Assembly: GCA_949297015.1 (NCBI GenBank)
Contig: CASFRF010000041.1
Span: 1-62,087 of the forward strand
DNA: 62,087 nucleotides
Source: an uncultured bacterium
Lineage (GTDB): Bacteria; Verrucomicrobiota; Lentisphaeria; Victivallales; Victivallaceae
Direction: 5' to 3'
This document shows positions 1 through 62,087 of this stretch, piece after piece. The notes under the pieces are model-generated. The model saw only the letters and a program-made list of their open reading frames with translations. It was not told where the DNA came from and searched no databases. Made by a program: the position numbers and the translations under genes. The stretch's first letter is position 1; every line of letters begins with the position of its first letter.

Positions 1-1
1 C

Positions 2-373
2 TACCGCAAGGGGGCCGCGACCGTCTGGAGCGACGGCCCCGCCCTGCCCTCGATGTCCGCCGCTCTGTGGGCCGACCGCTGCAACATTCGCGACGAGGGA
101 AACAACGGCGGGCCGCAGGAGACCAACCATCTGCCGGGGGCTTGGCCGGCGGGCGGCAACATCGGCTGTCTGGACGGTTCGGTGCGCTGGCTCCGGGTCT
201 CCACCTACGATAATCAAAATCCGAACGTCTGGATTTTCAACGGCGGCTATGTCGGTGGACACATCGCGCTGCCGCCCAACGCCATCTTCATGAACACCGG
301 CGAGACGCTCAACTTCGACGGGAAGCTGGTCATGGGCCGCTGGGGGTCGGGCACCACTGAGGGGTTTTTGTAA
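2..373 (+). CDS. Prepilin-type (H-X9-DG family) protein, C-terminal fragment
   Basis: The frame is open from the left edge and stops at 371-373, giving the last 123 residues of a protein whose start lies outside the window. The segment NHLPGAWPAGGNIGCLDGS followed by VRW resembles the H...GGN...xDGSVxW C-terminal signature of the large prepilin-like families (DUF1559/H-X9-DG type) of Planctomycetes and Lentisphaerota. The His-to-DG spacing here is 14 residues rather than about nine, so it is a variant. Such proteins normally begin with a type IV prepilin signal and are exported and surface-attached, but that end is not visible. The 292-base gap to the next gene argues for a separate transcription unit. 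Confidence 0.7.
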   Translation, partial: YRKGAATVWSDGPALPSMSAALWADRCNIRDEGNNGGPQETNHLPGAWPAGGNIGCLDGSVRWLRVSTYDNQNPNVWIFNGGYVGGHIALPPNAIFMNTGETLNFDGKLVMGRWGSGTTEGFL

Positions 374-665
374 ACTTGAAAATATGGAGTAAAGGATTTA
401 GGCTGTTACAACATCCGAAACAATGCAGTATCCAAAAAGCTGCCGGCGGAGGAATGCTCCCTCGGCAGCTTGCTGCGGGCAAGAGTCCGATTGAGCAAAC
501 CATCCCCGCCGGAGGGCGGGAGGACAATCGGGGTGATAGAGCCAAGTGCTCCAGGCATGCTGCGCAGAGAATCGTCTTGTCTGTATGCGGAGACTTCCCG
601 ATTTTGCGGGAAACTCTTCCGCGATTTATGTTGGGAGAAACATCTGTAGCTTACAAAGGAGCACC
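374..665. other. Intergenic leader with several hairpins
   Basis: I see no convincing gene here. Three inverted repeats stand out: AAGCTGCCG at 437-445 with CGGCAGCTT at 463-471; CCCGCC/GGCGGG near 505-520; and TTCCCG/CGGGAA near 596-611. The first has five As on its left flank, so on the minus strand it would resemble a terminator, although no minus-strand gene enters it. A promoter for the downstream cluster may be TTGCGG, 17 bases, TATGTT, ending near 632, but it is weak. The ribosome binding site AAGGAG at 656-661 serves the gene at 666. Confidence 0.4.
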
Positions 666-3600
666 ATGAACCGTTGTTCATCCGCATCCGTCCGGCGCCG
701 TCCCGGCCGCCGGTGGCGCCAAACCTTGATCGCTGCGGCCCTGTGCTGCACCGGCCCGTTTCTGGCCGCCACCGAAACCGAAAACCACGGCTTCCGGCTG
801 CTGCCGGCCCCCGGCGCAGTCAACCTCGACGGCAAGATCGACGACTGGGATCTCAGCGGCGGAATCTTCGCCTGCGGCGAACTGGAGCATCTGCGCGACC
901 AGTATTCGCTCTGGCTCCACGGCATGTACGACGCCGACAACCTCTATTTGCTGGCACGCTGGAACGATCCGACGCCGTTGAACAACCCGGAACTGCGCGG
1001 CGGACACGGCTTCAACGGCGACTGCCTTCAGGTCCGGTTCGTGATGTTCCCGGATACCGACCAGGCGACCACCAGCTGGTGGGACTTCTGGCGCGACGCC
1101 TCTGGCGACTCGGTCATCGGCCGCCAGTGGCCGGGCCCGGTCAACGGGGTCCCGAACAATCCGCTGCCGGAGTTTCGTCAAGAAACGACCGGAGCCCGGC
1201 AGGCCTTTGCGGTGAACGCCGACGGCAAAGGCTATGTGCAGGAACTGGTCATCCCTTGGAAGGAGCTCAGTGTGTCGGGAAAACGCCCGGAACCCGGCTC
1301 TCAATTCCGCTTCACCATCGAACCGAACTTCACCGCCGGAGCCTTCGGCCGAATCTCCATCAAGGATATTTTCAGCGACAAAACCGCCGCGCCGGACCGG
1401 ATCTTCACCTTCCGCGCCTACAACGACTGGGGCTTTGCCACGCTGGAAAAGAGCGGCAAGGTCGAGCCGCAACCGGTCCGGGTGGCCGACGGCCGCACCT
1501 TCCCAACCCATCTGGAAAACGGCGCTCCGGTGGTCGACTGGACCGGTCTGATCCGGAACTTTGAATGGCCCGGCATGCGCGAAATCGTCTTCGACATGCC
1601 GTTCCGCGGCTACGTCTCGCTCAACATCTACGACCGGAACGGGAAAATCGTCCGCCATCTGCTCAACGGCGAGCTGCGCGAAGCCGGACGCCAGACCGTC
1701 AAGTGGGATGGTCTCGACGACGCCGTCTACCGCACTCCGGGGCAGCCGCTCCCGCCCGGCGAATACACCTGGAAGGCGCTGTTCCACCCCGGCATCAAAC
1801 TCACCTACCGGGGAGCCGCCGCGATCGGCGGCCGCGCCCCCTGGCAGTCGCGGCCGGATGACTTCTGGCTCGGCGACCACGGAGTCCCCACCGCCGTCCG
1901 GACCGACGGCAAACGGATCTACCTGGCCTGCAACGGCGCCGAGGGCGGCCGCCATCTGGTGGCCACCGACTTTGCCGGAAAACACCTCTGGAGCCTCCAG
2001 AACACCACCGGCGCCGCCGATCCGAACTACATCGCCGTCGGCAACGACACGGTCTATGTGCTCCACCCCAAAAACGACTGGACCAAGGGTAACAACAGCG
2101 GCAGCATCAGCCGGGTCAACGCCGAGACCGGCGGGTACCTCAACTGGCAGGGGAGCAAGTCGCACATTCTGCCGCTGGAGAGTTTGTGGACGGCGGAACT
2201 GCCCGGCTACGATGACTTCACCGGCGTGGCCGCGGGCGGCGGCAAACTGTTCGGCTCCATCGCCCCGGCCCGCTTCTTCCCGAACGACGTCGCCGACTGG
2301 AAGGCGATGATCCGGCTGCTGCAGACCGATCAGCCGCCGGCCCGGGAACTCTACGCGCAGATCGACCCGCGCACCACCGGACGGCTCAAGGACTTTCTGG
2401 CGGGAAAAACCCCGCAGGAGGAGGCCTTCCGCACCTGGAACGGCGGTCCCCGGTTCGACGTCGAAGTCACCCGCGCGCTGAACGGGCTGCTGGACTCGAC
2501 GGAGCTGGTCGAGAAGGCGGAGCAGATGACCGAAGCAGAGCTGGCCCGGGCCAACTTCCGGGAACTCGTCCGGATCTTCGGCGAGGCGCTGCGTCCGTTC
2601 CCCGAAGATCGCGTGGTGGTGCTCGACGGCGCCACCGGCAAGCCGGAACGGGCCTTCGCCGTGCCGCAGCCGGGACCGCTGCACTACGTCAATGATTCGC
2701 TGCTCTATGTGATCTCCGCGGGTCGGCAGGTGCTGGTGCTGAACCCGCAGACCGGAGCGTGCAAACCGGTGGTCACGAACGGCTTCAATCTCCGCGGCGT
2801 CACCACGGATGCGGCCGGGCGCATACTGGTCAGCTGCGGCGCGCCCGCCATGCAGGTGGTGATCTACACGCCCGACGGCAAGGAGGTCGGACGCATCGGC
2901 CGCCCGGGCGGACACCCGCGCATCGGCCGCTGGCAGGCCGACGGCATGATCGACCCGCTGGGGCTGGCGGTCGATCCGCAGAATCAGCTCTGGGTGGCCG
3001 AGGCTTACGAACACCCCAAGCGGGTCAGCGTCTGGAATCTGGAGAACGGCAAACTGATCCGCGACCATCTGGGGCCCACCCACTACGGCGCCAGCGGCGG
3101 CGCGATCAATCCGGTCGATCCGAATCTGATGGTCGGCATCGGCTGCGAATGGCGGCTGGATCCGAAGACCGGCGTGGCCGAATGTCTGGGCGCGTTCGAC
3201 GACACCTATCACCAGTTCGCCACCTTCCGCAAGGGGCCGAACGGTCGGCTCTACCTGTTCACCAACACCATGCGCTACGGCGCCGGCAAGCTGCAGGTCT
3301 GGGAGCGGCGCGGCGACGGGGACTACCGGAAACTCTTCACGCTGGACAACCAGTGCGGCGCCCGCGAGGGCAAGGAGACCCAAACCGAATTCTGGGTCGA
3401 CCGGAACGGCGACGGCGAGCGTCAGGAGCAGGAGCTGGCGGTCTTCGAGGCGCCGCTCTTCCCCGCGGGCAGCAACAGCTGGTCGCTGAACGTGGGCCCG
3501 GATCTGACCATCTACGCGCTGAACACCCGGGACCACCGGCTCTACGCCTTCCCGGTCCGGGAATATCTGGACAACGGAGTCCCGGTGTACGAACCGACGC

Positions 3601-4931
3601 ACTTCAAAAAGATGCCCGAAGCGATGAGCGCCGGAGCGCAGCGCAACTACTACTGTGCCGTGCCCAGCGCCGACAACCGGACCATTCTGACCAATCTGCA
3701 TGTGCCCGACCATCCCGCCGGCGACCTGTGGACCTGCTTCGATCTGGCGACCGGCGAACAGCTCTGGACCTACCCCAATCCGTACTTCCAGGTGCACGGT
3801 TCGCATCGGGCTCCGGCGCCGGATCCCGGACTGTTCCGGGGCGCCTACGGCCCGATCGGCTGCGTGAGCACGCCGGAGGCGGGGGACTTCTGGATCATCA
3901 ACGGCAACCTCGGCGAATGGAACGCCCTGACCGCCGATGGCTTCTACCTGACCCGGATCTTCAACGGCAACGTCTTTGAGTGGAAGTGGCCGGAGGAGGC
4001 GCGGCCGGGGGCCGATCTGACCATGCTGCCTCCGGGCAGCGGCGGCGAGGACTTCGGCGGCTCCGCCACTCTGGCCGATGACGGGAAGATCTATCTTCAG
4101 GCCGGGAAAATGGCGTTGTGGAATGTGGAGCTGGAAAATCTCGATCAGGTCCGGCGGGTGAACGGCTCCGGCAAGCTGGTGCTGACCGAGTCCGATCCGG
4201 CGCTGGCGCGTCAATTCCGGGAACAGGCGCTGCAGAAGCTGGCCGGGACCCGGAAGGTCACGATCAAGCGGGGAACGCCGAACTTCACCGGTCATCTCAA
4301 CGCCGACTTCAAGGGCATGAACATCCTCGACTACCAGAAGAATCGGGAGTCGAAGGTGCGGACCGCGCTGGCGCACGACGGTGAGAATCTCTACCTCGGC
4401 TGGGAGGTCAATGATCCGACTCCGTTCATCAACGGCGCCCGGGATTTCTCCCAGCTGTACGCCACCGGCGACACGGTGGACTTCCAGTTCGGCGCCGATC
4501 CCGACGCCGATCCGGCCCGGACCGAGCCGGTGGCCGGAGATCTCCGGCTGAGCATCGGCAATCTGAACGGGAAACCGACCGCGGTGCTCTACCGGTTCGT
4601 CTCCGAAAAGAAGAATCCGCGGGTCTTCACCTCGGGCGTGGTTCAGGGCTATCAGGTCGATCTGGTGGAACAACTCGACCTGCCGATTGAGCTCCGGAAA
4701 GAGAACAACCGTTACACCGTGGAGGTCAAGATTCCCTTTGCGCTGCTGGGCGTCAAGCCGGGAGCCGGAACCGTCTTCCACGGCGACTTCGGGGCCACCC
4801 ACGCCGATCCGGCCGGGGAGCGCACCAAGCTGCGCACGCACTGGGCCAATCAGCAGACCGGACTGGTCGACGATGTGGTGTTTGAACTTCAGATCACGCC
4901 GAAAAACTGGGGAGAACTCACGTTCGAGTAA
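666..4931 (+). CDS. Secreted multidomain beta-propeller protein A (CBM9-like ends)
   Basis: A 1421-residue exported protein. The ATG at 666 follows AAGGAG by four bases and gives an Arg-rich signal peptide ending near FLAATE (about residue 36); an upstream in-frame ATG at 546 lacks this. Domains read by eye: a CBM9/DOMON-like sandwich at about 45-270 (NLDGKIDDWDL, DADNLYLLARW), a FlgD-like Ig strand set at about 310-375 (NIYDRNGKIVRHLLNG, PPGEYTW), NHL/PQQ-type propeller blades at about 400-1150, and a second CBM9-like sandwich at about 1240-1421 (TGDTVDFQFGADPDADP). A canonical 12-residue EF-hand-like loop, DRNGDGERQEQE, begins at residue 912, and VHGSHRAP carries His1044. No enzymatic family is recognised; carbohydrate binding or polysaccharide processing outside the cell is inference. 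It heads a four-gene run with two full paralogues. Confidence 0.85.
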   Translation: MNRCSSASVRRRPGRRWRQTLIAAALCCTGPFLAATETENHGFRLLPAPGAVNLDGKIDDWDLSGGIFACGELEHLRDQYSLWLHGMYDADNLYLLARWNDPTPLNNPELRGGHGFNGDCLQVRFVMFPDTDQATTSWWDFWRDASGDSVIGRQWPGPVNGVPNNPLPEFRQETTGARQAFAVNADGKGYVQELVIPWKELSVSGKRPEPGSQFRFTIEPNFTAGAFGRISIKDIFSDKTAAPDRIFTFRAYNDWGFATLEKSGKVEPQPVRVADGRTFPTHLENGAPVVDWTGLIRNFEWPGMREIVFDMPFRGYVSLNIYDRNGKIVRHLLNGELREAGRQTVKWDGLDDAVYRTPGQPLPPGEYTWKALFHPGIKLTYRGAAAIGGRAPWQSRPDDFWLGDHGVPTAVRTDGKRIYLACNGAEGGRHLVATDFAGKHLWSLQNTTGAADPNYIAVGNDTVYVLHPKNDWTKGNNSGSISRVNAETGGYLNWQGSKSHILPLESLWTAELPGYDDFTGVAAGGGKLFGSIAPARFFPNDVADWKAMIRLLQTDQPPARELYAQIDPRTTGRLKDFLAGKTPQEEAFRTWNGGPRFDVEVTRALNGLLDSTELVEKAEQMTEAELARANFRELVRIFGEALRPFPEDRVVVLDGATGKPERAFAVPQPGPLHYVNDSLLYVISAGRQVLVLNPQTGACKPVVTNGFNLRGVTTDAAGRILVSCGAPAMQVVIYTPDGKEVGRIGRPGGHPRIGRWQADGMIDPLGLAVDPQNQLWVAEAYEHPKRVSVWNLENGKLIRDHLGPTHYGASGGAINPVDPNLMVGIGCEWRLDPKTGVAECLGAFDDTYHQFATFRKGPNGRLYLFTNTMRYGAGKLQVWERRGDGDYRKLFTLDNQCGAREGKETQTEFWVDRNGDGERQEQELAVFEAPLFPAGSNSWSLNVGPDLTIYALNTRDHRLYAFPVREYLDNGVPVYEPTHFKKMPEAMSAGAQRNYYCAVPSADNRTILTNLHVPDHPAGDLWTCFDLATGEQLWTYPNPYFQVHGSHRAPAPDPGLFRGAYGPIGCVSTPEAGDFWIINGNLGEWNALTADGFYLTRIFNGNVFEWKWPEEARPGADLTMLPPGSGGEDFGGSATLADDGKIYLQAGKMALWNVELENLDQVRRVNGSGKLVLTESDPALARQFREQALQKLAGTRKVTIKRGTPNFTGHLNADFKGMNILDYQKNRESKVRTALAHDGENLYLGWEVNDPTPFINGARDFSQLYATGDTVDFQFGADPDADPARTEPVAGDLRLSIGNLNGKPTAVLYRFVSEKKNPRVFTSGVVQGYQVDLVEQLDLPIELRKENNRYTVEVKIPFALLGVKPGAGTVFHGDFGATHADPAGERTKLRTHWANQQTGLVDDVVFELQITPKNWGELTFE

Positions 4932-4978
4932 TCCCGGTCCGAGAAACCAAACCATTCACCCACAGCAAGGGAGGTAGT

Positions 4979-7900
4979 ATGACCCTGAAACGCCGTTTGG
5001 CCTTAGCCTGCGGGTTCGCGCTGACCACACTGTCGGCGGCGGAATTCGCGCCGGAGGATTTTCTGATCCTCTCCAACGCCCTGTCGCCCGAAGTAAAGAT
5101 GGCGATCCAGGAGGAGGGCAAAAACTATGTGGTCCGGCTGGAAGCCGAAAACCCCTACGCGGCGCTGACCATCCGGCTCGGCGCCGACGCCGGGAAGACC
5201 GCGCTGATCCCGGTCAAGGAGTTCCCCGCGGAGGTCACGCTGACCCCGGAGCAGATCGGCGGCACGAAACCCCTGCGTCTGGCACTGGAGGCCAGCTGGT
5301 TCGACCGCGGAGCCAAACTGCGCCAGCGGGAGATCTTTCTGGCGCCGTCGCTGGGCACCCGGTTGCCGGCCGCGGACGTCTGGCCGGTCTTCGACTACGC
5401 CGCCTACCGCAAGGAGGCCGACGACCGCAAACAGGAGATCCACTTCACGGTGGAGCAGCCGATGTCCGGCAAGCTCTCGGTGGTGATCGAGACGCCGGAG
5501 GGGAAGCGGGTGCGCAATCTGGTCTCCGGCCTGGAGTACGGAGCCGGGAAACAGACCCTGGTCTGGGATGGCCGCGATGAACTCGGCAATCTGGTCGCGC
5601 CGGGGAAATACCGCTTCCGGAGCGCCTCGCATCCCGGCATCGTCCCGACCTTCCGCATGCAGTACGCCAACGGCGATGAGAAGGTCTTCTCGCCCTGGGG
5701 CGCCAACCACGGCACCATGACCGCGCTGGCGGTCAACGACCGCTACGTCTTCGCCGCCGCCTCGATCACCGAGGGCGGCAACGCCATCGTGGCGCTGACC
5801 CCCGAGGGCAAGCTGGTGCGCGGCTACCACCAGGTCGGCGGAGCCGGAATCGAGGAGGTGTTTCTGGCCGCCGATGACAACCGGCTCTATGTGCTGAACG
5901 ACGGCGGCGCCTGGAGCGGACGCGGCAATGAACCGGCGACCACGCTGACCGTTTACGACATCGAATCGGGGAACGTGATTCCGCCGAAGGGCGGCAACGC
6001 CCAGTACTCGATCCTGTACCGGGGCGCGAAAAAGGAGTGGAAACCGGAGGACCGGAGAACCTTCCCGCTGACCGGGGCGGCGCTGGCCGACAGCGTGCTC
6101 TACGTCTCGAACCGGGAGCAGAATCAGGTCATGAAAGTCGATCCGGAGACCGGCAAGGTCACCGGCAATTTCGCGTTGCCCGAACCCGGTCCGCTGGCCT
6201 GGGACGGGCAGAAACTCTACGCCGTCTCCGGCCGGAAGGTCGTGACGCTGGACCGGCAGAACGGCAAAGTCGCCGCGCTCTTCACCCTGCCCTACGCGCC
6301 GCGCGGGCTGTACGTCCGCAATCAGGAGTTTTTCGTCTCCGGCGCGCCGGACTCGACGATCAAGGTCTACGGTCCCGACGGCCGGGCCCGGCGCACGGTG
6401 GGCAAACCCGGCGGCGGCTACGCCGGAACCTGGCAGCCCGAACGGCTGGTGGAGCCCGTGGGCGTGGCGGTGACCCCGGCCGGAGAGCTCTGGGTGGCGG
6501 AAAACCGGCAGAATCCCAAACGGATCAGCCGCTGGAACGCGGCAACCGGAAAGCTGCTCTATGAAAAGGTCGGCTGCCCGGCCTACGGCAGCCCCGGCGG
6601 CGGCGTCGACCCCGCGAACGGGGAGCTCTGGGTGGGACACCGCTGTCTCTGGGACGTCGATTACGAAAAAGGCACCTCCGCCATCCACAGCGTGATGCAG
6701 CTGGAGGGCGGGCATCTCAAGGGAAAGATTCCGGAATGCTTCAACTACCGGTTTGTGCATCAGGACGGCCGGACCTTCCTGCTGGGGCTGGGCAAAGCCG
6801 GCACCATCTCCGAAGTGATGCCCGACGGCAGCGTGCGCGATCTGGCGCTGGTGTCGACCGTGCACCAGCTGTTCTTCGCGCTGAACTGGAAACGGGTTCC
6901 GGTCTTCAACGACTTGGTGGAAAAGACCTTCGACCGGGCGCGTCCGGATCAGAACTACGGCGACCCCCAGTGCCGCTCGGTCGGCGTGCTGTGGGTGGAC
7001 AAGAACGGCAACGGCGATTTCGACGAGGGGGAATTTGAGTTTCTGCCGCCCCACACCGTGGCGCCGGAAAACGGCGGCTGGGGCATGCGGGCCCACGACC
7101 TGACGCTGCATCTGCCCTACCGCAACGAAAAGGGTGAGTTCCAGCTGCTGACGCTGAAGCCGGACGGCTTCAATCAGGTGGGAGCCCCGAACTACTCGTT
7201 CCGGAAGGCGCTGGCCAATGCCGTGCCGATCCGGGAGGAGCTGCCCAGCGGCGTCCGCACGATCACCGAGGCGGTGGTCAACGATTCGCAGGGCCGGGCC
7301 ATCGTCAACTCCGACCCCTTCATGCTCGCCTTCCGGCCCGACGGCACCATCGACTGGCTGCTGGAGAACCGCTGGACCAACGTTCACGGCTCGCACAACG
7401 CGCCGCTGCCGCAACCCGGAGAGATGCAGGGCAACCTCTTCGCGCTGGGCTGCGCGCCGCTGGACGATCAGGGAGACGTGATGGTCTGGATCGGCAATCA
7501 CGGGCGGCTGTTCGTGGTCACCAGCGACGGGCTCTATCTGGATGAGATGTTCTCCGACTGCCGGGTGGCCGAAGTGGTCGGACCGGGGCTGATCGGCGGC
7601 GAACCCTTCGGCGGCAACTTCGAGTACGACCGCAAGCATCGCCGGTATCTGCTGACCGGCGGCACCAGCGGCTACCGGATCTACACGCTGGCCGGACTGG
7701 ATCAGGTCAAACGCGGCCAGGGGGAATTCACCGTCACGCCGGAGATGATTGCGGCGGCAGAACGGCGCACCCAACGGGCGGCCGAGAGCGAGGGCGCCAA
7801 AGTCGCGTCGGTCTCCCGGGTGCCCGACGGCAAGATCAATTTCGATCAGCTTCCGATTTCGGCCAACTGGTCGAGCTCCAACTGGGAGATCCGGGCCAAG

Positions 7901-8476
7901 GCGGCGTTCGACAGCCGGAACCTCTATCTGGAGTATCTGGTGACCGACCTCTCGCCGTGGGTGAACAACGGCAAGGACTGGACCCGGCTGTTCAAGACCG
8001 GCGACGCGGTGGATTTCCAGCTCGGAACCGATCCGAACGCACCGGCGGCGCGCGACGGCGCGGCTCCGGGGGACCTGCGGCTGTCGATCGCGCCGTATCA
8101 GGGGGGGAATCTGGCGGTGCTCTACCGCTACCGGCTGACCGATCAGACCGGCGCGAATCCGGTGGAGTTCGCCAGTCCCTGGCGCAGCGAAAAGGTGGAT
8201 GACGTCAAACAGCTGAAATCGGCCCAGATCGAGGTTCAGCGCTTCGACTGGGGCTACCGGGTGCGGGCGACCGTTCCGCTGGCGGAACTGGGTCTGACCG
8301 ACCCGGCGGGCAAGAGTCTGCGCGGCGACTTCGGCGTGATCTACGGCGATCGCGACGGGACGATCAACCTGTCGCGCCGCTACTGGTCGAATCAGGCCAC
8401 CGGGCTGGTCAACGACGTCCCCGGCGAAACCATGCTCGCCCCGAAATTCTGGGGCACCTTGAACTTCGGAGAGTGA
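4979..8476 (+). CDS. Secreted multidomain beta-propeller protein B
   Basis: 1165 residues. AAGGGAGG at 4967-4974 fixes the ATG at 4979. The N-terminus MTLKRRLALACGFALTTLSA is a signal peptide, cleaved near SAAEF. Unlike its neighbours it has a short unrecognised sandwich at about 25-150 in place of the first CBM9-like domain. This is followed by a FlgD-like Ig segment (PMSGKLSVVIETPEGKRVRN), propeller blades, an EF-hand-like loop DKNGNGDFDEGE at residue 674, VHGSHNAP with His803, and a C-terminal CBM9-like domain (WTRLFKTGDAVDFQLGTDP). The order and spacing of the last three match proteins A and D. It lies 47 bases after A and four bases before C, so the run is almost certainly one operon. 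Function unknown; export is well supported. Confidence 0.85.
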   Translation: MTLKRRLALACGFALTTLSAAEFAPEDFLILSNALSPEVKMAIQEEGKNYVVRLEAENPYAALTIRLGADAGKTALIPVKEFPAEVTLTPEQIGGTKPLRLALEASWFDRGAKLRQREIFLAPSLGTRLPAADVWPVFDYAAYRKEADDRKQEIHFTVEQPMSGKLSVVIETPEGKRVRNLVSGLEYGAGKQTLVWDGRDELGNLVAPGKYRFRSASHPGIVPTFRMQYANGDEKVFSPWGANHGTMTALAVNDRYVFAAASITEGGNAIVALTPEGKLVRGYHQVGGAGIEEVFLAADDNRLYVLNDGGAWSGRGNEPATTLTVYDIESGNVIPPKGGNAQYSILYRGAKKEWKPEDRRTFPLTGAALADSVLYVSNREQNQVMKVDPETGKVTGNFALPEPGPLAWDGQKLYAVSGRKVVTLDRQNGKVAALFTLPYAPRGLYVRNQEFFVSGAPDSTIKVYGPDGRARRTVGKPGGGYAGTWQPERLVEPVGVAVTPAGELWVAENRQNPKRISRWNAATGKLLYEKVGCPAYGSPGGGVDPANGELWVGHRCLWDVDYEKGTSAIHSVMQLEGGHLKGKIPECFNYRFVHQDGRTFLLGLGKAGTISEVMPDGSVRDLALVSTVHQLFFALNWKRVPVFNDLVEKTFDRARPDQNYGDPQCRSVGVLWVDKNGNGDFDEGEFEFLPPHTVAPENGGWGMRAHDLTLHLPYRNEKGEFQLLTLKPDGFNQVGAPNYSFRKALANAVPIREELPSGVRTITEAVVNDSQGRAIVNSDPFMLAFRPDGTIDWLLENRWTNVHGSHNAPLPQPGEMQGNLFALGCAPLDDQGDVMVWIGNHGRLFVVTSDGLYLDEMFSDCRVAEVVGPGLIGGEPFGGNFEYDRKHRRYLLTGGTSGYRIYTLAGLDQVKRGQGEFTVTPEMIAAAERRTQRAAESEGAKVASVSRVPDGKINFDQLPISANWSSSNWEIRAKAAFDSRNLYLEYLVTDLSPWVNNGKDWTRLFKTGDAVDFQLGTDPNAPAARDGAAPGDLRLSIAPYQGGNLAVLYRYRLTDQTGANPVEFASPWRSEKVDDVKQLKSAQIEVQRFDWGYRVRATVPLAELGLTDPAGKSLRGDFGVIYGDRDGTINLSRRYWSNQATGLVNDVPGETMLAPKFWGTLNFGE

Positions 8477-8480
8477 AATC

Positions 8481-10193
8481 ATGGGCAAAAAAGAACTTCT
8501 GACGCTGGCGCTGCTCGCCTCCGGCGCCCTGAACTGGGGTGCCGCTTTGCAGCTGGAAAGCATCCTCGGCAATTCGGGCGAACCGAACCGGCCGGTCAAA
8601 TTCGGCGACACCACCAACCTGCGCAACGTCGGCATCGGCACGGTGTACGACGCCGAACGGGGGCTGCTCTTTGAGCGGGTCGGGCGCAAGCAGCTGAACG
8701 CCTATACCCTGGATGGCCGGCTCTACGCCACCTACGTTCTGCCGGAAAGCGCCTCGCATCTGGATGCGATGGTCCGGGCCGGCGATTATCTGGTCATGCT
8801 GCTCCAGAATCGGCTGTACCGGCTCAAGCTCGGCAGCGCCGAGGGAGCCGCGGCGGAGCCGATTCCGGGAGAGCTGAAGGAGCCGGTGGCGCTTTCAGCC
8901 TCGGCCCGCGACGGCAAACTCGCGGTGTTGACCAAGCCCGGCAAGCTCTTTCTGCTCGATCCGGCCTCCGGCAAGACCGAACCGTTCGGGGATCTGGGGC
9001 GTGAGATCTGGTGCAGCGGGCTCGACTTCGACGACCGGGGCGACCTCTATGTGATGTTCGACCGCAGCGCCCACCGGGTGGAGAACGGCAAACTCCTGCA
9101 AAACGAACTCTGGCCCCGCCGGTACATCGGCGATCGCGAGGGAGGAGCCGACCGGGCGCGCTTTCTGGACGGAGCCTGGCTGGGCGGCGCCTGGCACGGC
9201 ACGGTCAAGCGTTTCAACCGCGAATTTGAACCGGCGCCGGGGGTGGTGCTCGGTGGCGGCTCCGGCCACTTCATCGGGTACGTCAGCTGCAACTACGACG
9301 CCGAGAACAGTCCCGGCATCGCGCTGGTCAAGCCCGGATTGTTCGCCATCAGCGGCATGAATGGCGTCATTCAGCTGGCCGAATACCAGCCGCAGCTCAA
9401 GCGGCTCAAGCTGCTGCGGCGGATCGGCGCCTTTCCGGACGGCCAAACGCTGGCCATCGACAGTTCCGGCCGGGTGCTGGCCAGGCAGTTCATCTGGAAC
9501 CCCGGGCGCGACGCCCAGTCCCCCGCCGACGGCAGCGTGGTCTTTTCGGGCACCGGTCCGGCGGCCTACTTCGACGCCGACACCGTGCTCTACCCCTGCA
9601 ACATCTACGGCGGGTTCGGGCTGGCCCTGGGCAAGCTCGACGACCGGGAGCTGGTCTGCGGCAACGCCGGAGCGCTCAAACTGCCGGAGAACCTGGTCGG
9701 GCTGGCCCTTTACCGCGCCCGCGAGGACGGTACCGGCGAGTGGAATCTGCTCGCGCTCGGAGCCGACGGCAAAGCCACGCTGAGCGAAGTGGCCCAGGAC
9801 CGCAACAGCACCTGGCGCAAAGACCTCGGCGAAGTGAAACTGATCACCGCCCGGCCGGTATCCCGCTATACCGGGCTGACCGGAGCCGGTCCTCAGAAAC
9901 TCTACGCCGCCGGCGACGGCCGGATCATCGAATTCACCCGGGCCGGCAACAACTGGCAGGAGGTCCGGCGCTTCGGAAACGATCTGGGTCCGGAGCTGAA
10001 AATCGCCTGGAGCAACGGCAAACTGGCGGTCTCGGATCCCGCCAAACAGCGGATTCGAGTCCTCGATGAAAAAGGCAATCAGCTGGCTTCGACCCGGCTG
10101 GAAACCCCGGGCAACCTCGCCTTCAACGGAACCACGCTGGTGGTCCACGATCCGGCGAATCAGCGGTTGCTCAAATTGAAACTGGAGGAGTAG
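8481..10193 (+). CDS. Secreted beta-propeller protein C (propeller only)
   Basis: 570 residues, starting at an ATG four bases after the previous stop; GGAGAG at 8468-8473, inside the end of gene B, is the ribosome binding site. MGKKELLTLALLASGALNWG looks like a signal peptide. The rest is repetitive beta-strand sequence of propeller type (RNVGIGTVYDAERGLLF, QTLAIDSSGRVLARQF, KRIRVLDEKGN-like strands near the end). It has no Ig segment, EF-hand-like loop, HGSH motif or terminal CBM9-like domain, so it is the stripped-down member of the cluster. Its place between two full-length relatives, with one- and four-base gaps, suggests a partner made in step with them. No enzyme motif was found. Confidence 0.8.
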   Translation: MGKKELLTLALLASGALNWGAALQLESILGNSGEPNRPVKFGDTTNLRNVGIGTVYDAERGLLFERVGRKQLNAYTLDGRLYATYVLPESASHLDAMVRAGDYLVMLLQNRLYRLKLGSAEGAAAEPIPGELKEPVALSASARDGKLAVLTKPGKLFLLDPASGKTEPFGDLGREIWCSGLDFDDRGDLYVMFDRSAHRVENGKLLQNELWPRRYIGDREGGADRARFLDGAWLGGAWHGTVKRFNREFEPAPGVVLGGGSGHFIGYVSCNYDAENSPGIALVKPGLFAISGMNGVIQLAEYQPQLKRLKLLRRIGAFPDGQTLAIDSSGRVLARQFIWNPGRDAQSPADGSVVFSGTGPAAYFDADTVLYPCNIYGGFGLALGKLDDRELVCGNAGALKLPENLVGLALYRAREDGTGEWNLLALGADGKATLSEVAQDRNSTWRKDLGEVKLITARPVSRYTGLTGAGPQKLYAAGDGRIIEFTRAGNNWQEVRRFGNDLGPELKIAWSNGKLAVSDPAKQRIRVLDEKGNQLASTRLETPGNLAFNGTTLVVHDPANQRLLKLKLEE

Positions 10194-10194
10194 C

Positions 10195-13100
10195 ATGAAG
10201 TTTTCCCGGATTTTCGCCGTCGGCTGTTCGCTGTTGGCGCTGGGCGCGGCGGCGGCGGAGAATATGATCGGCCGTCAGACCCAGAACGAAGGTTTTTTCG
10301 CGGTCCCGGTCAAAGGCCCGGTGACCATTGACGGGGATCTTTCCGAGTGGGATCTCTCGGGCCGGATCTGGAGTTTTGCTGACACCGCGGTGCGGGACCG
10401 GTTTTCGGTCAAGACCGCCGCGATGTGGGATCCGGACAACCTCTATTTGTCCTTTTACTGGAAGGATCCCATGCCGCTCAACAGCAAGATCGATCCGGAT
10501 TTTGAACCGGGTCGCGGCTGGCTGGCCGACGCGGTCCAGTTCCGGATCATCGCCGATGAAAAGGTGGCCTGGGCCACCGCCTGGAGTCAAGGCAAAGACC
10601 GCCCGGCGCTGGAGGTCTCCTACTGGCTGGATCCGGCCAGTGAATTGAAGGGTACCGACATGGTGGTCTACTGCGACAAACCCGGCGTCACCAAATTCAA
10701 GGACGGGGTGGAGTCGGCCTATCGCGAACTCCCCGACGGCTCCGGCTTCGTCCATGAGCTGAAGCTGCCCTGGAAGGTCATCTACCGCAAACCGAAACAA
10801 CTGCAGGCCGGGGACTCGCTCAAGTGCGGGCTGGAGTTCCTGTGGGGCGACCCCACCGGCATGACCTGGCCGATTCACCGTTACGCCGACAACATGGCTC
10901 CGGGCAAGACCTCGCGCGAATTTTTCTGGAGCGCCAAGGACAGCTGGGGCACGCTGACGCTGCGCGCGGATTCGCTCCCGGAGGAGCGGCGCTACGTCTC
11001 CGACGAGGCGAAAATCGCCGGTACCATTCCGGTCACGGCGGAGATTCCGGCCGACGCCTCGCGCTTCACGCTGGTGATCGAGGACGAACAGGGCAACCGG
11101 ATCCGCAATCTGGCCGGCGATCTGCCGCCCGCGGAGTACGCCACCGGCGAAGCCCGGAACGGCAAACTCCCCATTCAGGTGCTCTGGGACGGCCTGACCG
11201 AGGACGGCAAACTGGCCGCGCCCGGTACCTACCGGGTCCGCGGCTTGACCCATCAGGGGCTGGGCGCCGAATACGAGGGGTGTTTCTACAATCCGGGGAC
11301 TCCGCCCTGGGCCACGCCCGACGGCACCGGCGCCTGGGGCTCGGATCACTCGCGGCCCGAGCTGGCGGAGCGCTCCGGCGAGCTGGTGATTCTGGCCTGC
11401 CGGGTGGTCGAAGGCGGCTACGGCATCTGGGCGATGGGGCCGGACGGCAAAAAACGCTGGAGCGAAAAGCGCGCCGCCGATCAGCTGACCGCCAACGACC
11501 GCTACGTCTTCTTCGTGCCGAACTTCTGGGATGCCAAGGAGCCGCTGCTGATCCGGCTGGATGCGAAGACCGGCGCCTATTCGCCGTTCACCAACGACCT
11601 GCCCTTCCCGCTGCCGCTGCGGGTGGTGCTCAAGGAGGAGAAAGCCCCGGCGGTCCGGGCGCTGGCCGCCTCGCCCGACGATCTCTATGTGCTGCTGGAG
11701 GATGACCGGCTGCTGCGGCTCGATCCGGAATCCGGCGCGCTGCGCGAGACGCGCAAGCTGCAGGCCGACCAGATCACGCCGGAGCTCCCCGGCACCACGG
11801 CCACGCCGACCACGCCGCTGGCCTGGCACGATGGCGGACTCTGGTTCTTCCGCGACGGGAAGCTCCGGCGTCACGATCTGAAAAGCGGCGCGGAAAAAGT
11901 TCTGGAGTTGACCCCGGCCCCGGAACGGCCCGGCGCCCTGGCGCTGGACCGGAACGGGAATCCGGCGGTGGCCGACCACGGCAAGGATCTGCAGATCAAG
12001 GTCTACGGTCCGGACGGCAAGCTGCGCTGCACCGTCGGTCGGCGCGGCGGCCGGGCGTTGCAGGGCAAGTTCCAGTCCGACGGTCTGCGTGAAGTGATCG
12101 ACCTGGCCTTTGCGCCCGACGGCCGGCTGTGGGTGACCGAGGGCTCGGACTACCCGCGCCGGGTCTCGGTCTGGAATCCCGACGGCAGCTGGGCGCGCGA
12201 CTACATCGGCAACACCGGCTACTCCGGGACCGGCAGTTTCCTGCACGATCAGGATCCGACGCTGGCCTATGTCGGCCCCAATCAGCTCAAGCTCGACCGC
12301 CAGGCCGGAACCTGGCAGATGGACGAAGTGCTGTGGAATCCGCCCGCCTCGGCGGAGCCGACCTATCGGCTCTCGACCAGCGATCACGGCCAGGGGCACA
12401 TCTTCCGCAGCTCCGCCTCCGGGCAGGAGCACGAGTACTACTTCGTCCCGCCCTACTGGGACTGGATGGGGTCAGTCATTCTGATGAAGCGCGCCGACGG
12501 CTGGAAACCGGTGGCGGCGCTGACCTCCGTCGGGCGGCTGGCCGGAACGCTGCGGCCGGACGGCTCGCAACTGATTCCGAATCGCGCAGAATTCGACCGG
12601 TTCAACGGCTATGACGGCTTGATCTGGAACGATCTCAACGCCGACGGCACCGTGCAGCTCGAGGAGTGCGAAATCATCCCGGCCCTCAAGCCGAACACCG
12701 ACCGTGAGCGCGGCGTAGCCTCGATTCCGCTGGCGGGCGGCTGGGGGCAGCGGATGGATCCGGCGGATCTCTCGTTCTACGGCACCGACCGCCATCAGCG
12801 GCGGCTCTGGAAGATCACGCCCGTGGGCTTCGCTCCGGACGGGGCGCCGCGCTTCAGCCGGGATTCGATCCGGCAGATCTCCGAACTCGCGGCGGACGAA
12901 GCGGTGCCGGTGCCGGGGGAGGACACGATCCTGACCTTCGCGGGCATCGACAACGAAACCTATGTGGCCGGACTGGATAAGAAGACCGGCGCGCTGCGCT
13001 GGCGTTACCGCAGTCCCTATCATCAGGTCCACGGTTCGCACCGGGCCACCATGCCGCGTCCGGGGCTGCTGATCGGCCCGCTGAAGATCACCGGCGTGAT

Positions 13101-14169
13101 CGACCGCTGCGGCGAAGGCGGAAACGTCTTCATGATGCGCGGCAATCTGGGGCAGGATTTCTATCTGACCACCGACGGGCTCTACGTCGGCGCCATGTTC
13201 CAGGACGGGCGGCTGCCGGGGACCTCGCTGCCGCCCACCGAAGAGCAGCTGCGGGGCATGCCCATGGAGCTGTTCAGTCAGGGCAGCGAACCGTTCAACG
13301 GCTGGTGCGGCCGTCAGAGCGACGGGGTGGTCCGGATGACCTGCGGCATTCCGGGTCAGGCGGCGATGATGATGACGATCAAAGGGTTGGAGAATATCCG
13401 GCGCTTCAACGCTCCGGCGCTCACCGTCAGTCAGGCCGATCTGATCAAGGCCGATCAGGCCAACGCCGCGCGCCGGGCTGCCGGGACCAGGGTCGAACCG
13501 ATCCGGATCACCCGGGTGGAAGCGGCGCCGGACTGGTCGCAGATCCCGGCACTGCGCATCGCCCGGACCGGGCAGCCGGTGGAGGGCAGCTGCCAGCTGG
13601 CCTATACGCCGCAGGATCTCTACTGCCGGTTCACGGTGCAGGATCCCTCGCCCTGGAAGAACCACGGCAAGGAGTGGACCCGGCTGTTCAAGACCGGTGA
13701 TGCGGTCGATCTGCAGCTGTCGGCCACGGCCAACGATCAGCGGCAGGCCCGGGCGGGTGACTTCCGGCTTCTGGTGGCGCCGTTCGGAGAGCAGCCGCTG
13801 GCGGTGATGATGGAGCGGGTGGCGCCGGGCGCCGCCGCCGGCGAGAAGGTGCGCTACCAGTCGCCGGTGGGCGTGGTGGAGTTCGACCGGGTGCGGCGGC
13901 TGACCGCCCCCGAGATCAAGGTCGAAACCCGGGATCAGGCGTACACCGTCACACTGCGGATTCCGTGGCGGGAGCTGGGGATCACCCCCGAGCCGGGGCT
14001 GAAGCTGCGCGGCGACGTGGGCTTCATCCTCTCCGATCCCAACGGCGAGTACAACACGGCGCGCGTCTACTACGCGAATGCGGACACCAATCTGGTCAGC
14101 GACATGCCGCTGGAGGCGGAACTCTATCCGGATCGCTGGACCACCGTGGAGCTGGCTCCGGCCCAATAG
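10195..14169 (+). CDS. Secreted multidomain beta-propeller protein D (CBM9-like ends)
   Basis: 1324 residues. The ATG lies one base after the previous stop, with GGAGGAG just before it. MKFSRIFAVGCSLLALGAAAA is a signal peptide. The architecture copies protein A: an N-terminal CBM9/DOMON-like domain (PVTIDGDLSEWDLSGR, DPDNLYLSFYWKDPMPLN), a FlgD-like segment (FTLVIEDEQGNRIRNLAGDL), propeller blades with an NHL-like stretch (APDGRLWVTEGSDYPRR), an EF-hand-like loop DLNADGTVQLEE at residue 813, VHGSHRAT with His946, and a C-terminal domain with WTRLFKTGDAVDLQL. The similarity to A and B along the whole length marks a tandem duplication old enough for extensive divergence. A strong terminator follows within 60 bases, so this is the last gene of the operon. 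Confidence 0.85.
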   Translation: MKFSRIFAVGCSLLALGAAAAENMIGRQTQNEGFFAVPVKGPVTIDGDLSEWDLSGRIWSFADTAVRDRFSVKTAAMWDPDNLYLSFYWKDPMPLNSKIDPDFEPGRGWLADAVQFRIIADEKVAWATAWSQGKDRPALEVSYWLDPASELKGTDMVVYCDKPGVTKFKDGVESAYRELPDGSGFVHELKLPWKVIYRKPKQLQAGDSLKCGLEFLWGDPTGMTWPIHRYADNMAPGKTSREFFWSAKDSWGTLTLRADSLPEERRYVSDEAKIAGTIPVTAEIPADASRFTLVIEDEQGNRIRNLAGDLPPAEYATGEARNGKLPIQVLWDGLTEDGKLAAPGTYRVRGLTHQGLGAEYEGCFYNPGTPPWATPDGTGAWGSDHSRPELAERSGELVILACRVVEGGYGIWAMGPDGKKRWSEKRAADQLTANDRYVFFVPNFWDAKEPLLIRLDAKTGAYSPFTNDLPFPLPLRVVLKEEKAPAVRALAASPDDLYVLLEDDRLLRLDPESGALRETRKLQADQITPELPGTTATPTTPLAWHDGGLWFFRDGKLRRHDLKSGAEKVLELTPAPERPGALALDRNGNPAVADHGKDLQIKVYGPDGKLRCTVGRRGGRALQGKFQSDGLREVIDLAFAPDGRLWVTEGSDYPRRVSVWNPDGSWARDYIGNTGYSGTGSFLHDQDPTLAYVGPNQLKLDRQAGTWQMDEVLWNPPASAEPTYRLSTSDHGQGHIFRSSASGQEHEYYFVPPYWDWMGSVILMKRADGWKPVAALTSVGRLAGTLRPDGSQLIPNRAEFDRFNGYDGLIWNDLNADGTVQLEECEIIPALKPNTDRERGVASIPLAGGWGQRMDPADLSFYGTDRHQRRLWKITPVGFAPDGAPRFSRDSIRQISELAADEAVPVPGEDTILTFAGIDNETYVAGLDKKTGALRWRYRSPYHQVHGSHRATMPRPGLLIGPLKITGVIDRCGEGGNVFMMRGNLGQDFYLTTDGLYVGAMFQDGRLPGTSLPPTEEQLRGMPMELFSQGSEPFNGWCGRQSDGVVRMTCGIPGQAAMMMTIKGLENIRRFNAPALTVSQADLIKADQANAARRAAGTRVEPIRITRVEAAPDWSQIPALRIARTGQPVEGSCQLAYTPQDLYCRFTVQDPSPWKNHGKEWTRLFKTGDAVDLQLSATANDQRQARAGDFRLLVAPFGEQPLAVMMERVAPGAAAGEKVRYQSPVGVVEFDRVRRLTAPEIKVETRDQAYTVTLRIPWRELGITPEPGLKLRGDVGFILSDPNGEYNTARVYYANADTNLVSDMPLEAELYPDRWTTVELAPAQ

Positions 14170-14190
14170 CCGCGTCCTGACTTCACCCCG

Positions 14191-14224
14191 GGCCCCGGCG
14201 GAGTTGATTCCGCCGGGGCCTTTT
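14191..14224 (+). terminator. Intrinsic terminator of the four-gene propeller operon
   Basis: A perfect 12-base-pair stem (14191-14202 with 14209-14220), six-base loop GTTGAT, followed by TTTT at 14221-14224. The T-run touches the stop codon of the convergent AraC gene, so the two transcription units end back to back. Confidence 0.9.
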
Positions 14225-15054
14225 CATTGACCCTCGGCGTCGCGGTAGGCCCGCGGCGAGACCCCGCAGTCGCGCCGGAAACAGCGGGAAAAGTGCAGCG
14301 GATCCCGGAAGCCGCAGTGCTGCGCCACCTCCTTGATCGTGAGATTCCGCCGCCGCAGCAGCGTCCGGGCCAGCGCCATGCGCTTCTGCTGCAGATAACG
14401 CATCGGCGGCAATCCGTAGTACTGCCGGAACACCGCGATGAAACGCGGGATCGACAGCGCCGCCCGCCGGGCCGCCCCGGCCAGCGTCGGCGCCCCGGCG
14501 ATCTCGCCGACCAGAAACCGCTCCGCCCGCCGGATCGGCTCCGGAATCTCCGGATCCGCGCCGCGGATCTGACGCATCACCTCGTAGACCAGCAGATTCA
14601 GCCACTGCTCCAGCGCGTATTCGTCCGGCTCCCGGCGGGCGTGCAGTTCGTCGTGCAGCAGCCGCCAGTACCGCCCGACCAGCGCCTCCAGTCCGCCGCC
14701 GCCCAGCGGCCGGTCCAGAATCAGCCGGTGCTGGGCGACAATCCGGTCAAAGGCCCGCCCCCGCACCCGCAGCCAGGAGTGATCCCACCCCTGCTCCGGG
14801 TGGCCGTAGCAGTAAACGCGGTCGCGCCCCCAGATCATCAACTCTCCCGCCGCCGCCGACATCCGGTCCGGAGTCCCCGCCCGGGCCGCGGAGTGGAAGA
14901 ACATCAGCAGATACTCCCCCGGGTGCGCCGGATAGGAGATCAAGCCGGGGGCCATGCGCTCGTGGATGCCCAGCGCCGGAATCGCCAGCCGTTCCGGTTC
15001 CTCCGGTACCGCCCCGTAATAGAACAAACTCCGCTCAGCAATCATAAGATCCAT
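14224..15054 (-). CDS. AraC-family transcriptional regulator
   Basis: A 276-residue AraC/XylS regulator. The N-terminal half is the cupin-like effector domain (GIHERMAPGLISYPAHPGEY). The C-terminal third has both helix-turn-helices: TLAGAARRAALSIPRF for the first, LTIKEVAQHCGFRDPLHFSR for the second, then the usual GVSPRAYR end. Start choice: a minus-strand promoter at 15080-15108 predicts transcription from about 15073, leaving ATG 15054 or ATG 15045 as candidates; neither has a strong ribosome binding site. It is divergent from the dehydrogenase/TIM-barrel operon at 15185 and shares a promoter region with it, so it probably controls that sugar pathway; the inducer is unknown. Confidence 0.88.
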   Translation of the reverse strand: MDLMIAERSLFYYGAVPEEPERLAIPALGIHERMAPGLISYPAHPGEYLLMFFHSAARAGTPDRMSAAAGELMIWGRDRVYCYGHPEQGWDHSWLRVRGRAFDRIVAQHRLILDRPLGGGGLEALVGRYWRLLHDELHARREPDEYALEQWLNLLVYEVMRQIRGADPEIPEPIRRAERFLVGEIAGAPTLAGAARRAALSIPRFIAVFRQYYGLPPMRYLQQKRMALARTLLRRRNLTIKEVAQHCGFRDPLHFSRCFRRDCGVSPRAYRDAEGQ

Positions 15055-15079
15055 ATTTTCGATAATTTCCAACCTGTAT

Positions 15080-15108
15080 AATATATTGACAGAAATCATT
15101 TTTTGCAA
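15080..15108 (-). promoter_or_regulatory. Sigma70-type promoter for the AraC gene
   Basis: Read on the minus strand: TTGCAA at 15108-15103, 17-base spacer, TATATT at 15085-15080. It overlaps the opposing promoter almost completely, so polymerase can occupy only one of the two. Confidence 0.6.
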
Positions 15109-15114
15109 TACAAT
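15086..15114 (+). promoter_or_regulatory. Sigma70 promoter for the MDR dehydrogenase operon
   Basis: A consensus TTGACA at 15086-15091, exactly 17 bases, then TACAAT at 15109-15114. Predicted transcription starts near 15121, giving a leader of about 64 bases before the ATG at 15185. It is among the best promoter matches found in the window. Confidence 0.8.
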
Positions 15115-15184
15115 ATGCCCAGATATCCGAACCGGCCACCGGGTCGGCGGTCGGCACGATTCAACAGAGGAGAGAAGTATTATT

Positions 15185-16177
15185 ATGGAAAAGCGTCTTG
15201 TCTTTACCGGTCAGGATCAGATTCTCCTGGAGTCATTCACGCCGCCGGAACTCCGGCCCGGCGAACTGCGGCTGCGCACGCTGGTCACGCTGATCAGCTC
15301 GGGCACCGAATGCATTGTCCTGCATCGCCGGTTCGACGCCGGAACCCACTGGGACAACTGGGTGAAGTACCCCTTCTACCCCGGCTACGCCGCGGTCTGC
15401 GAAGTCATCGCCTGCGGCCCGGAAACCAGCCGCTTCCAGGTCGGCGACCGGGTGGTCTGCCGCGCCGGACACGCCTCGGTGCAGACCCAGCCTGAAGCGA
15501 ACTGCTTCCCGGCCCCGAAGGAGCTGGATCCGCGACAGGCGGCGTGGTTTGCGCTGGCCAAAATCGCCTCGATGGCGCTGACCGGAACCGGGAATCTCTT
15601 CGGCCGCAACGTGGCGATCCTCGGCGCCGGTCCGATCGGCCAGATGGCCGCGCGCTGGGTCGGGGCCGCGGGCGCGGGACGTCTGTTCGTGGTCGATCCG
15701 GTCGCCGGGCGGCTGGAGCTGATCCGGCGCGGTGTCGACGCCGAAACGCTGGCGCTGAAGAGCTCCGACGCGCCGGAGGAGATCGCCCGCAGGATTGGAG
15801 ATCCCGGCATCGACGTGGTGATCGACACCACCGGCAACGCGGCGGTGTTTTCGGACGCCCTGCGCCTCGTGCGCCGTTTCGGGCGGGTGGTGATCCTCGG
15901 CGACACCGGCTCTCCGGCCCGGCAACACCTCAGCAGTGACGTGATGACCAAAGGCATCCGGATCACCGCCACCCACGACGGCCATGAGACGCCGGAGTGG
16001 AATTCGGCCAAGGCGATCGACATCTGGTTCCGCTTCATCGCCGACGGCCGGATCCGGCTGGACGGACTCAACACCCACAATTTCCAACCCGAAGCGTATG
16101 ACAACGCCTATGCCGCCGCCTCCGATCCGGGAGCCGGGGCGATGGGCATCACCTTTGACTGGAGGAATCAGCAATGA
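15185..16177 (+). CDS. MDR-family (zinc-type alcohol dehydrogenase-like) oxidoreductase
   Basis: 330 residues of the medium-chain dehydrogenase/reductase superfamily. The ATG at 15185 follows AGAGGAGA by 11 bases. The N-terminal GroES-like domain has PGYAAVCEV and GDRVVCRAGHA; the nucleotide-binding domain has VAILGAGPIGQMAARW and an acidic residue after the next strand (VVDP), suggesting NAD(H). In place of the usual catalytic Cys-containing GxCGTD it has ISSGTEC, so whether it binds catalytic zinc is unclear. Its stop overlaps the next start by four bases, so it is coupled to a xylose-isomerase-like TIM barrel. Together with the divergent AraC regulator this looks like a sugar or polyol oxidation pathway; the substrate cannot be told from sequence. 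Confidence 0.85.
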   Translation: MEKRLVFTGQDQILLESFTPPELRPGELRLRTLVTLISSGTECIVLHRRFDAGTHWDNWVKYPFYPGYAAVCEVIACGPETSRFQVGDRVVCRAGHASVQTQPEANCFPAPKELDPRQAAWFALAKIASMALTGTGNLFGRNVAILGAGPIGQMAARWVGAAGAGRLFVVDPVAGRLELIRRGVDAETLALKSSDAPEEIARRIGDPGIDVVIDTTGNAAVFSDALRLVRRFGRVVILGDTGSPARQHLSSDVMTKGIRITATHDGHETPEWNSAKAIDIWFRFIADGRIRLDGLNTHNFQPEAYDNAYAAASDPGAGAMGITFDWRNQQ

Positions 16178-16929
16178 AGTACCAATTCAGTGCCGCGAAC
16201 TGGTGTTTCCGGCGTCCCGACGTTCCGCTCGACGACTACTACGCCGGACTGGCCGAGGCCGGTTGCGACGCCGTGGAAATGGCGCCGCTGGCGGACCTGC
16301 CCGCGATCCGGCGGGCCGGGCTGACACTGTTGAATCAGAGCGGGCCGGGCATGGTCGAGGGCATGAACAACCCGGCCAACCGGGAGCGACTGAGCTCCGA
16401 GCTGCGCCGGGCCATCGAACAGGCGGCCGACGCCGGGGTTCCCCAGGTGATTGTGTTCAGCGGGAACCGCTTCGGCGAGAGCGATGCGCAGGGGTATGAG
16501 AACTGCCGGGCCGGTTATTCCGAACTGCTGCCGTTCGCCGAACGGCATGGCGTGACGCTGGTTCTGGAGATGCTCAACCCGTTCGACCACCCGGGCTATC
16601 AGGCCGACCACTCCGCCTTCGGGTTCCGGCTGGCGCGGGAGTTCAACTCGCCGTACTTCAAGGTGCTGTACGACGTCTACCACATGTTCCGGCAGCAGCA
16701 GGATATTCTGGCCGATTTCGCCGCGAACATGGAGCTGATCGCCCATCTGCACCTGGCGGGAGCGCCCCGGCGCGATTTCCCCGGGCCGGAACAGGAGATT
16801 CCCTACCCGGAGATCATCGCCGCGGCCCGCCGCGCCGGGTACACCGGTTATCTCGGCATGGAGTTCGTCTGTGCGCAAGAGCCGCTGCGGCAGCTGAAAG
16901 AGTCGGTGGCGCTGTTCCGGAACTACTGA
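16174..16929 (+). CDS. Sugar phosphate isomerase/epimerase (hydroxypyruvate isomerase-like TIM barrel)
   Basis: 251 residues, starting at the ATG of an ATGA overlap with the dehydrogenase gene and preceded by GGAGG. The fold is the AP-endonuclease-2/xylose-isomerase-like TIM barrel. Visible metal-site strands are LVLEMLNPFDHPGY (Glu, as in hydroxypyruvate isomerase), KVLYDVYHMF (Asp and His), IAHLHLAG (His) and YLGMEFV (Glu). The layout is close to hydroxypyruvate isomerase (Hyi) or D-tagatose/D-psicose 3-epimerases; the NPFDHPGY stretch favours the Hyi-like group. It probably isomerises the product of the preceding dehydrogenase or its precursor. The precise substrate is not determined. Confidence 0.82.
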   Translation: MKYQFSAANWCFRRPDVPLDDYYAGLAEAGCDAVEMAPLADLPAIRRAGLTLLNQSGPGMVEGMNNPANRERLSSELRRAIEQAADAGVPQVIVFSGNRFGESDAQGYENCRAGYSELLPFAERHGVTLVLEMLNPFDHPGYQADHSAFGFRLAREFNSPYFKVLYDVYHMFRQQQDILADFAANMELIAHLHLAGAPRRDFPGPEQEIPYPEIIAAARRAGYTGYLGMEFVCAQEPLRQLKESVALFRNY

Positions 16930-16955
16930 TCGCGGAGCCACGGCAGCTGCGCATC

Positions 16956-16978
16956 AACCGGCCGCTTGGTTCTTTTTT
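16956..16978 (+). terminator. Probable weak intrinsic terminator
   Basis: AACCGG at 16956-16961 pairs with TTGGTT at 16966-16971 (two G-U pairs), a four-base loop, then CTTTTTT. It lies 27 bases after the stop and before the next promoter. The short stem makes it uncertain. Confidence 0.42.
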
Positions 16979-16999
16979 GGAATATTTTCAAATTCCGAA

Positions 17000-17027
17000 T
17001 TGACATTTGGCGGAACCGGTACATAAT
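17000..17027 (+). promoter_or_regulatory. Sigma70 promoter for the glycosidase/channel operon
   Basis: TTGACA at 17000-17005, 16 bases, CATAAT at 17022-17027. Transcription from about 17034 would give a leader of about 40 bases before ATG 17074. Confidence 0.65.
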
Positions 17028-17073
17028 ATAGTGGGAGTTTTGCCGAGGGAACACGCAAGGTCAAGGAGCGAAG

Positions 17074-19842
17074 ATGGAGCGGGAACGACTGCCGGAGCAA
17101 ATTCGCGGAAACTGGATCTGGCACCGGGAAGGGCTGGAGAGCAACGACTGTTTCATGTTGTTGCGCAAAGAGTTCATGCTCGATGATCCGGGGTTGGAAG
17201 CGCGGCTCTGGATCAGTGCCAATTCGGTCTATCAGCTCTTTGTGAACGATCGACTGATCGGCGGCGGCCCGCGCCCCCACACCAATCCCGACCGGGCGTA
17301 TGCGGATTGCTACGAGGTGGGAGTCGCCCTGCAGTCGGGACTCAATCTGATCGGACTGGTGGTCCGTTACGATGCCCGGCTGCATGCGGGAACCCGCCGG
17401 ACCCCGGGCGTTTGGTGCCAGCTGGAAGTGGATCATCGACCGGTGGTCTGGACCGGACCGGATTGGCGACTCCACCCGGGAGCGGCTCTGGCCGCCCCCC
17501 GGGGCCGGCGCGGAGAGCACCGCAGCTTCTGCGACTACCGCAATCTGATCGATTATCCCCGCAATTGGCTGCTGCCGACCTACCGCCCGGAGTCGGACTG
17601 GCTGGAGCCCGAACTGGTGCTCCACCCCGGCACCGGCGGTACCGCGTTGGAATTGCACCCGGTGGCGCCGCCGCAGGTGGAGGACCAGCTGTTCTTTGAA
17701 CCGCGCGAACGGGGAACGTTCCGCCGCCCCGAGGCTTGGACGGCGTTGCACTTCGACGCCCTGCGGTCGCAGGGTGCGGGAACCTACGCCGGGTGCACCT
17801 TTTTGTTCAGTGAAAAACCGGTGACCTGGTCCTTGGTGCTGTTTGCCGACGATCCGACCCGGCTCTTCTGCAACAATCAGCTGGTTATGGCCGCGGACCG
17901 GAGCTTCGGCCAGCGGCTGGAGCTGCACCTGGTCCCCGGCTGGAACCGGCTGCTGGTCTTTCAGCAGCCGGCTGAACACGGCTGCGGACTGACCATGATC
18001 TTCCCGGAACTGACCGGTCACGATTTGCGGATTTATCAGGATACGCTGGCTGAAGCGCTTCCGGCTTGGAATCTGGCCGGTCCGCTCCGGCTGCCGATGA
18101 GTGACGCCACGCCGTCGCTGAAATTCGAGCGACTCCACAGTCAAACCTTCATTCCCCAGCTGGATCGACTGACCGATCCCGAAGCGCTGTTGCGTTTTTC
18201 GCAATTTCAACCCGCCGCCGGGGAGCGGAAAGCCCAAACCCTGGCCACCGGAGAGTACGAAGTGTTCCGACTCGACACGCTCCGGTACGGCTATGCCCGG
18301 GTGGAGCTTATGGCCGACGCCGGCGATGTGGTCGATTTCACCCTTGGGTTCCGCCGGGAGAAGAGCGGCTTCACCACCGCGGGCCGGGAACGGCGTTCCA
18401 CCCACACACTGGTCTGTCGCGAGGGACTCAACCTCTTTTTGAACTTCATCCCGGATCCGGCGGAGTATCTGCTGATCACAGTCCGCCGGGCCCGTCACGG
18501 AGTCAGCGTGCAGCTGGCCGCCTTCGACGAACTGAGCCGGCCCTACCCGGCACAGACGTTCTTTTCCTCCGCCAGCGCCGAGCTCAACGAACTGTGGCGG
18601 GTCGGAGCCTCCGGAATCCGGCGCAGCACCGGGTTCATTCCGCCGCCGATGGCCGACGAGGAGCACGACCAGTATCTGCTCGATGCCTATCTCGACGCCA
18701 TGAACGTGGTGACGCTCTACGGAGATTATCACTACTCCGCCGCCCGGTTGCGGCAATTCGTCGCCGCCCAGTATGAGAACGGGGATATTCCGCCGCTTTC
18801 GCTGGACGGGCGCCACTCTTCGCAACTGCATCAGCTCTTCTTCCTTCCGGCTTGGATGCTGTTCAACTACCGGTACAGCGGCGACCGCCGGGAACTCGCG
18901 GAGCTGCGGCCGCATCTGGATATGGCGCTGGAGTTCTTCGAGGCGCTGCAGGACCCGGAGACCGGACTGCTGCATCAGCTGGACCGCCGGGCGGCCCGGC
19001 GCGGCCGGTTGAGCGCCCAGCAAGCTGCCGGAGAGCCGACCTATTTGAACGCCCTGCTCTGCCGCTTTCTGCTCTCCTCGGCCGACATCTACGACCTGTT
19101 GAACAACAAGGGGACCGCGGTCCGCTGCCGCAAGCAGATGAAACGGATCGTCGCCGCGCTGCGGGAGAATCACTTTGACGCCGACGCCGGGCTCTTTACC
19201 GAAAATGCCCGGGATGCCAGCCGGAACGGACAGTCCGGCGCCCGGCTGTTCGCCAATCTGACGGCGCTGCTGGGCGGAGTCATGCCGCTGGAGAATTTTG
19301 AACACTTCTTCTTCAGCTACTTCAACTTCGATCCGCCCTTCGACCGCTACGCCGAAGCCCAGACGCCGTACTTCAACTTCCTGTTCATGGAGCTGTTGTT
19401 TTCGCTGGAGCTTTCCGACTGGGCCTTCCGCTACTTCATCGACTACTGGCGGCGCCATCGCTGTCCCGAACCGGCGGCCTGGAGTTTCGGGGGCGATCGT
19501 CGGGATCCGGCATCGATCCGCTTCAACAACGGGCTGCTGTACGCCCCGAACCCGGTCCTGTTGCGCGAAGTCGCCGGAATTCGACCGGCCGAGCCCGGAT
19601 TCAGCGCGATCTACCTGCACCCGGCGTCGCAACTCACCGACTGGGTCGATGTGACGCTGCCGACAGTGAACGGAAGACTCCGGATCCGCTGGGAGAAACT
19701 GCCGGACAACGGACTCTCCATTTTGATCGACGCCAACTTCCCGCTGAAGGTGCTCCCCGAGCTCTCTCCCGAAGCGCTGCAGCAGACGGAATTTGAACTG
19801 AGCGAATCGGTGATTCTGCTCAAACCGCCGGCCGCCAAATGA
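17074..19842 (+). CDS. Six-hairpin glycoside hydrolase, GH78 (alpha-L-rhamnosidase)-like
   Basis: 922 residues with no signal peptide, so probably cytoplasmic. AAGGAG precedes the ATG by about five bases. The order of parts is that of GH78-type enzymes: N-terminal beta-sandwiches (WISANSVYQLFVNDRLIGGG, the typical accessory jelly roll) to about residue 480, an (alpha/alpha)6 barrel at about 500-810, and a C-terminal sandwich beginning near AGIRPAEPGF. The usual rhamnosidase acid motif (RDERLGWTGD type) is replaced near residue 525 by PPMADEEHDQYLLDAYLD, which keeps acidic residues at about the expected place. Activity on rhamnosides is therefore plausible but not assured. Its stop overlaps the start of an ExbB-like membrane protein by four bases, an odd partner for a glycosidase. 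Confidence 0.72.
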   Translation: MERERLPEQIRGNWIWHREGLESNDCFMLLRKEFMLDDPGLEARLWISANSVYQLFVNDRLIGGGPRPHTNPDRAYADCYEVGVALQSGLNLIGLVVRYDARLHAGTRRTPGVWCQLEVDHRPVVWTGPDWRLHPGAALAAPRGRRGEHRSFCDYRNLIDYPRNWLLPTYRPESDWLEPELVLHPGTGGTALELHPVAPPQVEDQLFFEPRERGTFRRPEAWTALHFDALRSQGAGTYAGCTFLFSEKPVTWSLVLFADDPTRLFCNNQLVMAADRSFGQRLELHLVPGWNRLLVFQQPAEHGCGLTMIFPELTGHDLRIYQDTLAEALPAWNLAGPLRLPMSDATPSLKFERLHSQTFIPQLDRLTDPEALLRFSQFQPAAGERKAQTLATGEYEVFRLDTLRYGYARVELMADAGDVVDFTLGFRREKSGFTTAGRERRSTHTLVCREGLNLFLNFIPDPAEYLLITVRRARHGVSVQLAAFDELSRPYPAQTFFSSASAELNELWRVGASGIRRSTGFIPPPMADEEHDQYLLDAYLDAMNVVTLYGDYHYSAARLRQFVAAQYENGDIPPLSLDGRHSSQLHQLFFLPAWMLFNYRYSGDRRELAELRPHLDMALEFFEALQDPETGLLHQLDRRAARRGRLSAQQAAGEPTYLNALLCRFLLSSADIYDLLNNKGTAVRCRKQMKRIVAALRENHFDADAGLFTENARDASRNGQSGARLFANLTALLGGVMPLENFEHFFFSYFNFDPPFDRYAEAQTPYFNFLFMELLFSLELSDWAFRYFIDYWRRHRCPEPAAWSFGGDRRDPASIRFNNGLLYAPNPVLLREVAGIRPAEPGFSAIYLHPASQLTDWVDVTLPTVNGRLRIRWEKLPDNGLSILIDANFPLKVLPELSPEALQQTEFELSESVILLKPPAAK

Positions 19843-20786
19843 CGACTCGGACCGCGCTGAATCGCCTGCAGCTCTGGCTGCTGCTGGCCCTCGCCCTGGC
19901 CGGGAGCCTGTACTCCGGCGCGTTGTGGCTGAACAATCTGGTCTGGGCCGGACGCTTCTACCGGGAGCTGGCCCGGGGCGACTGGGTCGCGGCGGGTCGC
20001 GCGACCGGCATCTGGCCGGGCTTGGACTGGGCCAATGTCGATCTTTCGACGGTGACCACGCTGGTCCCCTTCCTCGGGCTGGTGCTGATCTCCGGCGGCC
20101 TGCTTCAGCTGATCAACCGGAAGCTCCGGCCGATGGCCGAATGGCCGTTCTTCCACCACTACGGACGGCTCAACGTGGCCCTGGGGCTGCTGGGCACGGT
20201 CTGGGGCATCATCATGATCGGCTTCTACCCGCCGGAGCAGGTGGATCTGACCAACCTGATGCACTGTCTGCATACGGCCATGTTCTCCACGCTGGTGGCG
20301 GTGGGCTGGGTGATGGTGGTGCTGCCGCTGATGGTGACTCCGCTGCTGGAACACTTCCACCGGGAACTTACCGGAGTCGCCCCCGATTCGCTGGACGGGG
20401 TGATCGATGAGTTCGCCGCGGCCGCGGTGCAGACCGCCCGCATGCTGCATGCGACCCGTGGCCAGCTTTCCCGGCTGGGCCGCGAACTCAAACCGTTGCA
20501 GCAGACCGTCTCCGAACTCGCGTCCGAACTGACCGCCGAAGTGCAGGCGGTCGCCACCGCCCGGCTGACTCAGCAGGAGTTGCAGCACCAGCAGCTGGAG
20601 CTGCAACGCGAACTCGGCTCGCTGGTCCGGGAACTGGGGAGCCGCCAGCAGCAGCTGACCGTGGAAAACCGGGAGTTGCGGCAACGGGGAGATGATCTCG
20701 CCGGAAAACTGGCCGCGGCGGAGTCCGAACTGGCCGAACTGCGCGCCGTCCGGGAGCAGCTGCGCCGACTGCTGGATCGCGGATGA
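19839..20786 (+). CDS. ExbB/TolQ/MotA-like membrane channel protein with coiled-coil tail
   Basis: 315 residues. The ATG is part of an ATGA overlap with the glycosidase gene. Four membrane segments are visible at about 11-31, 70-92, 111-130 and 147-171. The third contains GLLGTVWGII, very close to the signature of ExbB and TolQ; the fourth begins with AMFSTLVAVGW, matching the conserved TM4 of the family. Residues 190-315 are strongly charged heptad sequence rich in Leu, Gln and Glu, a long cytoplasmic coiled coil resembling the tail of ZorA more than that of plain ExbB. It is followed by a coupled single-span partner, so the pair probably forms a proton- or sodium-driven stator-like unit. 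What it drives is unknown. Confidence 0.75.
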   Translation: MTTRTALNRLQLWLLLALALAGSLYSGALWLNNLVWAGRFYRELARGDWVAAGRATGIWPGLDWANVDLSTVTTLVPFLGLVLISGGLLQLINRKLRPMAEWPFFHHYGRLNVALGLLGTVWGIIMIGFYPPEQVDLTNLMHCLHTAMFSTLVAVGWVMVVLPLMVTPLLEHFHRELTGVAPDSLDGVIDEFAAAAVQTARMLHATRGQLSRLGRELKPLQQTVSELASELTAEVQAVATARLTQQELQHQQLELQRELGSLVRELGSRQQQLTVENRELRQRGDDLAGKLAAAESELAELRAVREQLRRLLDRG

Positions 20787-21598
20787 AGCAGCGGATCTCC
20801 CCCCAGTTGCGCGCCCGGCTGCTGGCGCTGCTGAACGCCCGGTCGGAGGACGAGGCGGAGACCGACGAGCTCTTCTCCGTCCTGCTGCAACTCTCGCTGG
20901 CGGTGATGATGATCTTCATGATCGCCTTTTTCCTGTTCACCCTGGACATGCGCCCGAAGCTGGCGGCCACCGAAACGCTGCGGCAGGAGCTGAACGACTC
21001 CCGGCAGCAGCGACTGTTCGACGCGCTGGAGAAAGTCGAGCAAAGCTATGCCCTCCGCTACCGGTTGAACCGATTTTTCGACCTCGATCAGGACGGAAAA
21101 TGGCGGCTGATCGACCGGCCGTTCTTCCGGGACGGAAAGTTCAGCGATCAACCGACGCTGCAGCAGGCCTTCGCCGAGGGCGGAGCCGCCGCCTTCAGCG
21201 ATTTCGGCAACCTGGAGTCCCTCCGGCAGGCGTGGCACGAGGAGACCCTCGCCGCCGCCACCCTGCGCGAATCGGAATTGCCGCCGGAGTTGCAGAACTG
21301 GCTGGCCAGCCAGATTGAGATTCGGCTGGAGCAGCTCCGGGGATGGCTTTCGGAACTTCAGACCGAGTGCGCGGCCCAGCTGCTCGCCCGCTTCGCCGAA
21401 CAGCCGCAGGAGGTTCAGGATTCGCGCATCCGCGAACTGCTGACCCGGGTCAATCAGGCGGAGCCGGCGATCCGCCCGGCGCTGCTGACCGAGCTTTCCG
21501 GGCGGCTCAAGCGCTTCGTCTATGACGAATTGCGCCGCCGCACCGATACCCCGCTGCTGATCGACCTGGGCGCTCCGGATTACGGCACCACCCGATAG
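20783..21598 (+). CDS. ExbD/MotB-like single-span partner protein
   Basis: 271 residues, overlapping the ExbB-like gene by four bases. One membrane helix at about 30-53 (SLAVMMIFMIAFFLFTLDM) is preceded by acidic residues Asp28 and Glu29, where ExbD and MotB carry their ion-binding Asp at the helix entrance; the match is positional only. The remaining 215 residues should be periplasmic: an alpha-helical region with KVEQSYALRYRLNRFFDLDQDGKW and no OmpA-type peptidoglycan-binding motif. The family was not recognised by sequence alone and the call rests on the neighbour plus topology. Its last 19 bases overlap the end of the convergent membrane transferase gene. Confidence 0.6.
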   Translation: MKQRISPQLRARLLALLNARSEDEAETDELFSVLLQLSLAVMMIFMIAFFLFTLDMRPKLAATETLRQELNDSRQQRLFDALEKVEQSYALRYRLNRFFDLDQDGKWRLIDRPFFRDGKFSDQPTLQQAFAEGGAAAFSDFGNLESLRQAWHEETLAAATLRESELPPELQNWLASQIEIRLEQLRGWLSELQTECAAQLLARFAEQPQEVQDSRIRELLTRVNQAEPAIRPALLTELSGRLKRFVYDELRRRTDTPLLIDLGAPDYGTTR

Positions 21599-23160
21599 AA
21601 TTTTCCCGGAGCCCGTCGCAGCAGCTCCGGCCAGAGCTCCGCTTCCTCCGCCCCCACCGTCGTGGCCAGCAGAAAATAACGCTCCACCCGCGGCCCGATC
21701 CGCCGCTCCTGATTGAACCAGAAGTTCAGCTGCAGCCAATCCGGCTTCCGGCGCAGCGGCTCCACCCGCAGCGTCGCCGATTCGATCGGCTCCGGCGCCT
21801 GCACATAGAGCACCACCTGCCCCGGCTCCGGGGTGTCGCGCAGCGGCAGCAGTCGGTAGCGCCGCGCGGGCATCCGGTCCAGCCACAGTTGCTGCGCCTG
21901 CTCGGCGCCGGGAACTTTCAGCACCACCTCGTTCCCGTTCTGATCCACGCCGTTCACCCCGGCCGCGCCGCCTCCCTGCACCAGACTCCGCTCACCCGGC
22001 GCCGCGCAGGAGATCCGCGCCCAGGTGTCTTCCCCAAGTTCCGGATTGTTCCAGGCCATCGGCAGCGTCTCATTGCCGGTGTAGATCACCAGCGTCGTCG
22101 GCGGCAGCCGCCGGGCCGCCTCAAAACACCGTCCCCAGTGCACGGTGCTCCACTCCGGCAGCAGTGCCACGTAGCCCACCCCCCCCAGCGCCAACGGCAC
22201 CACGGTCAGCAGCCGGAGCCGGGGCCGCCGGCCCAGCCAGGCGGCTGCAGCCCCCGCGCCCAGTGCCAGCGGCGCGACCAGCGGCAGATAGACCCGGGTG
22301 CCGCCGGCGCGGCTGAGCAGCGCCAGCGCCAGCGGCAGGAGAATGGTCAGCAGCACGCACCAGCCGCGCTTGGCGCGCAGCGCACCCAGTCCGGGCAACG
22401 CCAGCAGCAGCAGCGGCCACCAGGTCACGCCCGAGAGCGTCCGCCAGACGAACGCGCCGAACTGCACCGGAGTTTCGATCGCCTCGCCGAACGCCGTCTG
22501 TCCGGCCCGGAACTGCGTATAGTTGCAGGAAAAATAGAGGAGCGCAAAGACGCCCAGCACGGCGTAAGAGAGGAACAACGCCCGGTTCCGCCGCCGGGGC
22601 CACCAGTGGCAGAAGGCGGGAACCAGCAGAAACAGCACCGAGGTCGGCAGAGTCAGGATGGAGAGCGCCCCCAGCAGCGGAATCGCCCACAAACTCCAGC
22701 GCCGCCCCCGGTTGAACATCAGCTGGGCGCCGACCACGCCCAGCAACAGCAGCAGTTGATACTCGTACCCCCGGGCGCACTGCGCATACTGGGCGGCCGG
22801 GGCGGACCAGGCCAGAAAGAACATGCTCCACAAGGCGACGCTCCGGCGCCGGGTCAGCCGCAGCGCGATCCAGCCCAGCAGCGGCAGCGTGAGGATTCCG
22901 GCCAGCGCCGCCGGCATGCGCATGGAGATCGGCTGCGGCCCGGCGACCGAGGTCATGAGCTTGACGATCAACGAATTCAAGGGGTGGTTGTTGGGGGTCT
23001 CCAGCCGGGTGAAGATCTCGACCACCGATCCGGAGGCGTACTGCTCGTAGGTCCAGATCTCATCGTACTCCAGGGGATACCCCAGGTGCCAGAGCCGCAA
23101 CCCGGCCCCGAGCAACAGGATCCCCCAGAAACACCAGCGTTGAAAGGCGATCCGTTTCAG
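21580..23160 (-). CDS. GT-C membrane glycosyltransferase (dolichyl-phosphate-mannose transferase/ArnT-like)
   Basis: About 526 residues with roughly ten membrane spans. The first loop has YPLEYDEIWTYEQYASGSV followed by ETPNNHPLNSL, the acidic DE plus NHPL pattern of GT39/GT83-type polyprenyl-phosphate-sugar transferases. The rest is hydrophobic, with a soluble C-terminal domain after about residue 350. Start: no ATG or GTG is available. A TTG at 23115 would cut into the first membrane helix, whereas CTG at 23158-23160 lies seven bases after GGGGAGGG and restores the N-terminus LKRIAFQRWCFWG. I take the CTG, with reservation. It lies 14 bases after nrdG, so it is co-transcribed with the reductase genes although the function is unrelated. 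Confidence 0.75.
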   Translation of the reverse strand: MKRIAFQRWCFWGILLLGAGLRLWHLGYPLEYDEIWTYEQYASGSVVEIFTRLETPNNHPLNSLIVKLMTSVAGPQPISMRMPAALAGILTLPLLGWIALRLTRRRSVALWSMFFLAWSAPAAQYAQCARGYEYQLLLLLGVVGAQLMFNRGRRWSLWAIPLLGALSILTLPTSVLFLLVPAFCHWWPRRRNRALFLSYAVLGVFALLYFSCNYTQFRAGQTAFGEAIETPVQFGAFVWRTLSGVTWWPLLLLALPGLGALRAKRGWCVLLTILLPLALALLSRAGGTRVYLPLVAPLALGAGAAAAWLGRRPRLRLLTVVPLALGGVGYVALLPEWSTVHWGRCFEAARRLPPTTLVIYTGNETLPMAWNNPELGEDTWARISCAAPGERSLVQGGGAAGVNGVDQNGNEVVLKVPGAEQAQQLWLDRMPARRYRLLPLRDTPEPGQVVLYVQAPEPIESATLRVEPLRRKPDWLQLNFWFNQERRIGPRVERYFLLATTVGAEEAELWPELLRRAPGKFYRVVP

Positions 23161-23174
23161 CTTGGCACCCTCCC

Positions 23175-23903
23175 CTACAAAATCCGCCCGGAAAGTCCGC
23201 GCACCCGCACCGTTCCCCCCAGCACCGGCGCCAGCTCCCGGGCCAGTTTGCCCAGTTCCAGATCGGTGTAGGTCGGCCGCGGCCGCAGGTCGTCATCCAT
23301 GATCTCCACCGGATTGAACTGCTGCAGCGTCCAGAGCCGGACTCCGCAGTCGGCCAGCTCGCGGGCCATGGTCTCGAGCATCTCCGGCGGCTGCAGAAAC
23401 TGATGCACCGTCGTCCGGACATCCAGTTCGATTTCCGGGCGGCTCAGGGCCAGGCGCAGCGAGCGCTGCACCTTTTCGGCCAGATCGGCGGCCGGGACGT
23501 TGGTCACCGCCGGATAGGCCGCGGCGGAGGCCTTGTAATCGATGCCCAGCGCCTCCACTCCCTCGCCGGCCAGCAGCGCCTCCAGCCGTTCGGGATAGGT
23601 GCCGTTGGTGTCGAGCTTCACCCGGAATCCCAGTTCATGCACCCGGTGGATGAACTCCGCCAGATCGGGCTGCAGCATCGGCTCGCCGCCGGAGATCACC
23701 AGCCCCTCCAGCAGGCCCCGGCGCTTCTGCAGGTAGTTGAAGATCTCCCGCTCCAGCAACCGCGGCTGACTCTCCGGATCCAGCACCAGACAGGCGTTGT
23801 GACAGAACGAGCAGCGCAGATTGCAGGCTCCGGTGAACAGCACCGCGGCGATTTTGCCCGGATAGTCCACCAGACTGAATTTGTAAAAACCCCTGATCTC
23901 CAT
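23175..23903 (-). CDS. nrdG: Anaerobic ribonucleotide reductase activating protein (radical SAM)
   Basis: 242 residues. The ATG at 23903 follows GGAGGAAACC; a further in-frame ATG upstream has no such site. The radical-SAM cluster motif is CNLRCSFC, Cys27-Cys31-Cys34, followed by the SAM-binding GGE motif in VISGGEPML. Length and the opening GFYKFSLVDYPGKIAAVLF match the activase type that generates the glycyl radical in NrdD. It cleaves SAM with a [4Fe-4S] cluster and abstracts the glycine hydrogen, which here lies on the separate 49-residue protein encoded just upstream. The 78-base gap to that gene fits one operon. Confidence 0.93.
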   Translation of the reverse strand: MEIRGFYKFSLVDYPGKIAAVLFTGACNLRCSFCHNACLVLDPESQPRLLEREIFNYLQKRRGLLEGLVISGGEPMLQPDLAEFIHRVHELGFRVKLDTNGTYPERLEALLAGEGVEALGIDYKASAAAYPAVTNVPAADLAEKVQRSLRLALSRPEIELDVRTTVHQFLQPPEMLETMARELADCGVRLWTLQQFNPVEIMDDDLRPRPTYTDLELGKLARELAPVLGGTVRVRGLSGRIL

Positions 23904-23981
23904 GGTTTCCTCCCGAAAAACCGGGCCTCCGGCAGCCGCAGACCGCCGAAGGCCCTCTCCGGTCAAACCGAACCGCGAGGG

Positions 23982-24131
23982 TTACTTGCTCTGCGCCGTC
24001 GCGCAGCCGGGGACGACGAAGGTCTTGCGATCCTTGAACTCCTCTTTCTTCCCCTTGTTCCAGTTGGAAACCGGACGGAAGTAGCCGCACACCCGCGAAT
24101 AAACTTCGGTTTTCTCTCCGCACTGAGCCAT
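23982..24131 (-). CDS. nrdD: Detached glycyl-radical domain of class III ribonucleotide reductase (small NrdD subunit)
   Basis: A 49-residue gene with a strong ribosome binding site (AAAGGAG, eight bases before ATG 24131). The product contains QCGEKTEVYSRVCGYFRPV, then WNKGKKEEFKDR, which is the extreme C-terminus of ordinary NrdD: half of the zinc-ribbon (CG) and the radical-bearing Gly in RVCGYF. The larger NrdD gene upstream stops just before this point, after the other half of the zinc site. The two reading frames differ and are separated by 64 bases, so this is a separate cistron rather than readthrough. It should bind the large subunit to supply the radical glycine. Confidence is high on homology; separate expression is inferred. 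Confidence 0.88.
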   Translation of the reverse strand: MAQCGEKTEVYSRVCGYFRPVSNWNKGKKEEFKDRKTFVVPGCATAQSK

Positions 24132-24195
24132 GATGTTTTCTCCTTTGCTGTTCATGGTTATGATTTGATTCCGGCCCGACGCCGGGATACGCCAC

Positions 24196-26184
24196 TCAAT
24201 TTCTCGGGGCCCCCGCCTCCAGCGGGCACTCCGTATGTTCCCCCGGCACATACCCGTGAACCGGGCAGATGCTGAACGAGGGGGTCAGCGTAAAGTACGG
24301 GATCCGGTAGTTGGTCGCCATCTTGCGGACCAGCGAGGCCACCAGCGCCGGATCGTCGATCCGCTCCCCGATGAAGGCGTGGAAGACGGTGCCGCCGGTG
24401 TACTCCTTCTGCAGCGGTTCCTGCAAATCGAGCGCCTCGAACAGGTCGCTGGTGTACCCCACCGGCAACTGCGTGGAGTTGGTGTAGTAGGGATTGGCGT
24501 CGCCCGCGCAGATGATCTCCGGGAAGCGTTTGCGGTCGAGCCGGGCCAGCCGGAAACTGGTGCCCTCGGCCGGGGTCGCCTCCAGGTTGTAGATATGCCC
24601 GGTGGCCTCCTGCAGCTCGCGGATCTTCTTCTTCATGAAGGCCAGCACCCGGAGCGCGAAGTCCATGCCCTCACGGTCGCAGATGGAGCAGCCGAGGAAG
24701 TTCAAACAGGCCTCGTTCATCCCCACCAGTCCGATGGTGCTGAAGTGATGCTCCAGACTCGGCAGATAGGTCTTGGTGTAGGGCAGCAGATCCCCGTCCA
24801 GATGCTTCTGCACGACCTTGCGCTTGATCTCCAGCGACTCGCCGGCCAGGTTCATCAGGTTGTCCAGCCGGGCGAAGAACTCCTTCTCGTCCTTGGAGAG
24901 GTACCCCAGGCGCGGCATGTTGATGGTGACCACGCCGATCGACCCGGTCTGCTCACCGGCGCCGAACAGGCCGCCGGTCTTGTTGCGCAGCTCGCGCATA
25001 TCCATCTGCAGCCGGCAGCACATGCTGCGCACGTCGCCGGGATTGAGGTCGCTGTTGATGAAGTTCTGGAAGTAGGGCAGACCGTACTTGCCGGTCACCT
25101 CGAACAACAGCCGGGCGTTGTCGCTGTCCCAGTTGAAATCCCGGGTCACGTTGTAGGTCGGGATCGGGAAGGTGAAGATCCGGCCGTCGCGATCGCCCTC
25201 GGACATCACCTCCAGGAAGGCGCGGTTGATCAGATCCATCTCGGGCTGGAACTCGCCGTAGGTCTCCGACTGCGGCTGGCCGCCGATGATCACCGGATGA
25301 TCGCGCAGATCCTCCGGCACCACCCAGTCGAAGGTGAGGTTGGTGAACGGCGTCTGGCCCCAGCGGCTGGCGATGTTGAGCCCGAACACGAACTGCTGAA
25401 TGTTCTGCTTGAGCTGCGGATAGGTCAGCTTGTCCCGCCGGACAAAGGGCGCCAGGAGCGTATCGAAGGAGTTGAAGGCCTGCGCGCCCGCCCACTCGGT
25501 CTGCAGCGTCGAGAGGAAGTTGACGATCTGCCCGGTCGCGGTGTCGAAGTGGCGGGCCGGCGCCGCGCTGGCCCGGCCGCCGCGGCCCTGGAAGCCGCGC
25601 TCGAGCAGGTCGCGCAGGCTCCACCCGGCGCAGTACCCGACAATGCCGCAGGAGAGGTCGTGCAGATGGAAGTCGCCGCTGGAGTGCGCCTCGGCGATCT
25701 CCTTCGGATAGATGTTGGCCAGCGTGTAGTTGGCGATCACCGCGCCGGAGACGTGGTTGAGCAGACTCGCGTAGGAGTATCCGGCGTTGGAGTTCTCGTT
25801 GACCCGCCAGTCCTCCTGCCCGATGTAGCTGGAGACCAGGTCCTGAACGTCCATCAGCAGCCGCCGGGCGTCCCGGATCTTCTCGTGCTGCTGCCGGTAG
25901 AGGATGAAGAGCTTGGCCGCCTTGGACAATCCGCGCTTGATGAACGAATGCTCCACCAGATCCTGCACCAGCTCGATGTCCGGAATCTGTTCGGCGCCGT
26001 TGTACCCTTTTTCCACCAGTTCGGCCACCACGTCGGCAGCGATGTGCCGCGCCACTTTGTCATTGCCGGTTCCGGCGGCTTTGAGCGCCTTGCCGGCGGC
26101 AATGGCGATCCGCTCCGGATCAAAGTCAACCACCCGGCCGTCCCGCTTGCGGATTTTCAGTATGGCACACTCCTGCTGCGACAT
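24196..26184 (-). CDS. nrdD: Anaerobic ribonucleoside-triphosphate reductase, large catalytic part
   Basis: 662 residues. The ATG at 26184 follows GAGGAAA. Residues 1-95 form an ATP-cone (IRKRDGRVVDFDPERIAIA). The catalytic ten-stranded barrel follows, with HLHDLSCGIVGYCAGW and DVRSMCCRLQMD, regions carrying the active-site cysteines of class III enzymes, and PYYTNSTQLPV near the end. The C-terminus reads SICPVHGYVPGEHTECPLE and then stops, although normal enzymes continue with CG and the glycyl-radical loop. That missing end is the 49-residue gene downstream. The enzyme reduces ribonucleoside triphosphates to deoxy forms without oxygen. Two NrdR boxes upstream indicate control by NrdR. Confidence 0.94.
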   Translation of the reverse strand: MSQQECAILKIRKRDGRVVDFDPERIAIAAGKALKAAGTGNDKVARHIAADVVAELVEKGYNGAEQIPDIELVQDLVEHSFIKRGLSKAAKLFILYRQQHEKIRDARRLLMDVQDLVSSYIGQEDWRVNENSNAGYSYASLLNHVSGAVIANYTLANIYPKEIAEAHSSGDFHLHDLSCGIVGYCAGWSLRDLLERGFQGRGGRASAAPARHFDTATGQIVNFLSTLQTEWAGAQAFNSFDTLLAPFVRRDKLTYPQLKQNIQQFVFGLNIASRWGQTPFTNLTFDWVVPEDLRDHPVIIGGQPQSETYGEFQPEMDLINRAFLEVMSEGDRDGRIFTFPIPTYNVTRDFNWDSDNARLLFEVTGKYGLPYFQNFINSDLNPGDVRSMCCRLQMDMRELRNKTGGLFGAGEQTGSIGVVTINMPRLGYLSKDEKEFFARLDNLMNLAGESLEIKRKVVQKHLDGDLLPYTKTYLPSLEHHFSTIGLVGMNEACLNFLGCSICDREGMDFALRVLAFMKKKIRELQEATGHIYNLEATPAEGTSFRLARLDRKRFPEIICAGDANPYYTNSTQLPVGYTSDLFEALDLQEPLQKEYTGGTVFHAFIGERIDDPALVASLVRKMATNYRIPYFTLTPSFSICPVHGYVPGEHTECPLEAGAPRN

Positions 26185-26246
26185 TTTCCTCTTCTGCCCC
26201 CTGTGTTTAGGTTAAAACTCGGTTCAAACTTGGTCTTGTCCTAATT

Positions 26247-26274
26247 AGGATACCACACAATATTGATAATGCAA
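26247..26274 (-). promoter_or_regulatory. Probable nrdD promoter
   Basis: On the minus strand: TTGCAT at 26274-26269, 16 bases, TATCCT at 26252-26247. The spacer is covered by the proximal NrdR box, so repressor and polymerase would exclude each other. Confidence 0.5.
26255..26270. promoter_or_regulatory. NrdR box, proximal (imperfect)
   Basis: ACACAATATTGATAAT: the left half is the consensus ACACAATA, the right half is degenerate. It begins 30 bases from the second box, about three helical turns, which is the usual NrdR spacing. Confidence 0.75.
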
Positions 26275-26284
26275 GCCAAAAAGA

Positions 26285-26300
26285 CCACAATATCTTGTGT
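26285..26300. promoter_or_regulatory. NrdR box, distal (near perfect)
   Basis: CCACAATATCTTGTGT, a near-perfect match to the palindromic NrdR operator. Paired with the box at 26255 it predicts repression of the nrdD operon by the dATP/ATP-sensing NrdR repressor. The nrdR gene itself is not in this window. Confidence 0.85.
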
Positions 26301-26335
26301 TTTTTTACTTTTTTTCCGTTCCCTGCTCAAACCGC

Positions 26336-26364
26336 TTGCATTCGCGCGATACGGTAGCTACATT
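26336..26364 (+). promoter_or_regulatory. Probable promoter of the SGNH hydrolase gene
   Basis: TTGCAT at 26336-26341, 17 bases, TACATT at 26359-26364. It lies about 35 bases beyond the distal NrdR box and points away from nrdD. Confidence 0.5.
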
Positions 26365-26397
26365 AAGGAAGAAACGACAACCTGCAGAGGAGGGAAA

Positions 26398-27927
26398 ATG
26401 ATGAACTTGCCTTGTCGTCCGTTCCAACTCTCCCGTCGGGAGCACTTTCCGCAGTTGCCGCCGCGTCCTCTCCGCCCCCGGTGCCGGGGTCTGGCGCTGC
26501 TGGGCGCGGCGCTGATGACGCTGACCGCCCTGAGCGCCGCCGAATGGACCGCGCCGGACGGTCGGAAACTCCAGATCGGCAGCGCGCCGCAGTTTCAGAA
26601 CGGCGACCGGGTGCTCTGGGCCGGGGACAGCATCACCCGCTGGCACTGGTGCTACTTCCGGTACATCGAAAACTTCTATCTGACCCGCTATCCGGAACGG
26701 AAGATCCACTTCTTCAACGGCGGCATCTCCGGCTCCACCGTGGAGTCGCTGGCTGCGCGGTTTGCCTTTGATGTGGCGTGCTGGAATCCGACCTACATCT
26801 CGCTGATGATGGGGATGAACGACACCGGGTTCCACCACTTCCTGCCGGACTACCGGGGCACCCCCGAGGAGAAACAGGCCCTGCTGCTGGAGCGGCGCGA
26901 GGCCTTCAAAGTCGCGCTGGATCAACTGCTCCGGCGCATGCTGGCCCTGCCCGGACTCCGGCAGCTGGTAATCGTCTCGCCGACCTTCTGGGATCAGTAC
27001 TCGGAACGGGATGCGCTCTATCACCAGAAGCCGATGATCGGCCGCGACGACGAACTCGGCATCTACGCCGGGCTGGAGAAGGAGGCGGCCGCCGCGCATC
27101 ACCTGCCCTTCATCGACTGGCGGAGCGTGCTGCTGGCCTACACCCATTTTCAGTTGAAGAATGATCCGGCCTTCAGTCTGGTTCCCGACCGCTGTCACCC
27201 GGGCGAGGACACGCATGTGATGCTGGCGCGCACCTTTCTGGCGGCGCAGAGGGTGACCCCGTACCGGGGCCGCATCACGGTGAATGTCGCCACCGGCGAG
27301 GCCGGGAGCCAAGAGTGCGCGCTGAGCGAGGTGAAGGCCACCCCCGACGCCGTGACGCTGCGCTACCGGGGCGAGGCGCTGCCGCTGATTCTGGAGGACA
27401 AGGTGAAGAACGCGCCGCAGCTGCTGAGCGGCTTCGACAGCGACTTCCGCGGGGAACTGGTGCTGGCCGTCTCCGGGCTGAAGACCGGGAACTACGAGCT
27501 GTGGGTGGATGGCGGCAAACTCGGCTCGACCACCGCCGAACAACTGGCCGCCGGCGTCGATCTGGTGCAGTACCCCGGGCTGCCCGACCGGAAGCAGGCG
27601 CAGGAGGTGATCGCGCTGAACGGACACCGGATCTCGCGGCAGCTGGATACCGGGCGGCTCTATGTGGACGCGCGGGCGCGGATCGATCAGCAGCGGAAGC
27701 TGGCGGCGCGCCAAGGGAAACCGCTGCCCGAGGACGATTTCGCGGCGCTGGACGAGCTGTTCCGGCGCGGTCCGGTCCGGGACGAGGGGCTGATGAAGTC
27801 GTTCTACGAGCTGGGCAAGCCCGAGGCGATCGCCGCCTGGCGGGCGGAATTCGACCAGCTGACCGACAAGCTCTATCAGATGAATCAGCCGCAGACCCAT
27901 CGGCTGGAACTGCGGCGGGTGAACTGA
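26398..27927 (+). CDS. Secreted SGNH/GDSL-family hydrolase
   Basis: 509 residues. ATG 26398 follows GAGGAGGG by three bases; the in-frame ATG at 26263 is rejected because it lies within the NrdR operator region and upstream of the promoter. A long basic N-terminus leads to LALLGAALMTLTALSAAEW, a signal peptide. The SGNH blocks are present: GDSITRW (Ser near residue 78), NGGISGSTVESL (Gly), MMGMNDTG (Asn) and VPDRCHPGEDTH (Asp-x-x-His). These enzymes cleave acyl or acetyl esters. With a C-terminal extension of about 200 residues of unknown type, it is probably a carbohydrate esterase working outside the cytoplasm; the substrate is unknown. It is monocistronic and convergent with prmA, 13 bases apart. 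Confidence 0.85.
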   Translation: MMNLPCRPFQLSRREHFPQLPPRPLRPRCRGLALLGAALMTLTALSAAEWTAPDGRKLQIGSAPQFQNGDRVLWAGDSITRWHWCYFRYIENFYLTRYPERKIHFFNGGISGSTVESLAARFAFDVACWNPTYISLMMGMNDTGFHHFLPDYRGTPEEKQALLLERREAFKVALDQLLRRMLALPGLRQLVIVSPTFWDQYSERDALYHQKPMIGRDDELGIYAGLEKEAAAAHHLPFIDWRSVLLAYTHFQLKNDPAFSLVPDRCHPGEDTHVMLARTFLAAQRVTPYRGRITVNVATGEAGSQECALSEVKATPDAVTLRYRGEALPLILEDKVKNAPQLLSGFDSDFRGELVLAVSGLKTGNYELWVDGGKLGSTTAEQLAAGVDLVQYPGLPDRKQAQEVIALNGHRISRQLDTGRLYVDARARIDQQRKLAARQGKPLPEDDFAALDELFRRGPVRDEGLMKSFYELGKPEAIAAWRAEFDQLTDKLYQMNQPQTHRLELRRVN

Positions 27928-27940
27928 GCCGGGCGCCGGC

Positions 27941-28834
27941 TCAATCGGCGGCGCCTTTGCGGAACAGTCCGCCGGTCCACTCCCGGCGCGACTTGCGGGC
28001 GAGCTCCTCGAAACCGAGCTCGCCGAACGCGGCCGCCACGGCGTCGAACTCCCCGTTGAGGATTCCGGCCAGCGCCAGATGGCCGCCGGGGCGGACCCAG
28101 CGGGCGATGTTGTGCCGGAACTTGATCAGCAGATGGCCCAGAATGTTGACCGCGGCCAGATCGTAGGGGCGCTCGGCCCGCCAGGTGGCGGCGTCGGCCT
28201 CGAAGATCCGGATTTTGTCGGCCACCCGATACTTTCCGGCGGTTTCGCGGGCCACCATCACCGCGTCGGGGTCGAAGTCGAAGGCGTCGATTTCGCGGTA
28301 GCCGAGCAGGGCGCCGGCGATGGCCAGAATGCCGGAGCCGCAACCGGCGTCGAGCAGCCGGGTCACCCCCGGGGCTCCGGCGAACTGGTCGATCACCTCC
28401 AGGCAGAAGGCGGTGGTGGCGTGCTGGCCGGTGCCGAAGCTCATCCCGGGGTCGAGCTCCAGAATCACCTGTCCGGGCCGGGGTTCGCAGCTCAGCCAGC
28501 TCGGCTTGACCACCAGCCGCCCGGTGATCGGCAGGACCTTGAAGTACTTTTTCCAGACCTCCGCCCAATCCTCCTTTTTCAGGGTGAACTCCTCCGGGGG
28601 GGCGACCCGGAAGCCGCAGGCCTCCCACTCCGGCAACAGGGCGGACAGCCGCTCGAAATTGGCGTGTCCCTGCTCCGGCGTCTCGGCGTAGACGGTGTGA
28701 TAGATTTCGCCGGTCTCCCGGTTTTCCCAGCTGCTGAAGTTCAGCTCCAGCGCCTCCAGCCACTCGGCCAGAGGCTCGAAATTACCCGAACCGTCACACA
28801 GCTTACAGCAATACAGATAGTCGTTGACTTGCAT
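27941..28834 (-). CDS. prmA: Ribosomal protein L11 methyltransferase
   Basis: 297 residues. ATG 28834 is preferred over GTG 28840 because the ribosome binding site GGGAG overlaps the GTG. Diagnostic motifs are LELDPGMSFGTGQHATT, which is specific for PrmA-type enzymes, and the SAM-binding LLDAGCGSGILAIAGA, followed by an AVNILG strand (NPPY-equivalent NI). The N-terminal 100 residues correspond to the L11-binding domain. It trimethylates ribosomal protein L11 using SAM. It is divergent from guaA with about 128 bases between starts. Confidence 0.92.
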   Translation of the reverse strand: MQVNDYLYCCKLCDGSGNFEPLAEWLEALELNFSSWENRETGEIYHTVYAETPEQGHANFERLSALLPEWEACGFRVAPPEEFTLKKEDWAEVWKKYFKVLPITGRLVVKPSWLSCEPRPGQVILELDPGMSFGTGQHATTAFCLEVIDQFAGAPGVTRLLDAGCGSGILAIAGALLGYREIDAFDFDPDAVMVARETAGKYRVADKIRIFEADAATWRAERPYDLAAVNILGHLLIKFRHNIARWVRPGGHLALAGILNGEFDAVAAAFGELGFEELARKSRREWTGGLFRKGAAD

Positions 28835-28962
28835 GGTCACTCCCGGATGTTTCCCGGTAAAGTACTCCTTTTTTCGCTTTTAACAAGGTTCCGGATTTTC
28901 AAATTTGGAAAAATGTGCTATCTTATTGCCATAGAAAACAACCGAAGCAGCCAAGAGGTCCC

Positions 28963-30504
28963 ATGCCGGAAAACATCATCGTTCTGGATTTCGGTTCGCA
29001 GTACAGCCAGTTGATCGCACGGCGCATCCGCGAATGCCACGTCTACAGCAAAATCCTGCCCTATCGCACCCCGGTTGCCGCGATTCTGGCGGAAAAACCG
29101 CGGGGCATCATCCTGTCCGGCGGTCCGGCCAGCGTCTACGCCGAAAACGCGCCGCGCTGCGACCCGGCGATCTTTGAACTCGGGATCCCGGTGCTCGGGA
29201 TCTGCTACGGGCTGCAGCTGATGATCCAGACCCTCGGCGGCCGGGTGGAGCGCGGCGCGGCCCGGGAGTACGGCAAGGCGGAACTGGTGGTCCGGGAACC
29301 GGGCGAGCTGTTCGCCGGCCTGCCGGAGCGTCTCCAGGTCTGGATGTCCCACGGCGACAAGGTGGCGGCGCTGCCGCCGGGCGCGGCGAAACTGCTGGCC
29401 TCGAGCGGCAACACCGAATATTGCGCGGTGGAGTTTCCCGAGCGCAGACTGTTCGGCATCCAGTTCCATCCGGAGGTGGCGCACACGCCCCGCGGCGCGG
29501 AGTTGATCCGGAACTTCTGTCACCGGATCTGCGGCTGCCGCGGCGACTGGACCATGGAGGCCTTCATCGAAAGTTCCATCCGGGAGATCCGGGAACAGGT
29601 CGGCGACCGGAAGGTGATTCTCGGACTCTCCGGCGGCGTGGACTCCTCGGTGGCGGCGGCCTTGATCCACCGGGCGATCGGTGACCAGCTGACCTGCATT
29701 TTCGTCAACAACGGGCTGCTGCGGAAGAACGAGGCGGAGCGGGTTCGCAAGTTGTTCGGCGACAACTTCCAAATGAAGCTGGTCTACGTCGACGCCACGG
29801 AGCGGTTCCTCTCGCGGCTGCGGGGGGTGGAGGAGCCGGAGCGGAAGCGCAAGATTATCGGCCGCGAATTCGTGGAGGTGTTCAGCGACGAAGCCCGGAA
29901 CCTCGCCGACGCGGAGTTTCTGGCGCAGGGGACGACCTATCCGGACGTCATTGAATCGGTCCCGATCGACGGCAATCCGGCGGCGCTGATCAAAAGTCAC
30001 CACAACGTCGGCGGACTGCCGAAGGATCTCCGGTTCAAGCTGCTGGAACCGCTGTCGCGACTGTTCAAGGACGAGGTCCGCGAAGTCGGGCGCCAGCTCG
30101 GGCTGCCGGAGGACGTGGTGATGCGTCAACCCTTCCCGGGGCCGGGTCTGGCGGTGCGCCACCTCGGCGCGGTGAGCGAGGAGACGCTGCGGATTTTGCG
30201 CGACGCCGACGAGATCGTGGTCGACGAGATCAAGAAGGCCGGACTCTACTACAAGACCTGGCAGACCTTTGCGGTCTTTCTGCCGCTGCGCAGCGTCGGC
30301 GTGATGGGCGACGAGCGCACCTACGACTATGTGATCGTGCTGCGTTCGGTCGAAAGCTGCGACGGCATGACCGCCGACTGGGTCAAACTCCCCTATGAAC
30401 TGCTTGCCGTGATCTCCAGCCGGATCATCAACGAAGTAGCGGGCGTCAACCGGGTGGTCTACGACATCACCAGCAAGCCGCCCGGGACCATCGAGTGGGA
30501 ATAG
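28963..30504 (+). CDS. guaA: GMP synthase (glutamine-hydrolysing)
   Basis: 513 residues, the usual size. ATG 28963 follows AGAGG; an upstream in-frame start at 28915 would add an unrelated leader. Glutaminase domain (about 1-190): GICYGLQ with the nucleophile Cys81, and GIQFHPEV with the catalytic His. ATP pyrophosphatase domain: [15 protein letters not shown]-loop near residue 222. Dimerisation domain: [11 protein letters not shown], ending KPPGTIEWE as expected. It aminates XMP to GMP in the last step of guanine nucleotide synthesis. Promoter-like TTTTCA, 17 bases, TATCTT lies at 28897-28925 but is weak. rsmD follows after six bases. Confidence 0.97.
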
Positions 30505-30510
30505 GTCGCC

Positions 30511-31083
30511 ATGCGGATCATCGCCGGCAGTGCCCGCCGCCTTCAGCTTGAAGTTCCGCCCGGACTGGGAGTCCGCCCCACCGCCGACCGGGCGCGCGAG
30601 GCGTTGTTCAGCAGCCTCGGCCCCTGCGACGGACTGCGGGTGCTGGATCTCTTCGCGGGCTCCGGCGCGCTGGGACTCGAGGCGGCCAGCCGCGGCGCCC
30701 TGACGGTCACCGCCATCGAACGCGACCCCGGCCACTTCCGGGTGCTCGAAGCCAATCAGGAGAAGGTCCGGCGTTCCGGCATCCCCGGCACGCTGCGGGC
30801 GCTCCGCGGCGACGCGCTGGCCTGCCGGTTCTGGCCTCAGCCGCTGGATCTGATCTTTGCCGATCCGCCCTATGCCGAATCGGCGGCGGCCTTCCGGCAG
30901 CTGCTGGCGGAACCGCTGTTTCCGCTGCGGGCGGCGGGGGCGCTGCTGATCTGGGAACTTCCGGACGGACCAGGCGCGGCGGGAGAGTTTCTGACCGCCG
31001 CCACCGGCCTGGCCGAAAGCACGGTGCGCCGCTTCGGCGGGACCGATTTTCTGCTGGCCCGGATCCCGCAAAAGGAGGGGTAA
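30511..31083 (+). CDS. rsmD: 16S rRNA (guanine(966)-N(2))-methyltransferase
   Basis: 190 residues. The start MRIIAGSARR and GVRPTADRAREALFSSLG are characteristic of RsmD, followed by the SAM site LDLFAGSGALGLEAASRGA and the catalytic LIFADPPY (NPPY-type DPPY). It methylates G966 of 16S rRNA in the assembled small subunit. It sits six bases after guaA and its stop directly abuts the GTG of the next gene, so it is part of the same run. Confidence 0.93.
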   Translation: MRIIAGSARRLQLEVPPGLGVRPTADRAREALFSSLGPCDGLRVLDLFAGSGALGLEAASRGALTVTAIERDPGHFRVLEANQEKVRRSGIPGTLRALRGDALACRFWPQPLDLIFADPPYAESAAAFRQLLAEPLFPLRAAGALLIWELPDGPGAAGEFLTAATGLAESTVRRFGGTDFLLARIPQKEG

Positions 31084-32181
31084 GTGATCCGCATCCGCTC
31101 CGGTGTCTGGCTCTGGCAACTGCTCGACGAGCAGCCGTTTCTCGACCTCGGGCGACACCCGGAGGAGCTGACGGCCGACACCGTTCCGGTCAAACGCAAC
31201 GCGGTCCGCGCCGTCTTCCGCCGGAACGGATACTATCTGAAGATCACGGTACCCAACCGGCTCTGGTCCACCCTGCGCGAAGCGCTCGCGCCCAAGGCCC
31301 GCGCCGAATTCCGCACCGCGCAGCAGCTGGCGGCGGCGGGGATTCCGGTGGTCGAACACCTCGGATTCGGTTGCGCGGGCGGCAACAATCTGCTGATCAC
31401 CCGGGCGTTTCCGGAGTCGGTTCCGGCGCTCGACTACGCGGTGCAGCACCTCTGGCGGAACACCGACGCCGCGCCGGAGTTCCTGCCCGGACTGGCCGCA
31501 TGCTGGCGGAACTTTCTGGATTCCGGCTTCTTCCACCCCGATCTGCATCTGGGCAACCTGCTCTATCAGCCGGAGAGCGGCCACTTCGCCCTGGTCGATC
31601 TCGCCGGCGTGCGCCGCCGGCACCCGACGGCCGCCCGGAGGAGAACCATGTGCCGGGGACTGTTCGATCTGCGCGAACTTCTGGGCATGGAACGCTTCCG
31701 TACCTTCACCGCTGACTGCGGCCTGCCCCCGGCGGAGTTTGACGCACTCTACGCGGAAGTCCGGGCCCGCGCCGCCGCCGAGTGGCCGCGACGACGACGC
31801 CAGTTCCTCCAGGGCTACGAAAAATACGTCGCGGAAGGCGACGGGGTCCGCTGCTTCCGGGATCTCGACCGCGCACTCCGGACCACACCGGAAGCCCGGA
31901 CGCAACTGGAGCTCCAGACCGGCACGCCGGAGGCGCTCGAACAACTGGCGCTGGCCGGATTCCGGCTGGACCTGATGCAGCTGCCGCACCCCCGGATCGC
32001 CGCGCTGGAGCCGAAGGCGGGCAAACTCTACCGCGAACCCTGGACGGCACTGCCGGAACTCGGGCCGGAACTTCGCCGCGAGCTCGCACTCTGGGGAATC
32101 CCCGAATCCGCGGTGCGACCGGTCCGGGACTGCCGCGGCCGCGAGGGCGTGCTGCCGCTTCACCCGGAGGCCTTCCTGTGA
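31084..32181 (+). CDS. Lipopolysaccharide kinase (KdkA/WaaP/InaA)-like protein
   Basis: 365 residues, starting at GTG 31084 immediately after the rsmD stop, with AAAGGAGG at 31071-31078. The fold is protein-kinase-like: FRRNGYYLKITVPN gives the ATP-binding Lys, FHPDLHLGNLLY holds the catalytic His151-Pro-Asp153 and a following Asn, and ALVDLAGVRR supplies the metal Asp. These spacings match the KdkA/WaaP/InaA enzymes that phosphorylate heptose or Kdo in the lipopolysaccharide core. The C-terminal 120 residues are not recognised. It is coupled to a polytopic membrane protein, so a role in cell-envelope sugar modification is likely but inferred. Confidence 0.75.
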   Translation: MIRIRSGVWLWQLLDEQPFLDLGRHPEELTADTVPVKRNAVRAVFRRNGYYLKITVPNRLWSTLREALAPKARAEFRTAQQLAAAGIPVVEHLGFGCAGGNNLLITRAFPESVPALDYAVQHLWRNTDAAPEFLPGLAACWRNFLDSGFFHPDLHLGNLLYQPESGHFALVDLAGVRRRHPTAARRRTMCRGLFDLRELLGMERFRTFTADCGLPPAEFDALYAEVRARAAAEWPRRRRQFLQGYEKYVAEGDGVRCFRDLDRALRTTPEARTQLELQTGTPEALEQLALAGFRLDLMQLPHPRIAALEPKAGKLYREPWTALPELGPELRRELALWGIPESAVRPVRDCRGREGVLPLHPEAFL

Positions 32182-34127
32182 AGCGCCCGACGAAATCAGC
32201 CCCCCTGCTGGCGGCGGTGTGCTGGACCGCGCTGCTGACTGCCGGATCGGCGGCGCTGTGCTGTTGGCTGCTGCCGGAGACCGTCGAAATCGACGCCGCG
32301 CGTTTCTTCCCCGGGACCGTCCTGCGCCCGGAACCGGCGGAACAGGGGACCTATGCGGTGACGACGTTGCTGCTGCCGGTTCTGGCGCTGCTCGGAATCC
32401 TGCTCGGAACCCGCCGCCCGGTCCGCCGGCCACTGGAGCTCGCCGGAGGCTGCGCGCTGGGGCTGGGGGTCCTCGGCTTCGTCATGCTGTTCCATCATCA
32501 GGAGTTTCTCGAATTTACGCTGCAGCAGCTGCTGGCGGCGCCGTGGAGCTGGCCGGCGGCGGCGGGACTCGGCGCCCTGACCGCGCTGGCACTCCGCTTC
32601 GTGCCACCCACCCGGGGGCGCTGGTGGTGGCTCGGGCTCGGCTGGGGGCTGGCGCTGCTGGCGCTGCTGACCACCCGGCTCTACCCGGTGGAGCTGCTGC
32701 ATGTGCTGTACACCCACCACTTCGAGCCGGTGGCCTACGCCGTGGCCCAGACCGTGGCCGGGCGCTGCGACGCGCACATGTACGGGTTCTATCCCCAGTT
32801 TCTCGCACCGGTCTTCCTGCTCTTCGGGCTCTCGGTGCGCACGCTTTCGCTGATCTTCGGACTGCTCTTTTTGCTGACCTTCGGACTCCTGATCTGGAGC
32901 GTGCACCGGGCGGTGCGCCGGAAACTGCTGACGCTGGTCTTCGCCCTGGGACTCTGCTTTTTCGGCGCCTGGTGGTCCATCTACTCGATGTTCGGCTTCG
33001 ACCCCTACTACCAATACCACCCGATCCGCTCGCTGTTTCCGGCGCTGGCCGGAGCGTATCTGTTCCTGCCGTGGCGCGACCGCAACGCCTTCTACTGCGG
33101 CGCGGGGGCACTTTCGGCCCTGGCGTTGATCTGGAACCTTGAAAGCGGCGTGGCGGTGGCGGGGGGCTTTCTCTTTCTGCTGCTGCTGGAGCTCTTCGCC
33201 CGGCGGGGCCGGGGGCTGGGGCCGGCAATCGGGCGCTTTGTCCTGACCGGCGGCGGACTGCTGGGACTCTGGTATGTACTGCACTCGCTGCGCTGCGGGG
33301 CGTGGTACAATCCGGCCGCACTGCTGCGGGTGCCCCGGCTGTTTGTGGAACAGGGACTCAATCTGCTGCCGCTGCCGCCTTTGCCCGCGGCGTGGGGAGC
33401 GGTGCTGCTGTTCTATCTGGCGGGGGTGACCACGGGGCTTTACCTGGCCTGGAAACAGCCGCGGGCGATCTGCTGCGGCGCACTGCGCTTCCCGGTGCTG
33501 TGGAGCATCATGGGTCTGGGGCTGTTCAGCTATTACCTGGGCCGGTCGCACGAAGCGAACCTCGCTTCGGCCGGGTATCCGGCGCTGATTCTGGCGATCT
33601 GGTTTCTGGACCGGAGTCTGCACGACGGACGCCACCGGCGGCCGCGGTGGCTCTGGCTGGGGCTGTTCTTTCCCTTCTTTCTGCTGTTCGGTTTCACGCT
33701 GCTGGGGCTCGGGATCCGGACTCCGGTGATTCTGCGGCGGGCGACCACGCTGCCGGCAGGTTACTTCACGCACCGCGTCGGCCCCTTCCACGCCGACGCG
33801 GAGTTTGTCCGCCAATGCGCGGGAGGACGGGCCATCAACCTCTGGTGCCGGAATCAGGGCTTGCTTTATGCCGAAACCGGTCTGGCGGCAGCCGACAGTG
33901 ATCTCTGCCAGTCGGAGGTGGTGCTGCCCGAAGATCAGGAACGGGTCTGGCGCGAACTGCGGGCGTCAACGGCGCCGTTGATCGTGGGGCCGGTGCAGGA
34001 ACAGGGTCAGCCGGTCCCGGCCGAACTGCTGGAGACCTGCTACCGGCTGATCGCAGTCAGTCCGGATGGACGTTATCGCTATTACGAGCCGACGGCCGCG
34101 CTGGAGGCGGCCCAACCCGGAGAATAA
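32178..34127 (+). CDS. Polytopic membrane protein, possibly GT-C type
   Basis: 649 residues, starting at a GTG that overlaps the kinase stop (GTGA) and follows GGAGG by seven bases. I count about 12 hydrophobic helices between residues 10 and 520, then a soluble C-terminal domain of about 110 residues. A large loop (TTRLYPVELLHVLYTHHFEP and a following GFYPQFLAPVFLLFG) lies where GT-C transferases carry their acidic site, but no clear DE pair is seen. Not recognised to family level. Coupling to the kinase-like gene suggests membrane or lipopolysaccharide-related sugar transfer or transport. The next gene, comM, starts after four bases. Confidence 0.6.
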   Translation: MKRPTKSAPLLAAVCWTALLTAGSAALCCWLLPETVEIDAARFFPGTVLRPEPAEQGTYAVTTLLLPVLALLGILLGTRRPVRRPLELAGGCALGLGVLGFVMLFHHQEFLEFTLQQLLAAPWSWPAAAGLGALTALALRFVPPTRGRWWWLGLGWGLALLALLTTRLYPVELLHVLYTHHFEPVAYAVAQTVAGRCDAHMYGFYPQFLAPVFLLFGLSVRTLSLIFGLLFLLTFGLLIWSVHRAVRRKLLTLVFALGLCFFGAWWSIYSMFGFDPYYQYHPIRSLFPALAGAYLFLPWRDRNAFYCGAGALSALALIWNLESGVAVAGGFLFLLLLELFARRGRGLGPAIGRFVLTGGGLLGLWYVLHSLRCGAWYNPAALLRVPRLFVEQGLNLLPLPPLPAAWGAVLLFYLAGVTTGLYLAWKQPRAICCGALRFPVLWSIMGLGLFSYYLGRSHEANLASAGYPALILAIWFLDRSLHDGRHRRPRWLWLGLFFPFFLLFGFTLLGLGIRTPVILRRATTLPAGYFTHRVGPFHADAEFVRQCAGGRAINLWCRNQGLLYAETGLAAADSDLCQSEVVLPEDQERVWRELRASTAPLIVGPVQEQGQPVPAELLETCYRLIAVSPDGRYRYYEPTAALEAAQPGE

Positions 34128-34131
34128 CCGA

Positions 34132-35664
34132 ATGTTAGCGCAAACCTACTGTATCGCCGTAATCGGAATCGACGCCTTTCCGGTGGAGGTTGAAGTCAAT
34201 GTTTCCGGGAAAGGGACGGAGGGGGAATCGCTGGTCGCCATCGTCGGGCTGCCCGACGCGGCGGTGCGGGAGAGCCGCGACCGGGTGAAATCGGCGCTGC
34301 ACAGCAGCGGTTTTGTCCATCCCGGCGGCGTGACAGTCGTCAATCTGGCACCCGCCGACCTCAAAAAAGAGGGTGCGGCGTTCGATCTGGCAATCGCCTT
34401 GGGCATGCTGGCGGCGAGCGGCGGAATCGACCGGGCGGAACTGGCGCGGACCGCGGCGCTGGGGGAACTGGCGCTGAACGGAACCATCCGCCCGGTCCGG
34501 GGGGCGCTGCCCGCGGCCGCCTGTTTTTCAGGCATGACGGAGGTCAAACGGCTGCTGGTGCCCGTGGAAAACGCGGCGGAAGCGGCGCTGGCGGCCCGGG
34601 ATCTGCCGGTGTTCGCGGTGTCGTCGCTGCGGCAGGCGGTCGAGCTGCTGAACGGGGCTCCCGCCGAGCCGGTGCACAGCGATCCGGAGGATTTTCTGGC
34701 GGGGGTGGAAGCCTCCGAACCGGATTTTGCGGAGGTGAAAGGTCAGCTTCAGGCCAAGCGGGCGCTGACCATCGCCGCGGCGGGCGGACACAATCTGCTG
34801 ATGATCGGGCCGCCGGGAACGGGCAAATCCATGCTGGCGACCCGGCTGCCGGGGATTCTGCCGCCGATGACGCTGGAGGAGACGCTGGAAACCAGCCGCA
34901 TTCACAGCGTGCTGGGGCTGCTTTCGGACGGGAGGCCGCTGCTGAACCGGCGTCCCTTCCGGGCGCCGCATCACACGGTCAGCGACATGGGGCTGATCGG
35001 CGGGGGGCGGGATCCGCGGCCGGGGGAGATCAGCATGGCCCACAACGGAGTGCTGTTTCTGGACGAATTGCCGGAATTCAAGCGCAATGTGCTGGAGGTG
35101 CTGCGGCAGCCGCTGGAGACCGGGAGCATCACCGTCTCGCGGGCCTCGGGCAGCTGCACCTTTCCGGCACGGTTCATGCTGTGCGCGGCGATGAACCCCT
35201 GCCCCTGCGGGCGCGGGGACTTTGAATTGGGCTGCACCTGCAAACTGGAGGAGAAGCGGCGGTACCGGAAAAGGATTTCCGGCCCGCTGCTGGACCGGAT
35301 CGATCTGCAGATCGAAGTCCGGCAGCTGAGTCAGGAGGAGCTGCTGGCGGCGCCGACCGGAGAATCGAGCGCGGTGCTGCGCAAGCGGGTGATCGCGGCC
35401 CGGCAGCGGCAGCAGGAGCGGTTCGGAGTGCGCGGAGCCCGCTGCAATGCGCAGATGAGCAGCCGGGAGTTGCAAAAATACTGTCCGCTGGACGGCGCGT
35501 CGCAACAGCTGCTGCGGCAGGCGATCACCACGCTGAAGCTGAGTCCGCGCGCCTACGACCGGATTCTGAAGGTGGCGCGGACCATCGCCGATCTGGAAGG
35601 AGCCGCGCAGATCGGGGCGCAACACCTGCTGGAAGCGGTCACCTACCGGCTCGCGGAGTGGTGA
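34132..35664 (+). CDS. comM: YifB/ComM-family Mg-chelatase-like AAA+ ATPase
   Basis: 510 residues. ATG 34132 has GGAG eight bases upstream. The N-terminal domain (about 1-170) is the ChlI-like fold typical of YifB (VSGKGTEGESLVAIVGLPD, NLAPADLKKEGAAFDLA). The AAA+ core has Walker A MIGPPGTGKSMLATRLPG, Walker B GVLFLDELPEF, and MNPCPCG, with a later Cys cluster GRGDFELGCTC. The C-terminal Mg-chelatase domain ends the protein. ComM is a hexameric helicase that helps branch migration during natural transformation. It is the last gene of the guaA run and is convergent with the mutarotase, one base apart. Confidence 0.92.
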   Translation: MLAQTYCIAVIGIDAFPVEVEVNVSGKGTEGESLVAIVGLPDAAVRESRDRVKSALHSSGFVHPGGVTVVNLAPADLKKEGAAFDLAIALGMLAASGGIDRAELARTAALGELALNGTIRPVRGALPAAACFSGMTEVKRLLVPVENAAEAALAARDLPVFAVSSLRQAVELLNGAPAEPVHSDPEDFLAGVEASEPDFAEVKGQLQAKRALTIAAAGGHNLLMIGPPGTGKSMLATRLPGILPPMTLEETLETSRIHSVLGLLSDGRPLLNRRPFRAPHHTVSDMGLIGGGRDPRPGEISMAHNGVLFLDELPEFKRNVLEVLRQPLETGSITVSRASGSCTFPARFMLCAAMNPCPCGRGDFELGCTCKLEEKRRYRKRISGPLLDRIDLQIEVRQLSQEELLAAPTGESSAVLRKRVIAARQRQQERFGVRGARCNAQMSSRELQKYCPLDGASQQLLRQAITTLKLSPRAYDRILKVARTIADLEGAAQIGAQHLLEAVTYRLAEW

Positions 35665-35665
35665 A

Positions 35666-36493
35666 CTAGACCAGCGCGATTTCGGCGGTCAGGGTGTGTC
35701 CGGAACCGGGGGCGAGGATCACCGCGTCGCGTCCGACGTTGCCGGTTTCGACGCACACCATTTCGGGGTACTCGTCATCACCGAAGTCGGTCATGCGGTG
35801 GGCCTTGTCGATCCAGGGGTTCCAGACCACGGTGGAGTTGGAACCGGCTTTGGCCACCTGGATTTTCCGGCGCCAGGCGGGGTCGATGATCCGGCAGGTC
35901 ACGTCCGACTCGTCATAGACCCGGTCGGTTTCGGCCTGAAAGCGGATCGAATGATCCTCGGACTCGCGGGCGCCGGTCAGGGCGTTCAGGAAGGGGGAAT
36001 GCTCCAGGCCCTCGACCCGGATCCGGGCGACGTCGGAGACGGCAAAGTAGCTGTGCAAAGCCTGAGTCAGACGGACCTCCTTGCCGGAGCGGTTGACGGT
36101 GGTCAGGTCGAGCCGAAGTGAGGAGCCGAAGATCACGCGCAGCGTAAGGTCGAGTTCCGGAACGCCGCCGAAGGCCATTTCCACTTCGGTACTGCCGTCG
36201 GGGGCGTCTTCGGCGGTGACCAGCTCCCAGTCGTTCAGGCGGGCGAGGCCGTGCATGGGGTTTCCGTCCTTGCCGAACCAGGGCCAGCAGACGGGGATGC
36301 CGCCGCGGATGGCCTGGCCGGGTTCGAGGACGCATTTTTTCGACAGCCAGAGCAGATCGGAGGCGTCGGCGGGGCAATAGGAGATCACCTGGGCGCCGTG
36401 GCGCAGGATCAGTCCCCGGCAAAATTCGTTATCGATCTCGAGCGCGGCCATGCCGCGCCACTGCTTTTCCCGGGCGGTTGTCGCTCTGATCAT
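35666..36493 (-). CDS. D-hexose-6-phosphate mutarotase (YeaD-like aldose epimerase)
   Basis: 275 residues. ATG 36493 is chosen over ATG 36499 because GAGGA lies six bases before the former and touches the latter. Galactose-mutarotase fold: RGGIPVCWPWFG, then ALHSYFAVSD with the catalytic His and PEMVCVETGNVG with the catalytic Glu, the pattern of glucose-6-phosphate 1-epimerases. It interconverts alpha and beta forms of hexose 6-phosphates. It has its own promoter and stands alone between convergent comM and the repeat region. Confidence 0.88.
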   Translation of the reverse strand: MIRATTAREKQWRGMAALEIDNEFCRGLILRHGAQVISYCPADASDLLWLSKKCVLEPGQAIRGGIPVCWPWFGKDGNPMHGLARLNDWELVTAEDAPDGSTEVEMAFGGVPELDLTLRVIFGSSLRLDLTTVNRSGKEVRLTQALHSYFAVSDVARIRVEGLEHSPFLNALTGARESEDHSIRFQAETDRVYDESDVTCRIIDPAWRRKIQVAKAGSNSTVVWNPWIDKAHRMTDFGDDEYPEMVCVETGNVGRDAVILAPGSGHTLTAEIALV

Positions 36494-36517
36494 GGTCATT
36501 CCTCGCTTCCGTTTCCT

Positions 36518-36546
36518 ATAATATAGCGTTTTTTCCTCATATTCAA
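36518..36546 (-). promoter_or_regulatory. Sigma70 promoter for the hexose-6-phosphate mutarotase
   Basis: On the minus strand: TTGAAT at 36546-36541, 17 bases, TATTAT at 36523-36518. The predicted leader is about 18 bases. Confidence 0.6.
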
Positions 36547-36662
36547 AGGGAGATCCGGAAAAACTTACCGGAAAAAAACCGGGATTGAACCGACGGAGAT
36601 GGACTCAGGTTCACAAAATCTTCCTTTTCGCGGGAGGGAACCCGACGATCAGGCATCCGCCT

Positions 36663-36920
36663 CGCCCAAGGACTCCGCGTACTTTCTTTTCACGGGGAAA
36701 AGGGGGGATCCCACGCCGGGGATCCACCCCCATTCCGAGATTCCCCTCTCCTCAAAGTACCTCGCTTTTCTTTGCTTACTTTCTTTTCACGGGGGAAAGG
36801 GGGGAATCCCACGCCGGGGATCCATCCCACTCCGGTACTCTCCACTCTCCCTCTCCCCTCCCCTCCAAAGTACCTCGCTTTTCTTTGCTTACTTTCTTTT
36901 CACGGGGAAAAGAAAGTAAG
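36663..36920. repeat. Imperfect tandem repeat array, about three units
   Basis: The 421 bases between the mutarotase and ahcY hold no gene I can support. TACTTTCTTTTCACGGGG occurs at about 36680, 36777 and 36890, units of 97 and 113 bases. The last two copies are preceded by CAAAGTACCTCGCTTTTC (36753 and 36866). The first two copies are followed by GGGG, then ATCCCACGCCGGGGATCCA. The intervening C/T-rich stretches differ in length. The repeat has a strong purine/pyrimidine bias. It is not a CRISPR array, since units are contiguous and imperfect. The first 160 bases (36500-36660) hold the mutarotase promoter and nothing else evident. Confidence 0.75.
36888..36920. terminator. Perfect 14-bp hairpin directly after the ahcY stop
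   Basis: CTTACTTTCTTTTC at 36888-36901 pairs with GAAAAGAAAGTAAG at 36907-36920 around a five-base loop. It begins at the base next to the ahcY stop codon. No clear T-run follows on the minus strand, so it may act as a 3-prime-end stabiliser or factor-dependent terminator rather than a standard intrinsic one. It is formed by the third repeat copy plus an extra inverted arm. Confidence 0.55.
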
Positions 36921-38330
36921 TCAGTAGCGGTAGGTTTCGGGTTTGAAGGGGCCGTCGACGGGGACGCCGATGTAGTCGGCCTGTTTCTGGGTGAGGTGGG
37001 TCAGTTTGGCGCCCAGCTTATCGAGATGGAGACGGGCGACCTCTTCGTCGAGTTTTTTGCTCAGGAGATAGACACCGACGGGGCGATCGGGGTGCCGGGC
37101 GATGTCGATCTGGGCGAGGGTCTGGTTGGCGAAGCTGTTGGACATGACGAAGGAGGGGTGTCCGGTGGCGCAGCCGAGGTTGACCAGGCGGCCTTCGGCG
37201 AGGAGGTAGATGGAGTGTCCATCGGGAAAGGTGTAGCGATGGACGGGGCAGAAGCTGCCTTTGATTTCGACTTTTTTGATTCCGGGCCAGGTTTCGAGGC
37301 GGGCCACCTGGATTTCGTTATCGAAGTGTCCGATATTGCAGACGATGGCCTGATCTTTCATGGCGGCCATGTGTTCAGCGGTGATGATGTCGCAATTGCC
37401 GGTGGTGGTGACGTAGAGATCGGCTTCGGGGAGAGCGTCTTCGACGGTGCAGACTTTGAATCCGGCCATGCAGGCCTGGAGGGCGCAGATGGGGTCGACT
37501 TCGCTGACCAGGACGCGGGCGCGCTCGTTATGGAGGGCTTCGGCGCAGCCTTTGCCGACGTCGCCGTAGCCGCAGACCATGGCGGTTTTCCCGGAGAGCA
37601 TGACATCGAGGGCGCGTTTGATGCCGTCGGTAAGGGAGTGGCGGCAGCCGTAGATATTGTCGAACTTGCTTTTGGTCACGGAATCGTTGACGTTGACGGC
37701 GGGGAAGAGGAGTTCGCCGCGTTCAAACATCTGGTTGAGGCGATGGACTCCGGTAGTGGTTTCCTCGGAGACGCCGCGGACGTTGGCGGCGACGCGGGTC
37801 CAGTGACCGGGATCTTCGCGCAGGATGCGTTTCAGGAGGTTGTTGATGACCTGAAGCTCGTGGTTATCGGTCGGCTGGTCGAGGATGGCGGGATTTTTTT
37901 CGGCGGCGCAGCCGCGGTGAATGAGCAAGGTGGCGTCGCCGCCGTCATCGACGATCTGATCGGGGCCGGAGCCGTCGGGCCAAGTGAGGGCGCGGTAGGT
38001 GCACTCCCAGTATTCCTCGAGGGTTTCGCCCTTCCAGGCGAAGACGGGGACTCCGGCGCGGGCGATGGCGGCGGCGGCGTGGTCCTGGGTGGAAAAGATG
38101 TTGCAGGAGGCCCAGCGCACATCGGCGCCGAGGGCTTTGAGGGTTTCGATCAGGACCGCGGTTTGGACGGTCATGTGCAGACTGCCGGTAATTTTCACGC
38201 CTTTCAGGGGCTGTTCGGGGCCGTACTTGGCGCGGGTGGCCATGAGTCCGGGCATTTCGTGTTCGGCGATTTCGAGTTCCTTGCGGCCGAAGTCCGCCAG
38301 GGTGATGTCCTTGATTTGATATTCGGTCAT
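36921..38330 (-). CDS. ahcY: Adenosylhomocysteinase
   Basis: 469 residues. It opens with [20 protein letters not shown] and has [29 protein letters not shown] (the substrate Lys/Asp region) and the NAD-binding [17 protein letters not shown], closing with [10 protein letters not shown], all standard for the enzyme. It splits S-adenosylhomocysteine to adenosine and homocysteine, relieving product inhibition of methyltransferases. It lies two bases after the adenosine kinase gene and is last in the metK operon. The bases after the stop form a perfect hairpin. Confidence 0.97.
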
Positions 38331-38332
38331 GA

Positions 38333-39315
38333 TTATGGCTCCAATTTTTGAAATTCCTGTTCAAGGCGGGTCCAACCCGCGGGGGGGATTACGGATCCCA
38401 TCACCTGCACGACTTCGGCCGCCACGGCGGCGGCGAATCCGGCGCAGGCGGCCAGCGGCTTTCCGGCCAGATAGGCATGCAGGAATCCGGCGGCCCAGAG
38501 ATCGCCCGCCGCGGTGGTATCGACGGCGGTCACCGGGCGGGCCGTCACGGTGACGGACTCGGTTCCGGCAGCGACTCGGGCGCCGCGCGCTCCGAGCTTC
38601 AGGGCGGCAACGGGGCAACAATCGGCCAGATTGCGCAGCAATTCGTCTTCGGGGGCTCCGGGCCACAGGGCGGCGGCCTCGTCCTCGTTGGCGAAGACCA
38701 GGTCGACGTAATGGCGCAAGGCGTGCTCGATCCGGTCGCGGAAGAGTCGGACGACTTCAAAGCTGGCCAGATCCACCGCCACTTTGCATCCGGACTCGCG
38801 GGCGCGGCGCAGAACCGTCTCAAAAACTTCGCCCAGAAACAGGATATAGCCTTCGACGTAGACCAGTTGATAGGGGGAGAAGTCGGCGGCGGCGGCCTCG
38901 TCGGCCGAAAGGGTGGCGGAGGCTCCGAGGTCGGTCCGCATGGTCCGCTGGGAGTCCGGGGTGACCAGCGCCAGACAGCGCCCGGTGGGAATCCGATCGC
39001 TGATCACCAGACAGGCGTCACTGGCGCCGCAGGCGCGAAGAGCGTCGCGGTAGAAATTTCCGGCCTCGTCGTTCCCGATTTTGCCGAGCATGGCGCAGGG
39101 ATTTCCGAGCCGGGCCAGGGCGAACAGGGTATTGCCGGCGGCGCCGCCGGGGGCGCGGACCGGGGGCTGCGGCAGGCGGGCGATGGTCTGCTCCTGCCAG
39201 AGGGAATCGACCATCACCATACCGCCCTTTTCGCCGTCGATGGTCTGCAAAAAGGAGTCGTCCACCCGGGCGAGGAGGTCGACCAAGGTCGACCCCACGC
39301 CTAAAATCGCGGATT

Positions 39316-39319
<4 letters not shown>
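38333..39319 (-). CDS. PfkB-family adenosine kinase
   Basis: 328 residues, ATG overlapping the metK stop by four bases. PfkB signature one is [17 protein letters not shown]; signature two is [14 protein letters not shown], with Ala in place of the usual Gly before AGD and the catalytic Asp kept. The C-terminal [14 protein letters not shown] matches bacterial adenosine kinases of the ribokinase family. Position between metK and ahcY supports adenosine as the substrate, since AhcY releases it; conversion to AMP pulls that reversible reaction forward. Another nucleoside or sugar cannot be excluded from sequence alone. Confidence 0.82.
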
Positions 39320-40512
<1,193 letters not shown>

Positions 40513-40548
40513 GAATCACTCCATATTCTTCATAAAAAACACCACTTC

Positions 40549-40595
40549 AAAAAAACTGCGGGACTTGTCCTCCACGCGAACGGGGGGACAAGTCC
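40549..40595 (-). terminator. Intrinsic terminator after the Pal lipoprotein gene
   Basis: On the minus strand GGACTTGTCC (40595-40586) pairs with GGACAAGTCC (40570-40561), followed after five bases by seven Ts. It separates pal from metK; it could also work as an attenuator if readthrough feeds metK. Confidence 0.82.
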
Positions 40596-40627
40596 GGAAA
40601 CAGCTCCGAAAGCCCGGGGACCGGGGT

Positions 40628-41251
40628 TTATTCGCCCGCCTTGCGGGCCGGGACCAGCACCCCGCGGCGGTTCTGACTCCAGACCTCTTCGCCCGACCCT
40701 TCCACCGCCGGCTTGTCCTTGCCGAAGCTGAGGGTCCGGATCCGGGAATCGGCGACGCCAACCTCGGTGAGGTAACTGCGGATGGCGTTGGCCCGGCGTT
40801 CGCCGAGCGCGCGGTTATACTCCTCGGTGCCCCGCTGGTCGCAGTGACCCTCGATGATCAGATAGAGCGCCGGCTGATCCGCGAGGTAGCTGGCGACCTT
40901 GTCCAGCTTGGAGGTTTCGCTGGGGACCAGCACATCGGTATCGTACGCGAAGTAGATGACGGGGAAATTCAAATTGACGCCGGGATCAACCGGGATCAAC
41001 TCGCCGGCGGAGGCGGGGATGGTCGTTTCCGGCCCGGCCCCGGAGGACCACTCGGTGCTGCCGTTGCCCACGGCGCCGGAGGATTCGATCTCCAAACCGG
41101 AGCTGCCGCCGAAGCCGGTCGGATTGTCCCAGGCACCCGGGATCGGGCTGGTATCTTCTTTCAGGTCTCCGTTATCAAACAGACTGCATCCCGCCGCCAG
41201 CAGCAGCGACGCGGCGACCAAAGCACCCCCCAGCACCCGCTTGACCAACAT
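40628..41251 (-). CDS. pal: Peptidoglycan-associated lipoprotein (Pal/OmpA family)
   Basis: 207 residues. ATG 41251 follows GGAGGTGA by five bases and is preferred to an upstream ATG. The signal peptide ends in a lipobox, LLLAAGC, so the mature Cys is lipidated and membrane-anchored. After a Gly/Ser-rich linker of about 70 residues comes the OmpA C-terminal domain: FPVIYFAYDTDVL, EGHCDQRGTEEYNRALGERR and NRRGVL, the residues that bind diaminopimelate in peptidoglycan. It should tie the outer membrane to the wall as in the Tol-Pal system. No tol genes are adjacent. Confidence 0.92.
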   Translation of the reverse strand: MLVKRVLGGALVAASLLLAAGCSLFDNGDLKEDTSPIPGAWDNPTGFGGSSGLEIESSGAVGNGSTEWSSGAGPETTIPASAGELIPVDPGVNLNFPVIYFAYDTDVLVPSETSKLDKVASYLADQPALYLIIEGHCDQRGTEEYNRALGERRANAIRSYLTEVGVADSRIRTLSFGKDKPAVEGSGEEVWSQNRRGVLVPARKAGE

Positions 41252-41306
41252 ACGATTCACCTCCGAATTCAAAAATTTCTGGTTGTGTCATCCGTGTTTA
41301 CTCCAT

Positions 41307-41335
41307 AACATAGACTTGAAATCCGAAATTGCCAG
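41307..41335 (-). promoter_or_regulatory. Possible promoter for pal
   Basis: On the minus strand CTGGCA at 41335-41330, 17 bases, TATGTT at 41312-41307. The match is moderate. Confidence 0.4.
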
Positions 41336-41399
41336 TGTTTTTTCACAAAATCCACCGCTTTTTTTGACCGCTCCGATGAAAAAAGAACCGGTTCCATGG

Positions 41400-41428
41400 T
41401 TGCATTCGACCGCGGGGCGGATTATAGT
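41400..41428 (+). promoter_or_regulatory. Promoter for ilvE
   Basis: TTGCAT at 41400-41405, 17 bases, TATAGT at 41423-41428. The leader would be about 77 bases; it holds a small GC-rich hairpin near 41447-41470 but no run of branched-chain codons pointing to attenuation. Confidence 0.6.
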
Positions 41429-41511
41429 ATGAGTGCATCATTTTATGGCGACGGCGCCGGAATGCCGCCCTACCCAACATTCAATCTATATATTTATAAG
41501 GAACTGATGAG

Positions 41512-42525
41512 ATGAATGAAGTGAATCTCAAATGGGATCAGCTGGGGTTTGAATTCCAGCCCACTCGCGCCAACCTGCGTTTCGCCTACCGGGACGGGGC
41601 GTGGCAGCCGGGACAACTGTTCACGACCTACGACGTCACGCTGTCGGTGGCCTCGAACTGCCTGCACTACGGGCAGGCGATTTTTGAAGGGCTGAAAGCC
41701 TTCCGCTGCCGGGACGGGAAAATCCGGATCTTCCGGCCGGAGGCGAACGGCGAGCGGATCAACTCCTCAGCCCGCCACCTGCTGATGCCGGAGTTTCCGG
41801 TGGCCGACTTTGTGGAGGCGGTCAAGACCGTGGTCCGGGAGAATCAGGACTATGTGCCGCCCTACGGCACCGGCGGGTCGCTCTACATCCGGCCGGTGAT
41901 GTTCGGCACCACACCGCAGATCGGGATCGCCTCCAGCAAGGAGTATCAGCTGGTGTTTCTGGTGGTGCCGGTGGGCGCCTACTACAAGGGAGGGATCAAG
42001 CCGGTCGACGCCATGATCTCCGACTACGACCGCGCGGCACCGCGCGGGACCGGGCACATCAAGGCGGCGGGCAACTACGCCGCGAGCCTCTACCCGAGCA
42101 AAGTGGCCAAGGAACACCATTGCCAGGTGGCGCTGTTTCTGGATCCGGGCAGCCGCCGGTTCATCGACGAATTCGGAACCAGCAACTTCCTGGCCATTTC
42201 CAAGGACGGGAAACGCTATCTGACGCCGGAATCGACCTCGGTGCTGCCGAGCATCACCAACCTGTCGCTGATGCAGCTGGCTAAGGACCTCGGGCTGGAA
42301 GTGGAGCGCCGTCCGCTCCGGGTGGAGGAGCTGGCCGACTTCGGCGAAGTGGCCGCCTGCGGCACCGCGGTGGTGCTGACTCCGGTCCACCGGATCTTCT
42401 ACGGCGACAAGGTCTTCACCTACAGCGAGGAGATCGGGCCGGTGCTGCGCAAACTGCACGACCGGATGCTCGGAGTCCAGTTCGGAGAACTTTCGGACGA
42501 GCATCACTGGCTGACCGAAATCTGA
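41512..42525 (+). CDS. ilvE: Branched-chain amino acid aminotransferase
   Basis: 337 residues, ATG with AAGGAA nine bases upstream. A class IV PLP enzyme: the cofactor Lys is K184 in GTGHIKAAGNYAAS, and FIDEFGTSNFLAI and CGTAVVLTPV mark the family. NCLHYGQAIFEGLKAF near residue 65 is typical of the larger (IlvE type 2) subgroup. It moves the amino group between glutamate and the keto acids of leucine, isoleucine and valine. It has its own promoter; panC starts 62 bases after its stop. Confidence 0.93.
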   Translation: MNEVNLKWDQLGFEFQPTRANLRFAYRDGAWQPGQLFTTYDVTLSVASNCLHYGQAIFEGLKAFRCRDGKIRIFRPEANGERINSSARHLLMPEFPVADFVEAVKTVVRENQDYVPPYGTGGSLYIRPVMFGTTPQIGIASSKEYQLVFLVVPVGAYYKGGIKPVDAMISDYDRAAPRGTGHIKAAGNYAASLYPSKVAKEHHCQVALFLDPGSRRFIDEFGTSNFLAISKDGKRYLTPESTSVLPSITNLSLMQLAKDLGLEVERRPLRVEELADFGEVAACGTAVVLTPVHRIFYGDKVFTYSEEIGPVLRKLHDRMLGVQFGELSDEHHWLTEI

Positions 42526-42587
42526 GCGGCGGAGCAGCTCCGGAGCCATTACCATATCAAGCGATTTTCGGGATTTCAGACAAGGTT

Positions 42588-43433
42588 ATGGAAATCTTTA
42601 AAACGGCCGCGGCCATTCAAGGGTTCGCGCTGGAGCAGAAGCGCGGCGGCAAACGGATCGGGCTGGTCCCGACCATGGGGTATCTGCACGAGGGCCATCT
42701 CTCGCTGGTCCGGCGGGCGCGGGAACTGGCCGATGTGGTGATCGTCAGCATCTTCGTCAATCCGACCCAGTTCGGACCGACCGAGGACCTGGCGAAGTAT
42801 CCGCGCGATTTCGAGCGCGACTGCCGGCTCTGCGCGGAACACGGCGTCACCGCCGTCTTCGCGCCGACGCCGGAGGCGATGTACTACCCCGACCACAGCG
42901 TCTGGGTGGTGGAGGAGCAGTTGTCGCAGGGCCTCTGCGGCGCCCGGCGCCCGGGGCACTTCCGCGGCGTGGCCACGGTGGTGGCCAAGCTGTTCAACCT
43001 GACCCAGCCCGACGTGGCGGTCTTCGGTCAGAAGGATGCCCAGCAGGCGCTGGTGATCCGGCGAATGGTGCGGGATCTCAACTTCCCGATCCGGATCGAA
43101 GTCGCGCCGCTGGTGCGCGACGGAGACGGGCTGGCGCTCTCCAGCCGCAACCGCTACCTTTCGGAGGAGGAGCGAAAGCGGGCGCTGGTGCTCTCGCGCT
43201 CGCTCTGGGCGGCGCAGGCGGCGCTGCGGGAACGGAAGCTCGAGGCGCTCGACGGCGTGCTCGCGGCGATCCGCTATGAGATCGAACAGGCCGGCGGCCG
43301 GGTCGATTATGTGGAGGGGCTGGACAGCGAAACGTTGCAGCCGCCGACCGCCGGGACCCGGAAACTGCTGCTGTTGCTGGCCGCCTATTTCGGCAACACC
43401 CGGCTGATCGACAACCAGGTGGTGGAATTATGA
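42588..43433 (+). CDS. panC: Pantothenate synthetase
   Basis: 281 residues, the normal size. GLVPTMGYLHEGHLSLV holds the HxGH nucleotide motif; SIFVNPTQFGP, VFGQKDAQQ and GLALSSRNRYL follow in the usual order. It condenses pantoate and beta-alanine with ATP to pantothenate, for coenzyme A. Upstream, GACAAGG is a weak ribosome binding site. The stop overlaps the hisD start by four bases, coupling two unrelated pathways. Confidence 0.95.
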   Translation: MEIFKTAAAIQGFALEQKRGGKRIGLVPTMGYLHEGHLSLVRRARELADVVIVSIFVNPTQFGPTEDLAKYPRDFERDCRLCAEHGVTAVFAPTPEAMYYPDHSVWVVEEQLSQGLCGARRPGHFRGVATVVAKLFNLTQPDVAVFGQKDAQQALVIRRMVRDLNFPIRIEVAPLVRDGDGLALSSRNRYLSEEERKRALVLSRSLWAAQAALRERKLEALDGVLAAIRYEIEQAGGRVDYVEGLDSETLQPPTAGTRKLLLLLAAYFGNTRLIDNQVVEL

Positions 43434-44737
43434 CGATTCTTGATTACCGGGAGTACCCGGAAGCGGCCTTTCAGGCGAAGCTGGAGAGCTTGTACCGGCG
43501 CCCCGGGTATCCGCCCGAATTCGAGGAACCGGTCCGGGAGATTCTCAATCAGGTCCGGTGCGACGGCGACGAGGCGCTGATCCGCTGCGCCCGGCAGTTC
43601 GACCGGGCGGAACTGACCCGGGAAACTTTGCGCGTAAGCGATGTTGAATTGCAGGCGGCAGTGGCCGGAATCGACCCCGCCACCCGCGCTGCGCTGGAAC
43701 AGGCGAAGGCGGCGATCACCGACTTCGCGCGGCGGATGCGGCGCGAGCCCTGGCGCACCGAAGTGCGCCCCGGCGTGGTGCTCGGCGAACAGTTTTCCCC
43801 GTTGCACCGGGTCGGCGTCTACATTCCCGGCGGCACCGCGCCGCTGGTTTCGACGGTGCTGCACACCGCGGCGATCGCGGCGGTGGCGGGCGTGCCCGAG
43901 ATCGTGGCGGTAACGCCGCCGGGGCCGGACGGGAAAGTCAATCCGGCCATTCTGGCGGCGCTGAAGCTGGCGGGAGCGACCGAGGTCTACCGGCTGGGGG
44001 GCGTGTACGGAATCGCGGCGCTGGCCTACGGCACGCAGAGCGTGAAACCGGTGGAGAAGATCGTCGGCCCCGGCAACGCCTACGTCACGGCGGCCAAGAA
44101 ACTGGTCTACGGCACGGTCGCCATCGACATGGTGGCGGGGCCCTCGGAAATTCTGGTGCTGGCCGACGAGACCGCCGATCCGCGCTGGGTCGCGGCCGAT
44201 CTGCTGAGTCAGGCGGAGCACGGCTCGGGGCGCGAACAGGCGGTGCTGGTGACCACCGATCCGACGCTGCCGGAACGGGTGGTCGCGGAACTGGAGCGTC
44301 AGAAGCGGTTGCTGCCCCGCCTGGAAACGGTGGAAAGAGTGCTGCAACACGGGGTTTTCCTGATTATTGTCGCGGATCTGGAACAGGCCATCGCCGTGGC
44401 CAACGGCTACGCGCCGGAACATCTTGAACTTCATCTGGCGAATCCGGAAGCGGTTACGCCGCGCCTGACGGCGGCGGGGGCGATCTTTGAAGGGCCGTGG
44501 ACCCCGGAACCGGTGGGGGATTTCTGCGCCGGGCCGAGTCATGTGCTGCCGACGGCGGGGAGCGCCCGCTTCTTCTCCGGCATTTCGCTGGAGACCTTTC
44601 TGCGGCGCTCGAGCGTGGTGCGCTACACCGCCGAGGCGCTGTACCGGGAACTGCCGACGGTGGAGAAGTTCGCCGAACTGGAGGGGTTGACCGCCCACGG
44701 CCGCGCCGGTTCGATCCGGCGGGAGGTGGAGTCGTGA
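43430..44737 (+). CDS. hisD: Histidinol dehydrogenase
   Basis: 435 residues. It carries VGVYIPGGTAPLVSTVLHTA, KIVGPGNAYVTAAKKLVYG and the zinc-site region LLSQAEHGSGREQAVLVT, ending PTAGSARFFSGIS. It performs the two-step NAD-dependent oxidation of histidinol to histidine. It starts in an ATGA overlap with panC and its stop overlaps the GTG start of hisC, so the three are translationally coupled. No other his genes are present. Confidence 0.95.
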   Translation: MTILDYREYPEAAFQAKLESLYRRPGYPPEFEEPVREILNQVRCDGDEALIRCARQFDRAELTRETLRVSDVELQAAVAGIDPATRAALEQAKAAITDFARRMRREPWRTEVRPGVVLGEQFSPLHRVGVYIPGGTAPLVSTVLHTAAIAAVAGVPEIVAVTPPGPDGKVNPAILAALKLAGATEVYRLGGVYGIAALAYGTQSVKPVEKIVGPGNAYVTAAKKLVYGTVAIDMVAGPSEILVLADETADPRWVAADLLSQAEHGSGREQAVLVTTDPTLPERVVAELERQKRLLPRLETVERVLQHGVFLIIVADLEQAIAVANGYAPEHLELHLANPEAVTPRLTAAGAIFEGPWTPEPVGDFCAGPSHVLPTAGSARFFSGISLETFLRRSSVVRYTAEALYRELPTVEKFAELEGLTAHGRAGSIRREVES

Positions 44738-45798
44738 GCGCGTACCGTTCGCCCTTCCGGCCCGAAATCGACGCGCTGGAGGGCTACACGCCCGGGGAAC
44801 AGCCGAAACTGCCCCATCTGATCAAACTCAACACCAACGAGAACCCCTATCCGCCCTCCCCCCGGGTGGCGGCGGCGCTGGCGGAGTTTCCGGTGCAGCA
44901 GCTCCGGCGCTACCCCGATCCGCTGGCGACGGAGCTGCGCTCGGCGATCGCCGAACTGCACGGGGTGATCCCGGAACAGGTGATCGCCGGCAACGGTTCG
45001 GACGACATTCTGACCATGGTCACCCGGGCCTTCACCGACCCCTGGCACGCCATCGTCACGCCGGACCCGACCTATTCGCTCTACCCGGTGCTGGCCCGGA
45101 TGCAGTGCGCACCGGTGCGCCGGATTCCGCTGACGCCGGAGACCTTTGAACTGCCGCCGGATCTGGAGAGCTTTCTGGAGGGGGCCAATCTGCTGATTCT
45201 GGCCCGGCCCAACGCGCCGACCGGGAACGCCTTTCCGCTGGAGCAGATCGAACGGATCTGCCGGAACTTTCCGGGGGTGGTGCTGATCGACGAAGCCTAC
45301 GCCGACTTCGCCGACGACAACGCGCTGGAGCTGGCGCGGAGCCGGAACAACGTGCTGGTCTCGCGGACCTTCTCCAAGAGCTACGCGCTGGCCGGGCTGC
45401 GGCTCGGCTACGCGGTGGGCGACGCCCGGCTGATCGAGGGGCTGTTCAAGCTGAAAGATTCGTACAATCTGGATGCGCTGACCCAGGCGCTGGGGCTGGC
45501 GGCCTTCCGGGACCGGGAGTATCTGGCCTCGACCGTGGCCCGGGTCCGGGCGACCCGGGAGCAGCTGGCGGCGGCCTATCGGGAGCTCGGCTTTCAGGTG
45601 GTGCCGTCGCAGACCAACTTTCTTTTCGTACGGCCGCCGGACCGCGACGGCCGGGGATATTTTCAACGACTGCGGGAACAGGCGGTGATCGTCCGCTACT
45701 TCCCGGCGGCGCCGACGCGCGACTATGTGCGCGTGACCATCGGCACCCCGGAGGAGACCGAGCGGCTGCTGGAGCTGACCCGCGGGATGTATCAATAG
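44734..45798 (+). CDS. hisC: Histidinol-phosphate aminotransferase
   Basis: 354 residues, beginning with GTG 44734, which overlaps the hisD stop (GTGA) and follows GGGAGG. A class I/II PLP enzyme: KLNTNENPYPPSP at the start, ARPNAPTGN, LIDEAYADF, and the cofactor Lys215 in SRTFSKSYALAGLRLGYAVG. It converts imidazole-acetol phosphate to histidinol phosphate with glutamate. greA follows after 12 bases. Confidence 0.94.
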   Translation: MSAYRSPFRPEIDALEGYTPGEQPKLPHLIKLNTNENPYPPSPRVAAALAEFPVQQLRRYPDPLATELRSAIAELHGVIPEQVIAGNGSDDILTMVTRAFTDPWHAIVTPDPTYSLYPVLARMQCAPVRRIPLTPETFELPPDLESFLEGANLLILARPNAPTGNAFPLEQIERICRNFPGVVLIDEAYADFADDNALELARSRNNVLVSRTFSKSYALAGLRLGYAVGDARLIEGLFKLKDSYNLDALTQALGLAAFRDREYLASTVARVRATREQLAAAYRELGFQVVPSQTNFLFVRPPDRDGRGYFQRLREQAVIVRYFPAAPTRDYVRVTIGTPEETERLLELTRGMYQ

Positions 45799-45810
45799 CA
45801 AGGAGCCGAT

Positions 45811-47925
45811 ATGCCGAACGATTCCCTTCTGGGTGAACTGGTCATGAAGTGCGCGGAACATCCCGCGCCGACCGATCTGAAAAAACTCCACGAGCTGCTG
45901 GCCGAGGCGGGCAATCCAATTCCCGCGGCCACCGCCGAGCCGCTGAATCTGCTCTGGGAGAGCTGGAGTTCGGCGGATCCGCTCCCCACCGCGGCGCGTG
46001 ATTTCGTGCTGGAAACCGGTCTGCTGCCGCTGCCGGAAAATCCGCTCTTCCGGGAGGTGCTGGCCGCGGCGATCAAGCAGTCGCTGCCCCCCTATCTGAA
46101 CCGGACCGCCTATCTGCGGGCGCTGGGGCTGCGCGACGACAAAATCCCGACGCGGGAGCTGGTGCAGCGGTTCCGCAAACTGTTGCAGATCAAAAGCGGA
46201 GTGATGCTGTTCCTGACCGGGACCTCGCGCTGGGGCACCGCCGGCAATCTGGACAGCATCAACGGTACGATCTCGATGTCGCCCTTCGCCATGGCCGGCG
46301 GCATGGTGGCGCTGCCGCTGGAGACGGCGCTGGCCGAAGCCGTGCTGCTCACCGCCGGGCCGGAGATGCTCAAGCTGGTGGCGCCGAACCGTCAATTCGG
46401 AGCCGCCGACTTCCGGGCGCTGGTTCAGCGCAAGGCGCTGACTCCGGTCACCGACGGCGTGATGCAGAAAATGGCGCTGGCCGGCTGCGCCCGGGGGCTG
46501 AGTCCGGAGGCGTTTGAAAGTTGGTGGCGGAGCAACGCGACCTCGGCGGCGCCCGGCGGCGGCCGCAAGGCGGCGGAAAGCCGCAGCCTCAAGGAGATGG
46601 ATCTGCTGCTGGCCAAAGAGGAGGAGGCGGGCAACAAGCCGCTCACGCCGGAGGAAGCGGCGGGCTTTGAAAAATTCTTCACCGCGCTCAAGGCCGACAC
46701 CGCCGCGCGGGAGGCCAAACTGCTGGCCGGAATCGTGATCCGGCTGCAGGGCCGGGCTCAGCCCGAGGAGCTGCGGCGGATTCTCTCGCCGCTCCGGGCG
46801 AAGGCGCCGTTCTGGCCGGCCGATCCGGCCCGGGCCCAGTTGACCGCCCTCTCGGTCTGGGGGGAACTCCCGGCCAAGAGCATGGAGGCGATGGCGGCCG
46901 CCACCGCCGAACTCTTCCCGGAGGAGTATCTGGCCTGCTGCGCGGTGCGGCTGCCGCTCAAAGCGCTGAACGCGGTGATCGGCGAGCTCACCGACGACCT
47001 GATTCTGGACTATTTCCACGATCTGCGCAATTGCGGCGCCGATCTGATGCTCTGGGTCTGGAAGAACCGCAAAAAGCACAGCGAGGAGCTGCTGCAGCTG
47101 CTGGGCTTCGACAGTGTGATCCGGGCGCTGTCGCAGGACGATCTGCCCAAGGCCTGGGGGGCGGCGCAGCGCGAACTGCGCGCGCTGTTCCTCGACAACG
47201 CCGACTTCCAGAAGCAGCTGATCGCCACCGCCGGCGACGATCCGCGCTTCATCGCCGCGACGCTGCAGGGGGCGATCTTCCTGCTGCCGGGGGAGCGGCA
47301 GAGTCTGCTGGTCAAGCTGGCCCGGCACTCCGAGGCGCTGCGCGACTACATCGAAAACGGCGCGGGCAAGCGCATTCTGCAGGCCGGGGTGGCCAAGTCC
47401 GATCAGACCGTCGGCGTTCCGACGGCGGTGGTGGAGCCCAACTACACCAGTCGCCAGTCCCACGCCCGGCTGCTGCAGGAGCTCGATCACCTGATCAACG
47501 TGCTGGTTCCGGAGAACCGCGAAGCGCTCAAGGCCGCCCGGGCCCACGGCGACTTCCGGGAGAACTCGGAGTTCGACGCGGCCAAGGAGCGGCGGAATTT
47601 CCTCTCCCGCCGCCGCGGCGAGCTGGAGCGCGAACTGGCCAACGTGCAGCCGGTGGTGCTCGGCACGGTGACGGTGACCGACACTGCGGTGATCGGCTGC
47701 GAAGTGGTGCTGGAATACCTCGACAACGGGGAGCAGGAGCACTACTACCTGCTCGGCGCCTGGGATGGAAACCCGGAAAAGAATTATCTCTCCTACCGGA
47801 CCCGGCTGGGTCAGGCCATCCACGACCACAAGGTCGGAGAGGAGCTGCCGCTGCCCGGCGGCCGCAAAGCCCGGCTGGCGGCGGTGAAACCGCTGCCCGA
47901 ATCGGTGCTGGCCGAGACCGACTGA
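45811..47925 (+). CDS. greA: Long-form transcription elongation factor GreA
   Basis: 704 residues, against about 158 for ordinary GreA. AAGGAG lies seven bases before the ATG. The last 165 residues are GreA: an N-terminal coiled coil with AHGDFRENSEFDAAKE, whose tip acids Asp581 and Glu584 correspond to the two that hold the catalytic magnesium in the polymerase channel, then the FKBP-like C-terminal domain (YLDNGEQEHYYLLG). The first 530 residues are helical and unrecognised. A similarly extended GreA is known in chlamydiae, which supports PVC ancestry. It rescues backtracked polymerase by stimulating transcript cleavage; what the extension adds is not known. Confidence 0.85.
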   Translation: MPNDSLLGELVMKCAEHPAPTDLKKLHELLAEAGNPIPAATAEPLNLLWESWSSADPLPTAARDFVLETGLLPLPENPLFREVLAAAIKQSLPPYLNRTAYLRALGLRDDKIPTRELVQRFRKLLQIKSGVMLFLTGTSRWGTAGNLDSINGTISMSPFAMAGGMVALPLETALAEAVLLTAGPEMLKLVAPNRQFGAADFRALVQRKALTPVTDGVMQKMALAGCARGLSPEAFESWWRSNATSAAPGGGRKAAESRSLKEMDLLLAKEEEAGNKPLTPEEAAGFEKFFTALKADTAAREAKLLAGIVIRLQGRAQPEELRRILSPLRAKAPFWPADPARAQLTALSVWGELPAKSMEAMAAATAELFPEEYLACCAVRLPLKALNAVIGELTDDLILDYFHDLRNCGADLMLWVWKNRKKHSEELLQLLGFDSVIRALSQDDLPKAWGAAQRELRALFLDNADFQKQLIATAGDDPRFIAATLQGAIFLLPGERQSLLVKLARHSEALRDYIENGAGKRILQAGVAKSDQTVGVPTAVVEPNYTSRQSHARLLQELDHLINVLVPENREALKAARAHGDFRENSEFDAAKERRNFLSRRRGELERELANVQPVVLGTVTVTDTAVIGCEVVLEYLDNGEQEHYYLLGAWDGNPEKNYLSYRTRLGQAIHDHKVGEELPLPGGRKARLAAVKPLPESVLAETD

Positions 47926-47931
47926 GTCCCC

Positions 47932-48777
47932 ATGGAGTGGGTCGTCAACACCGACACCGGGACGGCGGATCAGTTCTACTTCCCGCAGCGGCTCCGGCAC
48001 TGGAAACGCTGGGAAGACGGATCGCTGGAACGGCGCCGCGTCGGACCGCTGACGATCTGCCGCAGCCGACTCCGGTTGCGTCTGCCGGGGCCGGTAGCGT
48101 TTCTGAGCGATCTGCACTTCCGGAATCGGCACGGTCCGCGCCGGATTCTGGCAGCGGTGCTGGAGCAGCTGCGGCGGGAGACTCCGGCCTATTTGCTGTT
48201 CGGCGGGGATCTGGTCGGCGACGCGGTGGATCTGGAGGCGCTGCGGGAAGCGCTCAAACCGTTGGCGGAGCTGCCCTGCCCCAAACTCGCGGTCACCGGC
48301 AACTGGGAGCGCGGGAAACGGTGGCTGGGGACCGCCTTCTGGCGTGAGCTGCTCGCGGCCGGAGGAATCCGGCTGCTGCAGGATGAGTCCTGGACCGACG
48401 GCAAGCTCTTTGTGTACGGCGTGGCCGACCGCAAGGCCCGCGAACCGCTGCCCGAACCGCCGACTCCGCCCGGTGACATTCCCGCACTGCTGCTGATCCA
48501 CAATCCGGATCTGGCGGTGGCGCTGGATACGGCTCCGGAGGTGCTCGAGAACTACGATCTGATCCTCTCCGGGCACACCCACGGCGGCCAGATCCGGCTG
48601 CCGGGAGTCGGTGCCCTGTTCACGCCGTCGGCCTACGGTCGGTTTTTCGACCGGGGCTGGTTTCAGTACCGGAACGGCCGCCCCCGGCTGCTGGTCTCGG
48701 CGGGGCTGGGTCAGCTCTCTTTGACCTTCCGCTTCCACTGTCCGCCGGAACTGCCGTACTTGGAGTGCGAGCCATGA
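47932..48777 (+). CDS. Calcineurin-like metallophosphoesterase (YaeI/YkuE-like)
   Basis: 281 residues, starting six bases after greA. Metal-site motifs are in order: FLSDLHF (DxH), GGDLVGD (GDxxxD), GNWE in place of the usual GNHE, LLLIHNPD, and SGHTHGGQIRLPG. The arrangement with SGHTHGGQ is that of the YaeI/YkuE group, some of which act on lipid-linked phosphates. The Trp for His in GNxE is unusual; it drops a residue normally important for catalysis. The stop overlaps the next start by four bases, linking it to a membrane transferase, which fits a role in envelope phospholipid or polyprenyl metabolism (inference). Confidence 0.8.
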   Translation: MEWVVNTDTGTADQFYFPQRLRHWKRWEDGSLERRRVGPLTICRSRLRLRLPGPVAFLSDLHFRNRHGPRRILAAVLEQLRRETPAYLLFGGDLVGDAVDLEALREALKPLAELPCPKLAVTGNWERGKRWLGTAFWRELLAAGGIRLLQDESWTDGKLFVYGVADRKAREPLPEPPTPPGDIPALLLIHNPDLAVALDTAPEVLENYDLILSGHTHGGQIRLPGVGALFTPSAYGRFFDRGWFQYRNGRPRLLVSAGLGQLSLTFRFHCPPELPYLECEP

Positions 48778-50177
48778 GGCGACCGCACCGCTGGCGGGAG
48801 GCGCTCCGCCGGGAACCGACGGTGACGCAGCTCTTCCTCCTGCTGCTCGGAGCGGCGACGCTGGTCTTTGCGCTGCTCTATTGGAATGCGCCGCACGGCT
48901 GGCAGGGGCGTCTGTTCTTCCGGAACTTTACCGATTTCGGTGCCGATTTTCTCAACCCCATCCGCTGTACCGCGACCCCGAGTCCCTACTTCGACGGCCC
49001 GCTGGAAGCGGGGGACCGGATCGCCACCCCGCTGCAGTATCTGCTGTCTCGCCCCTTCCGGCAACTGGCCGACTTTCGGGGGACCTTGCAGGAGCTGCAG
49101 CAGACGCCCCGCTGCCAGTTTGCGATTCTGCTCACCTTTTCCGCCTTCGAGCTTCTGCTGTTCGCCATGCTCGCCCAACTGCTGGGGAATCGCCCCGGCC
49201 GGTTCCGGCTGCTGGCGCTGATCTTCTTTTCCGGAATCAATCTGGCGGCGCTGGAGCGCGGAACCTGGGTGCTGCTGACGGCGGGGCTGGTGGCCGGCTT
49301 CCTCTACTGTTATCGTTCGCCGCGGCCGGCCCGACAGCGGCTCGGACTGACGCTGCTGTGCCTGGCCGCCGCGCTGAAGATCTATCCGGCGCTGTTCGGG
49401 TTGCTGCTGCTGCGCAAACGCGACTATCGGGGAATCGCCTTCTGCGTGGTGCTGACCGCGCTGCTCGGGTTCGTGCCGCTGCTGTTCTTCGAGCACGGCT
49501 TCGGCAATCTGCCCCGGCTGTTCGCCAACCTCGCCGAATATCTTGAAAAGTACCGCTGGGCCCCCTACGAACACTGGCGGCAGTTCGCCCAGCTGGTGCT
49601 GCACTGGTCGCCCGAAGCCGGCGGGCGGCTCGCCGACACGGTGCGCGGACTCTTCCTGCTGCTGATCGGAACGGCGACGGCGGCGGGATTCTTCCGCCCC
49701 CGGACGGAGTGGCAGCTGCCGCTGGCGATCGCGGCGGCGAACTGCCTGCTGCCGCGCGGCGCGATGTCCTATACCCAGCTCTATCTGCTGCCGGTGCTGG
49801 CCCTGTTTCTGAGCCGGAATTCCGGACGCCGCGGCGACTACTGGTATGCCGTCGGGTTCGTCCTGCTGCTGATGCCGCTGCAACTGCCGCTGCCGCTGGC
49901 CAACAGCGGGCTGCTGCTGAATCCGTTTCTCTTTCAGTTCGTGCTGGCGGCCATGCTGCTCGGCACTCTCCGGGCGTCGTTCACCGCGACCGCTCCGGCG
50001 AAGGCAGCCCCGGCCGGAGCCGGGACCGGCCGGGCGGCTTGCAATTCCTCCGAATCGGGTTATATTAGTGACTTCGGCGATTTTCAACCATCACAACCAG
50101 AAGAGAAAAATGGGGATCTATCAGGAACTCAAGGATCGCGGATTCTGCTACCAGCAGACCGATGCGGCGGCAATTGA
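48774..50177 (+). CDS. Polytopic membrane protein, GT87/DUF2029-like transferase
   Basis: 467 residues, ATG in an ATGA overlap with the phosphoesterase gene. About ten membrane helices. The stretch AAALKIYPALFGLLLLRKRD is the family signature of the GT87 (DUF2029) polyprenol-phosphate mannose transferases. An N-terminal loop NFTDFGADFLNPIRC supplies the acidic residues expected of a GT-C active site. The last roughly 60 residues are low-complexity and run 68 bases into tyrS, so the true functional end is probably near residue 405 and the tail is incidental. Sugar and acceptor are unknown. Confidence 0.75.
   Translation: MRRPHRWREALRREPTVTQLFLLLLGAATLVFALLYWNAPHGWQGRLFFRNFTDFGADFLNPIRCTATPSPYFDGPLEAGDRIATPLQYLLSRPFRQLADFRGTLQELQQTPRCQFAILLTFSAFELLLFAMLAQLLGNRPGRFRLLALIFFSGINLAALERGTWVLLTAGLVAGFLYCYRSPRPARQRLGLTLLCLAAALKIYPALFGLLLLRKRDYRGIAFCVVLTALLGFVPLLFFEHGFGNLPRLFANLAEYLEKYRWAPYEHWRQFAQLVLHWSPEAGGRLADTVRGLFLLLIGTATAAGFFRPRTEWQLPLAIAAANCLLPRGAMSYTQLYLLPVLALFLSRNSGRRGDYWYAVGFVLLLMPLQLPLPLANSGLLLNPFLFQFVLAAMLLGTLRASFTATAPAKAAPAGAGTGRAACNSSESGYISDFGDFQPSQPEEKNGDLSGTQGSRILLPADRCGGN
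50039..50066 (+). promoter_or_regulatory. tyrS promoter inside the preceding gene
   Basis: TTGCAA at 50039-50044, 16 bases, TATATT at 50061-50066. It lies in the low-complexity 3-prime end of the GT87-like gene and stands out as a small AT-rich island, giving tyrS its own transcript with a leader of about 37 bases. Confidence 0.6.
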
Positions 50178-51393
50178 AAAACAGCTGACCACCGAGAGTG
50201 TCCGATACTACGTCGGGTTCGATCCGACCGGCAGCAGTCTGCACGTCGGGCACCTGCTCCCGGTGATGGCGATGCGGCTGCTGCAGAAGGCCGGGCACGT
50301 CCCGGTGGTGCTGGTCGGCGGCGCCACCGCCCAGATCGGCGATCCCTCGGGGAAAATCACCGCCCGCCCGATCATGACCAAGGAGGAGATCGCGCACAAC
50401 GCGGAGTGCCTCCGGCAGCAGCTGTCGCGCTTCATCCGGGTGGAGGACGGCGAGGCCTATTTCGTCAACAATCTGGACTGGTTCAAGGACATTCGCTACA
50501 TCGACTTCCTGCGCGAAATCGGCAGCAAATTCAGCGTCAACCGGATGCTGGCGCAGGAGTCGGTCAAAATGCGGCTGGAGCACGGGCTCTCCTTCTTGGA
50601 ATTCAACTACTCGCTGCTGCAGGCATACGACTTTCTGGTGCTGAACGAGCGTTACGGCGTCACGCTGGAGCTCGGCGGCCAGGATCAGTGGGGCAACATG
50701 GTTGCCGGGACCGAGCTGGTGCGCCGGATGCGCAACACCGAAGTCTGCGCCATGACCATTCCGCTGCTGCTCGACAGCAACGGCCAGAAGTTCGGCAAGA
50801 CCGCCGGAGGAAACAACGTCTGGCTCGATCCGGAGCGGACCAGCGTCTTCGACTACTACCAGTTCTGGCGCAACGCCGAGGACACCGCCGTACGGCAGCT
50901 GCTCTGCTACTTCAGTTCGCTGCCGCTTCCCGAGATCGAACAGCTGACCGCGGAAGGCGGCAACATCAACCGGGCCAAGGAGATTCTGGCCTACGAGGCG
51001 ACCGCGCTGGCTCACGGTCCGGAGGCGGCGGCGCAGGCCTATCTGGCGGCGGGCGGCAAGTTCGGCTTTGCCGATCCCGACCACCGGGTGGCCACCACCA
51101 GCGAAGTGGGGAAACTTGACGAACAGCGCGCCGAAAGTGCGCTGCCCGCGGTCGCCGTCGCCCGGACCGAAGTCGAGGCCGAAGGCGGGCTCTGGCTCTG
51201 CAAGCTGCTGGTCGACGCCGGGTTCTGCCGCTCGACCAGCGAGGCGCGGCGGCTGATTCAGGGCGGTGCCGTCCGGGTCAACGACCGCCGGATCGACGAT
51301 CCCGCATTCGCGCTCCATCCGGGGGACTTCACCGCCGGCGAGGCGCTGCTCAAGGCGGGGAAGAAGAACTTCAAACGGGTGGTTCTGAACTGA
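50110..51393 (+). CDS. tyrS: Tyrosyl-tRNA synthetase
   Basis: 427 residues. ATG 50110 follows AGAAGAG; an in-frame ATG at 50068 sits almost on the promoter and is rejected. Class I motifs: GFDPTGSSLHVGHLLP (HIGH) and KFGKTAGGN (KMSKS). ELGGQDQWGNM is specific for TyrRS, and the S4-like RNA-binding domain ends the protein (RRLIQGGAVRVNDRRI). It charges tRNA-Tyr. Its first 68 bases overlap the upstream membrane gene in another frame. Confidence 0.95.
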   Translation: MGIYQELKDRGFCYQQTDAAAIEKQLTTESVRYYVGFDPTGSSLHVGHLLPVMAMRLLQKAGHVPVVLVGGATAQIGDPSGKITARPIMTKEEIAHNAECLRQQLSRFIRVEDGEAYFVNNLDWFKDIRYIDFLREIGSKFSVNRMLAQESVKMRLEHGLSFLEFNYSLLQAYDFLVLNERYGVTLELGGQDQWGNMVAGTELVRRMRNTEVCAMTIPLLLDSNGQKFGKTAGGNNVWLDPERTSVFDYYQFWRNAEDTAVRQLLCYFSSLPLPEIEQLTAEGGNINRAKEILAYEATALAHGPEAAAQAYLAAGGKFGFADPDHRVATTSEVGKLDEQRAESALPAVAVARTEVEAEGGLWLCKLLVDAGFCRSTSEARRLIQGGAVRVNDRRIDDPAFALHPGDFTAGEALLKAGKKNFKRVVLN

Positions 51394-51416
51394 GTTGCGA
51401 GGACGGAAAGGCAACC

Positions 51417-52778
51417 ATGGAACACGCGCTGTCCACCCTGGAACCGCGTCCGGTCTGGGCGCTTTTCGAGCGGATCTGCCGGATTCCCCACGACTCCGGC
51501 CGGGAACGGGCGCTGGGGCTTGAACTTCAGCGGCTCGCCCGCGAAAACGGGCTGAGCGCCGAACTGGATCCGGCCGGGAACCTGATTGTGGATCGTCCCG
51601 GCGCGCCGGGACGGCGGCGGCTGATTCTGCAGGGCCATCTGGACATGGTCTGGCAGTCGCCGGAAAAGATCGAGCCGGAGGAGCGCCGGGTGCTTCCCCG
51701 GCTCGAGGGCGACTACCTGACCGCCGCCCCCCGCTCCAGTCTGGGCGCGGACAACGGCATCGGCGTGGCCGCGGCGCTGACGCTGCTGCTGGAGCCGCCG
51801 CCGGGAGCGGGACCGCTGCGGGCGATCTTCACGGTGCAGGAGGAGGTGGGGCTGCTCGGGGCCGCGCAACTGGATGCGAAGTGGCTGGAGGGCGCGGTGC
51901 TGCTCAATCTCGACTCCGAACAGGAGGGGGAGATCTGTCTGGGCTGCGCCGGCGGCGCCCGGCTGACCATCGAACTGCCGCTGGAGCGGGAGGCGACGCC
52001 GCCGGGCTGGCTGGGGGTGGAGCTGGAGGTCTCGGGTCTGCCCGGCGGCCACTCCGGCATGGACATCGACAAACACCGGCCCAACGCCATTCTGGAGCTG
52101 GCCAAAGGGCTGCGGCACCACCCGGAAATCCGGGTAAGTCACTGGGAGACGATCGGTCCGGACAACGCGATTCCCCGCGCCTCGCGGGTGCTCGGCGCCG
52201 TGGCGCCGGGGGAGCTGCCCGACCTGCCGGAGCTGCGGCCGGCGCCGCTTCCGGCGACGCTCTGGACCGCGGCGTGCCGGGAGCGGGTGGTGACGGCGAT
52301 CGGGACCATGCCGAACGGAGTCTTCCACTTCGATCCGGCCTTCAACGTGGTCAGCGGCTCCAGCAATCTGGCGGGGATTGCGACGGCGGCGGATCACCTC
52401 ACGCTACTGACCAGCCAGCGCGGGATGTATGGAAATGAGCGGGAACAGGCGACTGAGCGCGTGACGGCGCATTTTGCGGCGCTGAACGCCGTCACCCGCC
52501 TGAGCGCGGTCTACTGCAACTGGGAACCGGCGGCGAATTCGCCGTTGCCGGGTGAGCTCAAAGCGATCTACCGCGAGCTGTTCGGGAAGTTTCCGGAGCT
52601 CAAAGTCATCCACGCCGGGCTGGAGTGCGGCTTGTTCGCGGAGCGGAACCCGCGTTTGCAGATGGCCTCGTTCGGCCCCACCATCGAAGCGCCGCACTCA
52701 CCCTCGGAACGGCTCCGGGTCTCCTCGGTGGCGCGATTTTATCGCTTTTTGCGGACGATCGTCGAACGACTGGCTTGA
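51417..52778 (+). CDS. pepD: Aminoacyl-histidine dipeptidase (PepD, M20 family)
   Basis: 453 residues, ATG 51417 with GGAAAGG six bases upstream. Metal-binding residues appear in the order expected of M20C: LQGHLDMVWQ (His, Asp), SLGADNGIGVA (Asp), FTVQEEVGLLGA (Glu-Glu), LLNLDSEQEGE (Asp) and, near the C-terminus, IHAGLECGLF. GLPGGHSGMDI marks the lid domain. It hydrolyses dipeptides such as carnosine in the cytoplasm. Its stop overlaps the promoter of the next operon. Confidence 0.93.
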   Translation: MEHALSTLEPRPVWALFERICRIPHDSGRERALGLELQRLARENGLSAELDPAGNLIVDRPGAPGRRRLILQGHLDMVWQSPEKIEPEERRVLPRLEGDYLTAAPRSSLGADNGIGVAAALTLLLEPPPGAGPLRAIFTVQEEVGLLGAAQLDAKWLEGAVLLNLDSEQEGEICLGCAGGARLTIELPLEREATPPGWLGVELEVSGLPGGHSGMDIDKHRPNAILELAKGLRHHPEIRVSHWETIGPDNAIPRASRVLGAVAPGELPDLPELRPAPLPATLWTAACRERVVTAIGTMPNGVFHFDPAFNVVSGSSNLAGIATAADHLTLLTSQRGMYGNEREQATERVTAHFAALNAVTRLSAVYCNWEPAANSPLPGELKAIYRELFGKFPELKVIHAGLECGLFAERNPRLQMASFGPTIEAPHSPSERLRVSSVARFYRFLRTIVERLA

Positions 52779-52803
52779 CAAGCTCCGGAAGACCGGCTAC
52801 AGT
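52775..52803 (+). promoter_or_regulatory. Sigma70 promoter of the Gfo/Idh/MocA operon
   Basis: Consensus TTGACA at 52775-52780 (overlapping the pepD stop codon), 17 bases, TACAGT at 52798-52803. Leader of about 35 bases. Confidence 0.75.
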
Positions 52804-52843
52804 AGTTTCCCAACAGGAACTTAGCAACAGGAGTGGTATTGCC

Positions 52844-53998
52844 ATGGCGAGAATTCTGCGGATGGGAATGGTCGGCGGCGGGCCCGGCGCCTTTATCGGC
52901 GAAGTGCACCGCAAGGCGGCCCGGATGGACGGGCAAATCGAAATCGTGGCCGGAGTGTTCAGTACCGATCCGGAAAAGAGCCGGGCCACCGGCCGGGCGC
53001 TGGGGCTGGCTCCGGACCGGGTCTACACCAGTTACGAACAGATGGCCGAACAGGAGGCGAAGCTCCCGGCCGATCAGCGGATCGACTTTGTGGCGGTGAC
53101 CACTCCGAACAGTTCGCACTTCCCGATCGCCAAGACCTTTCTGGAGGCCGGATTCCACGTCATGTGCGAAAAGCCGATGACGCTCACTGTGGCCGAAGCC
53201 GAAGAGCTCGAAAAAGTAGTCCGGAACAGCGGCAAGGTGTTCGGGCTGATGCACAACTACACCGGCTATCCGATGGTCAAGCTGGCCCGCGATCTGATCC
53301 GCTCGGGCGAGCTCGGTCCCATCCGCAAGGTGGTGGCCATCTATCCGCAGGGCTGGCTGGCGCAGCCGATCGAGTCCGAGAGCAAGCAGGCCGCGTGGCG
53401 GACCGATCCCCGACTGGCCGGGGCCGGGTGCCTGGGCGACATCGCCTCGCACGCGGAAAATCTGGCTGAGTACATCACCGGGTTGAAGATTTCCGAATTG
53501 TCGGCCGATTTGACCACCTTTGTGCCGGGGCGGCGGCTGGATGACGACGTGAACTGTCTGCTGCGCTTTGAAAACGGCGCGCGCGGCGTGCTCCACGCCA
53601 GCCAGATCTCGGTGGGCGAGGAGAACGGGTTGGCCATCTGGGTCTACGGCGAAAAGGGCGGGCTGGAGTGGCATCAGGAGGATCCGAACCATCTGCGGGT
53701 CACCTCGCTGGACGGTCCGGAAAAGCAGTATTTCCGCGGCAATCCCTATGTGGCGGCCAAGAGTCCGGCGGCGGCGCGCGGCACCCGGACCCCCTCCGGA
53801 CACCCGGAGGCGTTCATCGAAGCCTTCGCCAACACCTATGTGAACTTCGCCGACACCATCCGGGCGCTGGAGGAGGGTCGGGCTCCGAGCGAACTGGAGA
53901 ACGACTTCCCCAAAGCCTCCGACGGCGTTCGCGGCATGAAGTTCATCGCCGCTGTGGTGCGCAACGCCGCCGGGCAGGACAAGTGGACCAGGCTTTAA
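52844..53998 (+). CDS. Gfo/Idh/MocA-family oxidoreductase
   Basis: 384 residues; CAGGAG lies ten bases before ATG 52844. The NAD(P)-binding start is MGMVGGGPGAFIGEVHRKAA, then VAVTTPNSSHF, the family motif HVMCEKPMTLT with the catalytic Lys, and GAGCLGDIASHAENLAEY with the second-domain Asp-x-x-x-His. It oxidises a sugar, inositol or keto-sugar. It heads an operon with a TIM-barrel isomerase and a mutarotase-like protein, so these probably act on one sugar; the identity is not visible. Confidence 0.9.
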   Translation: MARILRMGMVGGGPGAFIGEVHRKAARMDGQIEIVAGVFSTDPEKSRATGRALGLAPDRVYTSYEQMAEQEAKLPADQRIDFVAVTTPNSSHFPIAKTFLEAGFHVMCEKPMTLTVAEAEELEKVVRNSGKVFGLMHNYTGYPMVKLARDLIRSGELGPIRKVVAIYPQGWLAQPIESESKQAAWRTDPRLAGAGCLGDIASHAENLAEYITGLKISELSADLTTFVPGRRLDDDVNCLLRFENGARGVLHASQISVGEENGLAIWVYGEKGGLEWHQEDPNHLRVTSLDGPEKQYFRGNPYVAAKSPAAARGTRTPSGHPEAFIEAFANTYVNFADTIRALEEGRAPSELENDFPKASDGVRGMKFIAAVVRNAAGQDKWTRL

Positions 53999-54029
53999 CC
54001 TTTCATTAACGATTCAGGAGTAAGGAATT

Positions 54030-55022
54030 ATGGCACGCAAAGTCACGATCTTCACCGGTCAATGGGCGGATCTGCCGCTGGCCGAGCTGGCGCCCGAAAT
54101 TGCCTCCTTCGGCTACGACGGGCTGGAACTGGCCTGCTGGGGCGACCACTTCGACGTCCGGCAGGGCGCGGAGTCCAAAGCCTACTGCGACGACAAAAGA
54201 GCGGAACTGGCCGAGCACGGACTCGGCGTCTGGGCGATCAGCAACCATCTGGCCGGCCAGCTGATCTGCGACCCGAACTTCGACGCCCGCTCCGACGGCT
54301 TCGCCCCGCGGGAGCTGGCCGGCAACGCCGAAGCCAAGCGCGAATGGGCGATTGCCCAGATGAAATACGCGGCCCGGGCGGCCCGCAACCTCGGGGTCGA
54401 CGTGGTCAACGGCTTCACCGGCTCGCCGATTTGGCATATGCTCTACAGCTTCCCGCCGGTCTCCAAGGAGATGATCGCCGACGGCTATCGCTTCTTCGCC
54501 GACACCTTCAATCCGATTCTCGACGTCTTCGCCGAAAACGGCGTTAAATTCGCGCTGGAGGTCCACCCGACCGAGATCGCCTTCGACATCGTGACCGCGG
54601 CCCGGACCCTGGAAGCGCTCAAGTTCCGCCCCGAATTCGGGTTCAACTTCGACCCCAGCCATCTGTTGTGGCAGATGGTCGACCCGGTGCGCTTCCTCCG
54701 CGAATTTCCGGACCGGATCTACCATGTTCACATGAAGGACGCCAAGCTGACGCTCGACGGCAAGAGCGGGATTCTCAGCTCGCACCTCGACTTCGATCAG
54801 CCGGGACGGGGCTGGAACTTCCGCAGTCCGGGCCACGGCGACGTGAATTTTGAGGAGATCATCCGCGAACTCAACCTGATCAACTATCAGGGCCCGCTCT
54901 CGGTGGAGTGGGAGGATTGCGGCATGGATCGCAAATACGGCGCCGCCGACGCCTGCGCCTTTGTCCGGAAAGTCGATTTCCGGCCGTCGCAGCTGCAGTT
55001 CGACGCGGCCTTCAGCAAGTAA
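54030..55022 (+). CDS. Sugar phosphate isomerase/epimerase (xylose isomerase-like TIM barrel)
   Basis: 330 residues, CAGGAG about nine bases before the ATG, 31 bases after the oxidoreductase. The AP-endonuclease-2-like barrel shows its metal ligands: FALEVHPTEIAFD (Glu, His), FGFNFDPSHLLWQ (Asp, His), YHVHMKDAK (His) and LSVEWEDCGMD (Glu). Proteins of this size and pattern are common beside Gfo/Idh/MocA genes in inositol and sugar-degradation clusters. The reaction is most likely an aldose-ketose isomerisation or epimerisation coupled to the dehydrogenase; substrate unknown. Confidence 0.87.
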   Translation: MARKVTIFTGQWADLPLAELAPEIASFGYDGLELACWGDHFDVRQGAESKAYCDDKRAELAEHGLGVWAISNHLAGQLICDPNFDARSDGFAPRELAGNAEAKREWAIAQMKYAARAARNLGVDVVNGFTGSPIWHMLYSFPPVSKEMIADGYRFFADTFNPILDVFAENGVKFALEVHPTEIAFDIVTAARTLEALKFRPEFGFNFDPSHLLWQMVDPVRFLREFPDRIYHVHMKDAKLTLDGKSGILSSHLDFDQPGRGWNFRSPGHGDVNFEEIIRELNLINYQGPLSVEWEDCGMDRKYGAADACAFVRKVDFRPSQLQFDAAFSK

Positions 55023-55037
55023 CCGGAAACCATCATC

Positions 55038-55071
55038 GCCGGAGCTCCGGTCGCGGGACCGGGGCTCCGGC
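55038..55071 (+). other. Strong GC hairpin without T-run
   Basis: A 15-base-pair stem (55038-55052 with 55057-55071, one G-U pair) closed by GCGG. It lies between the TIM-barrel gene and the mutarotase-like gene and is followed by CTCAACTG rather than Ts. It may dampen readthrough or protect the upstream message. Confidence 0.6.
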
Positions 55072-55101
55072 TCAACTGTTGCAAGTAGAATTTTCATTTC
55101 C

Positions 55102-56004
55102 ATGACCACGAAGCAAGCCGCGGCGGGGCTCCCGCCCTATGCCGCACTGGAGAACGGGGTCCTCAAGGCGTCGCTGGCGCTGCCGGACCCGAACCGCAGT
55201 TACTATCAGGCCCTGCGCTTTGAACCGGCGCTGGTGACCGGCATCGACTATCAGGACCACCACTACTTCGCGGAATTTGTGCGCCCGCGGGACGGAAAAA
55301 TCAACGACAGCCTTTCCGGCACCGCCGACGAATACAACACCCCCCTCGGGTACGACGAAGCGCAGCCGGGCGGAGAGTTCATCAAAATCGGGGTCGGCAT
55401 CCTGCTCCGCGACAGCGAAAAGCCCTACAGCTCCTTCCGCCCCTACCCGGTGCGGAGCCTCGCGGAGTACACCGCGGTGGATCAGGGACCGGCGCATCTG
55501 GAGCTGCTCAGCGAAGTCGTCTCGGCCAACGGCCACGGCTACCGGCTGCGCAAACGGTTCGAGCTTGACGGCAACCGGCTCCGCGAAATCTGCACCCTGA
55601 CCAATCTCGGCACCCACCGTCTGGTCAGCCGTCAGTACTGCCACAACTTCACGCTGATCGACGAGGTTCCGGCCGCACCGGGCGCCTACCGGACTTGCTT
55701 CCGGTTCCCGCTGGAGATCGCGCCGGAGACCAACGGCCGCGGCGATTGGAGCGGCGATACCGTGACCAGTTCCGGCGAAGTGGTGTTTCTGCCGCTGCAG
55801 AACTTCCCGCGGGAGGTGCGCTACAACTACGCGGAGATCCTCCAGACCGCCAGCGGCCGGGGGCTGCGGATCAGCGGCGACTTTGAACTGGAGCACGTCG
55901 CCTACTTCAGCACCGAAAACACGGTCTGCCCGGAGCTGTTCAAGGGCTTCGATCTCGCCCCCGGCGAAACCGATCGCTGGACCCGCGAGATCGAATTCTT
56001 CTGA
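55102..56004 (+). CDS. Galactose-mutarotase-like (aldose 1-epimerase fold) protein
   Basis: 300 residues. ATG 55102 has no good ribosome binding site. The protein is beta-strand rich, with YYQALRFEPALVTGIDYQDH, RKRFELDGNRLREICTLTN and SRQYCHNFTLID, resembling the galactose mutarotase superfamily (C-terminal sandwich), where the His of YCHNF would be the acid. It is a member of a group often labelled hypothetical. Placement after the oxidoreductase and isomerase suggests a sugar-binding or epimerising role. It is convergent with pgl, 21 bases apart. Confidence 0.65.
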   Translation: MTTKQAAAGLPPYAALENGVLKASLALPDPNRSYYQALRFEPALVTGIDYQDHHYFAEFVRPRDGKINDSLSGTADEYNTPLGYDEAQPGGEFIKIGVGILLRDSEKPYSSFRPYPVRSLAEYTAVDQGPAHLELLSEVVSANGHGYRLRKRFELDGNRLREICTLTNLGTHRLVSRQYCHNFTLIDEVPAAPGAYRTCFRFPLEIAPETNGRGDWSGDTVTSSGEVVFLPLQNFPREVRYNYAEILQTASGRGLRISGDFELEHVAYFSTENTVCPELFKGFDLAPGETDRWTREIEFF

Positions 56005-56025
56005 GTCGCCTCGGCAGCCGGAGCT

Positions 56026-56673
56026 TCAGCGCGCCAAGAAGACGCGCCCGGACTCGAGCAGGCCCACCGGCAACCGGCGGGCCTGCCGTTCCCGGTAGGT
56101 CCGGATCTTCTCCTCGCCGAAGAACAGCAGCAGCGTGTCGCGGGCCGTGCGCAGCGCCGGGAGAGTCAACGTAATCCGGTCGACCTGCGGCGTGACCTCC
56201 GCCCCCGGCGCCACCCGGAGCACCCGGCGGCGGGTCTCTTCCAGCGCCGGGCTGCCCGGAAACAGCGAGGCGATGTGACCATCACCCCCCATCCCCAGTA
56301 GCACCAGGTCGAACGCGGCGGGCAGCTGCCGCTCATATTGCGCCGCCGCCCGCGCCCAGTCGTCCGGAATCGGGAAAACCTGTCCGGCGGGGATCCGCAG
56401 CGGCGTCAGCAGCAACGCCGAGAGCCGCCCGAAGTTCGAGTCCGGCGAGGTCCGCGGCAGACAGCGCTCGTCCACCTGATAGAACTGAACCCGCTCCCAG
56501 TCGATCCGGCGCTCCCGGGCCAGCAGCCGGAACAGCGTCTCCGGAGTCCGACCGCCGGAGAGGGCCAGCTGGAACTTGCCGCGCTCCGCCTGCGCCCGCC
56601 GCGCCGCCTCCACCACGACCTCGACCGCCGCCGCGAACAACTGCTCGCGGGATTCAAACGCCGTTTCCCGCAT
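56026..56673 (-). CDS. pgl: 6-phosphogluconolactonase
   Basis: 215 residues; the ATG at 56673 overlaps the zwf stop by one base (TGATG), so it is translationally coupled. FQLALSGGRTPETLFRLL at the N-terminus and FYQVDERCLP and LLGMGGDGHIASLFPGS are the hallmarks of the DevB-type lactonase. It hydrolyses 6-phosphogluconolactone, the product of Zwf, to 6-phosphogluconate. It is the last gene of the gnd-zwf-pgl operon. Confidence 0.93.
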   Translation of the reverse strand: MRETAFESREQLFAAAVEVVVEAARRAQAERGKFQLALSGGRTPETLFRLLARERRIDWERVQFYQVDERCLPRTSPDSNFGRLSALLLTPLRIPAGQVFPIPDDWARAAAQYERQLPAAFDLVLLGMGGDGHIASLFPGSPALEETRRRVLRVAPGAEVTPQVDRITLTLPALRTARDTLLLFFGEEKIRTYRERQARRLPVGLLESGRVFLAR

Positions 56674-58202
56674 CAGGAATCGCCATCCAGCCAGGCGTGA
56701 TGGGTTTCGGCCAACAGCCGGTCGGCCGCCGCCGGTCCGCGGCTCCCGGCCGGATACTCCTGCAGCGAAGAGAGCTCCGGCCGGTCGCGCCAGGTGTCCA
56801 GCACCGGCTGAAACAGCCGCCAAGCCGCGGCGATGATGTCGCTGCGGATGAACAGCGTCTGATCCCCGAGCTGACAATCCAGCAACAGCCGGGCATAGGC
56901 CGACAACGGCTCGCCTCCGGCCTCCCGGTAGTTGTAATTGAGCGTCAATGCCCCCATGCACAACTTGGGTCCCGGCTTCTTGGCCTGCAACGTCAGCCCC
57001 ATGCCCTCTTCCGGCTGGACCCGCAGACGCAGCACATCCGGCTGCAGATCGCGCGCCCGCAACGGCGCGAAAATCGAGTGCGGAACCGGCTTGAACACCA
57101 CCACGATCTCGCTCTCGCGCCGGGTCAGACGTTTCCCCGACCGCAGATAGAACGGCACCCCGTGCCAGCGCCAGTTGTCGATCCACAGCCGCAGCGCGAC
57201 AAAGGTCTCGGTGGTCGAATCCGGGGCGACGCCCGGCTCCTGCCGGTACCCGGCCATGCCGTTCCCGGCGGTGTACTGACCGCGCACCACCTCGTGTCCC
57301 AGCCGGTCGCAGTCGAACGGGCGGATCGACCGCAGCAGTTTGAGCTTTTCATCGCGGACGGCGTCGGCGGAGAAGGCGGCCGGACACTCCATGGCCACCA
57401 TCGACAACATCTCCAGCATGTGATTCTGGAACATGTCCCGCAACAATCCGGCCTGCTCGTAGTACCCGGCGCGGGACTCCACGCCCAGCTCCTCGGCCAC
57501 CGTGATCTGAACCTGATCGATGTAGTGGAAATTCCAGACCGGCTCGAACAGCAGATTGGCAAACCGCAGCAGCAGAATGTTCTGCACCGTATCCTTGCCC
57601 AGATAGTGGTCGATCCGGTAGATCTGATCCTCGCTCAGGTACCGGTGCAGCAGCGCGTCGAGCTCCTCGGCGCTGGCGGTGTCGTACCCAAACGGCTTTT
57701 CAAACACCACATGGCGCCAAGCCGCCGAACCGGGGACCGCGGCCAGCAATCGTGCCGCGGCCAGCTGCGGCACGATTTCCCGGTACAACGCCGACGGCGT
57801 CGCCAGATAAAAGGTCCGCGGCAACGGCGCCCCCGCCTGCCGGTCGCAGGCATCCAGCGCCGCCCCGAGCTCCCGGTACCCCGCCTCCCCGTCGTAGGTC
57901 GGGAGCCGGCAATACTCAATCCGGTTCAGAAAGCCGGAGAACGCCTCCTGCTCCGCCGCCGGCACATTCAGCGCCGTCGCCAGCTCCGCGCGAAAGCTCC
58001 CGGTGGTATACTCGTGCCGGGCGCAGCCGATGATCCGGGCGCCCGCGCAGAGCAGCCCCCGGCGGCACAGCGCCCATAGCGCGGGGAACAATTTCCGCCG
58101 GGCCAGATCGCCCGACGCCCCGAAGATCACCAGCACGCCGGGTTCGGGATTCTGTTCCGTACACAGCGTATCCTGCCAGTAATTGCCGCTCAACACCCCC
58201 AT
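56673..58202 (-). CDS. zwf: Glucose-6-phosphate 1-dehydrogenase
   Basis: 509 residues. ATG 58202 follows AGGAGG by four bases; an in-frame upstream start would add an unrelated leader. The nucleotide site VIFGASGDLARRKLFPALW and the substrate/catalytic motif YRIDHYLGKDTVQN are exact for the family, and KPGPKLCMGALTLNYNY lies in the C-terminal sheet. It oxidises glucose 6-phosphate to the lactone. It lies 11 bases after gnd in the same operon. Confidence 0.97.
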   Translation of the reverse strand: MGVLSGNYWQDTLCTEQNPEPGVLVIFGASGDLARRKLFPALWALCRRGLLCAGARIIGCARHEYTTGSFRAELATALNVPAAEQEAFSGFLNRIEYCRLPTYDGEAGYRELGAALDACDRQAGAPLPRTFYLATPSALYREIVPQLAAARLLAAVPGSAAWRHVVFEKPFGYDTASAEELDALLHRYLSEDQIYRIDHYLGKDTVQNILLLRFANLLFEPVWNFHYIDQVQITVAEELGVESRAGYYEQAGLLRDMFQNHMLEMLSMVAMECPAAFSADAVRDEKLKLLRSIRPFDCDRLGHEVVRGQYTAGNGMAGYRQEPGVAPDSTTETFVALRLWIDNWRWHGVPFYLRSGKRLTRRESEIVVVFKPVPHSIFAPLRARDLQPDVLRLRVQPEEGMGLTLQAKKPGPKLCMGALTLNYNYREAGGEPLSAYARLLLDCQLGDQTLFIRSDIIAAAWRLFQPVLDTWRDRPELSSLQEYPAGSRGPAAADRLLAETHHAWLDGDS

Positions 58203-58213
58203 TTTGCCTCCTG

Positions 58214-59671
58214 CTACGACCGGCTGGACACGTCCGACCGGCCGTCGTCCGCCGCCGACCACGCCGCGTGGAAGAACTCCCCGCGCGGCCGATCGATCCG
58301 TTCAAAGGTGTGCGCCCCGAAGTAGTCGCGCTGCGCCTGCACCAGGTTGGTCGGCAGTTGGGCCGAATGCAGCACCTCCCAATAGCCGAGGGCCGAGGCC
58401 AGCGCCGGCACCGGAGTTCCCAACGCGAAGGCCCGCCCCAGCAGCGTCCGGAACGGCGGCAGCGCCGGTGCGAGCTCCGCCGCGGCGAACTCCGCCGCCA
58501 GCAGATTCTCCAAGCCGGGCTGACGCTGAAAGGCGAGCCGGATCGGCTCCAGCAACACCGACCGCAGAATGCAGCCCCCCCGCCAGATTCCGGCGATCGC
58601 CGCGCAGTTCAAATCCCAGCTATAAGCGGCCGCGGCCGCCTTCAGCAGCGCAAAGCCCTGCGCGTAGGCGCAGACTTTCCCGACGTACAACGCCGGTTCC
58701 AGCATCGACGCCAGTGCTTCCGCCGATGCGCCGGAGGATTCCGCCGCCCCCGGATCCGGTTGCGCCAGCGCCTCGCGCAACTCCACCTGTCCCGAGGCGT
58801 AACGGACAAACAGCGCCTCGGCCAAGGTCGGCACCGGCACCCCGAGCTCCAGCGCCGAATCGACCGTCCAGCGCCCGGTCCCCTTGCTCCCCGCGTTGTC
58901 CCGGATCCGATCGATCAACGCCGCTCCGGTCTCCGGATCCCGGTAGATCAACACCGCGGCGGTGATCTCCGGCAAATATCCGGCCAGCCGTCCCCGGTTG
59001 TACCCGGCGAAGATCCGGGCGCAGTCGGCGTTGTCCACCCCCGCCCGGCGCAGCAGGCCGTAGCCTTCGGCCAGCAGCTCCATTTCGGCGTACTCGATGC
59101 CGTTGTGCACCATTTTGACGTAGTGCCCGGAGCCGCCGGGGCCGACCCACTCGCAGCAGGGCGCGCCGTCGGGCGCCGTCGCGGCGATGGTCTGGAGCAG
59201 CTCCCGCAGCAGCGGCCAGGCCCGGACATCACCGCCAGGCATGATGGCAGGGCCGTGCAGCGCCCCTTCCGCGCCGCCGGAGATTCCGGCGCCGACCAGC
59301 ATCACGCCGATGGCGGCCAGCTCCTGCTGGCGGCGTTCGGTGTCGCGGAAAAAGCTGTTGCCGCCATCGACCACCACGTCGCCGGGCTCCAGCAGCCCGG
59401 TCAGCTCCCGGAGCACCGCGTCCACCGCCGGTCCGGCCTTGATCATCAGCAGAATCCGGCGCGGCCGGGTCAACGAAGCGACCAGTGCGGACAGCTCGTA
59501 ACAGGGGATCAGCCGCTCGGAGCGGCCGGTGGTGCTTTTGAACTCCCGGGTCACGGCGGAGGTTCGATTGTACACGGCGACCCGGAAGCCGTGATCCGCC
59601 AGGTTGCGCGCCAGATTGGCGCCCATCACCGCCAGCCCGATCAGGCCGACGTCATTCTGCATTTCTGCCAT
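58214..59671 (-). CDS. gnd: 6-phosphogluconate dehydrogenase (decarboxylating)
   Basis: 485 residues, long-form enzyme. ATG 59671 follows AAGGGGTGG. VGLIGLAVMGANLARNLADHG is the coenzyme site (the segment begins at residue 7), VDGGNSFFRDTERR follows, and GPGGSGHYVKMVHNGIEY carries the catalytic Lys and His-Asn. The GNAGSKGTGRWT-like stretch replaces the common GQKGTGKWT. It makes ribulose 5-phosphate, CO2 and NADPH, completing the oxidative branch together with zwf and pgl downstream. Confidence 0.95.
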   Translation of the reverse strand: MAEMQNDVGLIGLAVMGANLARNLADHGFRVAVYNRTSAVTREFKSTTGRSERLIPCYELSALVASLTRPRRILLMIKAGPAVDAVLRELTGLLEPGDVVVDGGNSFFRDTERRQQELAAIGVMLVGAGISGGAEGALHGPAIMPGGDVRAWPLLRELLQTIAATAPDGAPCCEWVGPGGSGHYVKMVHNGIEYAEMELLAEGYGLLRRAGVDNADCARIFAGYNRGRLAGYLPEITAAVLIYRDPETGAALIDRIRDNAGSKGTGRWTVDSALELGVPVPTLAEALFVRYASGQVELREALAQPDPGAAESSGASAEALASMLEPALYVGKVCAYAQGFALLKAAAAAYSWDLNCAAIAGIWRGGCILRSVLLEPIRLAFQRQPGLENLLAAEFAAAELAPALPPFRTLLGRAFALGTPVPALASALGYWEVLHSAQLPTNLVQAQRDYFGAHTFERIDRPRGEFFHAAWSAADDGRSDVSSRS

Positions 59672-59709
59672 TTTTCCACCCCTTCCCGCGGCAACCGAAG
59701 CCGCCCTGT

Positions 59710-60051
59710 TCAATCCGCGGCGATCAGCACCGGATTGCCGTCCGGATCCAGACAGCGCAGGAAACGGCCCCCAGGGCGCAGCACCTCCTCGGTATCGATT
59801 CCGGCGTCATCCAGCCGCCGCAACAGCGGCCCGAGCTCATCGGCGTCGAGCGTCAAGGTCAGCGGCGAGGTCGCCGGGTCGAGATAGGCGGCGGCACTCT
59901 TTTCGAGCCGCACCCGGGGCGGGCCGAAGAACTCCACGGCGAAGGTGCTGTCGATCACCGGCTCCCCCAGTTGCAGAACCTCGCGGTAAAACCAGCGGCA
60001 ACCGTCGAGATCACGCACCTTGATCAATATCCCGATCCTGATTTTTTCCAT
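59710..60051 (-). CDS. VOC-family (glyoxalase/bleomycin resistance-like) protein
   Basis: 113 residues. ATG 60051 follows AAGGCGG. One VOC module of two beta-alpha-beta-beta-beta repeats: RIGILIKVRDLDGCRWFYREVL at the start and RFLRCLDPDGNPVLIA at the end. The expected metal ligands (His in the first strand, Glu in the last) are not conserved, so binding or non-metal activity is possible. It lies 38 bases before gnd on the same strand and may lead that operon. A perfect minus-strand TATAAT lies at 60087-60092, though no good -35 accompanies it. Confidence 0.8.
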   Translation of the reverse strand: MEKIRIGILIKVRDLDGCRWFYREVLQLGEPVIDSTFAVEFFGPPRVRLEKSAAAYLDPATSPLTLTLDADELGPLLRRLDDAGIDTEEVLRPGGRFLRCLDPDGNPVLIAAD

Positions 60052-60179
60052 GTTTCCGCCTTGATAAACCACAGTTTCACCGCTACATTATAAATAATAA
60101 GGCAGCCCGGCGATTCCAGCATAACTATAACGCCGTTTTGCCGCAACGCAAGCGTCCAACCCAAGAAAGAGGCATTTTG

Positions 60180-61613
60180 ATGGATTACAACGTCTATCTG
60201 AACCCGCTGACCGACCGCTACGCCGGTGCGGAGATGAGTTTCAACTGGTCGCCGCAGCACAAACATGCCACCTGGCGCCGACTCTGGCTGGCGCTGGCCC
60301 GCTGCGAACAGCAGCTGGGGCTGGCGATCACCGATGAGCAGATCGCCCAGCTGGCCGCCCATTTGGACGACATCGATTTCGAGGCGGTCGCGGCCAAGGA
60401 GGCGGAACTGCGGCACGACGTGATGAGTCACATCCACGTCTACGGCGACCAGTGTCCCGCCGCCCGGCCGATCATCCACCTCGGCGCCACCAGCTGCTTC
60501 GTCACCGACAACACCGAGCTGATCCAGATGCGCGACAGCATGAAGATTCTGCGGCGCAAACTGCTCAAACTGATTCAGCTGCTGGCCGACTTCGCCGAAG
60601 AGCACCGGTCGCAGCCGATGCTCGGCTACACCCACTATCAGCCGGCCCAGCTGACCACCGTGGGCAAGCGCTTCGCGCTCTACTTGCAGGACTTCATGAT
60701 CGATCTGGAGCGGCTGGAGGAGGAGATCGACCGCCTCCCCTTCCGCAGCGTCAAGGGCACCACCGGCACCCAGGCCAGCTTTATGGAGTTGTTCGAGGGC
60801 GACCATGCCCGGATCCGCGAACTCGAGCGGCGGGTGGCCAAAGAGATGGGCTTCGACCGGGTGATCGACCTCTCGGGGCAGACCTACACCCGGAAACTCG
60901 ATTATTTCGTGCTGACGCACCTGAGCGGCATCGCCCAGTCGGCGGCCAAGATGGCGACCGACATCCGGCTGCTGTCCAATCTGCGCGAGGTCGAGGAGCC
61001 CTTCGGCAAGAAGCAGATCGGCTCCAGCGCCATGGCCTACAAGCGCAACCCGATGCGCTCCGAACGGATCTGCGCGCTGGCCCGCTACGTCATCAGTCTG
61101 CCGGCCAACGCCGCCAACACCGAGGTCGGCCAGTGGTTCGAGCGGACGCTCGACGACTCGGCCAACCGCCGACTGGTGCTGCCGGAAGCGTTTCTGGCCA
61201 CCGATGTGATCCTCTCGCTGCTGATCAACGTGACTGACGGGCTTCAGCTCTGGCCCAAGGTCATCGCCCGGCACATTCAGGCGGAGCTGCCGTTCATGGC
61301 CACGGAGAACCTGCTGATGGCGGCGGTCAAACACGGCGGCGACCGGCAGACCCTGCACGAGGTGATCCGCACCCACTCCATGGCGGCGGCCCGGCGCATC
61401 AAGGAGGAGGGGGCCGACAACGATCTGCTGGAGCGGCTCCGGGCCGATCCGGCCTTCGCCGCGATCCGCGACAAATTCGATCAGCTGCTGGATCCGGCGG
61501 GCTTCGTCGGCCGGGCTCCGGAGCAGGTCGAGGACTATCTGCGCGACAAGGTCCGGCCGATGCTGGCCGCCCGCGCCGCCGACATCGCCGACGGCGAATC
61601 GATCCGGGTCTGA
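60180..61613 (+). CDS. purB: Adenylosuccinate lyase
   Basis: 477 residues, with AGAGG nine bases before ATG 60180. The fumarase/aspartase superfamily signature is SSAMAYKRNPMRSE, and earlier GATSCFVTDNTE and KGTTGTQASFMELF match the active site of PurB (His region in YTHYQPAQLTTVG). The length and the opening YNVYLNPLTDRYAG fit the eukaryote/Bacteroidetes-like subgroup. It acts twice in purine synthesis, releasing fumarate from SAICAR and adenylosuccinate. It appears monocistronic; a GC hairpin follows the stop. Confidence 0.95.
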   Translation: MDYNVYLNPLTDRYAGAEMSFNWSPQHKHATWRRLWLALARCEQQLGLAITDEQIAQLAAHLDDIDFEAVAAKEAELRHDVMSHIHVYGDQCPAARPIIHLGATSCFVTDNTELIQMRDSMKILRRKLLKLIQLLADFAEEHRSQPMLGYTHYQPAQLTTVGKRFALYLQDFMIDLERLEEEIDRLPFRSVKGTTGTQASFMELFEGDHARIRELERRVAKEMGFDRVIDLSGQTYTRKLDYFVLTHLSGIAQSAAKMATDIRLLSNLREVEEPFGKKQIGSSAMAYKRNPMRSERICALARYVISLPANAANTEVGQWFERTLDDSANRRLVLPEAFLATDVILSLLINVTDGLQLWPKVIARHIQAELPFMATENLLMAAVKHGGDRQTLHEVIRTHSMAAARRIKEEGADNDLLERLRADPAFAAIRDKFDQLLDPAGFVGRAPEQVEDYLRDKVRPMLAARAADIADGESIRV

Positions 61614-61624
61614 CGGCGCCGTCA

Positions 61625-61650
61625 CCGCCGCCGGGTCACGCCGGCGGCGG
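61625..61650 (+). other. GC-rich hairpin after purB
   Basis: CCGCCGCCGG at 61625-61634 pairs perfectly with CCGGCGGCGG at 61641-61650 around six bases. No T-run follows, so termination here is uncertain. It lies 11 bases after the purB stop. Confidence 0.5.
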
Positions 61651-61699
61651 CCCGGAGCGGGATTGCCGCCGGGGGAAGCATGAGGGGGACTCCTGGCAG

Positions 61700-61773
61700 T
61701 GGCAACCCCGCCGGGATTCGAACCTGGACTAAATGGACCAAAACCATTTGTGCTGCCATTACACCACGGGGTT
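61700..61773 (-). tRNA. tRNA-Gln (anticodon UUG)
   Basis: A complete cloverleaf reads on the minus strand from 61773. The acceptor arm AACCCCG pairs with CGGGGTT, the D stem is GTGT/GCAC, and the anticodon stem AATGG/CCATT encloses TTTTGGT, giving anticodon TTG. The variable loop is TAGT and the T loop TTCGAAT. The discriminator is G and CCA is encoded (61700-61702). The T stem CCAGG/CCCGG has one A-C mismatch in the middle. Confidence 0.93.
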
Positions 61774-61789
61774 GCGCGGAACGTCCTCT

Positions 61790-61817
61790 AAAATACTCCG
61801 TTTTTTGAAAAAGTCCA
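61790..61817 (-). promoter_or_regulatory. Possible tRNA-Gln promoter
   Basis: On the minus strand TGGACT at 61817-61812, 16 bases, TATTTT at 61795-61790, ending 16 bases before the mature 5-prime end. Confidence 0.42.
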
Positions 61818-61835
61818 CAGAAAAACCTTTTTTTT

Positions 61836-61864
61836 CTGGAAAAAAAAGCAGCCGGTGCTATAGT
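61836..61864 (+). promoter_or_regulatory. Possible promoter for the DUF368 gene
   Basis: TATAGT at 61859-61864, with CTGGAA 17 bases upstream (61836-61841). The -10 is good and the -35 weak. The region is a clear AT-rich island. Confidence 0.4.
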
Positions 61865-61917
61865 ATATTTATCTTTTTTTCATCAACATCAACCGTGAGG
61901 GCTGAACATGACGGAAA

Positions 61918-62087
61918 CACCGCAGAAACGCAACTTGCTGAGCTACCTGAGAATCACTTTCGCCGGCTTCGCCATGGGCGTGGCCAACGTCATCCCCGGA
62001 GTTTCGGGCGGCACCATGGCCTTCATTCTGGGCGTCTTCGAGGAGTTGATCAACGCCATCCGGCAGATCGCCTCGCTCGAAACCTTC
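61918..62087 (+). CDS. DUF368 membrane protein (undecaprenyl-phosphate flippase type), N-terminal part
   Basis: The first 56 residues of a gene running off the right edge. ATG 61918 is preceded by GTGAGG at seven bases. [19 protein letters not shown] is the signature of the DUF368 family, members of which recycle undecaprenyl phosphate across the cytoplasmic membrane. The adjoining [11 protein letters not shown] matches the loop that follows. The rest of the protein is outside the window. Confidence 0.85.

Follow-up and report, generated by a model that had tools for sequence, protein, structure and literature searches.

The window analyzed here, a stretch of 62,087 nucleotides, is one entire contig (G000:C41) of a 2.2-Mb Lentisphaeria genome that is 83% complete. 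Four genes, A through D, span positions 666 to 14169, and the initial annotation described them as tightly packed. Our analysis confirms this arrangement: all four reading frames are open and intact, and the gaps between them are exactly 47 (A/B), 4 (B/C), and 1 (C/D) bases.

666 to 4931, + strand: gene A, 1421 aa; signal-peptide-like N terminus, N-terminal CBM9-like domain, FlgD-Ig domain, propellers, EF-hand-like loop, HGSH motif, C-terminal CBM9-like domain
4979 to 8476, + strand: gene B, 1165 aa; N-terminal domain of its own type, FlgD-Ig domain, propellers, EF-hand-like loop, HGSH motif, C-terminal CBM9-like domain; its subfamily always adjoins C
8481 to 10193, + strand: gene C, 570 aa; propeller only
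10195 to 14169, + strand: gene D, 1324 aa; domain plan as in A; its subfamily is the most widespread
14190 to 14221, + strand: intrinsic terminator at the operon end; 14-pair GC-rich stem with 11 G-C pairs, followed by a T-run

Good purine-rich ribosome-binding sites precede the ATG codons of all four genes. The stem at 14190 to 14221 is the sole outlier among the predicted terminators, whose total count matches that of shuffled sequences. We looked for a sigma-70-like promoter for the operon and found none, and long antisense open reading frames over A to D were rejected as high-GC shadows. All four proteins have a basic n-region and a hydrophobic h-region at their N termini, so the earlier assignment of four signal peptides stands at the level of a simple heuristic. 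Judged from sequence, A to D look exported and operonic. On one side of the operon (positions 2 to 373) is the end of a gene whose product resembles the C terminus of a DUF1559-type pseudopilin, without a Pfam or NCBIfam match. On the other side (positions 14224 to 19842), a minus-strand AraC regulator gene is divergent from genes for a zinc dehydrogenase, a xylose-isomerase-like TIM barrel, and a protein of 922 aa whose sole match, a weak one, is to an alpha-L-rhamnosidase C-domain. These genes probably constitute a small sugar-catabolism unit that adjoins the operon and is organized on separate units from it.

A, B, and D had been assigned one shared domain plan and C a propeller alone. The description of C is borne out. 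The shared plan holds for the FlgD-Ig domain, the propellers, the EF-hand-like loop, the HGSH motif, and the C-terminal CBM9-like domain, but not for the N terminus, which is CBM9-like in A and D and of a different type in B. The domains and motifs are located as follows.

1614 to 1778, + strand: FlgD-Ig domain of A, residues 317 to 371; PF13860, 29.7 bits against a cutoff of 27
5444 to 5620, + strand: FlgD-Ig domain of B, residues 156 to 214; PF13860, 30.8 bits
11005 to 11238, + strand: FlgD-Ig domain of D, residues 271 to 348; PF13860, 26.2 bits, slightly below the cutoff of 27
3393 to 3434, + strand: EF-hand-like loop of A, W910 to E923
6992 to 7033, + strand: EF-hand-like loop of B, W672 to E685
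12625 to 12666, + strand: EF-hand-like loop of D, W811 to E824
3795 to 3806, + strand: HGSH motif of A, residues 1044 to 1047
7385 to 7396, + strand: HGSH motif of B, residues 803 to 806; in 15/15 B-clade proteins
13030 to 13041, + strand: HGSH motif of D, residues 946 to 949; located on a long loop in the structure prediction
4332 to 4919, + strand: C-terminal CBM9-like domain of A, by alignment; Pfam CBM9_1, 17.1 bits, below the cutoff
7865 to 8461, + strand: C-terminal CBM9-like domain of B, by alignment
13558 to 14148, + strand: C-terminal CBM9-like domain of D, by alignment
10396 to 10965, + strand: N-terminal CBM9-like domain of D, residues 68 to 257; PF06452, 25.6 bits against a cutoff of 23.4
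9192 to 9278, + strand: conserved WHGT...PGVVLGGGSGHFIG stretch of C, residues 238 to 266; invariant positions among 15 homologs

The C-terminal CBM9-like domain can be aligned across A, B, and D, a CBM9_1 match is present in 19 of 27 relatives, and A contains an NHL match above the Pfam cutoff. The W, D, N, and E of the EF-hand-like loop are invariant in the alignment of all 17 genomic paralogs, and the loop may bind calcium. HGSH is retained in every B protein (15/15) and in 26 of 28 D proteins. Within the B clade, the motif belongs to a dense set of conserved polar residues: H803, H806, N840, H841, R843, D850, D855, E856, D860, R862, and E875.

To place the operon in its genome, we resolved a search with A by gene calls, which identified 17 members of the core family, amounting to 3.2% of the assembly. 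Fourteen of these paralogs lie outside the operon; four of them (C4, C39, C23b, and C84) show no clear signal peptide at their N termini and may have miscalled 5' ends, and C56 is truncated by the contig end. A, B, and D are indeed related, as proposed earlier, but "three paralogs" understates the case, as they are part of this 17-member family and share only 27 to 29% identity with one another. These identities and their separation into different clades led us to reject a recent tandem duplication; A, B, and D belong to three old subfamilies, each of which is present in other genomes too. A second B-C-D cassette, without A, is located on contig C34, with 62% (B), 51% (C), and 60% (D) identity to its counterparts in the window, and it holds the only other copy of C in this genome. 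We also observed that the paralogs C84 and C50 (L029, 4099 to 9291, and L030, 14517 to 19691) encode proteins of ~1725 aa with an extra C-terminal domain that is absent in A, B, and D.

Beyond this genome, the family is distributed unevenly. A full-length relative was found in none of 77 other genomes of the same taxonomic family, where the full-length profile A1 gives only short, mostly CBM9-like matches; about 19 genomes from other families of the class carry full-length relatives. A GTDB contig search with A alone returned no matches. A scan of GTDB r220 with the D group revealed relatives in Lentisphaerota, Planctomycetota, and Verrucomicrobiota, in one Prolixibacteraceae MAG, and in one Armatimonadota MAG, so that the D subfamily extends to Planctomycetota, Bacteroidota, and Armatimonadota. 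Copy number is lowest, at one per genome, in G085, G316, and G364, and G104, G147, and G148 each give over a dozen matches; a single gene may yield several of these matches. Two core genes, L025 3 to 3971 and L106 13860 to 17996, form a related pair, and one of the scanned relatives has an N-terminal match to a BNR/YCF48-like propeller; the N terminus of C56 reads alike. Of 388 genomes sampled from the phylum, 12 contain relatives of C, two of them weak, and C relatives also occur in Planctomycetota (L099, L100, and L116) and Verrucomicrobiota (L112). The grouping is thus not confined to a single genome, as both the relatives and the B-C pair occur in others.

Gene C reveals the conserved unit. 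The 19 C genes reduce to 17 after removal of duplicate extractions; of these, one runs off its contig, which leaves 16 informative loci. With gene calling trained on family genes, the immediate upstream same-strand neighbor of C is a core-family gene in 16/16 loci, one of these partners being recognized by its CBM9-like tail only. Many B-C pairs overlap by exactly 4 bases (ATGA). Fifteen C-linked genes group as one clade (SH-aLRT of 100) in a tree built from 78 core domains; the branch of the sixteenth C-linked row, L163_1, is very long, and its C neighbor is weak. B and C distances are correlated (r = 0.95, inflated by near-identical copies; Mantel 0/5000; rank correlation of 0.68). At two of the loci, from two genomes of one genus, B-C is followed by proteins with near-identical starts (L154, 11966 to 13654, + strand; L155, 7163 to 8851, - strand), the former matching DUF4407; this protein might be a third partner of the pair in these genomes.

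The B-C pair may also have moved between lineages. In G264, a genome from a different class of the phylum, there is a B-C pair (L165, 3930 to 7862, - strand, listed with L152, 6303 to 11682, + strand) that is 60% (B) and 48% (C) identical to that of the window, as close as the second copy within the window's own genome (62% and 51%). Together with the gap in the window's own taxonomic family, this closeness suggests horizontal movement of B-C. The other core gene is C84-like in G264 and A-like in G336, indicating that the subfamilies combine freely and that B-C alone is constant.

These patterns bear on the initial proposal that the four proteins form a fixed-stoichiometry extracellular assembly, A-B-C-D. 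The near-overlapping genes with their single terminator speak for such an assembly, and so does the occurrence of B-C-D on one strand in the window, on contig C34, and in the planctomycete locus L099. However, the order A-B-C-D is seen in the window only, most C loci have no D downstream, A and D types exist without B-C, and three genomes contain B-C as their sole core genes. D is mostly found without B-C, at times beside GH130 and esterase genes. Even where the genes co-occur, their order varies: D is convergent with B-C in L112, and in L100 and L116 a regulator-pseudopilin-B-C unit is divergent from D-esterase-GH130. We therefore consider a four-subunit assembly very improbable. The order of genes recurs elsewhere as B-C and, weakly, as B-C-D, but not as the full four-gene set. 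The initial annotation was right in its direction, undescribed proteins of glycan or surface handling, and wrong in its unit: what is conserved is B-C, and A and D are optional relatives.

We evaluated the genomic surroundings of the family by comparing genes within two genes of a member (near) with genes four or more genes away (far; n = 123 each), at loci chosen via the family itself. GDSL esterases account for 13/123 near genes versus at most 1/123 far genes (Fisher p = 0.001, taking one), and GntR regulators for 11/123 versus at most 1/123 (p = 0.005, taking one). GH130 genes are located next to D or close by in L100, L105, L116, and L118, and individual members adjoin genes for GH35, GH2, GH16, GH42, and a SASA esterase, in agreement with the polysaccharide- or surface-handling direction proposed earlier. 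Prepilin-like proteins are encoded beside propellers in L100, L116, L160, and L162; the excess of pseudopilins near the family is weak (9 versus 3 of 123). In this tally, the SusC/SusD pair, the mark of a Bacteroidota-style PUL, is absent from the 25 commonest neighbor families. The propellers and Ig domains might alternatively build or decorate the cell envelope as surface-layer, matrix, or adhesion proteins, with the carbohydrate neighbors being incidental. The propeller profile does resemble archaeal surface-layer and YncE proteins, and the B-C pairs of L152, L154, and L155 have no adjacent carbohydrate genes and sit beside housekeeping genes. This explanation nevertheless seems quite unlikely, given the enrichment of esterases and regulators, the many divergent copies that come with regulators of their own, which fit substrate-specific use better, and the lack of any visible anchoring motif.

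Structure prediction with AlphaFold2 yielded a confident model for D residues 262 to 1324 (27 sequences; pLDDT of 88.8, pTM of 0.86) and a weaker one for C (5 sequences; pLDDT of 74.7, pTM of 0.68). Both models show double-propeller-type folds. In the model of D, as read from its DSSP string, HGSH falls within a long loop spanning model residues 682 to 698, and the EF loop is at 550 to 563. Foldseek matched D and C to double propellers, namely WD40 processome and axoneme proteins and the sensors BT4663/BT4673, with TM scores of about 0.5 or below, which gives a fold class and not a function. No close solved structure was found for the A to D family, and a literature search found no description of these proteins or of the B-C pair.

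In the explanation that we favor, and to which we give roughly even chances, A to D are four exported glycan-handling proteins, with B and C as a dedicated pair and A and D as relatives that widen its range. B and C would work together, presumably in physical contact as a complex, with the periplasm or the cell surface as their site of action. B would use its Ig and CBM9-like domains to hold the substrate, most plausibly a glycan, and its second propeller would present a conserved polar site made up of HGSH with N840, H841, R843, D855, and E856, which might serve in binding or in cleaving. C would contribute a second double-propeller unit, and A and D, as relatives of B, would broaden the range of glycans bound or cleaved. 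In favor of this explanation are the strict B-C linkage, the parallel divergence of B and C, the three genomes with B-C alone, the enrichment of esterases and regulators, the GH and SASA neighbors, the CBM9_1 matches among relatives, and the retention of HGSH; against it are the B-C pairs of L152, L154, and L155 that lack adjacent carbohydrate genes and the failure of the C-terminal CBM9-like profile to reach solved CBM9 structures (E of 0.4).

A sharper form of this glycan-handling explanation holds that B and D, and also A, are a new propeller-type family of polysaccharide lyases or hydrolases, with the active site at HGSH of the second propeller and C as an accessory or second catalytic subunit. 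The dense polar residues of the B clade (H803 to E875) and the esterase and GH neighbors are in its favor. It is still unlikely: consistent with the earlier reading that no enzyme family is recognizable, neither Pfam nor NCBIfam names one for A to D, and the best 60 of 180 matches of the A3 profile include no solved lyase or hydrolase (PL11, PL22, PL24, PL25, GH33, and GH74), nor do the 44 profile matches for C include solved members of these families. HGSH is, moreover, missing in many "other" paralogs (5/32), so not all members can use it. The boldest version makes B-C a two-protein, calcium-dependent machine that cleaves polysaccharides and represents a new enzyme family, the active site being in the second propeller, around HGSH. 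The pair would be traded as a unit within the PVC group and would have given rise, in some genomes, to over a dozen substrate-specific relatives; we regard this version as unlikely.

Lentisphaerota, Verrucomicrobiota, and Planctomycetota degrade complex polysaccharides, yet a large part of the machinery they export lacks annotation. A family that occupies 3% of a genome and has a strictly linked partner conserved between phyla offers a concrete target, one pair with one conserved site. If it proves active, such a family would shed light on glycan handling by these bacteria.

Several known systems share parts with these proteins. A, B, and D have in common with FlgD, the flagellar hook cap, an Ig domain of 55 to 80 residues (PF13860) that matches FlgD structures (E of 1.7e-9), but the remainder is unrelated; equivalog scores of about 18 to 25 fall far below the cutoff of 230, and we rejected their identification as flagellar hook assembly proteins. 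The profile matches the NHL structures of TRIM71, Thin, and PknD (E of 1e-29), as does that of C. Unlike these NHL/YncE/PQQ-type propellers, the proteins here have two propellers per chain combined with Ig and CBM9-like domains, and their TM score to any solved structure is about 0.5 or less. CBM family 9 (PF06452), marked by a conserved Trp pair with which it binds the ends of sugars, is matched above the cutoff by the N terminus of D and below it by the C terminus of A, and the C-terminal domain profile reaches the CBM9 of Xyn10A (1i82) only at an E of 0.41. The Bacteroides periplasmic sensors BT4663/BT4673 are likewise double seven-bladed propellers and sense glycans, but their TM scores are about 0.2 to 0.3, and their kinase and membrane domain are absent from the proteins here. 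Lastly, the prepilin-like genes beside several family loci recall the planctomycete "fishing-rod" uptake, a hypothesis in which pilin-like fibers catch intact polysaccharides and carry them to the periplasm (PMC5394234; PMC12078418). This fiber model, itself hypothetical, offers a setting in which such proteins might act.
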